A DNA stretch of 64,000 bases from Hyphomicrobiaceae bacterium (GTDB lineage Bacteria; Pseudomonadota; Alphaproteobacteria; Rhizobiales; Hyphomicrobiaceae): positions 23,676 through 87,675 of the forward strand of contig JAEUMD010000017.1 in the NCBI GenBank assembly GCA_016793635.1, given 5' to 3'. Of this stretch, positions 1 to 64,000 are shown one piece after another (within the stretch, counting starts at the first letter, position 1; each line of letters starts with the position of its first letter). The notes beneath the pieces are model-generated. The model made no database searches. It saw nothing but the letters and a program-made list of their open reading frames with translations, and was not told the DNA's origin. Made by a program: the position numbers and the translations under genes.

Positions 1-1
1 T

Positions 2-811
2 GCCGACCAGGTCACCGGCTCCATGGAACGCGCCATGGCCGAGACCGAGCGCCGCCGCGAGAAGCAGCTCGCCTACAACGCCGCAAACGGCATCACGCCG
101 GAGAGCATCAAGCGCAACATCCACGACGTGCTGTCGTCGGTCTACGAGCAGGACCACGTGACGGTCGACGTGGGTCACGCCGAGGAAGGCGCGGCAGTCG
201 GGCACAATCTCACCGCGGTCATCGCCAATCTCGAAGAGCGCATGCGCGAGGCGGCCGCCGATCTCGAGTTCGAAACCGCGGCGCGACTGCGCGACGAGAT
301 CAAGCGGCTCAAGGAGACGGAGCTGGCCGTCGCCGACGATCCGCTGGCACGCCAGAGCGACGTCGAGGACCGTGCCGGCAGCTTTGACGGCAAGCGCAAG
401 TACGGCGCCAGCGCTAATCTGCCTCCCGCACGCAAGGGGGCGGCCAAGACCGCCGCGACCGCTGACGGCTCACGTGTGAAAACCGAGTACGAACCCGTGC
501 AGCCGACCTACGCGCAATCGACCTCGCGTATCAAGAAGCCGTCACTGGACGACATGGGACCTGGCACCGACCGCCCGGTGCCGCGCCGGCCGGAGGTCGA
601 TCCGCGAACCAAGGCGGGCGCGTTCGGCGAGGGCGTGCGCGGGCCGCACAAGCCGACGCTGGACGAGATGGGGCCGCATGCGATGCTGCCGCCACGCCAG
701 GGTGGCAAGTCGCTGCCGACGAAGCCAACGACGACCCGCGAGTTCGACGATCCGGCCGAGAAGGCCAAACGCCGCGGCCGTCCGAAAAAGACGGGGCGGC
801 CGGGGGCGTGA
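2..811 (+). CDS. uvrB: Excinuclease ABC subunit B, C-terminal part (5' truncated by window edge)
   Basis: The reading frame is open from the window edge, so only the C-terminal 269 residues are present. UvrB is the helicase-like damage-recognition subunit of UvrABC nucleotide excision repair, acting on DNA in the cytoplasm. The fragment begins with the typical helicase-motif VI neighbourhood ([19 protein letters not shown]), followed by the [17 protein letters not shown] stretch. A UVR domain ([24 protein letters not shown]) lies at about residues 76-100 of the fragment and is the UvrC-binding element. The remaining ~150 residues are a low-complexity basic tail with a twice-repeated KPSLDDMGP / KPTLDEMGP motif, a tail style I recall from Rhizobiales UvrB proteins. 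The identification is firm. The next gene downstream carries its own SOS box. Confidence 0.95.
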
Positions 812-900
812 TAAGTCCTTGACGCCGCTTTTCGACTTGCAAGGCTGCGGCCTGCGGTCGGCGGAGAAGAGCAGGTCCGCCAACTCGACACCGCCCTAAT

Positions 901-915
901 GTTCTTCTTTTGTTC
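901..915 (+). promoter_or_regulatory. LexA/SOS box (GTTC-N7-GTTC)
   Basis: The sequence GTTCTTCTTTTGTTC matches the alphaproteobacterial LexA operator GTTC-N7-GTTC exactly. It lies 90 bp after the uvrB stop and about 64 bp before the proposed GTG start of the next small gene, with a TACCAT -10-like hexamer between them. This suggests damage-inducible expression of that gene. Confidence 0.75.
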
Positions 916-978
916 TTGCGCCGCACCGCCAACATTGCTACCATCCTACGCATGTTGTCGCGTTGTGTGGAGGTTGCC

Positions 979-1344
979 GTGGAAGGGCTGAGTTGGGGCC
1001 GGTTCGAATGGCGGTTCTGTTCGAGTAGCTACGGCTTCGAGATCGGTTGCGACGGTCTGTACCCGACGCCTCGGCCTTCTCGGGCTCCCTCCGTTACCCG
1101 TCCGTTCACGGCGAGGGCCGGCACGATCGACGCCATCGGGGTGTCCCGGTCCTCGGAACCAAGGTCCGGGATACCGACGCATGCCGGAATTGGCTGGACC
1201 GACCGGGAGACGGCAAACCTGAGGCGCGGTTTCGCTGCCGGACATTCCGTTGCCGAGCTGGCGCACAATCACGCGCGCTCAAGATGGGCGGTCGAAGGCC
1301 AACTCATCAGGATGGGGCTGCTTGGGTGCAACCGGCCCGGTTGA
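979..1344 (+). CDS. Small HTH-like protein, probably SOS-regulated
   Basis: I do not recognise the gene as a named family. The frame is open from about 910. I prefer the GTG at 979 because a GGAGG lies five bases before it; an ATG at 952 is an alternative. The N-terminal ~65 residues are rich in Arg, Ser and Pro. The C-terminal ~45 residues (from GWTDRETANLRRGF to RMGLL) have the pattern of a Myb/SANT-like or sigma-like helix-turn-helix, as seen in short domains with an 'AEL(A)..H.RS..A(V)..(QL)..(M)GL' spacing. A perfect SOS box upstream implies LexA control. The function is unknown; a DNA-binding accessory role in the damage response is inference only. Coding status is moderately supported because the upstream half looks weak. 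Confidence 0.45.
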   Translation: MEGLSWGRFEWRFCSSSYGFEIGCDGLYPTPRPSRAPSVTRPFTARAGTIDAIGVSRSSEPRSGIPTHAGIGWTDRETANLRRGFAAGHSVAELAHNHARSRWAVEGQLIRMGLLGCNRPG

Positions 1345-1646
1345 ATGCGCAAGCAGGGCGCCGGGGCGAGTATTGCGCTTGCGTGGGGGCGGCGGTTTGG
1401 GCCGCCTCCTTGCGAACGGACTGCCTCGCCGCAATGGGCGTGATTGTCGCTTGGACCTAGGGGCCTGACGGAGATCCCCGATGCTTCTCTTGGCAAGACG
1501 CACGCCGGCTTCGGCGGTTCAACGCCGATATCTGCAGATGACGCATGGGCGCTTGAGCCCACGGTCCGTCGGGTGTTCATTGGTGCGAACCGCGGGCCAC
1601 ACCGGTTGCGGCACCCATCGCAGATCGAACTGGCGAGGCCCGCTCG

Positions 1647-2798
1647 TTGCTCAAGGTCGTACTCGCGCTCGGCACGACACAGACTTTGGCGTGGGCGTCG
1701 GGTATCTATATCCCTGCGATCCTGGCCGAGCCGATTGCTCGCGACTTGGCGACGTCGCCCAACATGCTGTTCGCGGCCGTGTCCCTGGCGCTGCTGATCT
1801 CGGCGTTGCTCGGGCCGCGCGTCGGCCGGCACATCGACATCGTCGGCGGACGGGGCGTGCTGGCTGGTTCCAATCTCCTGTTCGCGGCCGGCCTCACGCT
1901 GCTCGGTCTTGCGAACTCTCCAGCGATGCTGTTCGTCGCATGGGCAGTGCTCGGTGTGGCGCTGAGCTGCGGCCTCTACGATGCTGCGTTCGCGACGCTC
2001 AACCGCATCTTCGGTCTCGACGCTCGCGTGCCGATCAGCGGCATCACACTGATGGGCGGTCTCGCGAGCACCGTCGGCTGGCCGCTCACCGCCTGGGGCG
2101 TCGCCGAGATCGGATGGCGCGAGACGTGCTTTGCCTGGGCCGCAGCTCACCTCCTCATCGGCCTGCCGCTCAATGCCTTGATGCTACCTCGCGTGCCCCG
2201 CGCGGCGCCGAAGGTCGACAGTGCCGGCAAGCCCGACATGCGCATGGATCGCGCCATGTGGCTACTCGCATTCACCTTCGCCGCGGCATGGCTCGTCACG
2301 GGAGCAATGGCGGCACACCTGCCCCGCCTCATCATGGCGACGGGCGCCAGCTATTCCGACGCCATCCTCGCCGCGTCGCTGCTCGGACCGGCTCAGGTTG
2401 CCGCACGCATCGCGGAATTGACCTTCGGCGGTCGCATCCATCCGTTGATCTCGGCGCGTCTGGCGGTCACGGCGCACCCGCTCGGCGCGCTTCTGCTCGG
2501 CCTTGCCGGCGCCAAGCTGGCGGTTGTCTTCGCCATGTTGCACGGCGCGGGCAATGGCGTGATAACGATCGCACGCGGCACGGTGCCCCTGGCGGTGTTC
2601 GGACCCGAAAACTTCGGCTACCGCATCGGTCTGATCGGAGCGCCGTCGCGCATCGCGCAGGCCTTCGCGCCCCTGCTGTTCGGCCTGCTGATCGACCGCA
2701 TCGGGGCTGCCACCTTGCTTGTCACATCGGCGCTGAGCCTGTCGGCCTTGGTGGCGTTGTTGGTACTTTCGCCAACCGGTGGGCGGAGCGACCTCTGA
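1647..2798 (+). CDS. Major facilitator superfamily transporter
   Basis: The 383-residue protein is almost entirely hydrophobic, with about 12 predicted membrane segments, a loop of the motif-A type after the second helix (GPRVGRHIDIVGGRGVL, residues ~54-70) and a central loop around residues 190-205, as expected of an MFS permease. The start is a TTG preceded by GGCGAGG eight bases upstream; no ATG or GTG fits the frame better. The substrate cannot be read from sequence; the overall look (YbfB-like or OFA-like short MFS) is not specific. It is followed 63 bp later by a small membrane protein in the same direction. A 608-codon open frame overlaps it in another register and is a shadow. Confidence 0.8.
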   Translation: MLKVVLALGTTQTLAWASGIYIPAILAEPIARDLATSPNMLFAAVSLALLISALLGPRVGRHIDIVGGRGVLAGSNLLFAAGLTLLGLANSPAMLFVAWAVLGVALSCGLYDAAFATLNRIFGLDARVPISGITLMGGLASTVGWPLTAWGVAEIGWRETCFAWAAAHLLIGLPLNALMLPRVPRAAPKVDSAGKPDMRMDRAMWLLAFTFAAAWLVTGAMAAHLPRLIMATGASYSDAILAASLLGPAQVAARIAELTFGGRIHPLISARLAVTAHPLGALLLGLAGAKLAVVFAMLHGAGNGVITIARGTVPLAVFGPENFGYRIGLIGAPSRIAQAFAPLLFGLLIDRIGAATLLVTSALSLSALVALLVLSPTGGRSDL

Positions 2799-2861
2799 AC
2801 GCCTCTCGCCTCAGCGCCTGGGGCGCTAGCGGAGTTATCCACAGTTTTCGAAAGGACGAAC

Positions 2862-3122
2862 ATGGCTCGTCAAAACGGGGGCAGAGCCCTCCTTTCCACA
2901 CTGGCGCCCATCATCGCGGCGGCATGGATTGTCACCGTCGCCTATCTGGCTTGGCGCGGCTGGCCGCACGTCTCACTCGATCTCAGCGCCCAGGATGCGG
3001 CGACTCAGGCCGCCTATCGCACTGCCGTCATGCGGCATCTCACGGCCTATGCCGTGCTGGCCATCGCCCCTGCGGGGCTGCTCGTGCTCGCCGCCCGCTT
3101 CGTCGCGAACCGCATCCGCTAA
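2862..3122 (+). CDS. Small two-helix membrane protein, unknown function
   Basis: An 86-residue protein with two hydrophobic segments (about residues 10-30 and 60-80) separated by a short polar loop of ~30 residues. It starts at an ATG with AAAGGAC seven bases upstream. The first helix is LLSTLAPIIAAAWIVTVAYL-like and the protein ends in a basic RFVANRIR tail. Both termini are probably cytoplasmic. It lies just behind the MFS gene and may be cotranscribed. No family name can be assigned. Confidence 0.6.
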   Translation: MARQNGGRALLSTLAPIIAAAWIVTVAYLAWRGWPHVSLDLSAQDAATQAAYRTAVMRHLTAYAVLAIAPAGLLVLAARFVANRIR

Positions 3123-3430
3123 CGGCGGCGCACGGACACCACAGGCCTCTGAGGCCTCAGACGCGACAGTGGCGGCACTTGCGCAATGCTCAGGTGGATG
3201 CGAATGAAATGGGATGTGGCCGGATCGCCAGGGTGCGAACGGTTAGGATGGAAGCGCCCCGCGGTTTCATCGAAATCCGGCGCGGCACCCTGAACTCACT
3301 GTTATGAGTGCTATCCACGAGCGAACGGGATCGCAAGAGCGACGCCAGCTCTTGAGATAGGTCTCCAGCGGCTCGTACCACTCGTCGCCGCATCGATTGT
3401 CCCGCTCAAGACGGGGAGGCTCGCCGTACC

Positions 3431-3922
3431 ATGCTTTCCGCACGCACGCTCCTCGCCTCGGCTATCGCAACCGCCGTGGTCGCAACCTCCGGCACGGTCA
3501 CGGCTCTCGCCGACGACACGCCGTTCGCGACGCTCGCCGGAACTTGGTCAGGCGCAGGTCAGGTGCGGCTCGAGGGCGGCAAATACGAAGCGATCCGGTG
3601 CAAGGCCTATTACACGACGTCCTCGGGCGGCAAAGGCCTCGGCATGGCGATCCGCTGCGCCAGCTCGGCCACCAAGATCGAGATGCGCGCCAACCTGGCC
3701 TACGAGCAAGGCAGGATCACCGGCGACTGGGAAGAGCGCACCTATAATGCCGCCGGCAACGTAGCGGGCACCTCGACGGGTGACCACATGACGCTGACGA
3801 TCGACGGCGGCGGCTTGAGCGGCAGCCTCGCCGTGCGCCTCAGCGACAAGACCCAGATCGTCTCGATCTCCACCACCGGCTCGACCTTCCGCGGCCTCAA
3901 CCTCTCGCTCACGCGAGGTTGA
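3431..3922 (+). CDS. Exported protein with signal peptide, unknown function
   Basis: A 163-residue protein with a clear Sec signal peptide (positively charged start, hydrophobic core to residue ~25, probable cleavage after TALA|DD). The mature part begins with an FATLAGTWSGAGQVRLEGGKYE pattern, followed by a small beta-rich domain with two cysteines (RCKAYY and IRCASS), which could form a disulfide. The content (LAGTWSG, G-rich turns, alternating hydrophobics) suggests a lipocalin-like or immunoglobulin-like beta sandwich in the periplasm. I recall similar conserved hypothetical proteins in Rhizobiales, but no function is established from what I see. Confidence 0.7.
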   Translation: MLSARTLLASAIATAVVATSGTVTALADDTPFATLAGTWSGAGQVRLEGGKYEAIRCKAYYTTSSGGKGLGMAIRCASSATKIEMRANLAYEQGRITGDWEERTYNAAGNVAGTSTGDHMTLTIDGGGLSGSLAVRLSDKTQIVSISTTGSTFRGLNLSLTRG

Positions 3923-3947
3923 TTTCTCCTCGCCCGGTGTGGCCAGA

Positions 3948-3974
3948 ACGCAGGCGCGCGCGGCGCGCCCGCGT
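3948..3974. terminator. GC-rich hairpin after the exported-protein gene
   Basis: GGCGCGC (3953-3959) pairs with GCGCGCC (3963-3969) around a 3-nt loop, and is extended by ACGC/GCGT across one mismatch. It lies 26 bp after the stop of the preceding gene. There is no T-run, so intrinsic termination is only possible, not shown. Confidence 0.35.
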
Positions 3975-4111
3975 GATAGCATCTCCTTGATTTGCCAGAC
4001 TGGACACGCATCAAACGACCCGGCTGGCTGCTCGCTGGATTGCGCCGCGACGGTCGCTAGCTGGCGCCGCGTTACCTTGTGAGCACCCCTCAGAACTCTG
4101 GAGCCGACACG

Positions 4112-4507
4112 ATGATCATGAAGCGCGATCACAATACCTCGTCCCGCCACCATCGCCGGGCGCTCCTCGCCCTGGCGTCGGTCGCGGCTCTAGCCGGAGG
4201 TATGGCGGCGGCGGAGGCGGGTCGCATCGGCATCTCGCGCGACTATGGCTACAACGGCCTGCGTGACGGTTACGTCGTCGCGCACAGCCGCTTCGGAAAT
4301 GGCAGCATCACCGGCGCCGTGCGCCAAACGTCGGTTGGGCCGCAGGTGCGGCTGCCTGGTGGCACGTGGGAATATTGCCGCCGGAGCTGCTCGGAGACGC
4401 TGCGCGTCGAGACCGTCGATTACTGGGAAGGCAGGTCCGACGGTGCGTCGGGACTGTCGCAGGAATGCGGCCTGCTCGGCTGCCTCAGCGTCCGCATAGG
4501 CCGCTGA
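4112..4507 (+). CDS. Small exported protein with four conserved-looking cysteines
   Basis: About 131 residues. I chose the ATG at 4112 because a GGAG lies at a suitable distance; a GTG at 4079 would add 11 residues. A twin-basic start (RDHNTSSRHHRRALL) is followed by a hydrophobic stretch ending in AAAEAG, a likely Sec signal peptide. The mature part is about 100 residues and contains a repeated polar/aromatic pattern and cysteines in YCRRSC and ECGLLGC, suggesting two disulfides. The ends of these segments (WEYCRRSC, CLSVRIGR) recur in small periplasmic Rhizobiales proteins. Function unknown. Confidence 0.55.
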   Translation: MIMKRDHNTSSRHHRRALLALASVAALAGGMAAAEAGRIGISRDYGYNGLRDGYVVAHSRFGNGSITGAVRQTSVGPQVRLPGGTWEYCRRSCSETLRVETVDYWEGRSDGASGLSQECGLLGCLSVRIGR

Positions 4508-4629
4508 AAGCCACGGGGGAGCGGCGGGGGACCTGTTCATGCTCGCCGGCCCGCCCTGAATTTACCAATCGGCGGCCCCGCGAGCGCGGCCGCCTGGAAG
4601 TTCAATGCGATGGCTGGATAATCGTCCCG

Positions 4630-5292
4630 TCAGCGGATGAATGGATTGGTGCGCCGCTCGAGGCCGATGGTGCTTCCGGGGCCATGGCCACAAATGAACG
4701 CCCACTCGTCGCCGAGCGTCATCAGCTTCGACTTGATGGCGGCGATCAGTGCATCGTGATCTCCGTAGGGGAAATCGGTGCGTCCGATCGATCCGCGGAA
4801 CAATACGTCGCCGACGATCGCGAACTTCTGCGCCTGATTGAGGAAAACGACGGAGCCGGGAGAGTGCCCCGGGCAGTGGCGCACGTCGAATACGTGACGG
4901 CCGACGCTCACGCTGTCGCCTTCGTCGAGCCAGCGGTCGGGCGTGACGTTGCGGGCCGGGATGCCGTAGGACTGGCCCTGCTCCTCCAAATGATCGAGGA
5001 GCAGCTTGTCGGCGATGTGCGGCCCGATGATCTCGACGCCGAGCCGATCACGCAAATCGGCTGCACCCGCCGCGTGGTCGATGTGTCCGTGCGTCAGGAT
5101 GATCTTGTCGGGCTTGAACTTCATCTGCGCGATGCCGGCCATGATGCGCTCGAGTTCGCCACCCGGATCGACGACAGCGCCAACCTTGGTCTCGTCGTCC
5201 CATATCAGCGTGCAGTTCTGCTGGAACGGCGTCACCGGAATGATCGCCGCCTTGAGACCTTCGGGACGGGTGCTGGCGCTGGCTGAGGACAT
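4630..5292 (-). CDS. MBL-fold metal-dependent hydrolase (glyoxalase II / YcbL-like)
   Basis: About 220 residues on the minus strand, with the metallo-beta-lactamase metal-binding signature THGHIDHAAG (HxHxDH, about residue 67 onward), a third His in HCPGHSPGS, Asp in GDVLFRGSIGRTD and the terminal His in CGHGPGST. The short length without a C-terminal substrate domain and the PFQQNCTLIWDDET start are typical of the YcbL/glyoxalase-II-type subfamily, which hydrolyses thioesters such as S-lactoylglutathione; the substrate here is inferred. I start at the internal ATG (MSSASAS) rather than 13 codons upstream. The gene is convergent with the small exported gene before it and divergent from the next gene. 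Confidence 0.85.
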   Translation of the reverse strand: MSSASASTRPEGLKAAIIPVTPFQQNCTLIWDDETKVGAVVDPGGELERIMAGIAQMKFKPDKIILTHGHIDHAAGAADLRDRLGVEIIGPHIADKLLLDHLEEQGQSYGIPARNVTPDRWLDEGDSVSVGRHVFDVRHCPGHSPGSVVFLNQAQKFAIVGDVLFRGSIGRTDFPYGDHDALIAAIKSKLMTLGDEWAFICGHGPGSTIGLERRTNPFIR

Positions 5293-5441
5293 GTGGGCCC
5301 GTTGTTGTTGTGACCGATCGGCTCGGGTCAATGGAACTCACGGGTCATAGCCGAATTCGGCGATTGGTGCCAACACGCCCCGAGAATGCCGGCTGCACGG
5401 TCGCCGACGTCCGCACAGCGCGGGCCTGAGAGGAAACGAGA

Positions 5442-6530
5442 ATGAAGGTGCGCCGCAAACCGCGATCCATGTTCCGCGTCACGGCATTCGCATTGGCCGT
5501 CGCGGTCTTGGCATTCACCGTCCAACGCCTGTCGTCTCCGGCGCCCGATCGTCGCGAGCTGCTCGCAGCGGCGCGATCCTGGACCTACCAGTTGCAGGGG
5601 CTCGGCGGCGCGCTTCCCGGGCTCACGGCGTCGACCAGCGACCTCCTCGTCATCGATTACGCGAAGACGGGGAGCAACGGCACGTCGCCTCTCTCGGCCG
5701 ACGAGGTCGCGGCCCTCAAACGCAAACCGGACGGGGGCCGCCGTCTGGTGGTCGCGTATCTCTCGATCGGGGAGGCCGAGGAATATCGCCCGTACTGGCA
5801 GGCATCGTGGAAGGCGGATCCGCCCGCGTGGCTCGCCGAAAAGAACTGCCGCTGGCCCGACAATCATCTGGTTCGCTTCTGGCACGACGAGTGGGAAGAC
5901 CTCGCCTACCGCGGGCCGGAGTCCTACCTCGCCCGCATTCAAGCCGCCGGCTTCGACGGCGTCTACCTCGACCGAATCGACGTTTACGCCGAGGTCTCGC
6001 ATCCCAAGGGCGCCGGAAAGGCGGCGATGGTGTCGTTCGTGCGCAATCTCGCGGCCACGGCGCGGCGGAGCGTTCCGGGCTTTCTCGTCATCGCGCAGAA
6101 CGCCGAGGAGTTGCTGGAGGACACCTCTTACCGCGGCGTAATCGACGGCATCGCCAAGGAGGACCTGCTCTTTGGATTGACCGGGACGGGCGTGCGAAAT
6201 GGCGCCGACGAGATCAAATGGAGCACCGGTCAACTCACGCGCTTGCGTCGCGACGGCAAGGCCGTGCTCGTCGTCGAATACTTGAAATCGCAAACGGCCG
6301 TTGACGCCGCACGCCTGGAACTCGCCGGGCTCGGTTTCGTACCTGCCTTCCCTCCCCGCTCGCTCGATGGCAGCGATCCGCTCGCTCTCGTTGAAAACGC
6401 TTCAGGCGAAGGCGGCGGTGACGGTGCAGACCAGGGCGGCGAGCAGGATCGAGGCGGCGAGGCCGAAAAGGGCACGCCAGAATATGCACGGAGCAACTGC
6501 GCCACGTCCGCCAAGAACGGCGAGCCTTGA
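5442..6530 (+). CDS. GH114 / TM1410-like putative polysaccharide hydrolase, exported
   Basis: A 362-residue protein. The first ~30 residues form a signal anchor (FALAVAVLAFTV). The body has the hallmarks of the MJ1477/TM1410 family, related to GH114 endo-alpha-1,4-polygalactosaminidases: DLLVIDYAKTG, RRLVVAYLSIGEAEEYRPYW, and GFDGVYLDRIDVYAE, where the acidic residues of strand ends in a TIM barrel lie. It probably acts in the periplasm or outside the cell on a galactosamine-containing polymer, by family analogy only. After residue ~315 the sequence turns into a Gly/Glu/Asp-rich tail (ASGEGGGDGADQGGEQ) unlike the barrel, possibly an eroded end. The start codon follows a GAGAGGAAACGAGA ribosome-binding site. 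Confidence 0.75.
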   Translation: MKVRRKPRSMFRVTAFALAVAVLAFTVQRLSSPAPDRRELLAAARSWTYQLQGLGGALPGLTASTSDLLVIDYAKTGSNGTSPLSADEVAALKRKPDGGRRLVVAYLSIGEAEEYRPYWQASWKADPPAWLAEKNCRWPDNHLVRFWHDEWEDLAYRGPESYLARIQAAGFDGVYLDRIDVYAEVSHPKGAGKAAMVSFVRNLAATARRSVPGFLVIAQNAEELLEDTSYRGVIDGIAKEDLLFGLTGTGVRNGADEIKWSTGQLTRLRRDGKAVLVVEYLKSQTAVDAARLELAGLGFVPAFPPRSLDGSDPLALVENASGEGGGDGADQGGEQDRGGEAEKGTPEYARSNCATSAKNGEP

Positions 6531-6654
6531 TAACCTGCCATGTTTCTAAATGCAAAACGCTGCAGAACTTGGAGTTCGACTGATCGAAGCGCAATTTCGA
6601 TCTCTGGAAATTGGTTAAGGGAACGTTAATTCCCGTGCCAATTCCGCAAAAAAT

Positions 6655-6674
6655 AAGGGGCCCGAGGGCCCCTT
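6655..6674 (-). terminator. Rho-independent terminator of ctrA
   Basis: A 9-bp perfect inverted repeat (AAGGGGCCC ... GGGCCCCTT). Read on the minus strand it is followed directly by ATTTTTTG, i.e. a stem plus U-tract 37 bp past the ctrA stop. It is the clearest intrinsic terminator in the window. Confidence 0.85.
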
Positions 6675-6710
6675 GAAATGTTCTGCCGCACTCAAGGTGC
6701 ATTTTTCCAG

Positions 6711-7412
6711 TTAGGCGGCGACGTGCTTGTCGTCGTTGGGATCGCGCAGCACATAGCCACGACCCCACACCGTCTCGATGTAGCCGTTGCGATCGCCCGT
6801 CGCATCCTTGAGCTTCTTGCGCAGCTTGCAGATGAAGACGTCGATGATCTTGAGCTCGGGCTCGTCCATGCCACCGTAAAGATGATTGAGGAACATCTCC
6901 TTGGTAAGCGTGGTGCCCTTGCGCAGCGAGAGCAACTCGAGCATCTGGTATTCCTTGCCCGTCAGATGCACGCGCTGACCGTTGACCTCGACCGTCTTGG
7001 CATCGAGATTGACGCGAAGTTCGCCCGTCTCGATAACTGACTGTGCGTGCCCTTTCGAGCGACGCACGATGGCGTGGATGCGCGCGACGAGCTCGTCCTT
7101 GTGGAACGGTTTCGTCAGATAGTCGTCGGCACCGAAGCCGAGACCACGCACCTTATCCTCGATGCCGGCATGGCCGGAGAGGATCAATATCGGCGTCTGG
7201 ACCTTTGCAACGCGCAACATCTTGAGCACGTCGTAGCCGCTCATGTCGGGCAGCCCGAGATCCAGAAGGATGATGTCGTAGTCATAGAGCTTGCCGAGGT
7301 CTACGCCCTCCTCGCCAAGATCGGTTGTGTAGATGTTGAAGCCTTCGGACTGAAGCATCAGCTCGATGCTTTGCGCCGTGGCGCTGTCGTCCTCGATCAG
7401 TAGAACCCGCAT
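6711..7412 (-). CDS. ctrA: Cell-cycle master response regulator CtrA
   Basis: A 233-residue OmpR-type regulator. The receiver domain (1-~118) carries acidic residues at 8-9, the phospho-acceptor Asp51 in [14 protein letters not shown], and Lys in YLTKPF. The C-terminal winged helix contains [23 protein letters not shown] and [13 protein letters not shown], characteristic of CtrA rather than other OmpR members. In alphaproteobacteria CtrA, phosphorylated through CckA-ChpT, controls cell cycle, flagella and pili. Here it stands alone, with a long 5' intergenic region of 660 bp and a strong terminator. The upstream region contains TTAA-type half sites (e.g. 7521-7534, TTAACAAACCCTAA) compatible with autoregulation, but no exact TTAA-N7-TTAA. 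sciP, whose product inhibits CtrA in Caulobacter, is encoded 20 kb away in the same window. Confidence 0.95.
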
Positions 7413-8073
7413 GCCAGTTCCTCGTTAACCCGGTCGTGCCGCCGGGCCGCTGCCCCGTTTCGTGAAGAGAACTCAACTCGGCTCTCGCTAATGCATCGTT
7501 AGGAAAGTAACCCTCAGAGGTTAACAAACCCTAATTTTGTCTTGCGAACTGGCAGAGAATTCGACGCCCCGCTCTGCCAACCGCAATTCGCCCATTCGGT
7601 CCGACGCAAACCCGACCGATCGCCGCCGGCAGGCCGACAGCGCTCCGCCGCCCGCCGGAATGCCTCCGGCGCGGCAAACGGTTAACCGAATGCGATGTGT
7701 TGTATTACCCCTTCGACTGCGCCGATCCCCGAAGAACGAGCGTGCCTCGGATGCCCATCCGAACCATTCGCTCGCCTGCCCCTACGAGAATTCGCCACGA
7801 ATCCACGAGTAACAGAATTCGCCGTGCCGCCACAGTTCAGATCGCCCATTTTTGGGATGAGATTAAATACTTTGGAGCCAATCTCCGCCGCCGTTGCTTT
7901 ACCGCAACTTAAAACGCCTGTGGGATATTATCGCTCGATCAGCGTTGCAGACGCAGCAACGCATTCTCGGCACCGCGTTTGATATTCAATCCGACCGCGG
8001 AACTTGATCCGGGAATTGGCACGGAAATTGATTTACGATCATCGACGTTCGAATTTGTCTGGGGTATCGAACT
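7413..8073. other. Long intergenic region between ctrA and the fliJ-like gene
   Basis: 660 bp. It is less GC-rich than its surroundings around 7490-7550 and 7840-8050. Short open frames exist on the plus strand (7537-7812, 7695-7982) but they lack family features and ribosome-binding sites and I do not call them. GGTTAACC at about 7679 and TTAACAAACCCTAA at 7521 are possible CtrA half-site pairs. It probably holds the ctrA promoters. Confidence 0.5.
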
Positions 8074-8457
8074 ATGAAATCACCTGAGACGGCAATACGC
8101 GCGCTCCGTTTCGAAGCCGACGAGAAGGCCCGCCGCGTCGAGGATCTCGAACAGATGATCCGCGAGTTCGAGCAGGTTGCAACAGATCTCGAGCGACAGA
8201 TTCAGGCGGAAGAAGATCGCACCGGTATTCGCGACAGCTCCCATTTCGCCTATTCGACGTTTGCCCGCTCGGCGGCCCAGCGCCGCGAGAACCTGCTCAA
8301 TTCGGCACGCGGGCTGAGAGACCGCCTCGAAGTCGCTGTTCGCGAGCGTGATGAAGCGGTGGAGCAGATGTCTCGGGTTTCCGTAACCGAGCAGCGCACC
8401 CATTCGGGCCGCCCCCGCAGTCGCTCCGATCGCCACCACGGCACGCAGCTTCGCTAG
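8074..8457 (+). CDS. fliJ: FliJ-like coiled-coil protein
   Basis: A 127-residue, highly charged coiled-coil protein. The first 100 residues match the alphaproteobacterial FliJ pattern I recall: a short start, RALRFEADEKARRVEDLEQMI, a central SHFAYSTFARSAAQRRENLLNSA segment and a final helix RDRLEVAVRERDEAVEQM. FliJ is the stalk-like partner of the flagellar export ATPase FliI. In many Rhizobiales a fliI-fliJ pair lies next to ctrA; here no fliI is present in the window. The last ~26 residues (from VSVTEQR) are Arg/Ser/His-rich rather than coiled coil, suggesting an eroded or altered C-terminus. Either it serves a flagellar apparatus encoded elsewhere or it is a relic. Confidence 0.6.
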   Translation: MKSPETAIRALRFEADEKARRVEDLEQMIREFEQVATDLERQIQAEEDRTGIRDSSHFAYSTFARSAAQRRENLLNSARGLRDRLEVAVRERDEAVEQMSRVSVTEQRTHSGRPRSRSDRHHGTQLR

Positions 8458-8712
8458 AGCGTCATAGCCTTTGCTGGAATAGCGCCCAAGTTTCTTCACG
8501 TTGCGGATCGAACGCAAAACCGTCAGGTGAGGGCGTGATCTACGCTTTTGACGGAGGCGCGGAGTGCTTCGATATCGAACGTTCGCCCATTTTCCCCACT
8601 CCTAGAATGGGACATTACCGAGGCGCGCACCCTTCGCGGGTTCGCGCCTCGTAACGTTTTGACGCAGCGCCGTTCAAATCGGATTGAATAGGAATTTTCG
8701 CGTCGATCGCGG

Positions 8713-10032
8713 TCAGCCATCCCGGAAAGCGTGGGAGAGTGCATCGGCGAGCGGCTTCACCAGATAACTGAGCATCGAGCGCGATCCGGTTTCGAAATAA
8801 ACCTCTGCCGGCATTCCGGGCAGCAGCATATGTCCGCTGGAAAGGCGGGCGAGCTCACGCGCTGCGATTTCCACGTCGGCGCTGAAATAGCTGCGTCCGG
8901 ATTTGTCGACCAGTTCGGCCGGAGAAACGCGGATCACCGAGCCTTCAAGGCGAGGCGTCGTGGCGCTGTCGAGCGCCGGAAAGCGAATGGTCGCCACCTG
9001 CCCGGCACGGACCTTGTCGACATCTTGGGTCTTCATCTCCGCGGTGACGATCAGCCGCTCGTCCTCGGGGATGACCTGGAGGATCGGGCTTGCCGGTGAG
9101 ATGACGCCGCCGACCGTCTGAAGGCTCAGCGCATGGACCCGACCGCTGCGCGGGGCACGGATTTCGATGCGGGCCAGGCGGTCGACGTAAGTCCGCTCGC
9201 TTGCGCGGGCCTCGGCCAGTTGGGCCTGCACTTTGCGCAACTCGTCGACCACCTCGGTCGTGAACGTCTTCTCGAGCTGGGCGATGCGCAGATCGACCTC
9301 CATCACGGCCCCCTGCGCCTTGGCCAGATCCGAAGAGAGCCGTCCTGTCTCACCTTCGAGTCGCGCCGCCTCGCGCTCGATCGGCAGCATCCGCTGGCGG
9401 TTGACGAAGCCCTTCTCGTAGAGCGGCCGCAGCGCGGTGAGTTCGCGCACGACGAGATCGGCCTGCTTGCGCGACGACGAGAGCTGCGCCTCGATGCCGC
9501 GCACCTCACCCTCGAGCTGGCCTCGGCGCTCCACCAGCAACGCCCGCTCGCCGAGGTGACCGGTGCGGCGGGCGGCAAACAGCGTCTTCTGCGCCGCTTG
9601 GATGCGGCTCGTCTCCTCGTCATCGTCGAGGCCGGAAGGACGCGCGAACGCCTCGCGCCGGTCCCGCTCCGCCTCGAGGCGCGCCTCCTGGATCGAAAGT
9701 TCGCGGACGCGCGAGCGGGCGATGGCGAGATCGGCTGACGCTCTTGTTCCGTCGAGACGCAATAGCACGTCACCGGCTCGCACCTGATCTCCGTTGCGCA
9801 CGCGGATCTCGGCGACGATACCGCCGTCGAGATGCTGCACCGTCTGATAGCTGCTTTCCACCGTGACCTTTCCCGGAGCCATCACCGCGCCCGAGATCGA
9901 GGCGAGCAGCAACCACGCGGCGAGTCCGAGCACGAGCCCGGCAACGGTGCGCATGCCGCGCCGTATCCATGGATCGGTAAGGTGCCAGTCCTCGGGAGGA
10001 GCCAAGGCCGCCGTTACGTCTGAGTGTGCCAT
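8713..10032 (-). CDS. Type I secretion membrane-fusion protein, HlyD/PrsE family
   Basis: About 439 residues: a short cytoplasmic N-terminus, one transmembrane helix (AGLVLGLAAWLLLASISGAV), a lipoyl/barrel-sandwich half (GKVTVESSYQTVQHLDGGIV), a ~200-residue alpha-helical hairpin of charged heptads, the second sandwich half (IRAPRSGRVHALSLQTVGGVI) and a beta-barrel domain. This order is that of periplasmic adaptor proteins linking the inner-membrane ABC exporter to TolC in type I secretion. The start ATG overlaps the upstream ABC gene stop (TGATG), so the two are translationally coupled. No TolC-like gene or RTX-type substrate is visible nearby. Confidence 0.9.
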   Translation of the reverse strand: MAHSDVTAALAPPEDWHLTDPWIRRGMRTVAGLVLGLAAWLLLASISGAVMAPGKVTVESSYQTVQHLDGGIVAEIRVRNGDQVRAGDVLLRLDGTRASADLAIARSRVRELSIQEARLEAERDRREAFARPSGLDDDEETSRIQAAQKTLFAARRTGHLGERALLVERRGQLEGEVRGIEAQLSSSRKQADLVVRELTALRPLYEKGFVNRQRMLPIEREAARLEGETGRLSSDLAKAQGAVMEVDLRIAQLEKTFTTEVVDELRKVQAQLAEARASERTYVDRLARIEIRAPRSGRVHALSLQTVGGVISPASPILQVIPEDERLIVTAEMKTQDVDKVRAGQVATIRFPALDSATTPRLEGSVIRVSPAELVDKSGRSYFSADVEIAARELARLSSGHMLLPGMPAEVYFETGSRSMLSYLVKPLADALSHAFRDG

Positions 10033-12467
10033 CACCTGCCCCCGCGCCGCATCGGTTGCAGCGGCGCCGGGGCGCCGCCCGACAGCGAGATCGACGCGAC
10101 CACCTCAGGCTGCGGCGGACGCTGAGCCGACGTCTCGGGCTTGCGCGCGGCGGGCGCTGCTGGAGTCCCGCCTTGAAGCACTTTCAGCACTTCATCGCGC
10201 GGGCCGAACGCGCGCTGCCCACCCCGCTCGAGCACCAGCAAGAGATCGGCCTTGGCGACCGCCTGCATGCGATGCGAAACGAGGACGATGGTCTGCCCGC
10301 GCTGCCGGCAGCCATCGAGCGCGAGCGCGAGCGCTTCGTCTCCGGCACGGTCGAGATTGGAATTGGGCTCGTCGAGGACGATGAGCGACGGCGCGCCATA
10401 CAGTGCCCGCGCCAAGCCGATGCGCTGGCGCTGGCCGGCGGAGAGATGATTGCCGAATGCGCCGAGCTGCGTCTGGTACCCTTGCGCAAGCCCGAGGATC
10501 ATCTCGTGCGCGTGCGCCTCTTTCGCCGCCGCCACGATATCGGAATCGCTGGCCGCCGGATCGAAACGAGCGATGTTCTCCGCGACGGTGCCGGCGAACA
10601 GCTCGACACTCTGCGGCAGATAGCCGATGTGGCGGCCAAGCTCCTCGGGCGGCCACTGGTCGATGCGCGCACCGTCGATGCGCACTTCACCCATGGCCGC
10701 GGGCCAGATGCCGACCAGCACCCGTGCCAGCGACGACTTTCCCGATGCGCTCGGCCCGACGACCGCGAGCATCTGCCCGGCGCGCGCGGCAAAACCGACG
10801 CCGCTTACGATCGGCTGGCGCCCATCCGGCGACGCAATGCCCAGCGCCGATACCTGCAAATTTCCCTTGGGAGTAGGCAGCGCCGTTCGCGCCGGCGGCA
10901 CCGGCTGCTGCCGCAGCAAATCGCTGAGCTTTCCATAGCTCTCACGCGCTTTGATAAGCTGGCGCCAATGCCCGATAGCCTGCTCGACGGGAGCGAGCGC
11001 GCGGCCGAGAATGATGGTCGAGGCGACGATGGCGCCCGCACTGATAAGGCCGTTGATGGCGAGCGCCGCACCGACCGCGAGCATCAGTGACTGCAACAGC
11101 AAGCGCAGCGATTTCGAAAGTGCCGACATGCTGCCGAGCCGGTCGGCGGCGAGGATTTGCCAGGCCAGGCTTTCGCGGTTTGCCTGCTGCCAGCGCGAGC
11201 GATAGGCACCGAGCATTCCCATCGCAAGGATCGATTCCGCATTGCGCTGGCCCGTATCCGCAAGCTCGAAACTGCGGAAGGCGGCACGGCCGGACTCGAG
11301 CTGCGGGCCACGGCTGCGCACCTCGCTCAACACAGCGATAGCGAGCAGCAACGCGGCACCGAGGGTGGCAGCGACACCGAGCGTCCAATGCAGCATGAAG
11401 ATCGCGCCGAGATAGATCGGCGTCCAAGGCGCGTCGAAGAGTGTCAGCGGACCCTGGCTGGCGAGGAACTGGCGCAAGGAGTCGAGCTCGCGCAGAGCGG
11501 GCGGAGTGGTTCCCTGCGTTCGGACCGAGCGGCGTAGCGACGCCTCGAAGACACGATCACCGATGCGTCCGTCCACTTCCGCGCCGATGCGCGCGACGAT
11601 GCGCGAGCGGACCAACTCGAGGAAGCCGATGATCGCATAGGCCGCCGCCGTCATGATCGACAGCACGACGAGCGTCGGCACGCTTCCCGAAGTCAGCACG
11701 CGGTCGTAGACCTGGAGCATGAACAGCGGGCCGGCGAGCATCAGAACGTTGATGACAAGCGAGAAGACACCCGCGGCCAGGAACGCGCGGCGGCTGGCCA
11801 GCAGCGCTTGCGCCAGCTCGGCTTTTGCGAGGCTCGGCTGACGCCCGGCGGGGGATGATGCGTCGTCCGAGCGCGACGGGTCGGGAAGCCGGGGCGCGCG
11901 TGACGAACCGGCGAGACCGGCCAGCAGCCGCCGTGCACCGGCGAACGGCGGGCGAAGAGAAGACAAAGCTGGATCGACAGGGGCTTCACCCTCGGGCGCG
12001 CTCGGAGCGGCAACGTCAGGACCAGGGAGGATCGCCTCGTTCAAAATGGGGGCGGCCAAACTCTCGGTCGCGGCAGTCGATGTCGCGACGTCGGACAGAG
12101 AAGCGGCGACCGGGGGCGGCGTGACGTCGATTTCGGGGCTTGCTGGCAGCGCCGGAGGGCGCTTTTCGACGATGCGGCCACGCAAGCGCCTCTGCGGGGA
12201 ACCGAGTTGCAGAGCCGCCCTATGCTCGACCTTGGAGGGGGCGGGCACGCAAGCCGGGGCCAGCAGGTCGTCCAAACCGTCCAATTCGTCAGCCCGCAAC
12301 GCCGACAGCCGCTCGCGCGCCGCGATCATGCGGTCGCGATCGTCATCTGGCCTCGGCAACGGTTGGCGGGCACGCTTCACAGTATTTCCAGGCTCTACGT
12401 GGCCGGGAACGTCCGGCTGGCGCAGACCGGCCTCGAGCCGCCGGTCGCCCCGGAACATTGCGGCCAA
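10032..12467 (-). CDS. Type I secretion ABC transporter (PrsD/HlyB-like) with long N-terminal extension
   Basis: 811 residues from a TTG at 12467; a nearby ATG at 12458 or a later Met are alternatives and the true start is uncertain. Residues ~1-210 are Pro/Ala/Arg-rich and disordered-looking. The six-helix exporter domain begins at about residue 225 (LLASRRAFLAAGVFSLVINVLML) and includes the FMLQVYDRVLTS motif typical of the PrtD/PrsD branch. The nucleotide-binding domain has Walker A GPSASGKSS, Q-loop YLPQSVELFAG, signature LSAGQRQR, Walker B SLIVLDEPNSNLD and the switch His in LVSHR. It powers export of an unknown protein together with the overlapping HlyD-type gene. There is no C39 peptidase domain, so this is not a bacteriocin-type exporter. 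Confidence 0.9.
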   Translation of the reverse strand: MAAMFRGDRRLEAGLRQPDVPGHVEPGNTVKRARQPLPRPDDDRDRMIAARERLSALRADELDGLDDLLAPACVPAPSKVEHRAALQLGSPQRRLRGRIVEKRPPALPASPEIDVTPPPVAASLSDVATSTAATESLAAPILNEAILPGPDVAAPSAPEGEAPVDPALSSLRPPFAGARRLLAGLAGSSRAPRLPDPSRSDDASSPAGRQPSLAKAELAQALLASRRAFLAAGVFSLVINVLMLAGPLFMLQVYDRVLTSGSVPTLVVLSIMTAAAYAIIGFLELVRSRIVARIGAEVDGRIGDRVFEASLRRSVRTQGTTPPALRELDSLRQFLASQGPLTLFDAPWTPIYLGAIFMLHWTLGVAATLGAALLLAIAVLSEVRSRGPQLESGRAAFRSFELADTGQRNAESILAMGMLGAYRSRWQQANRESLAWQILAADRLGSMSALSKSLRLLLQSLMLAVGAALAINGLISAGAIVASTIILGRALAPVEQAIGHWRQLIKARESYGKLSDLLRQQPVPPARTALPTPKGNLQVSALGIASPDGRQPIVSGVGFAARAGQMLAVVGPSASGKSSLARVLVGIWPAAMGEVRIDGARIDQWPPEELGRHIGYLPQSVELFAGTVAENIARFDPAASDSDIVAAAKEAHAHEMILGLAQGYQTQLGAFGNHLSAGQRQRIGLARALYGAPSLIVLDEPNSNLDRAGDEALALALDGCRQRGQTIVLVSHRMQAVAKADLLLVLERGGQRAFGPRDEVLKVLQGGTPAAPAARKPETSAQRPPQPEVVASISLSGGAPAPLQPMRRGGR

Positions 12468-12611
12468 CAGCGTGAGAAATTGATTAAGCCGCAGACGATT
12501 ACCGGACGCCGGATAACACGGCGGGCGAACTATCTTGTTTAGCGGAGTGTTAGTTTCGTCGTGTATTGTCGGAGCGAGGAAATGCTTGCCCGAGTTCAGG
12601 AGTTACTTGTC

Positions 12612-13007
12612 ATGCGTCTCAAATCACTGCTTGCCGCACTGGCGGCTCTGGCGGCCGTACTGGTCTCGCTGCCGCACACGGCAGGCGCCGGCGTGTTCCA
12701 TCGCGACCACCCGCCGCGCGGCTGGGGCGAGGCACGCGACGTCGTCCATCACATCTATTATCCGCGTTATCGCCACCGCTACTACGTGCACGCCACGACC
12801 GATCCGTACGCCTACCGCTACGAGCCGCGCGGGTACTACCCCTATTACAACTCGGGCTACTGGGTTCCGGCCAAGTGCTACCCGACTTGCCGCCCGCGCC
12901 TGAAGCTGCCGCCCTACTACAAGGCATGGGGCGCCACCAAGCGGCGCTATCACCACCGCGCCTGGCACGCCCGTCACCACGGCCGTATCCGTCGCGGGCA
13001 CTGGTGA
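12612..13007 (+). CDS. Small exported Tyr/His/Arg-rich protein
   Basis: 131 residues from the ATG at 12612, supported by CAGGAG about 10 bases upstream. A signal peptide (MRLKSLLAALAALAAVLVSLPHTAGAG) leads to a mature chain dominated by Tyr, His, Arg and Pro, with clusters such as YYPRYRHRYYVH and YRYEPRGYYPYY, two cysteines (KCYPTC) and a His/Arg-rich end (RRYHHRAWHARHHGR). Proteins of this composition are common in Rhizobiales envelopes but have no established function. The gene is followed by a terminator-like hairpin and is divergent from the type I secretion operon. Confidence 0.65.
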   Translation: MRLKSLLAALAALAAVLVSLPHTAGAGVFHRDHPPRGWGEARDVVHHIYYPRYRHRYYVHATTDPYAYRYEPRGYYPYYNSGYWVPAKCYPTCRPRLKLPPYYKAWGATKRRYHHRAWHARHHGRIRRGHW

Positions 13008-13030
13008 TCGTCTCTCGATCCCGCTGAATT

Positions 13031-13061
13031 TCGGGCCGGGCGGTTCGCCGTTCCGGCCCGA
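13031..13061 (+). terminator. Terminator-like hairpin
   Basis: TCGGGCCGG (13031-13039) pairs perfectly with CCGGCCCGA (13053-13061) around a 13-nt loop, followed by TTTGCGTT. It lies 24 bp past the stop of the Tyr/His-rich exported gene. The T-run is short, so the strength is uncertain. Confidence 0.6.
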
Positions 13062-13225
13062 TTTGCGTTCCGTCATTGGCCGGGGCGGGCGATTGTGCGC
13101 TCCGTCACCGTTGCAGGGGCGCCGCGATGGCACCATGTCGAACTGTGGCACGGGATGCATCGGCCACAGCGGCGGGCCTCCGGCACAAGCCAGTCGCGGC
13201 CAATGAGAATTGAGGCGCAGGGCCG

Positions 13226-13648
13226 ATGAGATCCGAGAAGCGATTTCCGCGCCTGATCCCTGGCGACGAGCACGGGCCGTCCCGGCTGCTCGAGTTCCTG
13301 GCGCTTCACACGGGCATGGGCGCCGGCATCGGCATCTCGTTCGCCGCGCTGGCCGTGCTCACGGATTTCGCCGGCATCGGCACGCTAATGAAGGAGACTA
13401 GCGATCCGGTCATTCCGATGGTGCTGCTGTTCGCTTCGTTCGCGCTGACGTTCGCGAGCCTCAAGGTCGGCATCGCCGTGATGTCGCTTCCGCTCGATCC
13501 GCCGGACCGGGAGGAGGGACAGGACAGCGCGGACGACGGCACGCCGCGCGAGCCGCCGGAACCGCCGTCGTTTCATGTGGCAGAGAAGAAACCGGAACCG
13601 GCGAAAGAACCCGAGGAACCGAACCGCCTGCTCGGCCGGCGCGAGTGA
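13226..13648 (+). CDS. Two-helix inner-membrane protein with acidic/proline-rich tail
   Basis: 140 residues. Two hydrophobic helices (about 29-50, GAGIGISFAALAVLTDFAG; and 65-88, VIPMVLLFASFALTFASLKVGIAV) are followed by a polar, Pro/Glu-rich C-terminal tail of ~50 residues (DPPDREEGQDSADD, EKKPEPAKEPEEPN). The topology suggests both ends in the cytoplasm. I cannot assign a family. It is convergent with rlmB. Confidence 0.6.
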   Translation: MRSEKRFPRLIPGDEHGPSRLLEFLALHTGMGAGIGISFAALAVLTDFAGIGTLMKETSDPVIPMVLLFASFALTFASLKVGIAVMSLPLDPPDREEGQDSADDGTPREPPEPPSFHVAEKKPEPAKEPEEPNRLLGRRE

Positions 13649-13757
13649 CGGATTGCGGGCCTTCGCTCGGCCGCCACCCTCTAGATTGCTATCGACTTTG
13701 ATGGACGCACGGTGGCTTCCGTCTCAGCCGTTGTCGCCCCGAATTCGACAGTCAGGC

Positions 13758-14609
13758 TCACGTCCCTGAGCGCCGCCGCATCGCCGCCAGATGCAGCGCA
13801 ATCGCCGCAGCATTCGATACGTTGAGGCTCGCAAGCGTTCCGGCTGTGCCGATGCGGCAGATGAGATCGCACGTCTCTCGGGTCAACTGCCGGAGCCCCT
13901 TGCCCTCGGCCCCCAGCACGAACGCGACGGCACCGGCAAGTGGCGCGTCGTCGAGCAACGTCTCTCCCTCGCCATCGAGGCCGATCAGCGTGACGCCGGC
14001 CTCTTTCATGTCAGCCATAGCGCGCGCCAGGTTCTGCTCGAGCGCCACCGGCACGAGCTCCAGCGCGCCCGACGCTGATTTGGCGAGCGTACCGTTGAGC
14101 GGTGGGCTGTGCCGGCGCGTCGTGACCAGCCCCGATGCCCCGAAGACGGCGGCGGAGCGCAGCACCGCGCCGACGTTGTGCGGGTCCGTCACCTGATCGA
14201 GCACCACCAGCGGCCCGCCCTGCGCTGCCTTCCCGACCAACTCTTCCAGCGACGGCTCCGGCAGCGGCTCGACGACCGCGAGGATGCCCTGATGGACCGT
14301 ATCGGCGCCGAGCCGGTTGTCGAGGTCGCGTGGCCGCACCGGTTCCACGGTGAGATGGCGCGCGGCGATCTCCGCCTCGAGGCGTCGAGCTGCGTTCTCG
14401 GTCGCCAGCAGGCTGATGAAACGCCGCTCCGGATTGGCGAGTGCCGCAGCCACGGCATGGATGCCGAACAGCTCGACGCGACCTTCGTCCTCGGCCACTT
14501 TGGTGTGCCCGCCAGAGCGGTACGCACCACCTGGACGCCGGCCGGCATCGCGCGACCCCAGACGCTTCGGCTTGAATGAACGGTGCTTCGGCGTATCGGC
14601 GGGGGACAT
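13758..14609 (-). CDS. rlmB: 23S rRNA (guanosine-2'-O)-methyltransferase RlmB / TrmH family
   Basis: 283 residues from ATG 14609, which has an AGAAGG ribosome-binding site; the frame stays open 74 codons further upstream but that part looks non-coding. After a basic ~45-residue N-terminal tail there is a substrate-binding domain (ELFGIHAVAAALANPER) and a SPOUT methyltransferase domain with motif 1 DQVTDPHNVGAVLRSAAVFGA, motif 2 FVLGAEGKGLRQL and motif 3 ASLNVSNAAAIAL, which form the AdoMet-binding trefoil knot. By family it 2'-O-methylates G2251 of 23S rRNA. The upstream flank carries a tRNA-like fragment (14641-14694). Confidence 0.9.
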   Translation of the reverse strand: MSPADTPKHRSFKPKRLGSRDAGRRPGGAYRSGGHTKVAEDEGRVELFGIHAVAAALANPERRFISLLATENAARRLEAEIAARHLTVEPVRPRDLDNRLGADTVHQGILAVVEPLPEPSLEELVGKAAQGGPLVVLDQVTDPHNVGAVLRSAAVFGASGLVTTRRHSPPLNGTLAKSASGALELVPVALEQNLARAMADMKEAGVTLIGLDGEGETLLDDAPLAGAVAFVLGAEGKGLRQLTRETCDLICRIGTAGTLASLNVSNAAAIALHLAAMRRRSGT

Positions 14610-14881
14610 GGCGGGCCTTCTCGGCAACAGGAGGACGATGTCGGCGGAGTGGCCGAGCGATTCGACTGGCTCTAATACGGCCAGTCCGGAAAGGCCAGCC
14701 CGCCCCAAATTGCGCCCTGCCGGACTCGATTGCAGTGGAGTTCGGACAACGCGGTATAGAGGTTTCGCGCCGGGTGGGGTATGCGGTCTGTTTGCGGTGC
14801 ACAAAGAGCCGGGAGAAGCCCGCCCCCGCAATCGTTATAGACAGGAGCCATGACCAAACCGGAGGCTCGGCAGACGCGGAG

Positions 14882-16081
14882 ATGATCGTCAGGCTACCAA
14901 GCATCGCCTGTGTTCTCATGCACGGAACGGCGCACGCGCCGGTGCTCGATCTTGCGCGCCGCCTGTTCGCCGCCGACGAAATTCGCGACATGCACGATTT
15001 CGCGCACGAAGCCCTCATCGCGGAGGTCTCCAGCCGCGCCGCCGCCGGGCTGATGACGGCAATCGTCGAAGGCGGCTCGCCGGCTGGGGCGCACAGGCTG
15101 CGGGTGGCGCTCGCTTCGGCGGCGCGTGAAAACTATGTGCGCCGTTTCGGACTGGTGATGGCGGATGCGCTACGCAGCGAGCCAAAAATAGAATCGCGTC
15201 TGAAGATCGACGGCTACCGCGAGGTCCACGTGCTCGACGAGCAATGCGCCATGGACGCGATGCTCGAGCGCGAGCCGATGCCGACCGACCGCCGCGACAT
15301 CACCGGTGCCTTCGACATCATCGGCGACGTGCACGGATGCGCGGACGAGCTCATCGCGTTGATGCAGCGGCTCGGATATCGCATCGATTGGCCGGAGGCG
15401 AATGCCGGCGCCGGAGACCTGCCGCACATCACACCACCAGCGGGACGCCGTATCATTTTCGTCGGCGATCTCGTCGATCGTGGCCCGCGCTCTGCAGACG
15501 TGCTGCGCATCGTCCTCGCGATGTTCCGAGCCGGCTCCGCGCTACTCGTGCCGGGCAACCACGACATGAAGTTCCTCCGCTGGCTCGAGGGGCAGAAGGT
15601 GGCGATCACGCATGGCCTCGACGCGACCATACGGTCGCTCGAGGGCGCGCCGGCCCAACTGCTGGAAGGTGTGCGCGCCATGCTCGGCGGGCTATGGAGC
15701 CACCTCTGGATCGATGGCGGCCGGCTTGCCGTCGCCCACGCCGGGATCATCGAGCCGATGCTCGGGCGGGCAACCCCACGCGTGCGCCACTTCTGCCTCT
15801 ACGGCGATACGTCGGGCGAGAAGGACACGAGCGGCCTGCCGATCCGCTACAATTGGGCGGCGACCTACGCGGGCGAGACCGCAATCGTCTACGGCCACAC
15901 CCCGGTTGCAGACGCGGAATGGCAGAACAATACGCTGTGCATCGATACCGGCTGCTGTTTCGGGAAAAAGCTGACGGCACTGCGCTGGCCGGAACGGGAA
16001 GTTGTGAGCGAGCCGGCCCGGGCGACCTACGCCCGGCTGATCCGCAGCCTTGGCCACCCGCCCGCGCGACAGCCGGCCTGA
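14882..16081 (+). CDS. Pnkp-like protein: degenerate P-loop kinase domain fused to a PP1/PrpE-type metallophosphatase
   Basis: 399 residues from ATG 14882; upstream codons in the same frame look non-coding. The C-terminal ~260 residues are a calcineurin-type phosphoesterase with FDIIGDVHGCADEL, RRIIFVGDLVDRGPRSADVL, LLVPGNHDMKFL, a downstream AHAGI and YGHTP, i.e. all metal-binding motifs of the PPP/PrpE family. The N-terminal ~130 residues align in pattern with the 5'-kinase domain of bacterial polynucleotide kinase-phosphatase (hydrophobic strand, helix, 'EVSSRAAAGLMTAIVEGG' and an 'RVALASAARE' helix). However, the Walker A position reads CVLMHGTAHAPVLDLARR and lacks the GKS/T triad. So the phosphatase should be active and the kinase half probably is not. 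An end-processing or regulatory role is inference. Confidence 0.75.
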   Translation: MIVRLPSIACVLMHGTAHAPVLDLARRLFAADEIRDMHDFAHEALIAEVSSRAAAGLMTAIVEGGSPAGAHRLRVALASAARENYVRRFGLVMADALRSEPKIESRLKIDGYREVHVLDEQCAMDAMLEREPMPTDRRDITGAFDIIGDVHGCADELIALMQRLGYRIDWPEANAGAGDLPHITPPAGRRIIFVGDLVDRGPRSADVLRIVLAMFRAGSALLVPGNHDMKFLRWLEGQKVAITHGLDATIRSLEGAPAQLLEGVRAMLGGLWSHLWIDGGRLAVAHAGIIEPMLGRATPRVRHFCLYGDTSGEKDTSGLPIRYNWAATYAGETAIVYGHTPVADAEWQNNTLCIDTGCCFGKKLTALRWPEREVVSEPARATYARLIRSLGHPPARQPA

Positions 16082-16379
16082 ACGCGCCGGGCAATCCCGC
16101 TCGCCACATACCTGAATTCGGATGGAGAACTGGGCCGGCACCCGATCGCGAGAGGAGAGCCAGCAGCAGTTTCGCGGATCGGTCGGCCAACGCGATTCAT
16201 CAAAATCGGCAATTGCTCTCCCCAAAGCCCGCCTGGGGTGCGATTCATCTGACCGATCAGCCGCGCCAGAGGCGCTCACCGCCGTCGTGGCCATCCCACG
16301 GCAGGCACGCAGCGCCTGCACGGGGCCGTTCCGTGCCCAAAGTTCCGCCCCTGGACGGGCACGAAAATCGCTGTCACCG

Positions 16380-17363
16380 ATGCAGCGATCCCCAGATGTG
16401 GTGGAAGCCATGCCCGATGCCCCATCGTTGCCCATCTTCCGCGATTGGAGCCCGGCGCACACGGCCGGGTGGGCCAATTCCGCGCTCAGGATCGGGCATC
16501 GCCTGCATGAAGACCCGCTCTTCAGCCTCGACGCACTCGCCGACCTGATCGACCGCTACCCACGCGAGCATTACGCGCTGGTGCACATGGGCGCGCAAAA
16601 GGAACGGCGGCTTTGGCGCGAGGGCGAGATCAACGGCGTGCCCGGACGCGCCGTGGTCGAGGCCATCGCGCAGGGCCGCATGTGGCTGAACTTGCGCAAC
16701 GTCAGCATGGTCGACCCGCGCTACCGCGAAGTTCTGGACCGTATCTTCGAAGAGGTCCGCCACAACGTACCGGGCTACGAGACCTACGCCCGCACTTGCG
16801 GCATCCTCATCTCCTCGCCCAACGCACAGGTCTACTATCACATGGACCTTCCGGGCCAATCGCTCTGGCAGATGCACGGCAGGAAGCGCGTCTACCTCTA
16901 TCCCGACCGCGCGCCGTTTCTCTCAGCCGAGCAGCTCGAGCGCATCGCCCTCTACGAGGTCGAAGTCGATATCCCCTATGAGCCCTGGTACGACCAGCAC
17001 GCGACGGTTTTCGAGATCGGCGGCGGCGAGATGCTGCACTGGCCGCTCAATGCCCCGCATCGCGTAGAGAACCTCGACTGCCTCAATGTCTCGATGACCA
17101 CGGAATACTGGACCGACCATATTCGCCGGCGGCAGATGCTCAACATGGCCAACGGCATCCTGCGCCACACGCTCGGCGTCGCGCCGAGTTCCGCCGCGAC
17201 GTCCGGCCCTGGCTTCTGGGCCAAGGCCGCGTTGCAAGCCGGTGTTCGCCGCTCCGGCTTACTGAGGAAGGCGCGCAAGTCCCGCCGTCCAGTCGCATTC
17301 CGACTCGATCCGTCGCGGCCGGGCCACGTCATCGACCTCGACCCCAGCGCGAGCCGGCCGTGA
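16380..17363 (+). CDS. Cupin-like/JmjC-type (FIH-like) iron dioxygenase family protein
   Basis: 327 residues from ATG 16380 (a Met 10 codons later is also possible). The central domain has the double-stranded beta-helix metal triad: His and Asp in YYHMDLPGQSLWQMHG and a distal His in NAPHRVEN, with the LWQMHGRKRVYLYP stretch typical of cupin_8/JmjC proteins such as FIH. The family uses Fe(II) and 2-oxoglutarate to hydroxylate proteins or small molecules; the substrate here is unknown. The last ~60 residues are basic and polar (RKARKSRRPVAFR). Its stop codon overlaps the GTG start of the following acetyltransferase, indicating translational coupling and a shared task, perhaps in modification of a surface polymer or peptide. 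Confidence 0.75.
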   Translation: MQRSPDVVEAMPDAPSLPIFRDWSPAHTAGWANSALRIGHRLHEDPLFSLDALADLIDRYPREHYALVHMGAQKERRLWREGEINGVPGRAVVEAIAQGRMWLNLRNVSMVDPRYREVLDRIFEEVRHNVPGYETYARTCGILISSPNAQVYYHMDLPGQSLWQMHGRKRVYLYPDRAPFLSAEQLERIALYEVEVDIPYEPWYDQHATVFEIGGGEMLHWPLNAPHRVENLDCLNVSMTTEYWTDHIRRRQMLNMANGILRHTLGVAPSSAATSGPGFWAKAALQAGVRRSGLLRKARKSRRPVAFRLDPSRPGHVIDLDPSASRP

Positions 17364-18574
17364 CGGCGCATCCCCGCTATGAGATCGCGCTCGAAACCGA
17401 CGGCGCGGCGATATGCGCCAATATCGATGCCCTGGCCCGCGGCGGCACCGTCGCGCTGGCGTTCCAGACGAGCGACTGGCTGAGCACGCTTTTCAAGACG
17501 GTCGCTCCCGCGGCCTCGGCCACCCCACTCCTCGCGATCGCCCGAGAGCGGGTGAGCGGTCGGGTGGCGCTCGCGGCGCCATTGCTCGTGCGGCGCAGGG
17601 GGCGCATGAGCATCGCGGAACTCGCCGATCTCGATCTCTCCGATTACTGCGCTCCCCTGCTCGGCGATGCCGCGCCGCGTACGACTGATGAAGCACGACA
17701 GCTCGCGCACGCCGTCATCGCATCGCTCGACGGAGTCGACATGCTCCGCCTGCGCAAGATGCCGGCCACCGTCGAGGGCCTCCCAAATCCGTTCGCCTGT
17801 CTCGACGCCACGGCGCGAAGCAAGTTCAACGGCAACCGTCTCGTCGTCGAAACGAGCGTGGAAGCGTTTCTGGCGGCACGGGGCAAGAAATACCGCAAGG
17901 AGGCCGAACGCTCGCGACGCCGGCTCGAGGAGATGGGGCATGTCGTTATCGCCCGCGCGCGGTCCGACGACGAGATCGTCAATGCCTACGCCGCCATAGA
18001 GCGATGGCAGGAGCGCCGCCATCGCGATGCGGGCCATGACTACTGGCTCGACCGCCGCGAAGTTTCGGCCTTCTACCGCGATCTGGTCTTGAAGGAGCGC
18101 GAGCCGGCTCTCGCGTCGATCTACACCATGCAGGTCGGCGGGACGCTCGTTGCAGCGCTGCTCGGCGTCACGCATCGTGGCACCTTCACCCTCCTCCGCA
18201 TTGCCGACGCAGGCGAGGAATGGAGCCACTGCTCGCCGGGCCGCATGATCGTTCTCGGCGCGATGGGCGAGCTCATTCGAGAGGGGGCGCACGTTTTCGA
18301 CATGGGGATCGGCGATTATCCCTTCAAACGCTGGATCGGCTGCGAGCCCCACCCGCTTTACGACCTCGACTTCGCCCGCACCTGGAGGGCCCGTCCGCAC
18401 GTCGCCCTGGCACGGGCCGAGCGGGCGATCCGCGCCAACCCGCGCGCACTCGCCCTCGCCCGCCGCCTTGCGGGGCGGGGGCCCTCTCAGCGTGGCAAGC
18501 CGGGGAACGGAAGCGCCCGGCATGGAAACGCTGGGCCGGGCGACAGGGCGCCGCAGTCGGAAGCTGAGGAGTGA
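17360..18574 (+). CDS. GNAT/FemAB-type acetyltransferase (BcsL/CelD-like)
   Basis: 404 residues from a GTG that overlaps the previous stop by four bases. The N-terminal half contains the [11 protein letters not shown] box that opens FemAB/CelD proteins. The C-terminal half is the Acetyltransf_6 GNAT fold with [18 protein letters not shown], a [16 protein letters not shown] segment, [15 protein letters not shown] and the final [19 protein letters not shown]. In related Rhizobiales clusters such proteins act in exopolysaccharide or cellulose-associated modification; that is context from memory, not shown here. The tail beyond residue ~365 is Arg/Gly/Pro-rich and disordered-looking. Coupling with the cupin-like gene is the strongest functional hint. 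Confidence 0.75.
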
Positions 18575-18696
18575 GAGAACCAGCCCCCTGGACGCCCCGG
18601 TCCGTGCGGCTTTCCCGGCAGGATACGATCCGCTATAAGGCGGCCAAACCGGCGCTCCCTTCACGCGAGCGCGCAACGAGGCGCCCCTACCGAATC

Positions 18697-20214
18697 ATGG
18701 CTAAACCGAAAAAAGACACGGGCTCCGGCCTCGCCCCGGCCGCCCGGCTGCCGAAGGGCTTTCGCGACATCGAGGCGGCGGAGCTGCGCGCGGTCGGCGC
18801 GATGCTCGAGAAGATCCGCGAGGTCTATGAGCGCTACGGCTTCGAACCGCTCGAGACGCCATCGATCGAATATACCGACGCGCTCGGCAAGTTCCTGCCC
18901 GACCAGGACCGGCCCAACGAGGGCGTGTTCTCGTTCCAAGACGAGGACGAGCAGTGGCTCTCACTGCGCTACGACCTGACGGCACCGCTGGCGCGCTATG
19001 TGGCGCAGAACTTCCAGAGCCTGCCGAAACCGTTCCGCCGCTATGCGACGGGTCTCGTCTATCGCAACGAGAAGCCGGGACCGGGGCGCTTCCGCCAGTT
19101 CACGCAGTTCGACGCCGATACCGTCGGCACCGAGAATGTCGCCGCCGACGCCGAGATCTGCATGCTCGCGGCGGACACACTCGAGGCGCTCGGCATCGCG
19201 CGCGGCGACTACGTAGTGAAGGTGAACAATCGCAAGATCCTCGACGGCGTTCTGGAATCGATCGGCCTTGCGGGACCCGAACATGCGGCTCGCCGCCTGA
19301 TCGTGCTGCGCGCCATCGACAAGTTCGACAAGTTCGGCGTCGATGGTGTCTCACTTCTCCTCGGCGCCGGCCGCAAGGACGAGAGCGGCGACTTCACGGC
19401 GGGTGCGGGGCTGGCCGGCGCTCAGATCGACAAGGTTCTGTCTCTTCTCACCGCCGGTACGGGGGCGAGTGGCACGGAAACCGTCGCGCGTCTGCGCACC
19501 TTGTTCGCCGACACCGAATCGGGACGCCAGGGACTGGAGGAGCTCGACGAGATCGCGCGCCTCGTGGAGTCGGCGGGCTATGGAAATGACCGCATTCGCA
19601 TCGACAGCGCCGTCGTCCGTGGCCTCGAGTATTACACCGGCCCGGTGTTCGAAGCCGAGCTGACGTTCGAGGTGAAGGACGACGACGGCAACACCGTTCG
19701 CTTCGGCTCGGTCGGAGGCGGCGGTCGCTATGACGGGCTCGTCGAACGCTTCCTCGGCCAGAAGGTGCCGGCGACAGGATTCTCCATCGGCGTATCGCGG
19801 CTCGCCGCCGCGCTCTCCGTGCTGAAAGCCGCGGAAGCCAAGCCGCAGGCACAAGGCCCCGTCATCGTCCTCGTCATGGATCGCGCCGAGTTGCCGCGCT
19901 ATCAGCGCATGACGCAGGAACTGCGTGCGGCCGGGATTCGCGCCGAAATGTACCTCGGCACCTCGGGCATGAAGGCGCAGATGAAGTACGCCGACAAGCG
20001 CGGCGCACCCTGCGTCGTCATCCAGGGCTCCGACGAGCGCGAACGCGGCGAGGTCCAGATCAAGGATCTCATCGAGGGCGCCAAGGCCGCCGCCGCCATC
20101 TCCGACAACAAGGAATGGAAGGCCGCCCGCCCGGCGCAGGTGACCGCGCGTGAAGCTGATCTCGTCACCGCGGTCGGCGAGATCGTCGCGCGCCACCGCG
20201 CGGCCGACGCTTGA
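18697..20214 (+). CDS. hisS: Histidyl-tRNA synthetase
   Basis: 505 residues from ATG 18697. Class II motifs are evident: motif 1 region [17 protein letters not shown] and [12 protein letters not shown], motif 2 [20 protein letters not shown] followed by RQFTQFDAD, the histidine-binding [12 protein letters not shown], motif 3 [13 protein letters not shown], and a C-terminal anticodon-binding domain ([18 protein letters not shown] onward). The enzyme charges tRNA-His in the cytoplasm. The length is typical of the longer alphaproteobacterial HisRS. It is first in a codirectional hisS-hisZ-hisG set. Confidence 0.95.
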
Positions 20215-20275
20215 TGCCCACCGCCGCACTCCGATAAGTCGCGGCGGCAACGAACACGAGAAGAGACGCGAGAGC

Positions 20276-21451
20276 ATGGTCGCAGAGACGGCGAAGAAGT
20301 TCGAGGCGCTGGAGGCTCAGGCCCAGCGCGTGATGGCCGTCTTCATAAAGGCTGGCCACGAGGCGGTGGCCCCCGCCATCATTCAGCCGGCCGGCATCTT
20401 CCTCGACGTGATCGGTGAGACGCTGCGCGCACGCACGTACGTCTTCACCGATCCCGAGGGCGACGAGCTGTGTCTGAGGCCCGACCTGACGGTACCGACC
20501 TGCCGCCTCCATATGGAGCGCCACGCCGACCCGAGCACCAAGGGGAAGTACTGCTACAACGGCGCAGCTTTCCGCTTCCAGCCAGCCGGGTCGCCGAGCG
20601 CACACCCGCGCGAATTCCGACAAGCCGGCATCGAGGCGTTCGGCGGCACCGACCGCGAGAAGTCCGAGGCACAAGCCGTCGTCACGCTCGTCGACGCGAT
20701 GAAGGCCGCCGGCCTCTCAACGTGGAAGCTCAAGATCGGCGACCTCGGCCTGTTCCGCGCCATCCTCGAAGCGGCCGACATGCCGGCGCGCTGGCGCCGT
20801 CGCCTGATGCATCAGTTCTGGCGACCGCAAGCCTTCCGAACCGAGTTGCAGCGCCTCACTACACTCGCCGTGGACGTACGGCGCGACGTGCCGAAATCGC
20901 TGCTGCTCGAGCTCGATCCCGACCGCCCTGTCGACGCCGAAAAAGCCGTCGCGCGCCATCTCGACGAGCGTGGCATCGAGACGCTCGGTACTCGCGGTCT
21001 CAGCGAAATCACAGAAAGCCTGCTGTCGATCGTCGAGGACGCGCGCACGCAGCCGTTGAGCACTGAGACCGCAAATCTGCTGCAATGTTACGTCGGCGTG
21101 GTCGCCCCTGCGCGGGCGGCGGGCGCGCGCATTCGCGACATTCTGCGCGACCAGAAGATCGACATTTCCGCTGCGCTCGAATCGTACCACCGCCGCCTGC
21201 AACTCCTCGCCGACGGTGGTATCGACATCGGCAAGGCGGATTTTGAGGCCGAATTCGGCCGTACGCTCGAGTACTACACTGGCTTCGTGTTCGAGATCGT
21301 CACCCCTGGGCTCGGGCCGCAGAGCCCAGTGGCCGGTGGCGGGCGCTACGATACGCTGATGCGCCAATGCGGCGCCGCGTCCGACGTGCCCGCTGTCGGC
21401 GGCGCTATCCATACGGAACGGCTGCTGGCCGCGATCTCGGGAGACGTGTGA
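20276..21451 (+). CDS. hisZ: ATP phosphoribosyltransferase regulatory subunit HisZ
   Basis: 391 residues from ATG 20276, a HisRS paralogue without tRNA-charging function. It keeps the class II fold ([67 protein letters not shown]) but lacks the anticodon domain. It partners the short HisG to make the hetero-octameric first enzyme of histidine biosynthesis and carries the allosteric histidine response. It lies 61 bp after hisS and its stop overlaps the hisG start (TGATG), so subunit ratio is probably coupled. Confidence 0.93.
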
Positions 21452-22164
21452 TGGCCCTTCAGCAAGTCTCCGACCGCCTCGTTCTGGCGGTGCCGTCCAA
21501 AGGCCGGCTGATGGAGCAGACGGCCGGCATTTTCGCCAAAGCCGGGCTCGAGCTGCGCAAGGTCGGCAATGCGCGCGGCTATCGTGGCGAAATCGTCGGC
21601 ATGCCGAATGTCGAAGTTGCGTTCGTCTCCGCCTCCGAGATCGCGCACTATCTGAAATCCGGCCGTGCGCACCTCGGCGTCACCGGCGAGGATCTGATCC
21701 GCGAGCAGATGAGCGACTGGGAGACGCGCGTCGAATTTCTGAAGCCGCTCGGTTTCGGCAACGCCGACGTCGTCGTCGCTGTACCGCAGAGCTGGATCGA
21801 CGTCCGCGTCATCGCCGACCTCGACGAGATATCGGTGGCGTTCCGCGAGCAGCACGGCCGTTGGTTCCGCATCGCGACCAAGTACATGAACTTGACGCGC
21901 CGCTTTCTCTCCGCGCGCGGGCTCACCGATTTCCGCATCATCGAGAGCCTCGGCGCCACCGAAGGAACGCCCGCGGCCGGCACCGCGGATTTCATCGTCG
22001 ACATCACCACCACCGGCGAGACGCTGCGAGCCAACGGGCTCAAAGTGCTCGAGGACGGCATCATACTGCGATCTCAGGCCAACCTCGTCGCCTCGCGGGT
22101 CGCACCGTGGGCGCCGCGCGTGCGCGAGGCCGAGAACGAGATCCTCGCCCGCCTCGAGGCGTAG
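21451..22164 (+). CDS. hisG: ATP phosphoribosyltransferase catalytic subunit, short form
   Basis: 237 residues, the length of the short HisG that lacks the C-terminal regulatory domain, consistent with the HisZ gene immediately upstream. Visible motifs: [15 protein letters not shown] at the start, [27 protein letters not shown]-type ligand loop, [10 protein letters not shown], and the PRPP-binding stretch [19 protein letters not shown]. It catalyses the condensation of ATP with PRPP, the committed step of histidine synthesis. The ATG at 21451 overlaps the hisZ stop by one base. Confidence 0.94.
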
Positions 22165-22233
22165 CAGGCAAAAAGCACCGTTGCCGGCGGAAAACGACGC
22201 GCGTCCGGACCGACACATGCCGGGGACTGCCAT

Positions 22234-22629
22234 ATGGTCTTCAAGATTCCGGCGGCGGGAGAGCCCGTACCACGCGGCTACGCCGAGCTGCTCGACCGGT
22301 TGGACCACACGGTGCATCAGCTCGACGCCCGCTTCCGCATACCCTTGCTCGGCGTTCGCTTCGGCTGGGACCCGGTCATCGGCATGGTACCGATTGCCGG
22401 AGACCTCGCGGCGCTGATACTCGCGCTTCGTATTGTCGAGCACGCGCGCGAGCTTGGTGCAGACAAGGCGCTCCTGCGGCGGATGCTGGTCAACGTCGCC
22501 GTCGATGCGGCGGTCGGATTGATTCCGATAGCCGGCACACTGCTCGACATCGCTCTGCGGGCGAACCTCCGCAACCTGGAACTGTTGACCGACGAGATAC
22601 GCCGGCACCGCACGCCTTCACCCCATTGA
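22234..22629 (+). CDS. DUF4112 membrane protein
   Basis: 131 residues with the DUF4112 signature: LDHTVHQLDARFRIPLLGVRFGWDPVIGMVPIAGDLAALIL, then a second amphipathic/hydrophobic segment VNVAVDAAVGLIPIAGTLLDIALRAN and a charged tail. Two Gly/Pro-containing membrane helices are predicted. Function is not established for the family. It follows hisG by 69 bp and is convergent with the EamA transporter gene with only 10 bp between them. Confidence 0.8.
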   Translation: MVFKIPAAGEPVPRGYAELLDRLDHTVHQLDARFRIPLLGVRFGWDPVIGMVPIAGDLAALILALRIVEHARELGADKALLRRMLVNVAVDAAVGLIPIAGTLLDIALRANLRNLELLTDEIRRHRTPSPH

Positions 22630-22639
22630 GGCCGCGCGA

Positions 22640-23458
22640 TCAGCCGCGCACGAGGATGGCGATGCCTATGGCCATCAGCGCGCCCCAGACGAGACGCTGG
22701 AGAAACTTCGGCTCCCTCAAGATGATCGCTGCGAGCACGATGGAAACCGGGATCGAAGCCTGTCTGACCGCACTTACGACGGCCGCGTCGGCACCGGCAC
22801 GGAACGCGAGCAGGATGAATTGATACGAAGCGTAGGACGTCAACGCCGCGATCAGTATCCGCCAGGGCGCGGAGGTCCAGCCGGAGATGAGCCGCTGCAC
22901 CATCGAGCCGTCCTCAATGAGCAGCGAGGCGAGTCCAAGCTCCAGCGAGACGAGGATGTAAACCCAGAACAGGAATACGCCGACGCCCACGTGCTGCATG
23001 GCATGCGCGTCGGCGAGCGAATAGAGCGCGGAGCCGAGCATCGCCGCGCCCGCGAGCGCAGTGGCTCGCGGATCGTCCGACAACTGCCCCGGCGAGCGCT
23101 GCAACAGCAGGGCGCTGGCGACGATGAGGATGATCGCCAGGATCGCCGTGCCCGAGTACGTGCGGCCGAGCAACAGCCAGCCGATGCCGACGATGGCAAG
23201 TGGCGAGGACCTGATGATCGGGTAATAGACGGAAAGTTGCCCGCGCCGCAGCGCCAGCAGCGTTCCGACGTAGTAGGTTCCGAGGCCAATGGCGGAGAGC
23301 AATGCCGCCAAGCGCGCCTCCGCCGGTAAAGTGAAGCCCCCACCGCCCGCGGCAACCTGTAAGGCCGCTAACCCAACCCAGACGACGGCGACGCCGAGAT
23401 AGGCTGATGGCGGGTTTGCAGCTCCCTTCAGCACCAGGTCGCGAAGCGGATGGATCAC
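22640..23458 (-). CDS. EamA/DMT-family transporter, start codon uncertain
   Basis: 272 residues from a GTG, with about nine to ten hydrophobic helices and two EamA repeats (the second ending in RQASIPVSIVLAAIILREPKFLQRLVWGALMAIGIAILV, the usual end of the fold). Members export metabolites or amino acids; the substrate is unknown. The frame continues upstream as IDPEILLLVLGSAV, which reads exactly like the normal N-terminal helix of the family, but the expected ATG is ATC (23497-23495) and no ATG, GTG or TTG exists further upstream before a stop. So the start is either lost, non-canonical, or the GTG used here with a shortened first helix. Confidence 0.75.
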   Translation of the reverse strand: MIHPLRDLVLKGAANPPSAYLGVAVVWVGLAALQVAAGGGGFTLPAEARLAALLSAIGLGTYYVGTLLALRRGQLSVYYPIIRSSPLAIVGIGWLLLGRTYSGTAILAIILIVASALLLQRSPGQLSDDPRATALAGAAMLGSALYSLADAHAMQHVGVGVFLFWVYILVSLELGLASLLIEDGSMVQRLISGWTSAPWRILIAALTSYASYQFILLAFRAGADAAVVSAVRQASIPVSIVLAAIILREPKFLQRLVWGALMAIGIAILVRG

Positions 23459-23649
23459 CGCCGAGCCGAGGACGAGCAGTAGAATTTCTGGATCGATGGC
23501 CGTGCTCCGATGCCGAGGGAGGCGCGCGAAGTAGCGCTTCGCTCGTGGCCATCATAGGCCAACGGTCACGCGGTCACCGCAAACTTCCGTCGCGATCTTG
23601 CCGATTGAAATCGGAAGCGACGGCTGGAGCGATTGCGCCCGCCGGATCG

Positions 23650-24252
23650 TCACCGATGCGATTGCGAGCGGGCTGACGGTGCCTCTGTGATGCGTGACGG
23701 CTGAGCCGAGGCCGGCAGTTCACCAAGCGTCCTCGCACGGGCCTGCGCGCTGCGTTGCAGACACCAGCTCAGCACGGCGGAATCGTCGAACGGGAGCGTC
23801 TCTCCCATCTGTTCCGCGAAAGCGGTCCAGGCCGGCATGTTCGCCCGGCTGATCGCAATGAGCACGGGCACGTTGTTCGCGAGCGCGAATTCGATCGCGC
23901 CACGAAAGCCGTGCCCCTCGGCCTCGCGCTTGCCGAAGCGGTTGAGGATCATCAGGTCGGGGCGAGCTTCGAGCGACGCGATCACGGAGCCAACGGCATC
24001 CTCAAGCGCGAAGCTGTCGAGCCGACAGCCGCGCGCCTCGGGCCCGCGACGCTCGGAAATGTCGATCAAGCGACCGCTGGCGAGATCCTCGAGCGTCATG
24101 TCGCAGCGGCAGCGATCACCACCGTCGGTGTTGAGCTGGATGGCGCCGGCAAGCCGAATGCCGCTGCCGCGTAACTCCCCTGCGAGCGCCGCCAGAAACT
24201 CGTCGACCCGCGCGCCTTCTCCCTCTTCGTAGACCAACGCACCAAGCTGCAT
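23650..24252 (-). CDS. DUF2478 family protein
   Basis: About 200 residues from ATG 24252. The start MQLGALVYEEGEGARVDEFL, the middle CDMTLEDLASGRLIDISERRG and LNRFGKREAEGHGFRGAIEFAL, and the PVLIAISRANMPAWTAFA segment fit the DUF2478 pattern I recall, a small alpha/beta fold related to nucleoside-triphosphatase-like proteins and often found near molybdenum metabolism genes. No such genes are here. Two cysteines in DRCRCDM and one in RGCRLDS could bind metal or be redox active. The last ~35 residues are polar and disordered. Function unknown. Confidence 0.65.
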   Translation of the reverse strand: MQLGALVYEEGEGARVDEFLAALAGELRGSGIRLAGAIQLNTDGGDRCRCDMTLEDLASGRLIDISERRGPEARGCRLDSFALEDAVGSVIASLEARPDLMILNRFGKREAEGHGFRGAIEFALANNVPVLIAISRANMPAWTAFAEQMGETLPFDDSAVLSWCLQRSAQARARTLGELPASAQPSRITEAPSARSQSHR

Positions 24253-24579
24253 GATCGTCCCTGCTTGTCTCGAGCGTGCACGGTGGGCGCAAGGCCCCCT
24301 GGCCGGCAACAACAACGACCGCGCCAGATGCTGCGCTGCCGATGCCAACCGCGTCGTCGCGTGACGAGAGTTTAGCGCAGATCGGACAGGGCTAGGCCTG
24401 GAAAGTATTCAGGAGGGTGCGGCGAAACAGTGCTGTCCGCAATCATTGGCAAGAACGAAAGATCCCCGGCAGGGCGCTCGGCGGCGGTGAAGGCTGGCAA
24501 AGTGGAAATCTTTGGGAGCGTATCGAGAAGCTGGAAATTGGCCTGCGGAACCGCAGCCACATAGCCTTCTCGAATGCAA

Positions 24580-24656
24580 TGGTAGCGGGACCCGGACTTG
24601 AACCGGGGACCTACGGATTATGATTCCGCCGCTCTAACCAGCTGAGCTATCCCGCC
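24580..24656 (-). tRNA. tRNA with CAT anticodon (probably elongator tRNA-Met)
   Basis: 77 nt on the minus strand including an encoded CCA. The acceptor stem GGCGGGA pairs with TCCCGCT (one wobble end). The D arm is AGCTCAGCTGGTTAGAGC, the anticodon arm GCGGA-ATCATAA-TCCGT gives CAT at 34-36, and the T arm is CCCGG-TTCAAGT-CCGGG. The anticodon also fits tRNA-Ile2 (lysidine-modified), but the acceptor and D-arm sequence resemble elongator Met. It is a single copy, not in an operon. Confidence 0.93.
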
Positions 24657-24857
24657 ACATGGCCGTGTCTATAAGGAGCCTCGCGCCGAACTGTCAAGGC
24701 TTGGCATTTGGCAACACGCCAAGGCGCGCCGCGTATTACAAGTGGTTGAACCGCGCGCGGCAGCGTGCACGTTCCAGCGCCACGCGCTTCAACGACTCGA
24801 TAACCCGCAAGCGGCACAGCGGCCCTTCGCCGCGCCGCCCAGCCCCCAGCTCCGAAA

Positions 24858-25589
24858 CTACTCCGCAGCGATCGGCTGCTCGGCGACGGCGACGCACTTG
24901 GCAAAGCGCATCATCGTAAACAGCCCCAGCGGGCGCAGCGCCTGACGCTCGACCAGCGTCAGGTCCTGACACCCCATGACGCGGCTGACGTCGAACACGG
25001 AACGCCAGCCGATCTTGTCGGCGAACGGCGCCATGCGGCGCTCCATCCAGCCGCGGATACCTTCTTCCTGGCTGAAATGGTTGACGAGCAGTACCTGACC
25101 ACCCGGCTTCGTGACGCGGGTCAACTCACGCATCACGCGCTCGGGATCGGGAACTACCGTCATGACGAACATCGCCACGACGACGTCGAACGCGCCGTCC
25201 GGGAACGAGAGGTCGCCCGCATCCATCTCGTGAAGGCCGGTGACGTTGCTCAGGCCATCCTCGGCGACACGCTCGCGCGCCTTCTCGAGCATGTCCGGCG
25301 ACAGATCGATGCCAACGATCTCCAGGCTCGGCTTGTAGGCCGGCAGCGACAAGCCGGTGCCGACGCCGACCTCGAGCACACGGCCCGACAGCTTGTTGAT
25401 CTGCTGCACGACGTGCCGCCGCCCCTGCGCAGCGACGAAACCGAAGGTGTGGTCGTACACTGGAGCCCAGCGGCGATACGCATCCTTCACGTCGCTCTCA
25501 TCGATCCGGCCGATGCCGACGATCCGTCCGCCATCCCGATGCAGGACGGGCGAACGACTATTGGCCGGCGCTGGCTCCATGCTCCTCAT
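24858..25589 (-). CDS. pmtA: PmtA-like phosphatidylethanolamine N-methyltransferase
   Basis: 243 residues from ATG 25589, preceded by a GGAAGAGG ribosome-binding site. It is a class I AdoMet methyltransferase with AYRRWAPVYDHTFG, motif I GRVLEVGVGTGLSLPAY, motif II EIVGIDLSPDMLEKA, motif post-I EMDAGDLSFPDGAFDVVVA and a GGQVLLVNHFSQEEG segment. This matches the Sinorhizobium/Rhodobacter type of PmtA that converts phosphatidylethanolamine stepwise to phosphatidylcholine at the inner membrane. It follows mnmA by 35 bp on the same strand, so they are probably cotranscribed. A ubiquinone or other lipid methyltransferase is the main alternative. Confidence 0.75.
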   Translation of the reverse strand: MRSMEPAPANSRSPVLHRDGGRIVGIGRIDESDVKDAYRRWAPVYDHTFGFVAAQGRRHVVQQINKLSGRVLEVGVGTGLSLPAYKPSLEIVGIDLSPDMLEKARERVAEDGLSNVTGLHEMDAGDLSFPDGAFDVVVAMFVMTVVPDPERVMRELTRVTKPGGQVLLVNHFSQEEGIRGWMERRMAPFADKIGWRSVFDVSRVMGCQDLTLVERQALRPLGLFTMMRFAKCVAVAEQPIAAE

Positions 25590-25624
25590 GCTCACTGCCT
25601 CTTCCTTTTTCGAGATCGTGTTGT

Positions 25625-26863
25625 TCAACCCGCAACGTTGCGGACGATGAATTGGTTGACCTGATCGGCCTGCCGGGCCGGTGACTCGACGGTGCCGCCG
25701 GAGAGCGGCTGCTTGCGCTCCGCCGCTGCGATCGTGCCGCCGCCAAGGATGCGAGCGTCGCTGCCGGGACCACTGTAGAACACGCAAGCCTGACCAGCGG
25801 CGACACCTTCGATGCCGTCGGTGAGCAGAACCCGGACATTGCCGGACGGCGTCGTGGAGAGCGTGGCCGGAACCGGTGGCTGGGACGAACGCACGCGCGC
25901 GTAGATATCCAAACCGCCCCGCGTGGCGGCCTCGATCGGGCCATCACCGAGCCAGTTGACACCTCGCAGGACAAGGGCGGCCGTCCGCAAGTGTTCACGC
26001 GATCCGACGACGACTTCTCGACGGTCCGCGTCGAGGCGGATCACATAATAGGGTTCAGCGGCGGGAATGCCGAGGCCGCGGCGCTGGCCGACCGTGTAGT
26101 TGACGATGCCGTTGTGGCGGCCGAGCTTGCGCCCATCGACGTGGACGATATCGCCCGGCTCGATGGCTCCGGGACGCAGGCGCTCGATGATGTCGGTATA
26201 CCGGCCGGACGGAACGAAGCAGATGTCCTGGCTGTCTGGCTTAGCGGCGACCGGAAGCGCCAGGTCGGCCGCAATCCGGCGAACCTCCGCCTTGGGCAGG
26301 TCGCCGAGCGGAAACCACAGGTGCTGGAGTTGCTCGCGCGTCGTCGAGAAGAGGAAGTAGCTCTGATCGCGGTCCGCATCGGCGGCGCGGCGGAGCTCGG
26401 GCCCGTGCGGACCGTCGACGCGGCGAATGTAGTGGCCGGTGGCGAGAAAATCCGCGCCGAGCTCGCGGGCCGTTGCGAGCAGGTCGCCGAACTTGATGTC
26501 GCTGTTGCAGGTGACGCACGGAATGGGCGTCTCGCCATGCACGTAGCTGTCGGCGAAACTTTCGATCACCGCTTCAGCGAAGCGCCGCTCGTAGTCGAGA
26601 ACGTAATGCGGGATACCGATCGCCTCGGCGACTCGACGCGCATCATGGATGTCCTGGCCGGCGCAGCAACTGCCACTTCGCCCCGTCGCCTGGCCATGGT
26701 CATAGAGCTGTAATGTGACGCCGATAACGTCATGGCCAGCCTGCTGCATGAGAGCCGCTACGACGGACGAGTCGACGCCCCCGGACATGGCCACGACGAC
26801 GCGCCGCCGACCGGCGTTGGCCGGCTTGCTCTGCGCTGCAATGGTGTCGTCGGACTCGCTCAT
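25625..26863 (-). CDS. mnmA: tRNA-specific 2-thiouridylase MnmA
   Basis: 412 residues. The PP-loop [20 protein letters not shown] (20-41) adenylates U34; catalytic cysteines are in [14 protein letters not shown] and [13 protein letters not shown]. Then come the [23 protein letters not shown]-type motif and a C-terminal beta barrel with [15 protein letters not shown]. The enzyme inserts sulfur at C2 of the wobble uridine of tRNAs for Lys, Glu and Gln. The N-terminal ~18 residues are a polar tail. The last ~35 residues ([16 protein letters not shown]) extend beyond the usual end. First gene of a likely mnmA-pmtA unit. Confidence 0.94.
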
Positions 26864-27506
26864 GGCGCTCGTGTCAGTTCAACCCGCAGTGGCCGACGCG
26901 CATGCGTCCGGCGAAGCATGGCGCTCGCGGCACAAACCCGCGGGCGAGGGGCGCCGCGTCCGCCTCACCTCGTAAATCACGTGACGACCGGCCTCCTTGG
27001 CCAGGAAGCGCCGCCGCCAGCCTCGTCACCCCTGCCGGCACGAGTCCGTCCATGGGAGGCCCAGGGTTGGCAGCATCGGAACACTGAGCGTGCCACCTGC
27101 CGATGTTCAAAACACGGCAAGTGACATCCGTGTTCCCTCGCGCAGGCTCCGCCATTCGAGCCTCTTTTACGGTTTCGGTAATCGTCCTGCAAGCGCATCA
27201 GCGCCGCAGTGCAACAGTCGAATCAATTCTGCCGCCGGCCGCAGAGGGACCGAAGGTTGGCATCGGACAGCCGCCCTGCCACGCCTCAGGTATTGCCGAA
27301 AGCTTTGCGTCGGGGCCTGCTCGTCCCAGGCTGAAGCAGATGGCGGACGAATGTCCCCGAATGACTTCAAATTAAGTAATTCGGTTAAGCTTACCGAGCC
27401 GTTTTTGGTGAGTGGATACAGTCATTTATTGTACGTTCATTGGAAAGCTTAGGCTGAACTTAAGAGCATTGCGTTAGTTCTAGTATCGGGTTCGTCAAGT
27501 CTTGTG
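26864..27506. other. Intergenic region upstream of sciP and mnmA
   Basis: 640 bp between divergent genes. No open frame here shows family features. The last ~130 bp (27370-27500) become markedly AT-rich and hold TTAA repeats (TTAAGTAATTCGGTTAAG at about 27372-27389, and TTAAGAGCATTGCGTTAG further on). These resemble CtrA half-sites but with spacing of 9-10 rather than 7. This is the likely sciP promoter. Confidence 0.45.
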
Positions 27507-27515
27507 ATGAGTATC

Positions 27516-27794
27516 ATGACCGAGCATCAAATGAGAGCGCGCGTCCGCTATGTCATCGGGCCGGATGGAAGTCCGCTCACGATCGCCGATCTGCCGCCGC
27601 GCGACACCAAGCGCTGGGTCATTCGCCGTAAGGCGGAGGTGGTTGCCGCCGTACGTGGCGGACTGCTGAGCATCGAGGAAGCATGCGACCGCTATAAACT
27701 GACGGTCGACGAGTTCCTGTCCTGGCAGCGCTCGATCGACCGCCACGGCCTGCCGGGCCTGCGCGCCACACGCATCCAGAAGTATCGCACCTGA
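27516..27794 (+). CDS. sciP: SciP-like CtrA inhibitor (DUF1153)
   Basis: 92 residues from ATG 27516 (ATG 27507 adds three). The whole protein is the DUF1153 domain: RVRYVIGPDGSPLTIADLP, RDTKRWVIRRKAEVVAAVRGGLL, SIEEACDRYKLTVDEFLSWQRSIDRHGLPGLRAT. Its helix-turn-helix-like core is that of Caulobacter SciP, which binds CtrA-controlled promoters and blocks CtrA from recruiting RNA polymerase. That role in this organism is inferred from the family and from ctrA being present in the same window. An AT-rich leader with TTAA half-sites precedes it. Confidence 0.85.
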   Translation: MTEHQMRARVRYVIGPDGSPLTIADLPPRDTKRWVIRRKAEVVAAVRGGLLSIEEACDRYKLTVDEFLSWQRSIDRHGLPGLRATRIQKYRT

Positions 27795-27880
27795 CGCCAC
27801 GAGTAAGCTGGCCACCTGTGGCCCGACGCGCGGCTAAAGGCGCATGCAACGATTCCGCCCCCTGAGCATGCGCGGGACGT

Positions 27881-28579
27881 TCAGGGCTTCGGCTTGGGTG
27901 CGACACCCGCGGCCGACGCCGTCGCAGGCTTATTCGCCTTTCCCGCCGGCTTGACCGGCTCTGGTGTGGGAGCTGCCGTGGCCGGAAGCGCCGCTGCGGG
28001 GTCCGTGCCCGCCACCTCGCCGCCCGCCGCACAACCTTCCTCGCCCGCCGCCCACGCCTCGACGTTCTTATTCATTTGCTGCGCCAGGCGATCCGCCAGC
28101 TTGAAGTTCTCCGTCTCGACGGATGCCTTCTCGTCGCTCGCCGGGCGAATCGCGACGCGGTAGGCCCTCACACCGCGCGGATTCTGTGCGTCGGCATCCT
28201 TCTCGCGGATGTAGATCTCGGCCTGACCGCCCTTGTGCGCCGGCTCGGCCGCCGCCTCGTAGATGTGTGTCCCCTTGAGCGGTCCGCGTCCGCCGAGCCA
28301 GCAACTGACGGCGCCACGGCCTACCCGCTCGTAGACCTCTGTCGGCGTACCCACCACCGGAGGGGCGGCCTTCGGCAGCTCGATCTTCGATACGTCGGGA
28401 AGTTTCGGGAGTTCGGGGAGCGAAAGCGCGGACGGCGACGGGAGCGTCGCCGTCTCGAGGCCCGTGGTTCCGCACCCGGCGGCGATGCAAGAGCAGACGA
28501 CCGCCAGCGCGGCCGCCCGCAGCGACCGGCTCGATCCGGCGCATACCCGCGAGAATTCGATGTTCTGCCAAGTCGGCAT
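27881..28579 (-). CDS. Putative lipoprotein, unknown function
   Basis: About 232 residues from ATG 28579 with GGGCGGAAACA upstream. A basic stretch precedes a hydrophobic segment AAALAVVCSCIAAGC ending in a lipobox-like cysteine, so it is probably anchored in the outer or inner membrane. A Pro/Leu-rich linker (SLPELPKLPDVSKIELP) leads to a ~100-residue globular domain (EVYERVGRGAVSCWLGGRGPLKGTH, AEIYIREKD, GVRAYRVAIRP, ETENFKLADRLAQQM) and an Ala/Pro/Lys-rich tail. I recall similar Rhizobiales proteins of unknown role. The gene stands alone, convergent with sciP. Confidence 0.65.
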   Translation of the reverse strand: MPTWQNIEFSRVCAGSSRSLRAAALAVVCSCIAAGCGTTGLETATLPSPSALSLPELPKLPDVSKIELPKAAPPVVGTPTEVYERVGRGAVSCWLGGRGPLKGTHIYEAAAEPAHKGGQAEIYIREKDADAQNPRGVRAYRVAIRPASDEKASVETENFKLADRLAQQMNKNVEAWAAGEEGCAAGGEVAGTDPAAALPATAAPTPEPVKPAGKANKPATASAAGVAPKPKP

Positions 28580-28594
28580 TGTTTCCGCCCCCAC

Positions 28595-28926
28595 CGGCAG
28601 CGAACCAGCGCAACTTCGCCTGCTTAAGCCGTCGAGTGCGCTGCGGCAAGCGACCCTGTGGAAACCGCTGCCCGTGGCGCTCGGGCAAGGGGGAATACAG
28701 GAACAGCGGCATCAGCGAGATGTGACTTGGGAGACGCCGGCGGCTGGTTGCGGATCTGCTGCAAGAGAAGAACGGTCGGATGGAGTAACTCGGCGATCTC
28801 GGTGGCTCGAGGCCTCCACCGGATATCCGACGGTGCGATACCTCGTGAACTTGCGCGAACCCTTCTCGGCTCGGGCCTTTCCCCGAGCGACGCCGCACCA
28901 GCCGGGCAGCGTTCGGCGGCAAAAAA
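28595..28926. other. Intergenic region with no supported gene
   Basis: About 330 bp between the lipoprotein gene and the end of the sugar transferase gene. Short open frames occur on both strands but none has a family motif or ribosome-binding site. I see no clear terminator. Confidence 0.4.
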
Positions 28927-30444
28927 CTAGCACGCATTCCGGTAGGCGCGCGGCGACAGCACAGTGAGAACGATAATGTAGATGTCGAGCACGAGCGACC
29001 AGTTCTCGATGTAGTAAATGTCGTGCTCGACGCGCAGGCGCATCGCGTCGTCCGATTCGGTCGCGCCGCGATAGCCGTGCACCTGAGCCCAGCCGGTGAT
29101 GCCCGGTTTGACGTTGAGCCGGCGCGGATATTCGAGAATGCGTTTCTCGTAGAGCTCGTCGTGCGCCACCGCATGCGGGCGCGGGCCGACGAGCGACATT
29201 TCACCCGTCAGTACGTTGAGGAGCTGCGGAAGTTCGTCGAGGTTGTAGCGGCGCAACCAACGCCCCACACGCGTCACGCGGGCATCGTTCTTCTGCGCCT
29301 GGACGATCGAGGGACCGTCATCGAGCGTGTTCATGGTCCGGAATTTCCAGATGCGGAATTCCTTGTGGTTATAACCGCGCCGCCGCTGTCGGAAGAATAC
29401 TGGCCCGCGACTGTCCAGCTTGATGAGTGCAGCGATCAACACGAGCAGCGGCATCAGCAGAACGATGGCCGATGCCGAGGTGACGATGTCGAAGAGGCGC
29501 TTCATGGTGAGTTGCAGGGGCCCGAGCGGCGCGCACTTGAGGGAAAGGGCGGTGGCCTTACCGAAACGCTGGATGCGTGGGTTGGCGAAGCGGCCGATGA
29601 CGCTGGCGGCCCCGACGTGAATGCCGACAGGCAGCGCGGTGAGGCCGGTGACCACGCGCTCGATCATCGCCGAATGGGCCCAGTCGAGCAGCACCACAAC
29701 ATCGTCGATCCGCTGCACCCGCGCCTGTGCCACCACATCCTCGAGCCAGTCGTCGACAGCATCCCGTGCGACATCTGAATAGGGCCGGATGGTGGAGCCA
29801 GCGTCAGGCAGCTTTCCCGTCAGCACGACACGAGCACTTGCCGCGGGCCCGATATCCGTGAGCGCCCGCGCGATCTCGTCCTCGCTGCCGACGAGCATGA
29901 GACGGCGATACTTGAGGTGTCCACGAGCAATTGCCCGCTGCACGGCGACGGCGATCGCTGCGTCCACAGCGATCACGGCGACAAGACCGGAGACGTAGAA
30001 CAGAATGAGCCAGCCGCGGGAGAACAGGCCGGTCGTCTTTGTCAAAAAGCCGATCACCGTGAGACTGAGGAACGCATAGGTCCAAACGACCAGCATGCGG
30101 CTGGTGGCGCGGCGTCCCTCGAGAAAATCGTCGATGTCATATTCGTCGCGGAAGGCGAATGGCACCGTATAGATGAGTGCAGTCAGGCCGCCGATCGCAA
30201 CGAATCTCTCGATCTCGCCGGGCGTTCCATAGACGAAGGAGTGGTAGGCCGCACCCGTAGCCACCGATACTGCGACGATTGCGAGGCACTCGAGCAAGAA
30301 CGCGATCACCGAGAACGACGTGTTCCCGATCGCCCAGCGAGCCGGCCTCAGCCGCGACCTCGCCCCCGCTCCGTCAATTCCAATACTCACGACGCCGCCA
30401 ACTCCGATCATAGCTGCGCTTGAAAGCCGCGTACCGGCGGGCAC
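28927..30444 (-). CDS. Polyprenyl-phosphate sugar-1-phosphate transferase (exopolysaccharide priming enzyme)
   Basis: 505 residues. The N-terminal half has four to five transmembrane helices (about residues 45-165), then a CoA-binding-like Rossmann region (YRRLMLVGSEDEIARAL). Another helix (ASAIVLLMPLLVLIAALI) precedes the bacterial sugar transferase domain: KLDSRGPVFFRQRRRGYNHKEFRIWKFRTM, RYNLDELPQLLNVLTGEMSLVGPRP and VKPGITGWAQVHGYRG. This is the WcaJ/PssA/ExoY-like architecture that loads the first sugar-phosphate onto undecaprenyl phosphate. It is divergent from the ExoP-like gene, with a 336-bp shared upstream region, and starts the polysaccharide cluster. Confidence 0.9.
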   Translation of the reverse strand: MPAGTRLSSAAMIGVGGVVSIGIDGAGARSRLRPARWAIGNTSFSVIAFLLECLAIVAVSVATGAAYHSFVYGTPGEIERFVAIGGLTALIYTVPFAFRDEYDIDDFLEGRRATSRMLVVWTYAFLSLTVIGFLTKTTGLFSRGWLILFYVSGLVAVIAVDAAIAVAVQRAIARGHLKYRRLMLVGSEDEIARALTDIGPAASARVVLTGKLPDAGSTIRPYSDVARDAVDDWLEDVVAQARVQRIDDVVVLLDWAHSAMIERVVTGLTALPVGIHVGAASVIGRFANPRIQRFGKATALSLKCAPLGPLQLTMKRLFDIVTSASAIVLLMPLLVLIAALIKLDSRGPVFFRQRRRGYNHKEFRIWKFRTMNTLDDGPSIVQAQKNDARVTRVGRWLRRYNLDELPQLLNVLTGEMSLVGPRPHAVAHDELYEKRILEYPRRLNVKPGITGWAQVHGYRGATESDDAMRLRVEHDIYYIENWSLVLDIYIIVLTVLSPRAYRNAC

Positions 30445-30780
30445 GAGGCGCTTGGCGGGCTACACAATGCAAGTTCCAGGGCGAGCTGGGCGTCGCGCGG
30501 CAGATTAATTCCGCGAAGCGGTTAACGTTCGCCGCCGGCTGCGTCCGCCTGCCGAAACGGCAACGATAATCTCAGCGGACGAGCGGCGGCCCGGCGCTGG
30601 CACGCGCCTTGCGGTATCGTCCGAGAGGCCCGTCCGCGAACGACGTGCGAGCCGCCTCCTCGTGCCGCGACGGGCAGTTCCGCCCCGTAACGGCACACAT
30701 CAGCCGGCATGATGGACGAATGCCACAGGATGCAGGGCGGTCCGCGGCCCGATCGGCCCGCGCGCCGCGAAAGGATCGAT

Positions 30781-32952
30781 ATGGTCCGCCCGAACGACTT
30801 TGAGCGAGCACACACGGCGCCCTTGCGTGACGCCAAACGTGGGGAAACCGATCTTGGCGGCTTCCTCGCGATCGTCCGCCGCCAATTGGCGAGCATCCTG
30901 CTCGTCACGCTCGCTGCGACCTTGCTGGCTATCGGCTACCTGGCCGTTGCCAAACCTGTATACACGGCATCGACCTCCCTCTTCATCGACCCGCGCTCGC
31001 GCAAGGTGGTCGGCGAGGACCTGGTCCAGGGCAATCTCGGCTCGGATCAGATGCTGGTCGAAAGCCAGATCTCGATCATCGGTTCCGATACGGTGCTTCG
31101 CCGCGTCGTTCAGGAGCTGCGTCTCGACCGCGATGAGGAATTCGCGCCCGCGCCGAGAACCGGACTTCTTTCGGAGCTGAAGTCTCTCATCCTGACCCGG
31201 GCGCCACCTGCAGATGCCGAGACACGCGCCTTGCTGACGCTTTCGGAGAACCTCAAGGTCAAGCGTGCGCAGAAAACCTACGTCGTCGATGTGGAGGTTT
31301 CCTCGACGTCGCCGTCAAAGGCCGCGCGCCTGACGACGGCGGTCGTTACCGCTTACCTTGCGGATCAGGCTGGCGCCAAGGCCGAGGATGCGAGACGCGC
31401 CAACAAGCTGATCGACGCGCGCCTCGACGAGCTGCGCGCCGCGATGCGTAGCGCCGAAACCCGCGTCGACGAGTTTCGCAAGGCCAATAAGATCCTCACC
31501 GCCGAGGGCGGTCTCGTCACCGAGCAGCAACTGACACGCCTCAACAGCGAACTGATCAGCGCACGCGCCGTCGCCGCCGAGAGCAAGGCGCGCCTCGAAC
31601 AGGTGAACGCCGCCCTTGCCAACGACGGCAGCCCCGAGTACCTCCCCGACGCCATCCGATCGAGCCTCATCCAACGCCTGCGCGAGCAGTTCGCGCAGGT
31701 GGCGCGGCGCGAGGCGGCACTCGCCACACAACTCCAACCGCGCCATCCCGCATTGATCGAAGTCCGTTCGCAGCTGAACGAGTTGCGCGGCCAGATCGCG
31801 GCGGAGCTGAAGCGTATCGCGACGAGCGCCAGGAGCGAGCACCAGATCGCGTCGAGCCGCGTGGACGAGCTGCAGCGCACGTTGGACCGCACCAAGGAAG
31901 ATGTATCCCGCACCAACACCGCACAGATCCGCCTGCGCGAGCTGGAGCAGGAGGTGACGACCAGTCGCGATCTGCTCAACACCTTCTTGGCCCGCGCCAA
32001 ACAGACCCAAGAGCAGGAAAACCTCTCGCTCGCTGAAGCACGCGTCATATCGCCTGCGAGTGTGCCGACGAAGCCTAGTCGACCGCTCTCGCTGTTGATC
32101 CTCGCGCTCGGCGTTCTCGGCGGGTTTGGCATCGGGCTCGGCCGCGCGCTCGTTCGCGATCTCACGGATCGCTCCCTGCGAACGCCGAGCGAAGTGCTTT
32201 CCGAAACCGGCTCGCGCGCGTTGGCACTGCTGCCGCCGCTACGCGCCAGTGCTCTCGGCCGCCTCGTCGCCACGGGAACCGGACCAAGTGGTATCGGCCC
32301 GGGGGATATTATGACAGCCATTGCCGAGCCGCGCCGGATCGCGGGCGGCATCGCCTACCGGCAAGCCGTACTCCGCCTCTTGGGACGCCTTCGCGCTCAA
32401 GGCGACGCAGACCATGGGATGGTCGCTGCAATTCTTTCGCCTCATTCCGGAGCCGGCGCATCTTCGACCGCACTTGCCCTCGCCTACGCGGCGGCCCTTT
32501 CCGGCGAACGGGTGTTGCTCGTCGATGCGGCGTCGAGCGATACCGCCCTCTCCAGCGCGCTCGCGCGCGACTTCGCACACGACGGCGTCATCGTCCTCGA
32601 CAACATCGAGCACCTTCGCTCGATCACGCGAAGCGACGAGCGAACGGACCTCGCCTTCCTGCCGATCGCACTCGCCGATCTCCGAGTGCTCAAGTCACAC
32701 CAGCGCAAGCGGCTCGCCAAGGGCCTCGCCACTCTGGCCCAGGGATATGACCTCGTCGTCATCGATGGCGGCGCGCTGCTCGAAGACGAGAGTGCGGCCG
32801 CGCTGCTGGCAATCGTGGACGCGATCGTCGTTGTCGCCCGCTCCGGCGTAACGCGCTCGGACCAGCTCGCGGAACTCAACGACACGCTCGCCCCCGCGGA
32901 GGAGCGCGTGCTTGGAACGGTGCTCAACATGGCGACGCCCGAGAGCGGCTGA
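30781..32952 (+). CDS. Wzz/ExoP-like polysaccharide co-polymerase with degenerate ATPase domain
   Basis: 723 residues from ATG 30781, chosen for its AAAGGA ribosome-binding site; the frame is open 24 codons further upstream. N-terminal Wzz domain with a first helix at about 35-55 (ILLVTLAATLLAIGYLAVAKP) and VYTASTSLFIDPRSRKVV, a long periplasmic coiled coil (~200-430), a second helix (LLILALGVLGGFGIGLG) after the P-rich PTKPSRPLS box, then a BY-kinase-like domain. Its Walker A reads SPHSGAGASST (about 553-563) with no GKS/T lysine, Walker A' is ERVLLVDAA and Walker B DLVVIDGG. There is no Tyr-rich tail. It should set chain length or export, but catalysis of tyrosine phosphorylation is doubtful. 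Confidence 0.85.
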   Translation: MVRPNDFERAHTAPLRDAKRGETDLGGFLAIVRRQLASILLVTLAATLLAIGYLAVAKPVYTASTSLFIDPRSRKVVGEDLVQGNLGSDQMLVESQISIIGSDTVLRRVVQELRLDRDEEFAPAPRTGLLSELKSLILTRAPPADAETRALLTLSENLKVKRAQKTYVVDVEVSSTSPSKAARLTTAVVTAYLADQAGAKAEDARRANKLIDARLDELRAAMRSAETRVDEFRKANKILTAEGGLVTEQQLTRLNSELISARAVAAESKARLEQVNAALANDGSPEYLPDAIRSSLIQRLREQFAQVARREAALATQLQPRHPALIEVRSQLNELRGQIAAELKRIATSARSEHQIASSRVDELQRTLDRTKEDVSRTNTAQIRLRELEQEVTTSRDLLNTFLARAKQTQEQENLSLAEARVISPASVPTKPSRPLSLLILALGVLGGFGIGLGRALVRDLTDRSLRTPSEVLSETGSRALALLPPLRASALGRLVATGTGPSGIGPGDIMTAIAEPRRIAGGIAYRQAVLRLLGRLRAQGDADHGMVAAILSPHSGAGASSTALALAYAAALSGERVLLVDAASSDTALSSALARDFAHDGVIVLDNIEHLRSITRSDERTDLAFLPIALADLRVLKSHQRKRLAKGLATLAQGYDLVVIDGGALLEDESAAALLAIVDAIVVVARSGVTRSDQLAELNDTLAPAEERVLGTVLNMATPESG

Positions 32953-32975
32953 AGCACGGAGCGCGAGGCAGGGTG

Positions 32976-34310
32976 ATGAAAGGCTCGGATACCGGCGCGC
33001 CGCAAGGCCCCTTGTTCAGCCTCGCGCTCGGCGTTCTCGTCGTGCTGCTGATGGCGCTGTCGCCGCTGGCGCTGATCGCTCTCGGATTGAATTACGAGGA
33101 TACCGGCGGCAGTCCGCTCGAGAAGATGCACCCGGCGACGGCGTTGGCGGCCGCTCTCGTACTCGCGACCGCAATCGTGTCGGGCAACCCCGTCCGGTGG
33201 GGACTTGCGAGTGTAACGGCCAACCGTTCGCTGTTGCCCTACCTCGGTGTCATCGCACTGCTCGTCGTGCATTCGGTGAAGACCGTCGGCCTCCCCTTCA
33301 CGCATTTCATCGATACGTTCGTCTTGCCCGCGCTGCTATTCCTTCTGTTCCACTCGCCGGATGAGGCACGCGGGCGCCACCTTGCCTGGATGATCCACGC
33401 GCTGATGGCCGCCAACGCGATGATCGGTATCGGCGAGCTGGCGAGCGGTCTGCGCATCACGCCACTCGTCGCCGGCGGTGTCGCAATCGAGGATGACTGG
33501 CGATCGACGGCGCTGCTCGGCCACCCGCTCGCCAACGCCTGCCTCACTGGCGGCTACCTGCTCATGCTGGCTTTGGGTGGAGGACGTGACCTGCACGGAT
33601 TGTTGCGCTCGGCACTCTTCCTGCTCAATGCCGGTGCCATGATCGCATTCGGCGGACGCGCCGCGAGCGTGCTGGTTGTCGTGACGCTCATGCTCATCGC
33701 CGCAACGAAGTTCACGGCCATACTGCGCGGCGGCACCTTTTCGACCGTCTCGATACTCAAAGCGCTGCTCATCGCGCCGGCAGTGGCGCTCGCCACCACC
33801 GTGCTCCTGGAGCACGGCTCCTTCGACCTGTTCATCGAGCGTTTCATCGACGACAAGGGCAGTGCCGAAACGCGCATCGAGATGTTCGAACTGCTCCACC
33901 GCATCCCACTCGGCGATCTCCTGCTCGGACCCGACGCCGGGCAGGTGTCCACATTGCAGCACATGCACGGTCTCGAGTTCGGCATCGAGAGCTTCTGGGT
34001 CTCGTTCGTACTCTCGTATGGCCTCGTGCTGTCTCTCGTGTTCTTCGCGGTCCTCGCCTGGTTCACGGCCGACACGATGCGACACATGCAGTCGCGCGCG
34101 GCGTGGGTCATCGGCTACTTTTATGCCGTCGCCTCGACGTCCCTCAGCCTCTCGGCCAAGAGCCCGCTCCTCGCGGTGTTAACCTTGATGATGCTGGTCC
34201 TCATGCGCCCCCTGCCCGTCAGGGCCCGCGTCAGGGCCGCGGCACATCCCTCGCGGCGGTCCACGACTGGCCTCGTGACCGGATCGCGGGGCGCCGCGCG
34301 ACAGGCGTAG
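32976..34310 (+). CDS. Polysaccharide polymerase / O-antigen ligase-like membrane protein
   Basis: 444 residues from ATG 32976, with GAGGCAGG upstream. About 11 hydrophobic helices and a large periplasmic loop before the last helices (IEMFELLHRIPLGDLLLGPDAGQ), the arrangement of Wzy/WaaL and VpsF-like proteins. The WRSTALLGHPLANACLTGGYLL stretch is a recurrent motif in such O-antigen polymerase-like proteins. It would join repeat units made on undecaprenyl carriers at the periplasmic face. It sits 23 bp after the ExoP-like gene and belongs to the same transcription unit. Confidence 0.75.
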   Translation: MKGSDTGAPQGPLFSLALGVLVVLLMALSPLALIALGLNYEDTGGSPLEKMHPATALAAALVLATAIVSGNPVRWGLASVTANRSLLPYLGVIALLVVHSVKTVGLPFTHFIDTFVLPALLFLLFHSPDEARGRHLAWMIHALMAANAMIGIGELASGLRITPLVAGGVAIEDDWRSTALLGHPLANACLTGGYLLMLALGGGRDLHGLLRSALFLLNAGAMIAFGGRAASVLVVVTLMLIAATKFTAILRGGTFSTVSILKALLIAPAVALATTVLLEHGSFDLFIERFIDDKGSAETRIEMFELLHRIPLGDLLLGPDAGQVSTLQHMHGLEFGIESFWVSFVLSYGLVLSLVFFAVLAWFTADTMRHMQSRAAWVIGYFYAVASTSLSLSAKSPLLAVLTLMMLVLMRPLPVRARVRAAAHPSRRSTTGLVTGSRGAARQA

Positions 34311-34475
34311 AGCCCACGAGAGATGAAGCGCAGATTCCTCCGCCGCCAGACGAACTTTCTCTGCGGGCGCCCGCGACCCGCCCCTCGTCCGCGCCCCACG
34401 AGCGGCCTGGATAATTGGCCGCTGGCGCAGTAAGAGTTGTGCGTTGGTGTGAGCCCCGTAACCTTGCGTACCAGG

Positions 34476-35291
34476 ATGGCACAAGAATCGTCGACCGGCG
34501 CCGCTTGCGATGACCCGGAGCCGCTGGCCCGTGTCGACGGCTGGGGCATCAACGTCGCCACGCTCGACGGTGCCGTCGCAGCGGTCATAGAAGTGGCAAG
34601 CCGAGCCGAGCCGGCGGCGTTGTTCACGTTGAACCTCGACCATCTCGTCAAGCTGCGCAACGACCGGTGTTTCTGCCGGGCTTACGAGCGGGCTCGCTTC
34701 ATCACCGCGGACGGCGCCCCCATCGCCCAGCTTGCCCGGACCCAGGCGCCCACCATCGAGAGAACGACAGGTGCAGACCTCGTCGTACCGCTTGCGGCAG
34801 CGGCGGCCGAGCGCGGCCTGCCCCTCTATCTGTTCGGCTCCGCACCGGGTGTCCTCGGCGAAGCGGGCCGGCGCCTCGCCGAAAACACCGCAGCACCTCT
34901 GGCGATCGTCGGCAGCGCCGCGCCACCGATGAATTTCGACCCCGAAGGCCACGAGGCGGACGAGGCCATCGCGCGGATTGCGTGCTCGGGCGCCCGCGTC
35001 TGCCTTGTCGCTCTCGGCGCACCGAAGCAGGAGATTTTCGCCGCCCGTGCCATCGAGCAGGGCGTGCCTGCGGTTTTCGTATGCGTTGGTGCGGCACTCG
35101 ATTTCATCGCCGGTGCGCAGATGCGGGCGCCTCGCGTCATGCAACGCAATGGTCTCGAATGGCTGTGGCGTCTGGCCAACGATCCCCGCCGCCTTGCTGG
35201 TCGGTATGCGCGCTGCGCCCTACTGTACGCGCAGCTCCTGCTGCTGCCCGTGCGCCCCGCCGACGCCGTGGCGCGCACCAATCAGATGTGA
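34476..35291 (+). CDS. WecG/TagA/CpsF-family glycosyltransferase
   Basis: 271 residues from ATG 34476; a TTG at 34437 is the alternative. Family motifs are clear: TLNLDHLVKLRNDRCFCRAYERARFITADGAPI, the catalytic Asp/Thr region RTTGADLVVPLA, LYLFGSAPGVLGEAG, VCLVALGAPKQEIFAA, and VFVCVGAALDFIAGAQMRAPRVMQRNGLEWLWRLANDPRRLAGRY. These enzymes (GT26) transfer ManNAc-type sugars to lipid-linked intermediates. It lies within the polysaccharide cluster and likely adds an early sugar after the priming transferase. Confidence 0.9.
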   Translation: MAQESSTGAACDDPEPLARVDGWGINVATLDGAVAAVIEVASRAEPAALFTLNLDHLVKLRNDRCFCRAYERARFITADGAPIAQLARTQAPTIERTTGADLVVPLAAAAAERGLPLYLFGSAPGVLGEAGRRLAENTAAPLAIVGSAAPPMNFDPEGHEADEAIARIACSGARVCLVALGAPKQEIFAARAIEQGVPAVFVCVGAALDFIAGAQMRAPRVMQRNGLEWLWRLANDPRRLAGRYARCALLYAQLLLLPVRPADAVARTNQM

Positions 35292-35372
35292 ATGAGCGGC
35301 TCCGGGAGACGCGATGACCACGACCAGCGTCATCCTGGCGCGAAAGCCAATCGCAGCCTCGATCTGTACGCC

Positions 35373-36485
35373 ATGACCAGGCCAAAGCTTCTGTTCTACA
35401 CCCATGCGCTGCTGGACGGCGGCGCCGAACGGCTTTGGGCGTGCCTCGCCACGGAGTTCAAGGCACGCGGCTACGACGTGGTTTTCGCGCAGGACTTCGT
35501 GGCGGACGACAACGCCGCGAGCCTCGATGCATCGATACCGATGGTGACACTCGGTTCCGGGCACATCCGGGCTACCTGGCGACTGGCACGGCTGCTAGCA
35601 ACCGAGCGCCCGGACGTTGCGCTCTCCGCAATAGGTGGCTGCAATACGAAGCTGCTTCTTGCCCGCGCGCTCTCCAATTCGGGCACGCGGACGATCATCA
35701 GCTATCACGGATACAACGAGTGGCAGACCGGCTGGCTGAGCTGGATGGCCTACGCGGGCCTGCCGCTGATGTCGCGCTACGCCGCACGCACGGTCGCCGT
35801 GTCGAATGGGCTCAAGGACGCGCTCGAGCGAGACTGGCACGCCGCAGCAGCCCGGACCGTCGCGATCCACAATCCCGTGTTCTTCCCCGCAGCGACACCG
35901 GTTCCGAAACGCGACGAACTCCGCACGCGTGACAACGTCGTACTCGCCGCCGGCCGCCTCGTCACCGAAAAGGACTTCGCAACTTTGATCCGCGCCTTCG
36001 CGCTGGTGAAAGCGCCGGGAGCGCGCCTCGTGATCCTCGGCAAGGGGCCACAGCGCGCGATGCTCGAAGCGGAGATCATGAGGCTAGGACTGTTTGGCCG
36101 CGTCATGCTCGCCGGTTATGTCAACGAACCGTGGCCGTACTACCTCGCCGCCAAGTGCTTCGCCATCTCCTCGCTCTCCGAGCAGTTCGGCAATGTCGTC
36201 GTCGAAGCGATGGCGCACGGTCTTCCGGTCGTCGCGACCGCCTGCACAGGGCCGGTCGAGATTCTGGCCAACGGACGCTACGGCCGCATCGTTCCGCCTG
36301 GCGACGAGAGATCGTTGGCACAGGCCATCGACGCGGCGCTGGCCGATCCGGGCGATCCAGCCGCGCAGCGCGCGCGTGCCGACGAATTCTCAATTGCCGC
36401 GCGCGTGCCGGCCTACATGCGATTGATCGAAGATGTCGTCCAGAGCAGCGGCGGCGCACCCACGGTTCTTGAGAGTCGCGATTAG
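35373..36485 (+). CDS. Family 4 glycosyltransferase
   Basis: 370 residues from ATG 35373; 27 upstream in-frame codons look non-coding. GT-B fold: N-terminal Rossmann half (KLLFYTHALLDGGAERLWACLATEF), IISYHGYNEWQTG, VAVSNGLKDALE, then the C-terminal half with AAGRLVTEKDFATLIRAFA, LVILGKGPQRAMLEAE, VMLAGYVNEPWPYY and the EX7E-type nucleotide-sugar region SEQFGNVVVEAMAHGLPVVAT. A retaining enzyme using NDP-sugar at the inner-membrane face; donor unknown. Probably the last gene of the exoP-like to GT4 operon. Confidence 0.9.
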   Translation: MTRPKLLFYTHALLDGGAERLWACLATEFKARGYDVVFAQDFVADDNAASLDASIPMVTLGSGHIRATWRLARLLATERPDVALSAIGGCNTKLLLARALSNSGTRTIISYHGYNEWQTGWLSWMAYAGLPLMSRYAARTVAVSNGLKDALERDWHAAAARTVAIHNPVFFPAATPVPKRDELRTRDNVVLAAGRLVTEKDFATLIRAFALVKAPGARLVILGKGPQRAMLEAEIMRLGLFGRVMLAGYVNEPWPYYLAAKCFAISSLSEQFGNVVVEAMAHGLPVVATACTGPVEILANGRYGRIVPPGDERSLAQAIDAALADPGDPAAQRARADEFSIAARVPAYMRLIEDVVQSSGGAPTVLESRD

Positions 36486-36562
36486 CGCATTCGAACCATC
36501 GCTTAGAGTGCGGTTCACGCCTTCGGCAAAGCAGTGAGCGTTCCCACCCGAGCGATCGCACC

Positions 36563-37759
36563 CTAATCCATCATCCGACGCTGCAAAGCGCGATGCGTCT
36601 CGTAGCATTTCCCAAGCTGAACCTCGGGGCGGAAGTCCGCGATCTCACCAGCGACACCTTCCGGCGTCACGAGCCCAGACCGCTGAAGTCGATCGATCGC
36701 GACGAAGGCATCCGCCAGGCGTTCCGCCATGTCGTCGGCGTCATCCGAGCGCGGCACGAGCTGGCCGCTGATACCATCGACGATCACACTTTCAAGCTGC
36801 GGTAGATGAATCGCGCAAACCGGCCGCCCGACGCCGAGCGCCTCGAGCACCGAGAACGGCATGCCCTCGAACTCAGACGTGAGGATGCCGGCGTGCACGC
36901 GAGCCAGCACGTCAGCGACGCCTTCGGCGGACTTGAAGCCGTGCAATACACTTCGCTCCGCGATTTGCCCGAACTCGGCAAACCTGTGCGGATCACTCGT
37001 CCCCATGTAATGGAACTCGACGCCCGGGATCTTTCTGGCCAGCCGCCCGATCGTCTGGAACATCAGCGACGGCACCTTGAAAAGATCGAGCCGCCCGGCG
37101 AACGCGACGCGGAACCCCTCGTCCGCCGGCAACGGCTGCGGCGAGAACGTGCGCGCATCGACCCACGTCGAGAGGGTCTCGATCTTGCCGGCGTGGGCCG
37201 GGTAGTCCTTGCGCACGCGCTTCGTGGTGATGGAGTTGACACACTGGAAGCGATCGCAGAGGCGCACCGCCAGCCCTTCGTTGACGTGATGAACGAAGCG
37301 ATAGCGCTTGAGCAGGGAATCCATTTGCAGCTTCGGCACGCCTTCGGAGTGGAGCCGCTGCACGAACGGAACACCCAAGGCACGCACCAGCGCCGAGAAC
37401 TCGACGCGCTGAAGATCGATGCTGGTCGGGCGCTCGCGGAGGACGCTGCGCACGGCCGTGAAATACCGGATCAGCCCTTGAAAAAAGCGGAAGTTGAGCG
37501 ACTGGCGCACCGACGTCGCCGCCTCGCGCGACTGCTCATCCGCGATGCGAAGAACCGGAATAAAATCGTATGGCCGGCCGCGATGGAAGTGACGTGACAC
37601 ACGGCCGAGCTCGAGATCGCCGACAGTGTCGATGCCGATCATCAGGAACGAGAAATCGTCGGGAAGAAACGCGATCTCGTCGCGAATGAAGGTCTCGATG
37701 CCACCGACCTTGGTTCCGCGCGGATCGAAGGCGTGAACAACGCAAAGCCTATGTCGCAT
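36563..37759 (-). CDS. Family 4-like glycosyltransferase
   Basis: 398 residues from ATG 37759. N-terminal half with CVVHAFDPRGTKVGGIETFIRD, typical of GT4 acceptor domains. C-terminal half has VAFAGRLDLFKVPSLMFQTI, VEFHYMGTSDPHRFAEF, VLHGFKSAEGVADVLARVHAGILTS and the donor-site acidic pair in SEFEGMPFSVLEALGVGRPVCA. It is convergent with the previous GT4 gene and follows the flippase gene by 96 bp on the minus strand. It likely adds one sugar of the repeat unit. Confidence 0.85.
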   Translation of the reverse strand: MRHRLCVVHAFDPRGTKVGGIETFIRDEIAFLPDDFSFLMIGIDTVGDLELGRVSRHFHRGRPYDFIPVLRIADEQSREAATSVRQSLNFRFFQGLIRYFTAVRSVLRERPTSIDLQRVEFSALVRALGVPFVQRLHSEGVPKLQMDSLLKRYRFVHHVNEGLAVRLCDRFQCVNSITTKRVRKDYPAHAGKIETLSTWVDARTFSPQPLPADEGFRVAFAGRLDLFKVPSLMFQTIGRLARKIPGVEFHYMGTSDPHRFAEFGQIAERSVLHGFKSAEGVADVLARVHAGILTSEFEGMPFSVLEALGVGRPVCAIHLPQLESVIVDGISGQLVPRSDDADDMAERLADAFVAIDRLQRSGLVTPEGVAGEIADFRPEVQLGKCYETHRALQRRMMD

Positions 37760-37855
37760 GCCGCCTCCCCGCCGGGCGTACATCCGCCAGCTCACGCCGC
37801 AAAGAGCTGTTCGTCCAGAACCACATCTTGCGCCACGACGGCGCGGCGCAATCGC

Positions 37856-39298
37856 TCATGCGAGCCGCCTTGCGGCATCGCGCACCATCTCCAGCGTGCC
37901 GCGCCGAGCGTCTGGATAGAGGGCCGCAAGCGCCGCCGCATAGACGAGTACGCCGGCCGCAACCGAGATCGTGATCGAGGCGACGTCGGGCAGGCGCGGC
38001 AGGCTCATGACGGCAGCCGACATGACGACCGTCGCGCCGAAGAGCTTCGCCATATCCAGCGGCGGAACTGTGTAGCGATGCATGCGCCAGGCGATGGCCG
38101 ATGTCACGAGCAGACTCGCCAGCGCTCCGGCGGCAGCGCCCGTGATGCTGCCCGACAGCCCTCCGACGGCTAGCCCAACAACAGCACCGGTCAACGAGGC
38201 GGCGGCATCGAAGATGTCGTTGCCGAGCGGAATGACGGTCTGCTCGCTGAGGAGGAAGATTTGCTCGGCGAAGTGAATCCGGTACACTCGAAAGGCTCCG
38301 GCGAGGATCGACATCGGCAAGATGTTCATGGTCATGGCTTGGAACGGCTCGGCGACCGTGAGGCGGACCAGCGGACCGGCGACCAGCCACAGGCCAGCCG
38401 AGGCAGGCAGCAGGGCGGCCAGGAGCAGAACACCGTTGCGTTCGAGCTGCTGCTGTCCCGCCTCGATCCCCCGCTCGCGTGCACGCCGCATGGCGAGCGG
38501 GAAAGCGCCGGCCGTCACCAGCATCGCGGCGAACGACATGGCGCGATAGCCGAGCATCCAACCGACCGTGATGAGACCTACCGCTGCGGCGCCGGATTGC
38601 TGCTCGACAACGAACCGAAGGCCGTTGATGGCCAGCCAGATGAAAACTCCGCCGCCGAGCAACGGCAAGCCGTAGCGAATCGCGGCGCGGACCATGGCGC
38701 GGTCGAGCGCGAAAGGGTTGCGGCCAAACTCGAGCCGCAGCGCCGCGACGGCAATCGCAAGCGCTTGGGCAATCGTATAGCCCCACAGGATCGCCGAGAC
38801 GCTGCCGCCGACCACGAATGCCAGCAACGCACCGAACGCAAGGCCGAGCACGGGCCAGATGATCTGGAGAGATGTGTAGGTCAGGGTATCGTGCTCAGCT
38901 CGCGCGCGATCCGTGAGATGTGCCACCACTCCGCGGGTGACGATGTGGGCGAGGCTCGCCAGAATGACAGGCACGGTCCACGCCGTCTCGACAGCGCCCG
39001 CGAGAGCGAGCACGAGCACGATGGATGCAACCGCCGATGCCGCCAGGACCGCGAGCTCCGTGTCGAGGAACCGCCGCCGATCGGCATCCGCTCGGGTCGC
39101 GTCGTGGTAGCGCATCGTGTAGAGTGAAAACCAGAAGAGAGTAGCGGTATACGCGAGCTCCTGCGCCGCCATGACCAGCGCGAACACGCCGAGGCTCGCT
39201 GGCGACAGGAAATGCGTCCACACCAAAATCGAGACGAACTGGAAGACCGGGCCGATGACCTGAGCAGGCAGGTAGAGCAGGGTCTGTCGAAGAAGCAT
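37856..39298 (-). CDS. Wzx-like polysaccharide flippase (MOP superfamily)
   Basis: 480 residues with 12-14 predicted helices. The start LLRQTLLYLPAQVIGPVFQFVSILVWTHFLSPASLGVFALV is the classical first pair of helices of Wzx/PST proteins. The basic loop RRARERGIEAGQQQLERNG and the second half of six helices complete the MOP fold. It would flip undecaprenyl-linked repeat units across the inner membrane. Followed by a GT4 gene on the same strand, it forms a second transcription unit of the polysaccharide cluster. Confidence 0.85.
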   Translation of the reverse strand: MLLRQTLLYLPAQVIGPVFQFVSILVWTHFLSPASLGVFALVMAAQELAYTATLFWFSLYTMRYHDATRADADRRRFLDTELAVLAASAVASIVLVLALAGAVETAWTVPVILASLAHIVTRGVVAHLTDRARAEHDTLTYTSLQIIWPVLGLAFGALLAFVVGGSVSAILWGYTIAQALAIAVAALRLEFGRNPFALDRAMVRAAIRYGLPLLGGGVFIWLAINGLRFVVEQQSGAAAVGLITVGWMLGYRAMSFAAMLVTAGAFPLAMRRARERGIEAGQQQLERNGVLLLAALLPASAGLWLVAGPLVRLTVAEPFQAMTMNILPMSILAGAFRVYRIHFAEQIFLLSEQTVIPLGNDIFDAAASLTGAVVGLAVGGLSGSITGAAAGALASLLVTSAIAWRMHRYTVPPLDMAKLFGATVVMSAAVMSLPRLPDVASITISVAAGVLVYAAALAALYPDARRGTLEMVRDAARRLA

Positions 39299-39731
39299 GT
39301 GCCTCGAGGCCCTCTCGGAGCCGCAAATCGCGCAGCGTGAAACGCCAACACTACCCCGCTAGAGCATCATTCGACCGCACGCAATCGACTGACGCGACAG
39401 GCGCTAGCACGAATGACGATGCCGTGGATCGCCGGGCCGGGAGCGACAGCCTTTGCGAAGGGCGGCCGCGCCTGCGTCTCCCACTCCACAAATAGCGCAC
39501 TAGCAAGCGCCGCGCCCGCGGACCAACAGCCAAGACCGCATCCCGGCGAAGTTTGTCGGCATTCGGTTAACGCGGCACATGCGGCGCAACGGGCGCAACG
39601 TGGCGTTAACGTCTTGCGGTCCGGGGCTGCGGACCTGCCGCAAGGTTGGGTAATATGTCACCCGCCCCGCGCCACGGCGACAGCGCGCCAACGCTAAACC
39701 GGCGTGTCCCCGCCATCACCGAGTCCATTCG
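39299..39731. other. Intergenic region between divergent polysaccharide genes
   Basis: 433 bp between the flippase and the beta-propeller gene. It contains two GGTTAACG/CGTTAACG elements (about 39566 and 39604) and otherwise no supported gene. It probably carries both promoters. Confidence 0.4.
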
Positions 39732-41273
39732 ATGCGCATTGGCCTGATCGTCAGCTCGGCCGAGTTACCCAGTTGGACCGGGGTGCTGTTCGCGCACATC
39801 GCTGCGAGCGGGCAGCATGAGGTTGGCCTCGTCGCTGCACCAAGTCGGACGACGCCTAAGAGGGGGGCCGCGTCCGCCTCACTCGACCGTCTCCAGGCGC
39901 TGGAGCGCCTGGGCGCGGGGCGCCACCGGGGCTGGCTCATCGACGCCATGGCAACGCCTAGCGCGGCCGCATCGCTTCCGCACCTCTTGCACGGCGCACC
40001 CATGGACCTCGCGCTCGACCTGCTCGGCGATGGCTCGGGACAGAGCACGCCGCATTCCGCGCGAACCTTGACGCCTCTACTCGACGGAGCCCCCGTCGCC
40101 GCCGGCCTGTGGCCCGCGCTCCTTTCGCGCCGCGCTCCGGTGATCGCGGTGCACGATAGCGCAAGCGGTGCGGTCTCCACCCTCGCGCTACCTGCGCTCC
40201 ATGCGCCACATCGCCTCCTCGAAAGCGCCGACGCGGTTCTGTCCCACCTCGTCCGCTGCCTCGCCGACGCTGCGCTCTCCGTTGCTTCGACGGGAGCGCT
40301 ACCGCACTTCGCCTCGACGCCTTTGCCGCGATACGCGGCTGCGCCCGGCACGGTGTCGTTGGCCGCGATGGCGAGCTTTCTCGCGGCGCGGATGACCGCT
40401 GCGATCGCCGTGCGAGGTCAGCGGCTGTTGAAACAGGAGCCCGTCTGGCAGGTCGCGTGGCGGCGCGCCGAGACGCGCCTCCACGTCCCCCAAACGCTCG
40501 ATGCCGTCGCCTACCGGCGCGTTCCGGACGACAGCCGGCGCTATTACGCCGACCCGTTTCTCTTCGAGCACCAGGGCACCTTGCACCTGTTCGTCGAAGA
40601 GCTGCCCTCGTCGAGCGGTCGCGGCGTCATCTCTCACGTCGCGTTCGGCAACGACGGCCCAATTGGTTCGCCGACGCCTGTGCTGACCGAACCACATCAC
40701 CTTTCCTACCCGCAGGTGTTCGCGCGCGACGGCGAGGTTTGGATGCTACCCGAGGCCGCTCAATCCGGACGGCTCACGCTCTATCGCGCGGCGCCCTTTC
40801 CGTCTCGCTGGGTTCCCCACGCCACGCTGATCGCGGAGCCCCTTCATGATGCGACGCTGTTTGAGCACGGCGGCCGGCTCTGGATCACCGCCGCGACGGT
40901 CGTTGGCGCGGCTTCGTCGTGGGATACGCTGTCGATCTGGTCGGCGGAACGGCTCGCCGGACCTTGGTCACCTCATCCGAAGAACCCGGTTCTCGTCGAT
41001 GCCCGCGCCGCGCGGCCCGCCGGAGTTCCATACGTCAGCGAGGGCGTGTTGTGGCGCCCGGCCCAGGATTGCCGTCACGGCTACGGCGCAGGGCTTTCGC
41101 TCTGTCGCGTCACCGAACTCTCGCCGACGGGTTTCGCGCAAGAGATCGCCGCAACGTACCGCTTCGATTCCGCAGCGGGCTTCGGCGGCTTCCACACGAT
41201 CAACCATACGCGGGAGCTCGAGGTCATCGACCTGATTGCGCCACGCCTCCCGCGCGCGCACACGGAAACATGA
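39732..41273 (+). CDS. Formyltransferase-like plus beta-propeller protein (GINT1-N-like)
   Basis: 513 residues. The N-terminal ~230 residues start with MRIGLIVSSAELPSWTGVLFAH, reminiscent of formyltransferase/Rossmann-like domains, but lack obvious catalytic motifs. The C-terminal ~270 residues look like a five-bladed propeller of the GH43-like kind: RRYYADPFLFEHQGTLHLFVEE, SYPQVFARDGEVWMLPEA, HDATLFEHGGRLWITAA, GAGLSLCRV. This combination resembles bacterial proteins annotated with a glucosamine inositolphosphorylceramide transferase N-terminal domain. It may bind or modify the polysaccharide made by this cluster. The Asp in YADPF is the usual active-site position in GH43 propellers. Function is inferred from fold and context. 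Confidence 0.65.
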   Translation: MRIGLIVSSAELPSWTGVLFAHIAASGQHEVGLVAAPSRTTPKRGAASASLDRLQALERLGAGRHRGWLIDAMATPSAAASLPHLLHGAPMDLALDLLGDGSGQSTPHSARTLTPLLDGAPVAAGLWPALLSRRAPVIAVHDSASGAVSTLALPALHAPHRLLESADAVLSHLVRCLADAALSVASTGALPHFASTPLPRYAAAPGTVSLAAMASFLAARMTAAIAVRGQRLLKQEPVWQVAWRRAETRLHVPQTLDAVAYRRVPDDSRRYYADPFLFEHQGTLHLFVEELPSSSGRGVISHVAFGNDGPIGSPTPVLTEPHHLSYPQVFARDGEVWMLPEAAQSGRLTLYRAAPFPSRWVPHATLIAEPLHDATLFEHGGRLWITAATVVGAASSWDTLSIWSAERLAGPWSPHPKNPVLVDARAARPAGVPYVSEGVLWRPAQDCRHGYGAGLSLCRVTELSPTGFAQEIAATYRFDSAAGFGGFHTINHTRELEVIDLIAPRLPRAHTET

Positions 41274-41448
41274 CCTTCCGGCGCGGCGAACGCTTGCGAT
41301 GGAAGCGTTGACCGCTTGCATACCGACCGATCGCAACTTGGCGGGACATCGCGCGGACGGCCCGATCGTTGGCGGTTGCCGCAGCCGGGCACGAGCGCTA
41401 TGCGAAGGCTGCAACCACATCGATCCGCAATGAGACCGGGAGTGCCCC

Positions 41449-41892
41449 ATGACGCCACATCGCCTGCTCGCACTCGCCGCCTGCCTCCTGATCTCCTCGG
41501 CCGCTGTCGCCGAGCGGCGGTTGCCGCTCGCGCTTCCCATCCTCGAGCAAAGCACGGACGTGCTGGGGCAGCCGATCGTCTACCCCGAGGGGCCCGCGCG
41601 AATTTCCTCCGTTATCATCACGCTCGCGCCCGGCGCCGAAACGGGGTGGCATACCCATCCCGTCCCGCTCTATGGGCACGTGCTGGAAGGCACGCTGACG
41701 GTCGACTATGGCGAGAAAGGCATCCGGGAATTCAGGGCGGGTGAGGCACTGCTCGAGGCGGTGAATTGGCCGCACAACGGCAGCAATAGGGGCGAGGTGC
41801 CGGTGAAAATTCTCGCCGTCAGCATCGGCAGCAAGGGCCGTCCGAATTCGGCCCCGGTCACGGTTCCCTCGGCGCCGGCGGCGGCGCGATAG
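41449..41892 (+). CDS. Exported cupin-domain protein
   Basis: 147 residues. Signal peptide (MTPHRLLALAACLLISSAAVAE) then a single cupin barrel: APGAETGWHTHPVPLYGHVLEG holds the first motif with two His (the usual Glu position is not conserved), and EALLEAVNWPHNGSNRG gives the second-motif His. A metal-binding periplasmic protein of unknown substrate. It is convergent with the globin gene across a bidirectional hairpin. Confidence 0.75.
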   Translation: MTPHRLLALAACLLISSAAVAERRLPLALPILEQSTDVLGQPIVYPEGPARISSVIITLAPGAETGWHTHPVPLYGHVLEGTLTVDYGEKGIREFRAGEALLEAVNWPHNGSNRGEVPVKILAVSIGSKGRPNSAPVTVPSAPAAAR

Positions 41893-41940
41893 AGCGCCGG
41901 CAAATGCGGCGCGCTCTCCCTGCTTCCATATCAAACCTGC

Positions 41941-41975
41941 AAAGGCGGGAGAGGATCGTCCCCCTGCCCGCCTTT
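41941..41975. terminator. Bidirectional terminator hairpin between cupin and globin genes
   Basis: AAAGGCGGG (41941-41949) pairs perfectly with CCCGCCTTT (41967-41975). It separates two convergent genes, and each strand ends the stem with TTT. Confidence 0.6.
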
Positions 41976-41982
41976 GTGGAGT

Positions 41983-42447
41983 TCAGCCGAACATGCGGGC
42001 GAAGAAGCCCTTCTTTTGCGTAACCGCCGGCGGCGGCGCGACCTCGCTCGCCGCATCCGTCATCACCTTCTCGAGGGTCTGGTAGGTGGTGACCCAGGCC
42101 GCCTTGACATCCGGCGTGAAGGCATCGCCGAGACCTTTCTCCAGCGTCCAGATGAGCGCTTCGCCGACCGGCTTGTACTGCTCTGCCGTGACGCCGTAGC
42201 CGACGTGCTTGCGCCCGAGGTCCTGCACCGCCGGAATGATCTTCTCGACCTGGTGCAGATTGTTGACCGCAGTCCCGATCATGCTCATCAGCTTCATCTT
42301 CTGCTGTGACATGTCGTTCGGGAACAACGAGCGCACCTTCGGTGCAATTTCAAAGAGGCGGCCGTAGAAGAGCTCGGCGGCCTGCGGTGCGATCGGCTCG
42401 ACCAGCTTGAAGCTGTCCTGAACCAGCTTGACCTGATCTGGTGTCAT
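41983..42447 (-). CDS. Single-domain globin
   Basis: 154 residues from ATG 42447, with an AAGGAGACG ribosome-binding site. The fold is that of Vgb/flavohemoglobin-type globins: Tyr at the B10-like position in LFYGRLFE, Phe CD1 in RSLFPND, an E-helix MKLMSMIGTAV, proximal His81 in LGRKHVGYGV and a long H helix. Such globins bind O2 or NO and, with a reductase, detoxify NO or deliver O2. No flavohemoglobin reductase domain is attached. The tail after residue ~138 (APPPAVTQKKGFFARMFG) is an unusual Pro linker plus a basic-aromatic end that could touch a membrane or partner. It is last in the four-gene electron-transfer operon. Confidence 0.88.
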   Translation of the reverse strand: MTPDQVKLVQDSFKLVEPIAPQAAELFYGRLFEIAPKVRSLFPNDMSQQKMKLMSMIGTAVNNLHQVEKIIPAVQDLGRKHVGYGVTAEQYKPVGEALIWTLEKGLGDAFTPDVKAAWVTTYQTLEKVMTDAASEVAPPPAVTQKKGFFARMFG

Positions 42448-42491
42448 GAAAGTCGTCTCCTTGTATGTGCGTTCATTAGAGCCGGTTGCGA

Positions 42492-43064
42492 TCACTCGGG
42501 CATGGGAATGCGAATGACGACGCCGCCCATCACGTCTCCCATCTTGAAGTCCGTGCGCGGCGTGTCCTTGTGCTCGTTGTGGCAGCTCACGCAGGCCGGA
42601 GCGATCGCGGTGTCGGCATAGACGGCTGTGAAGTACTTCTTCCCGCCGAGCGCCTCTTCACCGTAGAAGTTCTGCCCCTTGTTGGCGGCGACGAACTCGA
42701 GCCCCTTCTTCTCCAAATCCGTGCGCGGGGCGTTCTGCTTGTTGATCGGCCATACGGAGAGCAGCGAGTAGGAGAACTTGTCGGTCTTCTCCGCCACCAT
42801 CTCGGCTCCGAAACGGAACATCTGCGCCGGCAGCGGCAGCGTCTTCTCGTCCTCGTGATGTTCGCTCGCCTTGATGACCTTCTCCTTGACGGCGAGACGG
42901 TTGACGACCTTGCGCGTGTAGACGGTGCGATCCGACTCCATCACCGAATGCAGCATGTCGGCGACATCCTTGTATTCGAGGCCTTTGGCCGTCGCGGCGG
43001 CGCCGACGAGCAGGATGCCGAGGCTCGAAATGCTGGCGATCTTGACGGGTGCAGAGATCTTCAT
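42492..43064 (-). CDS. DUF3365 (Tll0287-like) monoheme c-type protein, exported
   Basis: 190 residues from ATG 43064, preceded by AGAGGAGAAG. A signal peptide or anchor (VKIASISSLGILLVGAAATAKG) precedes a Tll0287-like sensor/heme domain. One CXXCH is present near the end in PACVSCHNEHKD, followed by FKMGDVMGGVVIRIPM, the standard ending of the family. These proteins are periplasmic and bind one heme c; roles proposed in the family are redox or gas sensing. It lies between the multiheme cytochrome and the globin and is probably a soluble partner of the multiheme protein. Confidence 0.85.
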   Translation of the reverse strand: MKISAPVKIASISSLGILLVGAAATAKGLEYKDVADMLHSVMESDRTVYTRKVVNRLAVKEKVIKASEHHEDEKTLPLPAQMFRFGAEMVAEKTDKFSYSLLSVWPINKQNAPRTDLEKKGLEFVAANKGQNFYGEEALGGKKYFTAVYADTAIAPACVSCHNEHKDTPRTDFKMGDVMGGVVIRIPMPE

Positions 43065-43098
43065 GACTTCTCCTCTTGTTGCCTGAACTTGGTGTGGA

Positions 43099-44541
43099 TC
43101 ACTCGGCCGCCTTCTCACCGCTTGCTCCCTTCCCCTCTCGCTCCTTGAGGCGGTTCATGACCCACTGGATGCTTTCGACGCGGACTGAGAGGCGTCCGGT
43201 GAAATTGCTTTCGACGAGCTTGCGGTCCGCCAACGCATCGATGGCGAAGCCGAGCCCGTGGCAGTTCATGCAGACGGAACGGATCATCTTCTCGTTCGGC
43301 CTGAGGTTGGCGTTCTGATTGTGATTGACGAGCAGGTGCTCTTCGTAGGTGTCCGGGTTCTCGTGTGTCTCGCGCGGCATGTGGCACGTCGCGCATGAGA
43401 CGCCGGTGCCCTTGCCGCCTGCCCCCGTACTCTCCGCCTCGAACAGCTTGTGATGCGGGGAGCCGATGTAAGCCTTGGTGTGCTTGTCGTCGTGGCACGA
43501 CATGCACGCCGTCACCTCGGCTTTGCGCGTGTCGAAGGCATGCGCGCCATGGCATGTATTGCAGGTGAGTTCGCGGCCCGCCGCCTTTGATTGCATCGGC
43601 AGACGGGCGAGCTCAGGCCGCATCGGCGTCAGCGGTTTGTCCTTGAAGAGGCCGAACAGGCCCTTCGACTCCGACAGGAGCCCATCGGCGAGGCGCATGC
43701 CATGGCGCCCTTGCGTGAAGGTCTTCACCTCCATCGCGTGACATGACTTGCAGGCGTTGTGGTCAGGCTTTTCGATCCACCGCGCGGCGATCGTGTCGGC
43801 GGTCTTGGCGCCGGGAGCATGACATCCCGAGCAATTGACGCCCGCCTTGGCGTGCGAGGTGGCCAGCCAGTCGGCCATGATCGCGCCGTCGCCGGCATGC
43901 CCGCTCGGAGCATCGGCGGCAGAGGCGGACGTGATCGGCTTTTTGTCGGACGCCGCAACCGGCGGTTTGGCACGGAGCGGGACCACGGCGTTGTCCGCGG
44001 TATCTTTCTCGTTAGCGTGCTTCTCCAGGAAGTCTTCGTATAGGGCCCGGTTGTCGTGGTAGTTGTGGCAACCCGCGTCTGCGCACGTCGTGAAGGCCAA
44101 GCCCTTGTGCGACGGACGTTCCGTGCCGATCTTCTCGTGACACAGAGCGCAGTAGTCGGTCGGCAGCGTCACGCCCATGTCATGGGTGACCTCCGGCCTG
44201 TGCTCGGTATGGCAGGTGACACATTCGGTAGCCGCCAGCTTCTTGAGTCGGTCGGCGTTGCGCGGGTCCGTGAACTTCTTCTTCGGGTGGCTGTCCTTCG
44301 AAGCCTTGAGGTCGTCGCCGTGACACCCGACGCAGGCCTCCTGCATTGCATCCTTGCTGGCGAACGGCTTGGTGTGACAGGCGTTGCAGGCAAGCTCGAT
44401 CTGATGGTGACCGCTCGTCGTCTTCCCGATGAGGAGATTGGCGCGCGGTGCTCCGCCGTGGAACATTCCGGCGAGCAGAATTCCCGCGCCCGCGAAGGTC
44501 ACCAATGCCCAAATTGTCCAGAGCGTCGCTGTCCGGCCCAC
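43099..44541 (-). CDS. Membrane-anchored 11-heme cytochrome c
   Basis: 480 residues. An N-terminal helix (TLWTIWALVTFAGAGILLAGM, 6-26) anchors the protein with its body in the periplasm. Heme-binding sites: CNACH (52), CVGCH (70), CVTCH (107), CALCH (131), a CX4CH variant CADAGCH (153), CSGCH (237), CKSCH (264), CNTCH (327), CMSCH (346), CATCH (383) and CMNCH (424), i.e. ten CXXCH plus one CX4CH. A ~70-residue Ala/Ser/Lys-rich linker (about 165-230) divides the protein into a five-heme and a six-heme module. Numerous extra His can supply distal ligands. It starts 10 bp after the reductase-cytochrome b fusion gene, its likely electron donor. The closest general class is the NapC/cytochrome c3-like multiheme proteins; the terminal acceptor is unknown. 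Confidence 0.9.
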   Translation of the reverse strand: MGRTATLWTIWALVTFAGAGILLAGMFHGGAPRANLLIGKTTSGHHQIELACNACHTKPFASKDAMQEACVGCHGDDLKASKDSHPKKKFTDPRNADRLKKLAATECVTCHTEHRPEVTHDMGVTLPTDYCALCHEKIGTERPSHKGLAFTTCADAGCHNYHDNRALYEDFLEKHANEKDTADNAVVPLRAKPPVAASDKKPITSASAADAPSGHAGDGAIMADWLATSHAKAGVNCSGCHAPGAKTADTIAARWIEKPDHNACKSCHAMEVKTFTQGRHGMRLADGLLSESKGLFGLFKDKPLTPMRPELARLPMQSKAAGRELTCNTCHGAHAFDTRKAEVTACMSCHDDKHTKAYIGSPHHKLFEAESTGAGGKGTGVSCATCHMPRETHENPDTYEEHLLVNHNQNANLRPNEKMIRSVCMNCHGLGFAIDALADRKLVESNFTGRLSVRVESIQWVMNRLKEREGKGASGEKAAE

Positions 44542-44551
44542 TGTCGCCCTT

Positions 44552-46582
44552 TCAGTAGAAGTAGACGCTGAGCACGTGCATCGCGAGCAGCAGCGGCAGC
44601 GGCCAGAATGCGACGAGGTGCACCCAGAAGCTCGCCGACTTGAGGCTTGCTGCTTGCGCCGCCCCGCCGCCGAGCTTGTGCTCGTTGGCGGTGGCGAGCG
44701 CCACGGCTGCGCCGCCGAGCAGCGTTGCGAGGAAACTCGCCATCAGCCAGAAATTGAGATTGCTGCCGAGGCGGAAACCTGAGTGCGCGATGAGGGCGAT
44801 GACGGCCAATGCGCCGATCAACACATGGACGATGCGCCAGATGTCATAGCTGCCGAGCCGCAAGGGCCGCACACGCTTGCGCAGTGAAAGCGCGGCGGCG
44901 AGCGTCGCCAGGGCAAGCAGCGTGTATCCGCTCACCTGCTTCCAGAAGCCGTCGAGCCACAGCGTCTCAGCCAAGCCGACGCTGGCGATGGATGGCGAGA
45001 GAGGGATGCGCGGAAGCAGCACTGTCGCGGCGGCAAGAACACCAGCAACGGCGGCCGCAACGAGCATCGGCTTTCGTCCCGCGACCGGTTCGCGAGCGGC
45101 GGCGGGGGCACCAAGCAGCTCGTCGATGTGGACCCGACACGAACCGCAGACCGTCGATGCGCCCGTGTCGCGCTTGACGTCGTCGAACGTCGCCGCGCCG
45201 AGTGAGATCGCATCGCCGATCTGGCCGCGCGTAACGCCCGTGCAATTGCAGACGGTCGCCGTGCGCGGCCACTCCCTGACACTCTTCGGCGCCTGCTCAC
45301 GCCAGATGCGTCCGCTGCGACGGAAACGGAACAGATCCCACGGATAGAGCCTGCGCCCTGAGCCGATGGCTTCCTGAACCAAATTGATCTCTGGCCAATC
45401 GCCGATGGCCATCGCACCGACGAGCCGAGATCGCTTCAGTACCAGGCAGCGGTAGATGCCGGCCTCCGCATCCTCGAATCTGACGGTGCTCACATCGGTC
45501 CGTTGGGCGATCTGCTCCACGTCGCCCATGCTGAACACGTCGACACCGATGACCTTGAGCTTGGTGGACGCAACAGTGCCGCCGTAGGTGCGCGGTGTTC
45601 CAGCGATCTGGCCAGCGACGACCAGCGCCTGCTCGAAGCCAGGGCCGATCAGGCCATGGACCGTATCGTCGAACTCGATGCATTCACCGGCCGCATAGAT
45701 GTCCGGGTCGGCGGTGCGCATCTGCGCATCGACCTTGATGCCGCGGCCGACCGGCAGGCCGATCTCTCGCGCCAGCTCTATGTTCGCGCGAATGCCGGTG
45801 CACACGATCACCGTGTCGCATTCGAGCCGGCTGCCATCCTGGAAGCTCAATCCGGTGACGCGATCCTCGCCATCGATCGACGCGACGCTGGAGAAGGTGC
45901 GGATCTTGACGCCGAGCTTCTCGATGCTGCTCGCGAGCAGGCGGCCGGCGCGCTCGTCGAGCTGGCGGGGCATCAGATGGGGGCTGTGCTCCACGACCCA
46001 GGTCTCGATGCCGCGGTTCGACATGCCGCGCGCGGCCTCGAGCCCGAGCAGGCCGCCGCCGATGACGACCGTGCGGCGCGACCGCAGCGCTCGCGCGATC
46101 AACTTTTCAACGTCGTCGACACTGCGGAATGTGAAAACGCCGGCGCGCTGGTGTCCCGGAATCGGCGGCACATGCGCGCGCGAACCGGTGCAGAACACGA
46201 GCTTGCTGTAGTCAAATTTCCGCCCGGAGCTGACCGTGACGGTGTGCGCCTCGCGATCGACGTCGACGACACTCTGATCGGAGTAGAGCAACACGCGACC
46301 CGGCCCCAGAAAGCCAAGCGGCTGCATAACCTGGCCGATCTGCGCATCGCCTGCGAGCAGCGTCGACAGTTTGACTCTATTGTAGGGCAGCCATCGCTCT
46401 GCATTGAGCAGAACGCAGTCGATCCCCGCACGCGAAAGCTCTTGAGCGGTGCGAATGCCCACCGGGCCACCGCCGATAATCACAACCTGCGCGCCGGATT
46501 GCGATTGTCGATGCCCGGACGTCGAGCCTGTCGCGGCAACGTCCGTTTCACGTTCGCTTTCGAGCGTGACATGCTTGTTCAT
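44552..46582 (-). CDS. NirB-like FAD/NAD(P)H reductase with [2Fe-2S] site fused to a di-heme b-type membrane domain
   Basis: 676 residues. FAD-binding VVIIGGGPVGIRTAQELS (33-50); NAD(P)H-binding TVVIGGGLLGLEAARGM (171-187); second FAD contact DIYAAGEC (294-301). This is the NirB/NasB N-terminal reductase type. A BFD-like [2Fe-2S] domain follows with Cys445-X-Cys447 and Cys479-X2-Cys482 (VCNCTGVTRG, CGSC). Instead of the ferredoxin-nitrite reductase half there are five hydrophobic helices (about 505-525, 550-567, 583-600, 611-630, 652-673). Two of them carry His pairs spaced 14 residues apart, His586/His600 and His655/His669, the spacing of transmembrane b-heme ligation in NarI/cytochrome b561-type bundles. 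So electrons could pass from NAD(P)H via FAD and Fe-S to two hemes b across the membrane. First gene of the operon. Confidence 0.85.
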   Translation of the reverse strand: MNKHVTLESERETDVAATGSTSGHRQSQSGAQVVIIGGGPVGIRTAQELSRAGIDCVLLNAERWLPYNRVKLSTLLAGDAQIGQVMQPLGFLGPGRVLLYSDQSVVDVDREAHTVTVSSGRKFDYSKLVFCTGSRAHVPPIPGHQRAGVFTFRSVDDVEKLIARALRSRRTVVIGGGLLGLEAARGMSNRGIETWVVEHSPHLMPRQLDERAGRLLASSIEKLGVKIRTFSSVASIDGEDRVTGLSFQDGSRLECDTVIVCTGIRANIELAREIGLPVGRGIKVDAQMRTADPDIYAAGECIEFDDTVHGLIGPGFEQALVVAGQIAGTPRTYGGTVASTKLKVIGVDVFSMGDVEQIAQRTDVSTVRFEDAEAGIYRCLVLKRSRLVGAMAIGDWPEINLVQEAIGSGRRLYPWDLFRFRRSGRIWREQAPKSVREWPRTATVCNCTGVTRGQIGDAISLGAATFDDVKRDTGASTVCGSCRVHIDELLGAPAAAREPVAGRKPMLVAAAVAGVLAAATVLLPRIPLSPSIASVGLAETLWLDGFWKQVSGYTLLALATLAAALSLRKRVRPLRLGSYDIWRIVHVLIGALAVIALIAHSGFRLGSNLNFWLMASFLATLLGGAAVALATANEHKLGGGAAQAASLKSASFWVHLVAFWPLPLLLAMHVLSVYFY

Positions 46583-47457
46583 GCGATTGCCTCACCCCTT
46601 CGACGGTGAGGTAGACGGCTCGAGCACCTCGGCTCGCCACGGCGACGCAAGCCATGGCGTGGAACAAGCTCGTATTGACGTAGAGATTCGATGCATGCCG
46701 CCCGCCTCCGGTGAGAGTCGCGCGCATGGCGCGACAGCTCGAGAATCCCGAGTTCCGAAAATCAATTCGGTTTTGAGGCATCGTTGCCTGCTCGTTGCCG
46801 ACCCGGCGCTGGATCTGCGCAGCCGAAGCCACGCATTTGCAACGCACCATGCTTCGCAATCCTCGTGCCAAGATTGCACATTGGCCTAAGCCGCCGCGTC
46901 GGCACGATTTTTCAGATTCTCCGTCCGCATGAGAAAATGGCTTCGATCGGTACTTGTGCATTGCACCACAGCTTCTGCCCGTGTTTTCGGCGCGAGATCG
47001 CCTGAAAGGTTAGGCGGAATGCCGCCAAGTGCGGCAGTCGCGAAGTTCGCATCCACGTTCGGCCCGCCGTCAAACGAACTTCGCAATCAGAACCACACCG
47101 GCAACTCCACGGGTCCACCGTCCCCTTGGATTCAAAAGGTCGCTGCTGCGCTCGCGGCCAAGTGGTGGCGAACTTCTGACCCTGGACACGAGAACGCAAA
47201 CGGCTCAGTTCCGCGTCGAAACCCGTGATGTTCGCTGATGAATGGGCGATCTGTCTGCGCGCAAGCGATGGCAATGCGAGGCACGAAGCCGTGCGCAACC
47301 GCGCGAAGCACGCGCGCCGAAACGCTACGCGCCGACGCAGCGCGTCCTCGTCCAACCCACGCCGCAACCGCATAGCCCTCGTCGGGGCGGGTCGCATGAA
47401 GCTGCGCAGGTTACAAAAAGACGCTGCAAACTGCAGGGCGGAGCATCAGGTCTTCGG
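46583..47457. other. Long intergenic region upstream of the reductase-cytochrome operon
   Basis: 875 bp between the fusion gene and the end of bphP. Open frames on both strands (for example 46912-47397 minus, 46929-47228 plus) have no family motif and no good ribosome-binding site. TCAATTCGGTTTTGA at about 46768-46782 is a small dyad (TCAA-N7-TTGA) that is not an FNR site. The promoter of the operon must be here, but I cannot pinpoint it. Confidence 0.4.
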
Positions 47458-49986
47458 TTACTGCAACATGCTGTAGAGCACGTCCCGCAAGTCGTCTGAT
47501 GTGAACGGCTTCCGTAGCATCGGTACCTTCTTCATCCGATCAGGCACCATGGCGCTGTCCCCGTAACCTGTAGCGAATGCAAACGGCACCCCGAGTTTTG
47601 CAAGCTCATCCGCCACGGGCAGCGATGTGCCGTAACCGAGATTGATGTCGAGGATCGCTATATCGGGTCGCTGCTCTGCGATGAGGTGCAAGGCATCCGC
47701 GCTTGTGGCAACGGTGGAGACGGTTCGGGCGCCGAGACACGACAGCATTTCTTCTGCGTCGAGTGCAATGACCAACTGGTCCTCCACGACCAATATGCGG
47801 GCAGCGCCGAGATCGAGCGGGACGCGGGCAGGGCGGATCGCCAGCTTCGTCTTCACATCATCGGGCGCCGTGGGCTTGGAGAGGAATTTGGCCGGAACTA
47901 CGAGGCGGGCTTTCACTCCATCCCGGGCATAGTCCACCTCACTCATTCCGCCGAGATCGAACGGAATGCTCCGAGTAAGGAGCACGCTGCCGAAACCGCG
48001 GCTGTCCGGTGCGCGGACAGGAGGCCCGCCTTCTTCCGACCAGACGAGTTGGCAATCACCTGCGTCGTTCAAGCTCGACCCGATTCGAAGCCGGCCAGAC
48101 GGCTGAGACAGAGCGCCGTATTTCGCGGCATTTGTGGCAAGCTCGTGGATCACCAAGGCCATGACCGAATAGGCTCGCGCATCGAGGTTGATGTCCGAGC
48201 CGGTGATCTCGACCTGGCTTTCGGGATAAGGCGACAGTTCTGCCTGAAGAAGGGTTCGCAAGGATCCCCCCCCATCGGATCGGACGATCTGATCGTGCGC
48301 GAAGGCGAGCGCCATGATGCGCCCTTTGAGGCTGTTCGCGTAGGCCGCGACGCTCTCGGAACTCTCGACCGGCCTGTTAACAAGAGACTTGATGAGGGCG
48401 AGAATGTTCTTGACCCGATGGTTGAGCTCCTCGTTGAGGACCTGCTGGCGTGCATCTGATTTCCGACGCTCGGCCGACAACTGCTCGCTCTGTTCGAGTA
48501 GCACATCACGCAGGCGTACCTGGATTGCGGACGCGGTTGCCAAATCATCAGCCGACCAAGGGTGCGATTGCCGTTCGACGAGCTGCCGCCAGATTGCAAA
48601 GCTCTTGCGGGGCGTCAGGCGCTCTCCTAGCGGCCCGACCTCATATTGCTTTTGCGGATCACCCGCCCATTCGACGGTTCTGATCTGCTCCTTGCGAAAG
48701 AAGAGCAGGTAATCGCGCGGCGCCTGAGACAATGGGATCGCGAGCATACCCGCGGCTTCGTTGGCATAACTCGCCGCAGCGGGATTGCTCACCGAAAGAT
48801 TATCCGTTTGGAACACCTCGCTGCCGCCTTGCGAGGTGAGCAGAGTCGCGATCGCGGGGATGGCGGAGGGCGGCGGCGTCGCGCCGGCGGATGTCCATAT
48901 CCCGCCGATCCAGAGACCAACACCGTCGCAGGGCAACAGCTCCTGGATCTGGCCGAGCCTGCGTCGCAGAAACAAATCGACGGGCTCGTCCGGCGACTTG
49001 GATTTGTTCAGATCATCGAGAGCCTGGCGCGCCTTCTTGAAGGTCTCGAAGCGTCGATGATGATGTGTCGAGGTCAGATGCAGCGAGAAGAAGTCGGCGA
49101 ACACCTCAGCCGCCACGCGCAGGGGCATGGACATCACCCGCGGGGCATAGTGATGGCAGGCGATGAGTCCCCACAGCTTGCCCTCGACAACAATCGAAAG
49201 CGACATGGATGCGCCCACCCCCATGTTTCTCAGATACTCGAGGTGGATCGGGGAAACACTCCTGAGATGCGCGTAGGTCAAGTCGAGCGGCCTCGCAGAG
49301 TCGCGGTCGCTTGGCGAGAGGGGGTAGGCGTCTCCAGCAGCGCTCGAAATAATTCTGATGGTGTTCTCGAGATAGAGCGTCCGGGCCTGCTGCGGTATGT
49401 CGCTTGCGGGAAAGTGCTGCCCGAGAAACCGCTCCAGATTCGATCGCTTGGCCTCGCCGATGACCTTCCCTGAACCATCCGGGTCAAAGCGATAGATCAT
49501 GACTCGGTCGTAGCCCAGGATCGCCCGAAGGTATCGCGGAACCTGGACTGCCAATTGCTCGATCGTGGGTAGCCCGCGGGTTCTCGCGATGATTTCACGG
49601 ATCAGCGTCGTCGGATCGGGGCGAGCCCCCGGGGAAACGGGTTCGAATTCGATGATGGCGGCACCGGCATGGCGATGCACACTCACGTCGAACATGCGAC
49701 CTGACGCGGCCAGTTTCCACGCCAGCAGCAGTGCGGGTCGCTTTGGATCGGACGATTGTGAGGACGCGTTACGCAATGCGTGTGCGGCATGCGATCCCAA
49801 GTATTCGCTGAGGCGTTGACCGATGACCGCGCCCCCCAATCCGAGCATATCCGGCGCGTTGGTCGAAATGCGCGTGATGACTTCCATGTTGTCGTCGCAC
49901 GCGACGAGACACCCATGTGGCTGGATACTGCCCGGCGTGTGGATCGGCTCCTTATCGCACGATGTAAGATCGACATCAGGCGACAT
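47458..49986 (-). CDS. bphP: Bacteriophytochrome, HWE histidine kinase with C-terminal receiver
   Basis: 842 residues from ATG 49986, which overlaps the end of bphO; an open extension upstream is within bphO and not used. PAS domain with biliverdin-attaching Cys10 in LTSCDKEPIHTPGSIQPHG, GAF domain with HFPASDIPQQARTLYL and LRSVSPIHLEYLRNMGVGASMS, PHY domain with the tongue motif TPRKSFAIWRQLVER. An HWE/HisKA_2 kinase follows (LNEELNHRVKNILALIKSLVNRP; HELATNAAKYGALS; GFGSVLLTRS), then a receiver domain (ILVVEDQLVIALDAEEML; DIAILDINLGYG; LRKPFTSDDL). It senses red/far-red light through biliverdin made by the adjacent bphO. The coding strand has a G8 run (48266-48273) in the kinase part. HWE kinases often feed PhyR-type stress signalling. 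Confidence 0.95.
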   Translation of the reverse strand: MSPDVDLTSCDKEPIHTPGSIQPHGCLVACDDNMEVITRISTNAPDMLGLGGAVIGQRLSEYLGSHAAHALRNASSQSSDPKRPALLLAWKLAASGRMFDVSVHRHAGAAIIEFEPVSPGARPDPTTLIREIIARTRGLPTIEQLAVQVPRYLRAILGYDRVMIYRFDPDGSGKVIGEAKRSNLERFLGQHFPASDIPQQARTLYLENTIRIISSAAGDAYPLSPSDRDSARPLDLTYAHLRSVSPIHLEYLRNMGVGASMSLSIVVEGKLWGLIACHHYAPRVMSMPLRVAAEVFADFFSLHLTSTHHHRRFETFKKARQALDDLNKSKSPDEPVDLFLRRRLGQIQELLPCDGVGLWIGGIWTSAGATPPPSAIPAIATLLTSQGGSEVFQTDNLSVSNPAAASYANEAAGMLAIPLSQAPRDYLLFFRKEQIRTVEWAGDPQKQYEVGPLGERLTPRKSFAIWRQLVERQSHPWSADDLATASAIQVRLRDVLLEQSEQLSAERRKSDARQQVLNEELNHRVKNILALIKSLVNRPVESSESVAAYANSLKGRIMALAFAHDQIVRSDGGGSLRTLLQAELSPYPESQVEITGSDINLDARAYSVMALVIHELATNAAKYGALSQPSGRLRIGSSLNDAGDCQLVWSEEGGPPVRAPDSRGFGSVLLTRSIPFDLGGMSEVDYARDGVKARLVVPAKFLSKPTAPDDVKTKLAIRPARVPLDLGAARILVVEDQLVIALDAEEMLSCLGARTVSTVATSADALHLIAEQRPDIAILDINLGYGTSLPVADELAKLGVPFAFATGYGDSAMVPDRMKKVPMLRKPFTSDDLRDVLYSMLQ

Positions 49987-50521
49987 AGGCCAAATCCCTC
50001 GCGACTGAGAGTGCGACGGAAAACGACGCGATCGCCCCCTCCACCGCCTCGTCCATGTTGATGTTCGATGCCCGCTCCAAGGCGGACAGGAATGCCGGCC
50101 AATTCGCCCGGTTCTCGACAAGCGTTTGGAGATGGCGGGCGCCGTGCTCTGGTCCGAGACCAAGGCGGCGAGCCGAACGCTCGACCATCGCCGCTCCCAC
50201 AATGGACCCTTCTATGACATAGGCGGCGCCAATCCAGGCGTCGCCACGAAGCACGGGTGATGGCGGACGAAGCGACGATGTATCGGCCAACCCGAGGTCA
50301 AGACAATCCCGGCAAAGTGCATTTGCAATACAGGTTGGCAAATATCCCGCCAACTCACACGATCGCGCGCGCACCTGGGGCTCGATGGTGGAGCGGAGGG
50401 TTGCGACAGTCGTGACGTACCTAGTGTAATTGCCCAGCGTCGCGAGATCGCCGAAGCACGCATCCAACTGCCGATGCAGTGCGCTCGTCGCGGAGCGCAA
50501 AACCAAATGGCGTGACGGCAT
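49976..50521 (-). CDS. bphO: Heme oxygenase for biliverdin synthesis
   Basis: 181 residues. Heme-ligating His in LRSATSALHRQLDACFGDL (N-terminal helix), the distal helix WIGAAYVIEGSIVGAAMVERSARRLG and WPAFLSALE near the end are the BphO-type heme oxygenase pattern. It opens heme to biliverdin IX-alpha, the chromophore of the phytochrome. Its last codons overlap the bphP start (GCC TAT GTC GCC TGA containing ATG TCG), giving translational coupling. No sigma-EcfG promoter is seen upstream. Confidence 0.9.
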   Translation of the reverse strand: MPSRHLVLRSATSALHRQLDACFGDLATLGNYTRYVTTVATLRSTIEPQVRARSCELAGYLPTCIANALCRDCLDLGLADTSSLRPPSPVLRGDAWIGAAYVIEGSIVGAAMVERSARRLGLGPEHGARHLQTLVENRANWPAFLSALERASNINMDEAVEGAIASFSVALSVARDLAYVA

Positions 50522-50657
50522 GATCTCTCCAGCACAGATAAGGAAGCGCGGTCACCCGCGGAGTGAAGTGGCGCTGCCGTAAATCTTGATGTTCTTGAGG
50601 GAAGCCGTCATGACCAGAGGTTGGTCTCGGCACTCAAAGACATGCCTTATCGACGCT

Positions 50658-50682
50658 GGAACATTCTTAGCAACCGTGCGTT
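50658..50682 (+). promoter_or_regulatory. Sigma-EcfG promoter of the Crp-like gene
   Basis: GGAAC (50658-50662), 16 bp, CGTT (50679-50682): an exact match to the general-stress sigma consensus. It lies 61 bp before the ATG at 50744 and so argues for that start rather than a longer frame beginning at 50621. Confidence 0.8.
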
Positions 50683-50743
50683 ACCCAGTCTGTTCACTTG
50701 TGAACAATTGACTGAACAATATGCGCTCGAAGGTATCCGCACC

Positions 50744-51484
50744 ATGCAGGCCAAACGTCGGGTAGAACGTCCCCAAAGCAACCTGTTGCGAGCTTTGTCA
50801 GAAGACGACTACGGGTTGATCGCTCCATACCTCTGTCATGAAACGCGCTCTGCGGGCGACCTTTTATACCAACCCGGCGACAACGTCGCGAACGTCTATT
50901 TTCCATGCGGCCCCAGTCTCATCTCGTACCACGTTACGAATTCGGACGGTCGTGACGTGGAGACGGTACTTGTCGGTCGCGAGGGCGCAGTCGGAGGGAT
51001 CGTCAGCCTTGGGTTTCTTCCTGCCTACTGCATGATCGTGGTCAAGGTGGAGGGACCCTATGTCCGCGTCCCCGTGACCTCGGTGCAAGCCGCAAAGGAT
51101 CACTCGCCGAGTTTCAAGAACCTGTTCGCACGCTACGCCGATTGCTTGATGGCGCAGATGTTTCAGGCGACGGCTTGCAACGCCATTCACTCGATCGAGC
51201 AGCGAACTGCAAAGTGGATCCTCGCTGCGTTGGACCGGACGGGTACCGACAAGGTGCCGCTAACGCATGAAGAGTTGGCGGCCATGATGGGTGTCGGGCG
51301 AAGCTATACGAGTAGGGTGCTGCAAGGATTCAAGCGTGATGGAACGATCGAAACGCGAAGGGGACAGCTCGTTATCAAGGATCATCGCGCCATGCAAAAA
51401 CGTTCGTGCCAGTGCAATGAAATGGTGAAGGCGCATTTCGAGATGGTGTTGCGGAACATTTATCCTGACGAAAGCAGTCACTGA
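50744..51484 (+). CDS. Crp/Fnr-family transcriptional regulator
   Basis: 246 residues from ATG 50744. N-terminal cyclic-nucleotide-binding-like beta barrel (LLRALSEDDYGLIAPYLCHET, DLLYQPGDNVANVYFPCGPSLISYHV, ETVLVGREGAVGGIVSLGFLP) and C-terminal winged HTH (PLTHEELAAMMGVGRSYTSRVLQGFKRDGTIETRRGQLVIKD). The barrel lacks the Arg/Ser cAMP signature and the N-terminal cysteines of Fnr, so neither cAMP nor an Fe-S cluster is indicated. The C-terminus holds two Cys (RSCQCNEM). A perfect EcfG promoter places it in the general stress regulon; such Crp-like proteins are common in Rhizobiales stress loci. Confidence 0.85.
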   Translation: MQAKRRVERPQSNLLRALSEDDYGLIAPYLCHETRSAGDLLYQPGDNVANVYFPCGPSLISYHVTNSDGRDVETVLVGREGAVGGIVSLGFLPAYCMIVVKVEGPYVRVPVTSVQAAKDHSPSFKNLFARYADCLMAQMFQATACNAIHSIEQRTAKWILAALDRTGTDKVPLTHEELAAMMGVGRSYTSRVLQGFKRDGTIETRRGQLVIKDHRAMQKRSCQCNEMVKAHFEMVLRNIYPDESSH

Positions 51485-51570
51485 CAGAGCTAAGGAAGGC
51501 CGGAAATCGCCTTCTGGATTGTACGGCAGCCCACTTTCTGATGTTCAACTGCTCCACCAGAGAATATGTC

Positions 51571-51600
51571 GAGGTGCGCTGCCCGGGAGCAGCGCACCTC
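51571..51600. terminator. Hairpin between convergent Crp-like and csbD genes
   Basis: A perfect 12-bp inverted repeat GAGGTGCGCTGC / GCAGCGCACCTC with a 6-nt loop (51583-51588). It likely terminates or insulates both genes, although neither side has a T-run. Confidence 0.5.
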
Positions 51601-51621
51601 TGAAGGTCGTGCAGAAGCCGA

Positions 51622-51819
51622 TCAGATCTTCGAGATATAGTCGTCGACGTGCTTCGCAACCTGGTCCTTGCTGTAGCCGTACCGCTCCTGGAGCTTCCCC
51701 TCGAGCTGCTCTCGACGCCCATCGATCTCGGTGAGGTCGTCATCGGTGAGCTTGCCCCACTGCGCCTTCACCTGACCCGCGAACTGCTTCCAGTTACCTT
51801 CGATGCGATCCCAGTTCAT
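51622..51819 (-). CDS. CsbD-like stress protein
   Basis: 65 residues from ATG 51819 (GAGAGGAGAAG upstream). MNWDRIEGNWKQFAGQVKAQWGKLTDDDL and GRREQLEGKLQERYGYSKDQVAKHVDDYI are the complete CsbD family pattern. A small hydrophilic helical protein of unknown biochemical role that accumulates in stress in many bacteria. An exact sigma-EcfG promoter lies 50 bp upstream. Confidence 0.9.
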   Translation of the reverse strand: MNWDRIEGNWKQFAGQVKAQWGKLTDDDLTEIDGRREQLEGKLQERYGYSKDQVAKHVDDYISKI

Positions 51820-51869
51820 GATCTTCTCCTCTCTTACGAACGACGCCACTTGCTGTGTCGTGGCTGTTA

Positions 51870-51894
51870 AACGCTACCGGCGCGAGCAGGTTCC
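51870..51894 (-). promoter_or_regulatory. Sigma-EcfG promoter of csbD-like gene
   Basis: Read on the minus strand: GGAAC, 16 bp, CGTT (TTA follows). Exact consensus, 50 bp upstream of the csbD-like start codon. Confidence 0.8.
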
Positions 51895-52448
51895 GCGGTC
51901 GAGCGCATAGCTCGGAGGATGACCGTGGTGCGCGAATGTCTATGGTTGGAGTCAGGAAGCGTCCCCACACTCGGCGTCGACTTGCGACTCTGGATGACAG
52001 CTCCCTCACTGGCGGCGCGGATTTAAGCCCGCCATGTGGTCGACTTCCGCGTGACCGCGGCCAACGTTCCTCACGCGTCTCCTTTAACGCGTTCTCTGGT
52101 GGGGCGGAGCGTCAGAGCTTCGAGGGCCTTGCGGCAGGTCGGCCGTGGACGGACGCGCGATGGGCGGGCACTTCGCGTCCCCGAGAGTCGTAGTTGCTCG
52201 GGTGCTTACGCGGTCGGTGGTCACTCTTCATTACGATGTCTGCGGATCGGCAAACTCCGAGAAATTCGCGCCGAGCTGGCAGCCCATGATCGACAGCAGC
52301 AACCGCGGCTCGGGCACGCGATCGGCTTTCATCGCCCGGATGTTTTTCGTCACCTTGTAATTAAGTACCCTGTCAAGCTGGCTATGGCTTGCATGCGTGC
52401 CGTGCCATAAGCAATGGGTATCGACTGTCAGGGAGCCTCGACCTCGAA
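51895..52448. other. Intergenic region upstream of the CHASE kinase
   Basis: About 550 bp. Short open frames are present but without family features or ribosome-binding sites. No GGAAC-N16-CGTT promoter faces the CHASE kinase gene here, unlike the neighbouring stress genes. Confidence 0.4.
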
Positions 52449-54102
52449 ATGCCGAGCATTGCGCCGTTTTTGCGTGCACCGCTCCTGGTATTGGCCTTGT
52501 CGCTCACGGCAACGGGACTGGCGACCTGGGCGAGCCGGTCAGTTGTACATGGCGAGGCGCAGGAGAAGTTCGAGAACCAAGCAGCCGCATTGCGCGATGC
52601 CGTTGGCGACGCGATGAAGGCTTACTCCCAAGTGCTGCGTGCAGGGGGGGGGCTTTGCAGCTGCCGTGGGTGTTCCAACTGCCGCGCAGTGGCGTCAGTT
52701 CTCGGAGGCCCAGAAGTTCGATATTTCGTTCCCGGGCATACAGGGCTTGGGCTACGCACTAGTGTTCCGACCTGACGATCTGGAAGCCTTCGAGGCAAGC
52801 CAGAGAGAAGCTGGTCACCCCACATTCGCCGTCACTCCACCTGGTCCACGGGATCGGATGACCGCCATCGTGTATCTGGAACCGGAGGACTGGAGAAACA
52901 AGCGCGCCATTGGTTACGACATGTTATCCGAGCCGATCCGGCGGGCCGCTATGTTACGCGCCGAGCAGACGCGTGAGCCAAGCCTTTCCGGGCGCGTAAC
53001 GCTGCTGCAGGAAACGAACGAAAACCAACAGGCCGGGACACTCATGTATCTGCCCGTTCTGAAGCCTGACGGGTCGACTGCTGCATTCGTTTACGCAGCC
53101 TTTCGAATGAACGATCTGATATCGCAGGTCACCAAGAGTCAGGCGCCCCACACAGCCGGAAACGTAGCGTTACGCATCTACGATGGGCCGATTGCAAGGC
53201 CAGACGCCATCCTATTCGAGGGGCACAACGATGCGACTTCGGCCACTCGGCCAAGGCGTGAGCCGAAATACGAGCATTCCCTGACGTTGCCTGTCGCTGG
53301 AGCGGTCTGGTCGCTCGCATTCACGTCGACTTCAGAGTTCGAAGATAGCGTCAGCTACGGTCGCACGGTATTCATTGCCGTCGTCGGCAGTTTGTTGAGT
53401 GGACTGATCGCCTCGATCGTCGGTTCGATAGCGCATGCGCAGGTTCGCAATGCGGCGGCGGCCGAGGCTTTTGCTCGAGAGGCCGAGACTCGCCGGTGCG
53501 CAGAAGAAGCGTCCGGGCTCGCCAACCGCGAGCTCATTCATCGTGCGAAGAATACGATTGCGGTGGTGTCGGCGTTGGCATCGCAGACTGCCCGGCACAG
53601 TAGTTCACTGTCGGGCTTCATGGACGACTTTCGCACACGCCTCAGCGCGTTGGCGCGCATTCAGGACATGCTGCGGCCCGACGCCAATCGCGCAACGGAA
53701 CTCGCTGACCTGGTGGAAGCGGTCCTGAAGCCCTACACAACCGACGTGGAGGCGAAATTATCGGTCCGCGGTGGAGCAGTCCCCGTCCCGCAGAACGAAG
53801 CCATGGTGATGAGTCTCGTTCTCAACGAACTCGCGACGAACGCGACGAAATACGGCGCCTGGTCAGTTCCCGGCGGTCGGGTCGCACTCGACTGGTCCGT
53901 CGATCGGGACGCGGTCCCGCCCAATCTCAAGGTATCGTGGGAGGAGAGTGGCGGCCCTGACGTCGCACCCCCGACACGACGCGGGTTCGGCAGCTCCGTG
54001 CTGACCTTCGTGATAGAGAGGAGCATGAATGGCCGCCTCGTCACGCAATTCGCGCGGTCCGGGATTCGCCATCAATTCCTGGTGCCCTGGCCTGGACTTT
54101 AA
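52449..54102 (+). pseudogene. CHASE-domain HWE histidine kinase, frameshifted in a G9 tract
   Basis: The 5' part (52449 to the G-run) encodes a signal anchor (FLRAPLLVLALSLTATGLATW) and the start of a CHASE domain (EAQEKFENQAAALRDAVGDAMKAYSQVLRAGGG). The frame then breaks in the run of nine G at 52644-52652. The other frame (52639-54102) continues without loss as GFAAAVGVPTAAQWRQFSEAQKFDISFPGIQGLGYA, the rest of the CHASE domain, a second transmembrane helix (VFIAVVGSLLSGLIASIVG) and an HWE/HisKA_2 kinase (NRELIHRAKNTIAVVSALASQTA; LNELATNATKYGAWS; GFGSSVLTF). Removing one G restores a ~550-residue receptor kinase. So the gene is either newly inactivated, phase-variable, or affected by a sequencing error. 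Without a receiver domain, it resembles sensor kinases feeding PhyR. It is convergent with the next kinase (4-bp overlap). Confidence 0.8.
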
Positions 54103-56273
54103 GAGCTGCGCTCGACCGCATCCTGGGTTCTCGATAGAAGCGACTGCATCACTCTGACAATCTTCTCCGGCTCCACGGGCTTCGAGACGATCGGCGTCAC
54201 TCTGTTGTCGATCCCCGCAGGAAGCGATTGCTCTGTAAAACCCGTCACCATGGCAAATGGTATCTGACGATCCTGGAGCAAAGCGACGACGGCATCGACC
54301 GGCTTGCCATGCAGGCTTCCATCGAGGAGCACGAGGTCTGGAGCCTTGTCGTCGATCCTGGCGATGGCTTGCTCGACGGTCGCCAACGGCCCGATGGGAA
54401 CGAAGCCCGCGCTCAGCACGATCTCTTCGATTTCCATGCCAATCAACGGTTCATCCTCGACGATCATCACCTCGACACTACGCTGGTGCGCCGACTCGTT
54501 TCGCTTGGCATCTCCGCGAATGTCGAAATATGTGGTGGGGCCCTTGTGGCGGGAGCTGGTCTCGATCGACATCCGGCAAATCAAGCCGGCCGGTGCAAAG
54601 TCGAGAGCGGCCTTCAAATTTGCCTGCTGTCCTGTGCGCGCAATGAGGGTTGCACCGAAGCCGAACGTCTCCGGATGCTTCGCCGGCGGACCGCCGGTCT
54701 CCCTCCACTCCAAGTTGATGCGGTTGTTGTCTTCGAGATCGCGAGTCCAACGAATCGAGAGGCGCCCTTGGCGGACCGACAAGGCGCCGTACTTGCGTGC
54801 ATTGGTGCCCAGCTCGAAAAACATAAGAGCGAGCTGCAGCGCGGCCTGCGCTGAAATGAAGACGTCTTCACCTTCGATCGAAAATTGGTCGTCGGTCGCG
54901 TCGCCCATCGCAACTTGATCGGCGATCAACTCTCGCAACCAGGCACCCGACCATTGCGTCGAGACCAGGAGATTGTGGGCCCGCGACAGCGATTGCAATC
55001 GAGCATTGAACGACGTCGTAAACTCCTTGTGCGACAACGCACGGCGCGCTGTTTGCGCGGCAATCGCCTGAACGATAGCCAGCGTGTTCTTCACTCTGTG
55101 ATCGAGCTCAGCGAGAAGTAGCCGTTTCAGTTCGTCGTTGCGGCGTCGCTCGGAGATGTCGCGATTGAGTTCGAGGACGATCTGTTGGTTGTCGACAATC
55201 AGAAGTTCCTGACGGCTCTCGACCCAAACTTCATTGCCATCCTTGTCATAGTGAAGCAATTCGCCTGACCAGGCTCCATCGCGGAGGAGGATATTCTCAA
55301 AATGCTCTCCGTCACCTTGCAGACGAGTACGCAGGATCTCGTGGGTCTTCTTACCCTGAGCCTGCTCAAACGTATAGCCGTACAGGGCCTTGCACCCCTC
55401 GTTCCAAGAGATGATGCCGCCACCAATACTCCATGTCATGATAGCTTCGTGCGAGAGCTCGATCAGTCGCGCCTTCTGGCGCAGCCGCTCACTCCATCGC
55501 CTCGCGTCGTCGACGTCCGTATTCGTTCCGCACCACAGTGAGATTTGCCCGGCTTCGTTACGGATAGGCATTGCGCGTGAGAGAAACCACCGGTACGTGC
55601 CGTCGACACCACGGATAGGAAATGTATCCTCCCAAGGTTCCCCGCTCTCGAAGTGCTTCGCGATCTTGTTGACGACCCGATCGACATGATCGGGGTGGTG
55701 CAACTTCGTCCATCCCCAGCCCGCCGTTTCGACAAGCGTGGTGCCGGTGTAGTCGTACCAGCGTTTGTTGTACCAGAAGATGTGTCCGGTCGGGTCGGCC
55801 ATCCATGCGAACTGCGCGATGTTATCGGCGATTGCGCGGAACCGGTGCTCGCTCACTCGCAGACGCATCTCGAGCAGCTTGGTCTCTGTGATGTCGCGGG
55901 AGATCGCAACGAGTCGACGGTCTTCCGCACTGGATGGCGCGACCCGCGTTACCGACACGTCCCACCAACGATCCTCACCCTGGGCGGTTGGGCAATACGC
56001 CGAGAAGCGAGCACGTTCTCCACGGTTCGCAACCTTCAACGCCGTTTCGATGTGCGAGAGAGATTCGCTCGGCCACAACTCACTCCAACATTTCCCGATG
56101 AGGGTGTCGGGAGAGCTTACTTGCAGCAGCTCTAGTCCCGGCCGATTGATCGCCAGGAGTTCGCCATCCGGACTGAGTACCTTGATGCAGTCGGCGCTAC
56201 GCCCGAGAATTTCAAGGCCGGCTCCTCCATGTTCCAGCCGCCCTGCCCAAACGTCGTCAGCCTCGGCGTTCAA
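54099..56273 (-). CDS. Hybrid HWE histidine kinase with three PAS domains and a receiver
   Basis: 724 residues. PAS-A about 10-135 (GRSADCIKVLSPDGELLAIN, VAISRDITETKLLEMR), PAS-B about 140-260 (FAWMADPTGHIFWYNKRWYDYTG, FPIRGVDGTYRWFLSRAMPI), PAS-C about 270-385 (IISWNEGCKALYGYTFEQAQGK, ELNRDISERRR). The HWE kinase has LAELDHRVKNTLAIVQAIAAQTA and ELGTNARKYGALS with GFGATLI. The C-terminal receiver has VEVMIVEDEPLIGMEI, phospho-Asp in DLVLLDGSLHG and Lys in IVSKPVEPE. No transmembrane segments: cytosolic sensor. It follows phyR by 15 bp on the same strand, making it a strong candidate for the cognate PhyK-type kinase or a phosphate sink in this pathway. Confidence 0.9.
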   Translation of the reverse strand: MNAEADDVWAGRLEHGGAGLEILGRSADCIKVLSPDGELLAINRPGLELLQVSSPDTLIGKCWSELWPSESLSHIETALKVANRGERARFSAYCPTAQGEDRWWDVSVTRVAPSSAEDRRLVAISRDITETKLLEMRLRVSEHRFRAIADNIAQFAWMADPTGHIFWYNKRWYDYTGTTLVETAGWGWTKLHHPDHVDRVVNKIAKHFESGEPWEDTFPIRGVDGTYRWFLSRAMPIRNEAGQISLWCGTNTDVDDARRWSERLRQKARLIELSHEAIMTWSIGGGIISWNEGCKALYGYTFEQAQGKKTHEILRTRLQGDGEHFENILLRDGAWSGELLHYDKDGNEVWVESRQELLIVDNQQIVLELNRDISERRRNDELKRLLLAELDHRVKNTLAIVQAIAAQTARRALSHKEFTTSFNARLQSLSRAHNLLVSTQWSGAWLRELIADQVAMGDATDDQFSIEGEDVFISAQAALQLALMFFELGTNARKYGALSVRQGRLSIRWTRDLEDNNRINLEWRETGGPPAKHPETFGFGATLIARTGQQANLKAALDFAPAGLICRMSIETSSRHKGPTTYFDIRGDAKRNESAHQRSVEVMIVEDEPLIGMEIEEIVLSAGFVPIGPLATVEQAIARIDDKAPDLVLLDGSLHGKPVDAVVALLQDRQIPFAMVTGFTEQSLPAGIDNRVTPIVSKPVEPEKIVRVMQSLLSRTQDAVERSS

Positions 56274-56288
56274 TGTCTGCTCCTGGTA

Positions 56289-57092
56289 TTAAGCCCTTGC
56301 CGCTCCGGCCTTCACCTCAAAAAAGAGTGCCTGACTGATCACCGCCTTCACCATCTCCTGCCGAAACGGCTTTGACACAAGAAATGTCGGTTCGGCACGC
56401 TCACCCGTGAGGAGGCGTTCGGGATAGGCCGTGATGAACACCACGGGAATCTCTATCGCCTTCAAAATATCATTCACTGCATCGATGCCTGAGCTTCCGT
56501 CCGCCAATTGGATATCTGCAAGGACGAGGCCGGGCTTTCTCTCGCTGGCAATCTTGACTGCTTCTGCTCGCGTGCGTGCAATGCCGACGACATCATGTCC
56601 GATATCGGTTACGAGGTTCTCGATTTCCATCGCGATCAACGGCTCGTCCTCGATGATGAGAACGTTGGCTGCGATCTGATCGGCGATTTCGCGCCCGGCC
56701 TGGGAAATTAGCTGCTCCACTTCCACCTCGGTGCAGCTCAATATCGAGGCGATCGCATCCTCTTCGAACTCTTCCACGGAGGCGAGGAGGAATGCCTGGC
56801 GTGGCCGGGGAGTGAGAGTTTCGATCCGACGGTCGACGACCTCGCCGCGCTCGCGCATCACCGGCTCCGCCTTCTCGTTGGTCGGCAGAGCATTCCAGAT
56901 GTTGATGAACGACTTGTACAGCGCGGTCCGAGGCGACAATGTTCCATCGAACTGCCGCTGGTCGGCAATCAACGCCTCGAGCAAGGCAACGACATAGGAA
57001 TCGCCCCTTTCTTGCGTTCCGGTCAGCGCACGTGCGAAGCGCCTCAGATACGGGAGTTCAGGAGCGATGAGGTCTGCTAGCGAGCCAGCCAT
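56289..57092 (-). CDS. phyR: General stress anti-anti-sigma response regulator PhyR
   Basis: 267 residues. The sigma-like N-terminal domain (1-~135) has region-2-like LPYLRRFARALTGTQERGDSYVVALLEA and region-4-like LTPRPRQAFLLASVEEFEEDAIASIL. The receiver domain follows (NVLIIEDEPLIAMEIENLV, phospho-Asp193 in LVLADIQLADGSSG, Thr/Lys in FITAYPE and LVSKPF). This reversed order is diagnostic of PhyR: when phosphorylated, it binds NepR and frees EcfG. It is linked to a kinase gene 15 bp downstream. No exact EcfG promoter stands directly before it, so it may rely on the dps promoter upstream or on an unseen one. Confidence 0.96.
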   Translation of the reverse strand: MAGSLADLIAPELPYLRRFARALTGTQERGDSYVVALLEALIADQRQFDGTLSPRTALYKSFINIWNALPTNEKAEPVMRERGEVVDRRIETLTPRPRQAFLLASVEEFEEDAIASILSCTEVEVEQLISQAGREIADQIAANVLIIEDEPLIAMEIENLVTDIGHDVVGIARTRAEAVKIASERKPGLVLADIQLADGSSGIDAVNDILKAIEIPVVFITAYPERLLTGERAEPTFLVSKPFRQEMVKAVISQALFFEVKAGAARA

Positions 57093-57145
57093 GAGTTATC
57101 CTTGAGTTATGCGTCGCGACCAAACCCGACGAAGCGACCAATTGA

Positions 57146-57652
57146 TCACTTGTTCGCGGTGGCGCGCAACATCCAGATTGCCTTTTCGTGGAAGGCCATC
57201 CTCGCCGTCAGCATGTCGGTGGTGACGAGATCGTCCGCCTCCTCGGCGCTCAACGCGGCCTCGCGCAGACGGGTTACGATGTTCTCGTGGTCCTCGATCA
57301 ATTGCTCGATCATGCCACCGGCACTGCGGTTTGTCGTTTCTTCCTCGACGGATGCACGTGGAAGAAGGGCTTCGAACGATACAGGAGCTGGCTTGCCGAG
57401 AGCTCGAATCCGTTCAGCGATTTCATCTGCCGCGGCGAACAGGTCCTTGTAATGCTCCTCGGTCAAATGGTGCAGCGGCAGGAAGAGGGGCCCCACCACG
57501 TTCCAATGATAGACATGTGTCTTCACCAGCAACGTATACGTGTCTGCCAGAACCGTTTCCAGCGCCTTCGCAATCTTGGCGCGGTCCTTGGCCTCGATCC
57601 CGGTTTTCGGAGTGGTCGGCTTGGTCTTGGGGGCAAGTCCAATCGTCGCCAT
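57146..57652 (-). CDS. dps: Dps-family DNA-binding ferritin
   Basis: 168 residues. A Lys/Thr-rich N-terminal tail (APKTKPTTPKTGIEAKDRAK) suited to DNA binding, then the four-helix ferritin core with the intersubunit ferroxidase residues in KTHVYHWNVVGPLFLPLHHLTEEHYKDLFAAADEIAERI. A Dps dodecamer oxidises Fe(II) with H2O2 and protects DNA. An exact EcfG promoter 45 bp upstream makes it a direct general-stress gene. phyR starts 53 bp downstream on the same strand. Confidence 0.95.
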   Translation of the reverse strand: MATIGLAPKTKPTTPKTGIEAKDRAKIAKALETVLADTYTLLVKTHVYHWNVVGPLFLPLHHLTEEHYKDLFAAADEIAERIRALGKPAPVSFEALLPRASVEEETTNRSAGGMIEQLIEDHENIVTRLREAALSAEEADDLVTTDMLTARMAFHEKAIWMLRATANK

Positions 57653-57697
57653 CTTGAGCTACCTCACTGTCGATTTGTTTCGATCTTCGGTGAGAAG

Positions 57698-57722
57698 AAC
57701 GCGGTGATGGCATGACGGTTCC
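57698..57722 (-). promoter_or_regulatory. Sigma-EcfG promoter of dps
   Basis: On the minus strand GGAAC, 16 bp, CGTT. Exact consensus, 45 bp upstream of the dps ATG; it may also serve phyR and its kinase by read-through. Confidence 0.8.
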
Positions 57723-57764
57723 TCGAGGCCGCCAAAAATTTTCGGTTCGGCACTCGCCTTTGGG

Positions 57765-58280
57765 TCAATCCGCGACAGCAGCTGGACTGTCGTGCGCCAG
57801 GAGTGTTGCGAGCTTCTGGCGAGCACGATTGACACGGCTCTTGATGGTGCCGACCGCGCAGCCGCACATCAGCGCCACCTCTTCGTAGCCGAACCCCTCC
57901 GCACCAACCAGAATCAGCGCTTCGCGCTGGTCAGCGGGCAGTGTTTCGAAGGCGGCACGGAAGTCGAGCAAATCCATATGCGATGCCTGGTTGCCGACCG
58001 TCGCGAGGCTATTGGCAAAGGCCCCATCGGCGTCTTCGACCTCGTTCTTTCGCTTGCGGAGCTCCGACAAGAATGTGTTGCGAAGGATCGTGAACACCCA
58101 AGCCTTGAGGTTCGACCCCTCGGCGAAGGTCCCACGGTTCTGCCAGGCCTTGACGAGCGCCTCCTGCACGAGATCATCGGCCCTGTCCGGATTGCCCGAC
58201 AACGACCTGGCAAACGCTCGCAGGTTGGGAACGAGCGCCGCCAACTCCTTCTGAAAGTTGATGTCCGCAGTGTCGCTCAC
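57765..58280 (-). CDS. ecfG: General stress ECF sigma factor EcfG
   Basis: 171 residues from GTG 58280, overlapping the nepR stop (GTGA). Region 2: LRAFARSLSGNPDRADDLVQEALVKAWQNRGTF and LKAWVFTILRNTFLSELRKRK. Region 4: LPADQREALILVGAEGFGYEEVALMCGCAVGTIKSRVNRARQKL. The AEGFGYEEVALMCGC form is characteristic of the EcfG clade. It directs RNA polymerase to GGAAC-N16-CGTT promoters, six of which occur within 12 kb here. It is held inactive by NepR, encoded immediately upstream and translationally coupled. Confidence 0.95.
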   Translation of the reverse strand: MSDTADINFQKELAALVPNLRAFARSLSGNPDRADDLVQEALVKAWQNRGTFAEGSNLKAWVFTILRNTFLSELRKRKNEVEDADGAFANSLATVGNQASHMDLLDFRAAFETLPADQREALILVGAEGFGYEEVALMCGCAVGTIKSRVNRARQKLATLLAHDSPAAVAD

Positions 58281-58495
58281 GAGTCGGCTCCAGGTCGCTT
58301 GGCGGATTTGGCAAGCTCGTCGAGGAGTGTGCCAAACCGATCGGGCAGCGGTTCCGCGATGATATCCTCATACGCGCGCTTCAACTGGCGGCCGATACGT
58401 GCCTGCACGTGCGGCGGGAGTGGCGTGTCGGGCAGGCCGTCGCCGACTTTTCGGTGGGATGAGTTGGTCACTTTTCTCTGATCGTCTTCAGGCAT
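58277..58495 (-). CDS. nepR: Anti-sigma factor NepR
   Basis: 72 residues from ATG 58495 (MPEDDQRKV). The conserved two-helix core LPPHVQARIGRQLKRAYEDIIAEPLPDRFGTLLDELAKS is the NepR signature that wraps EcfG or, alternatively, phosphorylated PhyR. The stop overlaps the ecfG GTG by three bases. An exact EcfG promoter 84 bp upstream shows positive autoregulation of the nepR-ecfG operon. A 20-codon upstream extension is possible but not family-like. Confidence 0.93.
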   Translation of the reverse strand: MPEDDQRKVTNSSHRKVGDGLPDTPLPPHVQARIGRQLKRAYEDIIAEPLPDRFGTLLDELAKSAKRPGADS

Positions 58496-58579
58496 TTCTA
58501 ATCCTAGCGGTGACGGGGGGCAATTCAGGCCCAAAGTCCCGCGCAACGGGTTCACGCGATGAAGCTACTCAGCTGCAAC

Positions 58580-58604
58580 AACGCCACTCATACTGTTTGG
58601 TTCC
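58580..58604 (-). promoter_or_regulatory. Sigma-EcfG promoter of nepR-ecfG
   Basis: On the minus strand GGAAC, 16 bp, CGTT(G). Exact consensus, 84 bp upstream of the nepR ATG; implies autoregulation. Confidence 0.85.
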
Positions 58605-58637
58605 AAGCCGGGGGAGGACCGTAAGAAGCGGCTCTCG

Positions 58638-59144
58638 TCAGCTCTGCAAGTCGCCAGATGTCGGGATGGGCTGCGAACGCGCGTCCGTTGACTGGCGCGT
58701 AAAAATGAAAACCGCCACAGCGATAGCCGCCAGAATAGGAAGATTACGGAACAGGAGGCGAACAAGCGCAGGCCCTGCCACGGGAGCTACTGCCGCGAAG
58801 GTTGCCATCATCATCTCTTGCTCGGCGGCGGTTGGGCGACGATCGCGCAGGGCATCCGAAGCTTCGGCCTCTGCCTCGACGGATTTTTCGGTCCGTTCAC
58901 CACGGTTAGCGTCAGTCGGCTTCCTGAGCACCGCGGCGAGAATGATGCCCAATACGGCGAACACGGCGGCCACCGCAGCAAGGCCGAGCTCCGTTCCAAA
59001 TTCACGCGTTAGTCTTACGGTGCCTGCTGACGTCAAAAAGCCCGCAGCAACCAGGAAGGGTATCGCCACGACGACGCGGGCCACCAGATCGCCGACGGCG
59101 TCGTCGACCTCCCGGCGGGCCACTTTCAAGAGAGACTGGAACAT
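58638..59144 (-). CDS. Holin-like / phage_holin_3_6-type membrane protein
   Basis: 168 residues. A short amphipathic start (MFQSLLKVARREVDDAVGDL), two adjacent helices (VVVAIPFLVAAGFLTSAGTV, GLAAVAAVFAVLGIILAAVL), a charged loop, and a final helix (NLPILAAIAVAVFIF). The first two-helix part resembles the DUF1469/phage_holin_3_6 proteins that accompany YqjD/ElaB-like DUF883 genes (as in the E. coli yqjDE set). It follows the DUF883 gene by 39 bp on the same strand and is likely cotranscribed from its EcfG promoter. Confidence 0.6.
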   Translation of the reverse strand: MFQSLLKVARREVDDAVGDLVARVVVAIPFLVAAGFLTSAGTVRLTREFGTELGLAAVAAVFAVLGIILAAVLRKPTDANRGERTEKSVEAEAEASDALRDRRPTAAEQEMMMATFAAVAPVAGPALVRLLFRNLPILAAIAVAVFIFTRQSTDARSQPIPTSGDLQS

Positions 59145-59183
59145 GGCAATACCTCTTCCCGGAGATTTACGGGTTCGTTACGG

Positions 59184-59498
59184 TCACGACTTCCAAACCG
59201 CGCCGAGCACAAAGCCCAGTGTGGCGGCAATAGCGAGTGTCGCCATCGGCTGGTCGGAGAGCGATTTGTCGACGGCGCTCTTCAGGTTGCCGGCGACCTC
59301 ATTGACGCGCTCGGTCGCTTCGCGGCCCTGCTCGCTGAGCGAGCGAGCCGTGCTCGCGGCCTTGTCCACCGCCTGGTCGATGTGCTCCCCGGCCTTTTCC
59401 GCGATCGCGCCAGCCTTGTCCGCGAGCGCCGAGCCGGTGCCGGAAATCGTGTTCGAGTAAGTCGCGTCAGTACGGGTGTTGTACGCTGCGTGCGCCAT
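59184..59498 (-). CDS. YqjD/ElaB-like DUF883 membrane-anchored protein
   Basis: 104 residues from ATG 59498 (AAGGGAAC upstream); the frame opens 31 codons earlier but those codons span the region just after the promoter. A polar helical body (ALADKAGAIAEKAGEHIDQAVDKAASTARSL, TERVNEVAGNLKSAVDKSL) ends in a C-terminal anchor (QPMATLAIAATLGFVLGAVWKS), the DUF883 layout. E. coli relatives bind ribosomes at the inner membrane in stationary phase; here that is analogy. A perfect EcfG promoter lies 64 bp upstream. Confidence 0.8.
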   Translation of the reverse strand: MAHAAYNTRTDATYSNTISGTGSALADKAGAIAEKAGEHIDQAVDKAASTARSLSEQGREATERVNEVAGNLKSAVDKSLSDQPMATLAIAATLGFVLGAVWKS

Positions 59499-59562
59499 AG
59501 CAGTAGTTCCCTTGGGTTGCATTTTGCTGGGTAACGAGCCGCTGTCGGCTTCGTGGTGGACA

Positions 59563-59587
59563 AACGTGTCACCGGGAGAATTGTTCC
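59563..59587 (-). promoter_or_regulatory. Sigma-EcfG promoter of the DUF883 gene
   Basis: On the minus strand GGAAC, 16 bp, CGTT. Exact consensus, 64 bp upstream of ATG 59498. Confidence 0.8.
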
Positions 59588-59795
59588 GCACCTTCCTGCG
59601 CGTCGTGTTTAGTGCGGCAGACCGCGTGATTGGCGATTTCTGGACAACCCAGGGCCCGATCGGATGGCATGCACGCCGGGCTGTTGCGTCACACGCGCGG
59701 GCGCACCATGGATTGATCTGAGAGAGTCGTATCGACCAATTTGGTGGATCGCGAGTGCGGACCGCTTCAAAAGCGATTGCACTTTAATGGGCGCA

Positions 59796-60602
59796 TCATG
59801 GCCCGCAGCTCTCGCTCTTCTTGCCGTCGTCCATCGCGGGAGCATCCGTGAGGCCGCCGCTATAGAGATCGATTGCGGTGCGACCTACTTCTTCAATGTA
59901 GAGCCGGACGAGCATCGCGGTGAATTGTTCGCGACCCCAGTTGAATGCCGCTTTCGACAGGCGCTCGCGAACCTCGTTGGCGGCGGCGGTCGCCGGATTG
60001 GCGATCCGAAGGAGGCGCCAGAGGTTGTAGGCCTGTTCGACCCTGCCGATTGCACCGCGCCACCGATATGCCCAACGCAACTGGGAGAAAGTCAGTCGAT
60101 CTGCAAAAGGCACTTTCTCAGATACGACCTGCCCCATTCGCCGGCTGACTCTCTCAGTAATCAAAAGAGCCTCCGGCAGAGTAAAATTCCAAAGCGGGTC
60201 GGACCGGTCTGGGTGCATGACCCTCGCCACACGTTCCGTCACTCGTGTGCCGAGATCGATCGCATCTTGAACGGAACCGAAGGCGCCTGGATCCGCCTTT
60301 GCAGATATTGCTTGTACTTCGCCCCACGCACGTGCCGAAAGGCTGCCGTCAGGGTATGGAGCGAGCGATTGAGCCGGGCATTGCACAGCTTCCGCCTGGA
60401 TGGCGCGCTTGAAGTAGAGGTGTTCGATCATCGACAGCGTGAGCACGGCCAGCATCAAGACAATGGCCCAGTAGACCAGCCAGCCCTTGTCCCACAAATA
60501 TAGGGCGCCGAACGGGAGCAGAGATAAGGTCGGCAGACTGACAGTCAATGCAACGAGTATGAGCCGTTCTGCCCGTCGCGCCGGATTTTTGGTTTTCGAC
60601 AT
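59796..60602 (-). CDS. Membrane protein resembling the N-terminal part of a large GTPase-associated protein
   Basis: 268 residues from ATG 60602 (a GTG three codons earlier is possible). Two close helices at about 15-60 (LILVALTVSLPTLSLLPFGALYLW and GWLVYWAIVLMLAVLTLSMI) anchor the protein. The remaining ~200 residues are cytosolic and helical (WNFTLPEALLITERVSRRMGQVVSEKVPFADRLTFSQL, WLLRIANPATAAANEVRERLSKAAF-like, YIEEVGRTAIDLYSGGL). The last block reminds me of the region that precedes the G domain in some proteobacterial 50S-ribosome-binding-type GTPases; here the chain stops right after it and no G1-G5 motifs follow. So it may be a stand-alone or truncated relative. Function unknown. Confidence 0.6.
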   Translation of the reverse strand: MSKTKNPARRAERLILVALTVSLPTLSLLPFGALYLWDKGWLVYWAIVLMLAVLTLSMIEHLYFKRAIQAEAVQCPAQSLAPYPDGSLSARAWGEVQAISAKADPGAFGSVQDAIDLGTRVTERVARVMHPDRSDPLWNFTLPEALLITERVSRRMGQVVSEKVPFADRLTFSQLRWAYRWRGAIGRVEQAYNLWRLLRIANPATAAANEVRERLSKAAFNWGREQFTAMLVRLYIEEVGRTAIDLYSGGLTDAPAMDDGKKSESCGP

Positions 60603-60652
60603 GGAGATCACGCCAAGGCAGCGTCACGGTGTGAGACCCGCAAGAATGGCGA

Positions 60653-60686
60653 GCGCAGCCGAGGCGTTTCGACGCCTCGGCTGCGC
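60653..60686. terminator. Long hairpin with UUCG tetraloop
   Basis: A perfect 15-bp inverted repeat (60653-60667 with 60672-60686) around TTCG, one of the most stable hairpins possible. It lies 30 bp past the DUF1328 stop and 50 bp before the next gene start on the same strand. No U-tract, so it may act as an mRNA 3' stabiliser as much as a terminator. Confidence 0.55.
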
Positions 60687-60716
60687 GAACCAGTCGGAAC
60701 GTGTTCGCACATCGCG

Positions 60717-60890
60717 TCACGCGCGTCGCAGGAACCCCGCGATGACGGAAATGGCGAACAGCACGATCGCGATCCAAAACAGGATTCGCGCGCCCTCCAT
60801 GGCCGTGCCGGCGACGCCGCCGAACCCCAGCAAAGCGGACACCAACGCGACGACGAGAAACACCACTGCATAATGAAGGAGATTGCCCAT
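60717..60890 (-). CDS. DUF1328 small membrane protein
   Basis: 57 residues from ATG 60890 (AAAGGTG upstream). The entire chain MGNLLHYAVVFLVVALVSALLGF, GGVAGTAMEGARILFWIAIVLFAISVIAGFLRR is the DUF1328 (YtjA) pattern: two helices with a Gly-rich turn. Role unknown, usually stress-inducible. An exact EcfG promoter lies 47 bp upstream. Confidence 0.88.
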   Translation of the reverse strand: MGNLLHYAVVFLVVALVSALLGFGGVAGTAMEGARILFWIAIVLFAISVIAGFLRRA

Positions 60891-60937
60891 TTCACACACC
60901 TTTCGAGCGAGCTGACCTGCACGTGAGATGCTTGCCA

Positions 60938-60962
60938 AACGCCTGCCGAGCCGATGCGTTCC
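60938..60962 (-). promoter_or_regulatory. Sigma-EcfG promoter of the DUF1328 gene
   Basis: On the minus strand GGAAC, 16 bp, CGTT(TG). Exact consensus, 47 bp upstream of ATG 60890. Confidence 0.8.
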
Positions 60963-61187
60963 CTGCGGCTTGATGTAAATTGGGACCCCGACGAATGAGA
61001 AGTCACGTGCGGGTGTGCTCGCCAAACGCGACCTCGCGCCTCGAGCTCGTTAGCGCCGGGTCTCAAGATGCCCGGCCACTGGACCCAGTCTGTTGCAGAC
61101 CCGATGAAACCATTTCGCGAGTTCTACGTTCATCGACGTGCCGCTAAAAATCATTTGCGGCGATCCTGACTCCAGTCCGAGGCCGCC

Positions 61188-62975
61188 ATGCCCATGATCT
61201 CCGACTCAATCCGGAATTTCGCGGCCGCGCTCATTGCGATCGCGCTGATCATCGCCGGCCTCGCACTTGGTCGCGACGTGATCCTCCCACTCTGTCTTGC
61301 TTCTCTGTTCGCCTTTGGCTTGGCCCCAATCGTACGCAGGCTCACCGCGGCGCGGTTCCCGCGGGGTTTGGCTGCCGCAATGGTTGTTTTTGCATCCGTG
61401 GCCTGCCTTGGCGCACTCACGACGGTGTTCACGGGCCAGCTCATCGAGCTTGCGGGCGGTCTCGGCGAATACCAATACAATCTTGTCCAGAAGGTTCGCA
61501 CGATCACGGGGGCTTCTGCACAAACCGGCAAGCTGCAACGGGCGATAGAGACGATCGGCGCCATCGAGAAGGAAGTCGTCGCGGAGGTGAGCCAGTCGAC
61601 GGGCACCAAGACCGATCCCGCAGCGGTCGTCGTAAATGGGGAGCAACCGAAAGAGCCGTTGTGGCAACAGTTCAGCGGATCGCTCCACGTGGTTGCTCTC
61701 GGCGCACTCACCCTGCTCTTCACGATTTTTCTGCTGGTCCAGTATCAAGACTTGCGCGATCGAGTCGTGCGTGTTGTGGGCACGGACAACATGAGTCGAA
61801 CGGTCGCCGCGCTCAGCGATGCCGGCACGCGTCTTTCGGATCTGCTACTGGCACAGTTCGCACTCAATGCGAGCTTCGGCCTATTCGTCGGCTTGGCGCT
61901 CGCGATGATTGGTGTGCCGAACGCCGCACTCTGGGGATTTTCCACACTGGTCCTGCGGTTCATCCCGTATGTAGGATCACTCCTTGCGGCCATACCGCCG
62001 ATCCTGCTCGCTGCAGCCGTCGACCCGGGGTGGAGCATGGTTGCGATGACGGTTGCCTTGTTCGCGATCGGCGAACCGGTGGTCGGTCACCTCATTGAAC
62101 CTCATGTGCTCGGAAAGCGTGCGGGACTCTCGCCGTTGGCTCTGATTGTGGCTGCCAGCTTCTGGACGCTGCTCTGGGGCCCGATCGGTCTTCTGCTGGC
62201 CGCTCCCCTGACGATGATGCTCGTTGTTCTCGGCCAGTACATTCCACAGTTTCAATTCATCAGCGTCTTGCTAGGAGATGAACCGGCACTCGCGGCTGAC
62301 GACGAACTTTACCATCGTATTCTGTCAGGCGATGCCATCGCGGCATACGACCAGTTGAAGGCGGAAGCGGAACAAACCTCGCCCGCGCGCGCAGCGGATG
62401 AGGTTCTGCTGCCCGCGCTCGCGCTGCTCGCCCGCGACGATCGGCTGAGCGACGAGCAGCGAACAGAGATTCAGACGACTTTTTCGGATCTCCATCAGCT
62501 ACTGCTGGAAGATTTGCAGAAGCTCGATCGCGAGGAAGCAGACCCTGGCGAAAGTTCGCCGCTCATCCTCCTCCCCGTGCGCGGAGTCGCCGACAAGATC
62601 GCGGCCAAGCTTGTCGCCACGCTGTTATCGGAGCGTCACGCGCGCATTCGCGCGATCGAAAAGGCCGCCGGGTTGCTCGGCGTCGCGAGCATCGAGGATG
62701 CCATGTGCAAGTCCGCTCCTCAAACGATCGTACTCGTTACGACCAATTACCGTGATCACGCCCTCCTCAAGCACATGAAGCGGCGGATACTGCGCAATCA
62801 CCCTGATGCCGCAGTGTATGCGTTGCCTGCAACCGATGTCATGGAAGAGCGCACTCTTGCGGATGATAACGACAACGTCATTGCCAAGAGCGTGGCAGAC
62901 CTCGCGGCACTGACGGATCTCCATGCGGATCGCGGACGCAGAACCGTGGCCAGCGCCGTTCCAGAGGCCGCTTGA
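61188..62975 (+). CDS. AI-2E/PerM-family membrane protein with extended cytosolic C-terminus
   Basis: 595 residues. The first ~360 form the PerM/AI-2E exporter-like fold: two N-terminal helices (ALIAIALIIAGLALG, ILPLCLASLFAFGLAPIV), a large amphipathic insert (~75-150), then helices with LFVGLALAMIGVPNAALWGFSTLVLRFIPYVGSLLAAIPP and the GEPVVGHLIEPHVLGKRAGLSPLALIVAASFWTLLWGPIGLLLAAPL motif. The C-terminal ~230 residues are soluble (LLPALALLARDDRLSDEQRTEI, ILLPVRGVADKIAAKLVATLL, TIVLVTTNYRDHALLKHMKRR), an extension seen in some Rhizobiales members. Transported substrate unknown. No EcfG promoter is seen in front. Confidence 0.85.
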   Translation: MPMISDSIRNFAAALIAIALIIAGLALGRDVILPLCLASLFAFGLAPIVRRLTAARFPRGLAAAMVVFASVACLGALTTVFTGQLIELAGGLGEYQYNLVQKVRTITGASAQTGKLQRAIETIGAIEKEVVAEVSQSTGTKTDPAAVVVNGEQPKEPLWQQFSGSLHVVALGALTLLFTIFLLVQYQDLRDRVVRVVGTDNMSRTVAALSDAGTRLSDLLLAQFALNASFGLFVGLALAMIGVPNAALWGFSTLVLRFIPYVGSLLAAIPPILLAAAVDPGWSMVAMTVALFAIGEPVVGHLIEPHVLGKRAGLSPLALIVAASFWTLLWGPIGLLLAAPLTMMLVVLGQYIPQFQFISVLLGDEPALAADDELYHRILSGDAIAAYDQLKAEAEQTSPARAADEVLLPALALLARDDRLSDEQRTEIQTTFSDLHQLLLEDLQKLDREEADPGESSPLILLPVRGVADKIAAKLVATLLSERHARIRAIEKAAGLLGVASIEDAMCKSAPQTIVLVTTNYRDHALLKHMKRRILRNHPDAAVYALPATDVMEERTLADDNDNVIAKSVADLAALTDLHADRGRRTVASAVPEAA

Positions 62976-63623
62976 TGGGCCACCTGCGAATGGGTTCGTC
63001 TCGTGGACGAAGGAACCTGGAGATCACTCCTACCTCGATCTTTAAGCTGCTGCCGGCTTAACGATGCCACCCAGACTTCGGGTCCGGGAAATCGGGAGCA
63101 GGTAAGGGATGGAGCGCTCTTGACGTGGTGATCGCCAGAAGGTTGGAGGGCGCTTTGCCCAAGTGACCGTTCACTGCGACGCCCCTGACAGACGCTTTTG
63201 GCACGGAGCGCACTTGAGCGGCTGCAGCATGTGGGGCGCTCCGACGAACACCCCGTTGAACTACGGCCATGGCCAGAAGGGAGAAACAACGTTTGCAGTT
63301 GCGAACGGCGGGGCGGTAGGGACTGCGAAATCTGGCATCCGTCTCGCGCTGCGAAGATACCGCTGTTCGGCTGCTTTTCCTCGATCAATCCTCCAAAACT
63401 TATCAACTTGGACCAAGCACAATTTGTTGCGCCACGCGTTAAGAACTGAAGCGACACCAAAGCTTTGGACTCAAACGGGTGAGACAACCTTCAGGGCACG
63501 CATGTGGCTTCGAGTGGTGCACCTCGCTTCGCAGCTCCTGTTGTGTCAGATTTGCCGACTCAAGCAACGAAGAGGCCAAGTTCATTGGCCCTCACGTACT
63601 TTCACTTGGTCTGGGGAGGCCCA
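62976..63623. other. Intergenic region with no supported gene
   Basis: About 650 bp of lower coding character than its neighbours. An open frame runs from 63163 into the SBP56 remnant, but its first ~150 codons show no family features. I treat it as non-coding or decayed sequence near an IS insertion. Confidence 0.45.
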
Positions 63624-63860
63624 GTTGACCCTACGGCCCGATCCAAGTTTCCACGCTTCTCCAAGGTTGGCGATGGATGCGCCACCGGAGGCGTTCGTAT
63701 ACACTTTACTGCTGAGCGAAGACGCTTCCAGGCCCGATGCGCTAGCCGTTATCGATGTCGATCGACAGTCGCCGACGTATGGTCAGATTGTCCACACGCT
63801 CGAGATGCCCAACAACGGCGACGAGTTTCATCACTTCGGGTGGAACGCATGTTCATCGGC
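63624..63860 (+). pseudogene. Selenium-binding protein (SBP56/methanethiol oxidase), N-terminal fragment cut by an IS
   Basis: About 79 residues matching the N-terminus of the ~460-residue SBP56 family: [76 protein letters not shown]. The TTG at 63624 is the most plausible start. The homology ends at the conserved CSSA, exactly where IS sequence begins, so the gene is interrupted. SBP56 proteins oxidise methanethiol to formaldehyde, H2S and H2O2 in some bacteria. The rest of the gene, if retained, lies beyond the window. Confidence 0.8.
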
Positions 63861-64000
63861 TGAACCGCCCCGAGATTGCCGGAGGCTCCAACTCTTGAGA
63901 GAGTGGAGCCATGACACAGCAGACCAAATCCCCGAAGTTCTCGCCGGAGGTGCGTGAGCGCGCCGTCCGGATGGTGCTCGACCACGCGGGCGACTACCCG
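63861..64000 (+). mobile_element. IS3-family insertion sequence, left end
   Basis: Starts with TGAACCGCCCCGAGATTGCC, an IS3-type terminal inverted repeat beginning TGA, followed by a short leader and the orfA start at 63911. The element continues past the window, so its other end and target duplication cannot be seen. Confidence 0.75.
63911..64000 (+). CDS. IS3-family transposase OrfA, N-terminal part (3' truncated by window edge)
   Basis: 30 codons visible from ATG 63911, with GAGAGAGTGGAG upstream: [20 protein letters not shown] then [10 protein letters not shown]. The [14 protein letters not shown] stretch is the first helix of the HTH in IS3-family OrfA proteins, which are joined to OrfB by programmed -1 frameshifting. 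The rest is outside the window. Confidence 0.85.

Follow-up and report, generated by a model that had tools for sequence, protein, structure and literature searches.

What four neighbouring genes of a Hyphomicrobiaceae bacterium do together, and where the electrons they seem suited to carry are finally used, is the question raised by this locus. The genes lie on the minus strand, from position 46582 to 41983 of the window, the whole stretch of 64,000 nucleotides analysed here. The original prediction had read them as a route from NAD(P)H over FAD, an iron-sulfur cluster and two b hemes to periplasmic c hemes. The closely spaced genes, their order and the positions of their open reading frames (ORFs) were borne out by ORFs, domains and motifs. 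Alignment with relatives moved two starts, that of the Tll0287-type gene (ORF 43118-42492) to the ATG at 43064 and that of the globin gene (ORF 42495-41983) to the ATG at 42447. The features are:

44552..46582, minus strand: reductase gene, 676 amino acids; NirB-like FAD/NAD(P)H module, Rubredoxin_C, BFD [2Fe-2S] domain and a predicted five-helix membrane domain
43099..44541, minus strand: 11-heme cytochrome c gene, 480 amino acids; N-terminal anchor, ten CxxCH motifs and CADAGCH
42492..43064, minus strand: Tll0287-type gene (heme-c Cache, DUF3365); monoheme, with an N-terminal hydrophobic export-type segment
41983..42447, minus strand: single-domain globin gene; Tyr, Gln and His at the B10, E7 and F8 places
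46776..46815, minus strand: tentative NasT/ANTAR-type tandem hairpins with hexaloops AGCGCC and AACGAT, lying some 195-235 nt upstream of the reductase start

Conservation and genomic company of the genes

The original prediction had been staked beforehand on the four genes keeping company in other genomes. The same genes in the same order were found in all 10 relatives compared, nine from the host's family (in one of them the reductase is cut by the contig end) and one from another order of the class. As judged by eye, the closest relative, with a 95% identical reductase, also has downstream genes in common with the window; in the other nine the neighbouring genes differ throughout the length that the contigs cover. 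A scan with a cytochrome profile gave 387 loci, and in all of the closest 80 of them the membrane domain is followed by the cytochrome and the Tll0287-type gene. A globin is close by in 59 of these 80 loci (in 56 it follows tll and is read in the same direction, in three it stands before the reductase) and 21 have none in the fetched flank; four of the loci lacking it have, after the unit, genes for a truncated globin (PF01152 for L128) and an FNR-type reductase. In a sample of Gammaproteobacteria with short flanks the membrane domain was found in 26/28, tll in 26/28 and the globin in 14/28. These counts support the view that the four genes form one conserved unit. According to the taxa in the sequence records it spans eight bacterial phyla; Filomicrobium insigne and Hahella are among the carriers whose records are named and not MAGs. 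The cytochrome had no match in the plasmid collection. A neighbouring phytochrome kinase and the ORF at 49976-50521 were considered as further members and rejected, both being unmatched in the loci of the 10 relatives.

Genes of nas/nrt type stand in the flanks of 33 of the 80 loci, a count made with score thresholds of our own choosing and without matched control loci, and in some loci whole nas clusters enclose the unit; the other 47 have no nas-type gene in the flanks, many contigs being short. We took NrtA for the main co-occurrence test because NasA counts are less secure: some NasA matches may in fact be NapA-like, and for two genomes the score rests on only two candidates each. In Gammaproteobacteria the unit goes with NrtA in 23 of 27 genomes versus 43 of 342 (table 23/4/43/299; Fisher 1.7e-15, kinship ignored), and the table for the host's family is 9/1/6/87 (Fisher 1.9e-8, kinship again ignored). 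Among neighbour genes NCBIfam placed ntrCD above its cut-off and ntrB, NarK and NasC below theirs; the NrtA-like and NasT-like proteins had no NCBIfam match and were assigned by Pfam to NMT1_2 and ANTAR, respectively. The host's own genome has NasA and an adjoining NirB cut by the contig end. Judged by this genomic company, the unit belongs with nitrate assimilation. Among the acceptors first considered, the link favours nitrogen oxides over sulfur, metals and extracellular partners. Nitrate assimilation itself did not figure in the original prediction.

A NasT-type leader with a hairpin overlapping a terminator was detected in 10 of 68 upstream regions and in 0 of 408 shuffles. According to PMC3369931, the ANTAR rule asks for A first and G fourth in two hexaloops. 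A nas operon under NasT/ANTAR control has two such hairpins before its first gene, the second overlapping an intrinsic terminator, whereas the window has candidate tandem hairpins only: a terminator that overlaps them and has a T run was looked for and not found. Tandem hairpins were counted at several settings: one gave 3/73 against 0.04 expected, and the further ones gave 1, 3, 7 and 15 of 68 against 0, 0, 0.2 and 0.95. Covariation in hairpin 2 is circular, the alignment rows having been chosen because they pair. In the window Rfam detected only a tRNA, and it detected no leader family in L083, L096 and L108.

Cofactor sites of the reductase, Tll0287-type protein and globin

The reductase contains Pyr_redox_2 (E 2.7e-61), Rubredoxin_C (2e-18) and Fer2_BFD (1.3e-14), the same modules in the same order as NirB over profile positions 1-468. 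The NirB profile TIGR02374 matches residues 33-493 (E 3.1e-117), with 393 bits below the cut-off of 578, and the match ends at profile position 468 of 794. The siroheme/4Fe4S catalytic half of NirB is missing, having no match in the reductase, nor was there one to NIR_SIR; instead there is a membrane domain. Candidate ligands of the [2Fe-2S] cluster are C445, C447, C479 and C482, kept in 62/62 sequences covering those positions. Five transmembrane helices are predicted, with the His pairs H586/H600 and H655/H669, each spaced by 14 residues; all four His are invariant in 63/63 sequences, and the arrangement of helices in the AF2 model fits a layout with two His on each of two parallel helices. 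Conservation and helix topology are compatible with His pairs that face each other inside the membrane, the second point on which the original prediction had been staked. The membrane part gave no Pfam match at E 0.1, and Foldseek and VIA-align of the reductase gave flavoproteins throughout among the 50 matches listed. In NOX and ferric reductases electrons supplied by NAD(P)H/FAD in the cytosol cross to the outside by way of two parallel helices that each carry two His. The present protein may resemble them in its His pairs and presumed outward direction, but its cytosolic module is N-terminal, of NirB type and equipped with a [2Fe-2S] cluster. Residue 198 varies (Glu 34, Gln 12, Asp 9, His 7 of 63), so it does not decide between NADH and NADPH.

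That the unit substitutes for NirB we rejected as a rule: of 42 unit-bearing genomes, 33 have a NirB that extends to residue 770 of 817 or beyond, in one piece in 30 and in two pieces in three (G489, G502, G511). Most of these genomes therefore do not need the unit for nitrite reduction. Among the nine remaining, G491, G492, G496 and G500 have a NirB-N-terminal-like flavoprotein only, and a full siroheme-type nitrite/sulfite reductase (NIR_SIR) is present in G015 and G003, the family genomes taken as counterparts.

The Tll0287-type protein matches PF11845 (E 2.6e-21) and has one CxxCH, as do all 80 such proteins. A PDB search with an alignment of 11 Tll sequences gave nothing at E 1 and is insensitive, since it missed even 5B82, the known structure of Tll0287. 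After tll some loci have a small one-heme cytochrome gene (14/80 by a motif filter, 12 by clustering, 19 in union), one member of which matched Cytochrom_C. The PF11845 domain, the single CxxCH and the export-type N-terminus are shared with Tll0287 and the DUF3365 heme-Cache proteins as presented in PMC12889525. That paper reports Cys/His axial ligation for Tll0287; in 80/80 unit proteins there is no Cys beyond residue 45 outside the CxxCH, and the protein encoded in the window has no Cys other than those of its CxxCH, so the unit proteins differ from Tll0287 itself in that a Cys axial ligand is unavailable to them. The same source describes one stand-alone Tll0287-type protein whose binding of NO was weak, also after removal of the ligand Cys, and which was interpreted as a redox protein, and a membrane-associated heme-Cache protein that bound NO tightly.

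The globin matches PF00042 (E 9.9e-16), and a KKGFFARMFG-like tail is common to the Hyphomicrobiaceae relatives. With the helix labels of the FHb/Vgb family, Tyr stands at B10 in 35/35, Gln at E7 in 35/35 and His at F8 in 34/35 aligned sequences. Tyr B10, Gln E7 and His F8 are the rule in NO-dioxygenase-like bacterial globins, a likeness that concerns these residues only. Of the two gases originally proposed for the globin, NO or O2 on the cytosolic side, NO is a likely theme.

Proposed electron route and its alternatives

The gene set, its cofactor motifs and conservation, the nas link and, in some lineages, the NasT-type leader are established from sequence. We tentatively propose, as a reading that falls a little short of an even call, that the unit exports electrons from the cytoplasm while nitrate is being assimilated, as a defence against nitrogen oxides, NO first. 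Electrons would pass from NAD(P)H to FAD and the BFD [2Fe-2S] cluster, then to a b heme held by H586/H655 on the cytosolic side and one held by H600/H669 on the periplasmic side, and on to the anchored 11-heme cytochrome, acting as a bis-His wire. The Tll0287-type heme protein, joined in some lineages by the small class I cytochrome, would then spend them itself or hand them on for use against nitrogen oxides escaping from the reduction of nitrate and nitrite. The cytosolic globin would remove NO, probably as a dioxygenase whose product, nitrate, re-enters the pathway; the same flavin module may also supply this globin with electrons. The path first predicted thus stands as far as its cofactor sites fit and the unit is conserved; its direction and continuity, as well as topology and heme ligation, we infer.

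The 11-heme protein could instead be a catalyst, as had been suggested originally: a relative of NrfA, ONR and HAO that reduces nitrite, NO or hydroxylamine in the periplasm with electrons from NAD(P)H. Its C-terminal hemes do look HAO/ONR/NrfA-related: hemes 6-9 form one continuous alignment with motifs two, three, five and six of HAO-like 6h5l, and hemes 8-11 align with the final four motifs of Kuenenia HAO 4n4j. However, in the colinear alignment the fourth motif of 6h5l (CDMCH), that of the catalytic heme, has no counterpart, and a c3-like five-heme N-terminus and a membrane anchor (one N-terminal transmembrane helix) are added. In NrfA and ONR the catalytic heme motif is CxxCK; the window protein and all 80 cytochromes have ten CxxCH and one CX4CH, 11 motifs in total, with none between hemes 7 and 8. 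The family has 22 invariant His, two per heme, 11 of them beyond the heme-motif His. The absence of a heme motif at the catalytic place and the 11 spare invariant His make the cytochrome probably a conduit rather than an enzyme, and we rate catalysis as improbable. Some doubt stays with His 175, a twelfth spare His conserved at 93%, as one heme could have an open side, and with catalysis at a non-HAO site. Foldseek gave nothing for the cytochrome in the PDB at E 0.001.

The unit could also be a pure electron outlet from NAD(P)H to periplasmic carriers (the Tll0287-type protein, the small class I cytochrome), for redox balance or for feeding another periplasmic enzyme during nitrate use, with the globin as a separate NO scavenger. 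The His suffice for bis-His ligation of every heme, the small cytochrome gene is there in some loci, and stand-alone Tll0287-type proteins look redox-like in PMC12889525; yet this leaves unexplained why nitrate uptake genes in particular are tracked and why a globin is so frequently attached, and we consider it rather unlikely. The redox-like behaviour of the stand-alone protein in that paper also speaks against a periplasmic redox or NO sensor, in which heme-Cache protein and wire would inform transport or regulation about nitrogen oxides or the redox state instead of detoxifying, as does the lack of a constant signalling output gene among the neighbour clusters. Cache domains are known as sensors and the membrane-associated heme-Cache protein of the same source binds NO tightly, but a sensor seems quite improbable. 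Extracellular electron transfer or metal reduction is suggested by a multiheme cytochrome on the outer face, two of whose hemes have weak profile similarity to MtrC-type and OcwA proteins, and by an Alginate_exp-type (outer-membrane barrel) gene near 6/80 loci. It is very improbable: such a gene is near only those six, no multiheme outer-membrane partner appeared in clusters of at least four loci within 7 kb flanks, and the linked genes are nitrate genes.

A parallel to the proposed nitrogen-oxide defence is narK-bjgb-flp-nasC of Bradyrhizobium, where, according to PMC4724949, a single-domain globin and an NAD(P)H/FAD protein are tied to nitrate assimilation and NasT control, and Bjgb and Flp protect from NO. 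The flavoprotein described there is cytoplasmic and serves NasC and the globin, and that operon lacks genes for a membrane b-heme domain, a multiheme cytochrome and a Tll0287-type protein. A bolder reading, possible but on the whole unlikely, is that of an undescribed, nitrate-responsive membrane complex in which the NADH half of NirB would discharge through a di-heme b domain into an HAO-derived wire without the catalytic heme, feeding a heme-Cache nitrogen-oxide-reducing site in the periplasm while the globin guards the cytosol.

Nitrate assimilation is usually described as cytosolic. If the proposal is true, many environmental bacteria have a conserved extension of it that exports electrons to the periplasm, and a group of stand-alone heme-Cache proteins would gain a role. 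Such export would go with the membrane potential and be paid for in proton-motive force, a cost that would need explaining for such an NAD(P)H-to-periplasm route. The cytochrome would, in addition, show how a catalytic multiheme scaffold could turn into a wire.

Conservation of the four-gene unit

The four open reading frames of the original prediction were all present, with coordinates and order as it had given them, and the starts of the last two were placed by comparison with relatives.

Features of the unit in the window:
46776-46815, 5' of the reductase: tandem hairpins, the first resembling that of locus L071
46582-41983, minus strand: reductase, 11-heme cytochrome, Tll0287-type protein (tll) and globin genes
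43064 (start), minus strand: third gene, PF11845 (Tll0287-type)
42447 (start), minus strand: fourth gene, globin match

On the same strand, about 0.9 kb before the unit, lies a gene for a bacteriophytochrome-type HWE histidine kinase (47458-50202, minus strand; domains PAS_2, GAF, PHY and receiver), for which no match was found in the loci of the ten unit-bearing relatives. The window also carries surface polysaccharide-type genes (30709-41273; a Wzz chain-length protein, a glycosyltransferase and a GINT1_N protein) and a PhyR-type general stress response regulator (56289-57092, minus strand).

Whole-genome searches covered 103 genomes of the family and detected the reductase in 10 (counting that of the window), whole in nine and in two pieces in G019. 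Outside the family, 384 other genomes of the class gave one match, in G445. Compared by eye, the closest relative, G078, has downstream genes in common with the window, and the other nine relatives have different neighbour genes as far as their contigs extend. A cytochrome-profile scan of the GTDB species genomes returned 387 stretches encoding relatives, and the best 80 of these were kept (loci with L-numbers). Among them are Alpha-, Beta- and Gammaproteobacteria, and record titles, many of them of MAGs, add Nitrospirota, Poribacteria, Verrucomicrobia, Myxococcales, Phycisphaera, Dadabacteria and Bryobacterales. In all of these best 80 the membrane domain lies 5' and tll 3' of the cytochrome on the same strand, and in all ten unit-bearing relatives cytochrome, Tll0287-type protein and globin keep the same order, so the proposed association of the four genes is borne out. 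The globin was found in 59/80 loci: 56 have it 3' of tll and three (L099, L133 and L134) have it 5' of the reductase. The L082 stretch stops 154 nt past tll. An evenly drawn sample of Gammaproteobacteria (27 of 369 genomes positive for the cytochrome, 28 loci, 1.5-kb flanks) gave the membrane domain in 26/28, tll in 26/28 and the globin in 14/28.

Predicted properties of the proteins

The N-terminal part of the reductase matches a NirB-like FAD/NAD(P)H module followed by Rubredoxin_C and a BFD [2Fe-2S] domain, whose four cluster cysteines are conserved in the 62/62 sequences covering the site. AlphaFold2 models its membrane part as five helices (mean pLDDT 91.3), with H586 and H600 in the third and H655 and H669 in the fifth; these four histidines are invariant (63/63 aligned sequences). 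With the flavin domain cytosolic and the two helices parallel, H586/H655 and H600/H669 should sit at matching depths. A separate small gene directly 5' of the cytochrome encodes the membrane domain in L142 (2182-2787) and L145 (6460-6990), which suggests that fusion to the flavin module is not obligatory. The L077 reductase is split over two reading frames, and those of several other loci are cut by contig ends.

Besides a single N-terminal helix, the cytochrome (predicted model, mean pLDDT 81.1) carries ten CxxCH motifs and one CADAGCH, 11 heme motifs in total; ten CxxCH plus one CX4CH recur in all of the best 80 of 387 relatives. Among 70 aligned sequences 22 histidines are invariant, 11 belonging to heme motifs plus a further 11. 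That number suffices, short of proof, for putative bis-His ligation of every heme; a twelfth extra histidine, His 175, is 93% conserved. In alignment the C-terminal half of the cytochrome is HAO-like, without a counterpart of HAO's fourth heme motif. The Tll0287-type protein has one CxxCH and no further cysteine past residue 45 (both 80/80), so the Cys heme ligand reported for Tll0287 is absent here. The globin carries Tyr (35/35), Gln (35/35) and His (34/35 aligned sequences) at what we take to be B10, E7 and F8.

Some loci vary. L100, L106, L128 and L140 lack the single-domain globin and have a truncated-globin gene (PF01152 match in L128, e.g. L128:9445-10817) and an FNR-type reductase gene 3' of the unit, as if a different globin occupied the same slot. 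In 14 loci (L090, L091, L092, L093, L095, L102, L106, L110, L116, L123, L124, L128, L131, L143) and also in L083, L098, L100, L140 and L144, tll is followed by a small gene for a one-heme class I cytochrome, ahead of the globin where there is one. Near the unit in L104, L118, L125, L137, L139 and L141 there is an Alginate_exp-type outer-membrane barrel gene (e.g. L137:9303-10544), perhaps a porin that lets the transported anion through.

Link to nitrate assimilation

Recurrent neighbours of the 80 loci are an NMT1_2 nitrate-type binding protein, a permease, an ATPase, NarK-type transporters and a NasT-like ANTAR response regulator; by NCBIfam the ATPase is ntrCD above cut-off, ntrB is a best match but below cut-off, and the NarK-type genes fall below cut-off. 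With score thresholds set by us, 33/80 loci have at least one nitrate-type gene in their flanks, L134 being counted on uroporphyrinogen methyltransferase alone (NrtA 19, NrtB 18, NasT 16, NasS 10, NasA 7, NirB C-terminal half 5, NirD 5, NarK 5). In wider stretches, where several genes are named by resemblance and some checked by domain match, nas clusters enclose the unit in L150 (on one strand NasT, unit, NrtA, B, CD, MFS transporter, phosphatase-kinase gene, NirB, NirD, NasA) and L154 (NasT, NasS, unit, NirB, NasA, siroheme synthase-type gene); in L149 the unit is followed by NasT, NasS, NrtA, B, C, a flavoprotein and a nitrite-reductase-type gene. Another recurrent gene, beside NarK in nas-linked loci, encodes a PP2C phosphatase-protein kinase fusion (L150:12937-14634; also L094, L109, L125).

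Without kinship correction, an NrtA orthologue occurs in 9/10 unit-bearing genomes of the host family versus 6/93 others, and in Gammaproteobacteria (369 genomes) NrtA occurs in 23/27 genomes with the cytochrome versus 43/342 without, and a NasA-like protein in 24/27 versus 146/342. NasT was found in 10/10 relatives. The window's own genome, the sole unit-bearing family genome without NrtA, gave no match for NrtA or NasT; its contig C4 ends inside a NirB adjoining NasA, so both may lie in the gap.

According to PMC3369931, NasR-type ANTAR proteins recognise a pair of hairpins whose hexaloops have A at position 1 and G at position 4, and which form as an alternative to a terminator; PMC5424462 reports NasT control of Paracoccus nasA via leader hairpins. 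Of 68 upstream regions (the window plus 67 loci), 15 showed tandem A1/G4 hexaloop hairpins within 420 nt 5' of the reductase under the loosest of four settings, versus 0.95 expected from dinucleotide shuffles and 0/80 coding stretches. A hexaloop hairpin overlapped an intrinsic terminator with a T run in 10/68 upstream regions versus 0/408 shuffles; no terminator overlapping the hairpins was found in the window leader (46776-46815), whose tandem hairpins are at most suggestive of a NasT/ANTAR-type leader.

Proposed function

Electrons would pass from NAD(P)H to FAD and [2Fe-2S], then by way of two b hemes to the 11-heme wire; such outward transfer would run with the membrane potential and so cost proton-motive force. 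Although the components are of known kinds, three features appear to be new: their assembly, the lack of the fourth heme in an HAO-like scaffold, and the link to nitrate. No description of the unit was found in the open-access literature searched.

Should the Tll heme not react, the unit would serve to pass electrons out to other periplasmic carriers, which is the first alternative reading. The one stand-alone heme-Cache protein tested showed weak NO binding, and did so also with its ligand Cys removed (PMC12889525), which counts against any strong claim on NO. Among tested systems the nearest analogue is that of Bradyrhizobium, where a single-domain globin and a flavoprotein of a nas operon protect against NO from nitrate assimilation (PMC4724949), and we group the unit with this known globin-flavoprotein accompaniment of nitrate assimilation. 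By this analogy we favour nitrogen-oxide defence, in which the globin would act inside and the heme-Cache (Tll0287-type) protein outside.
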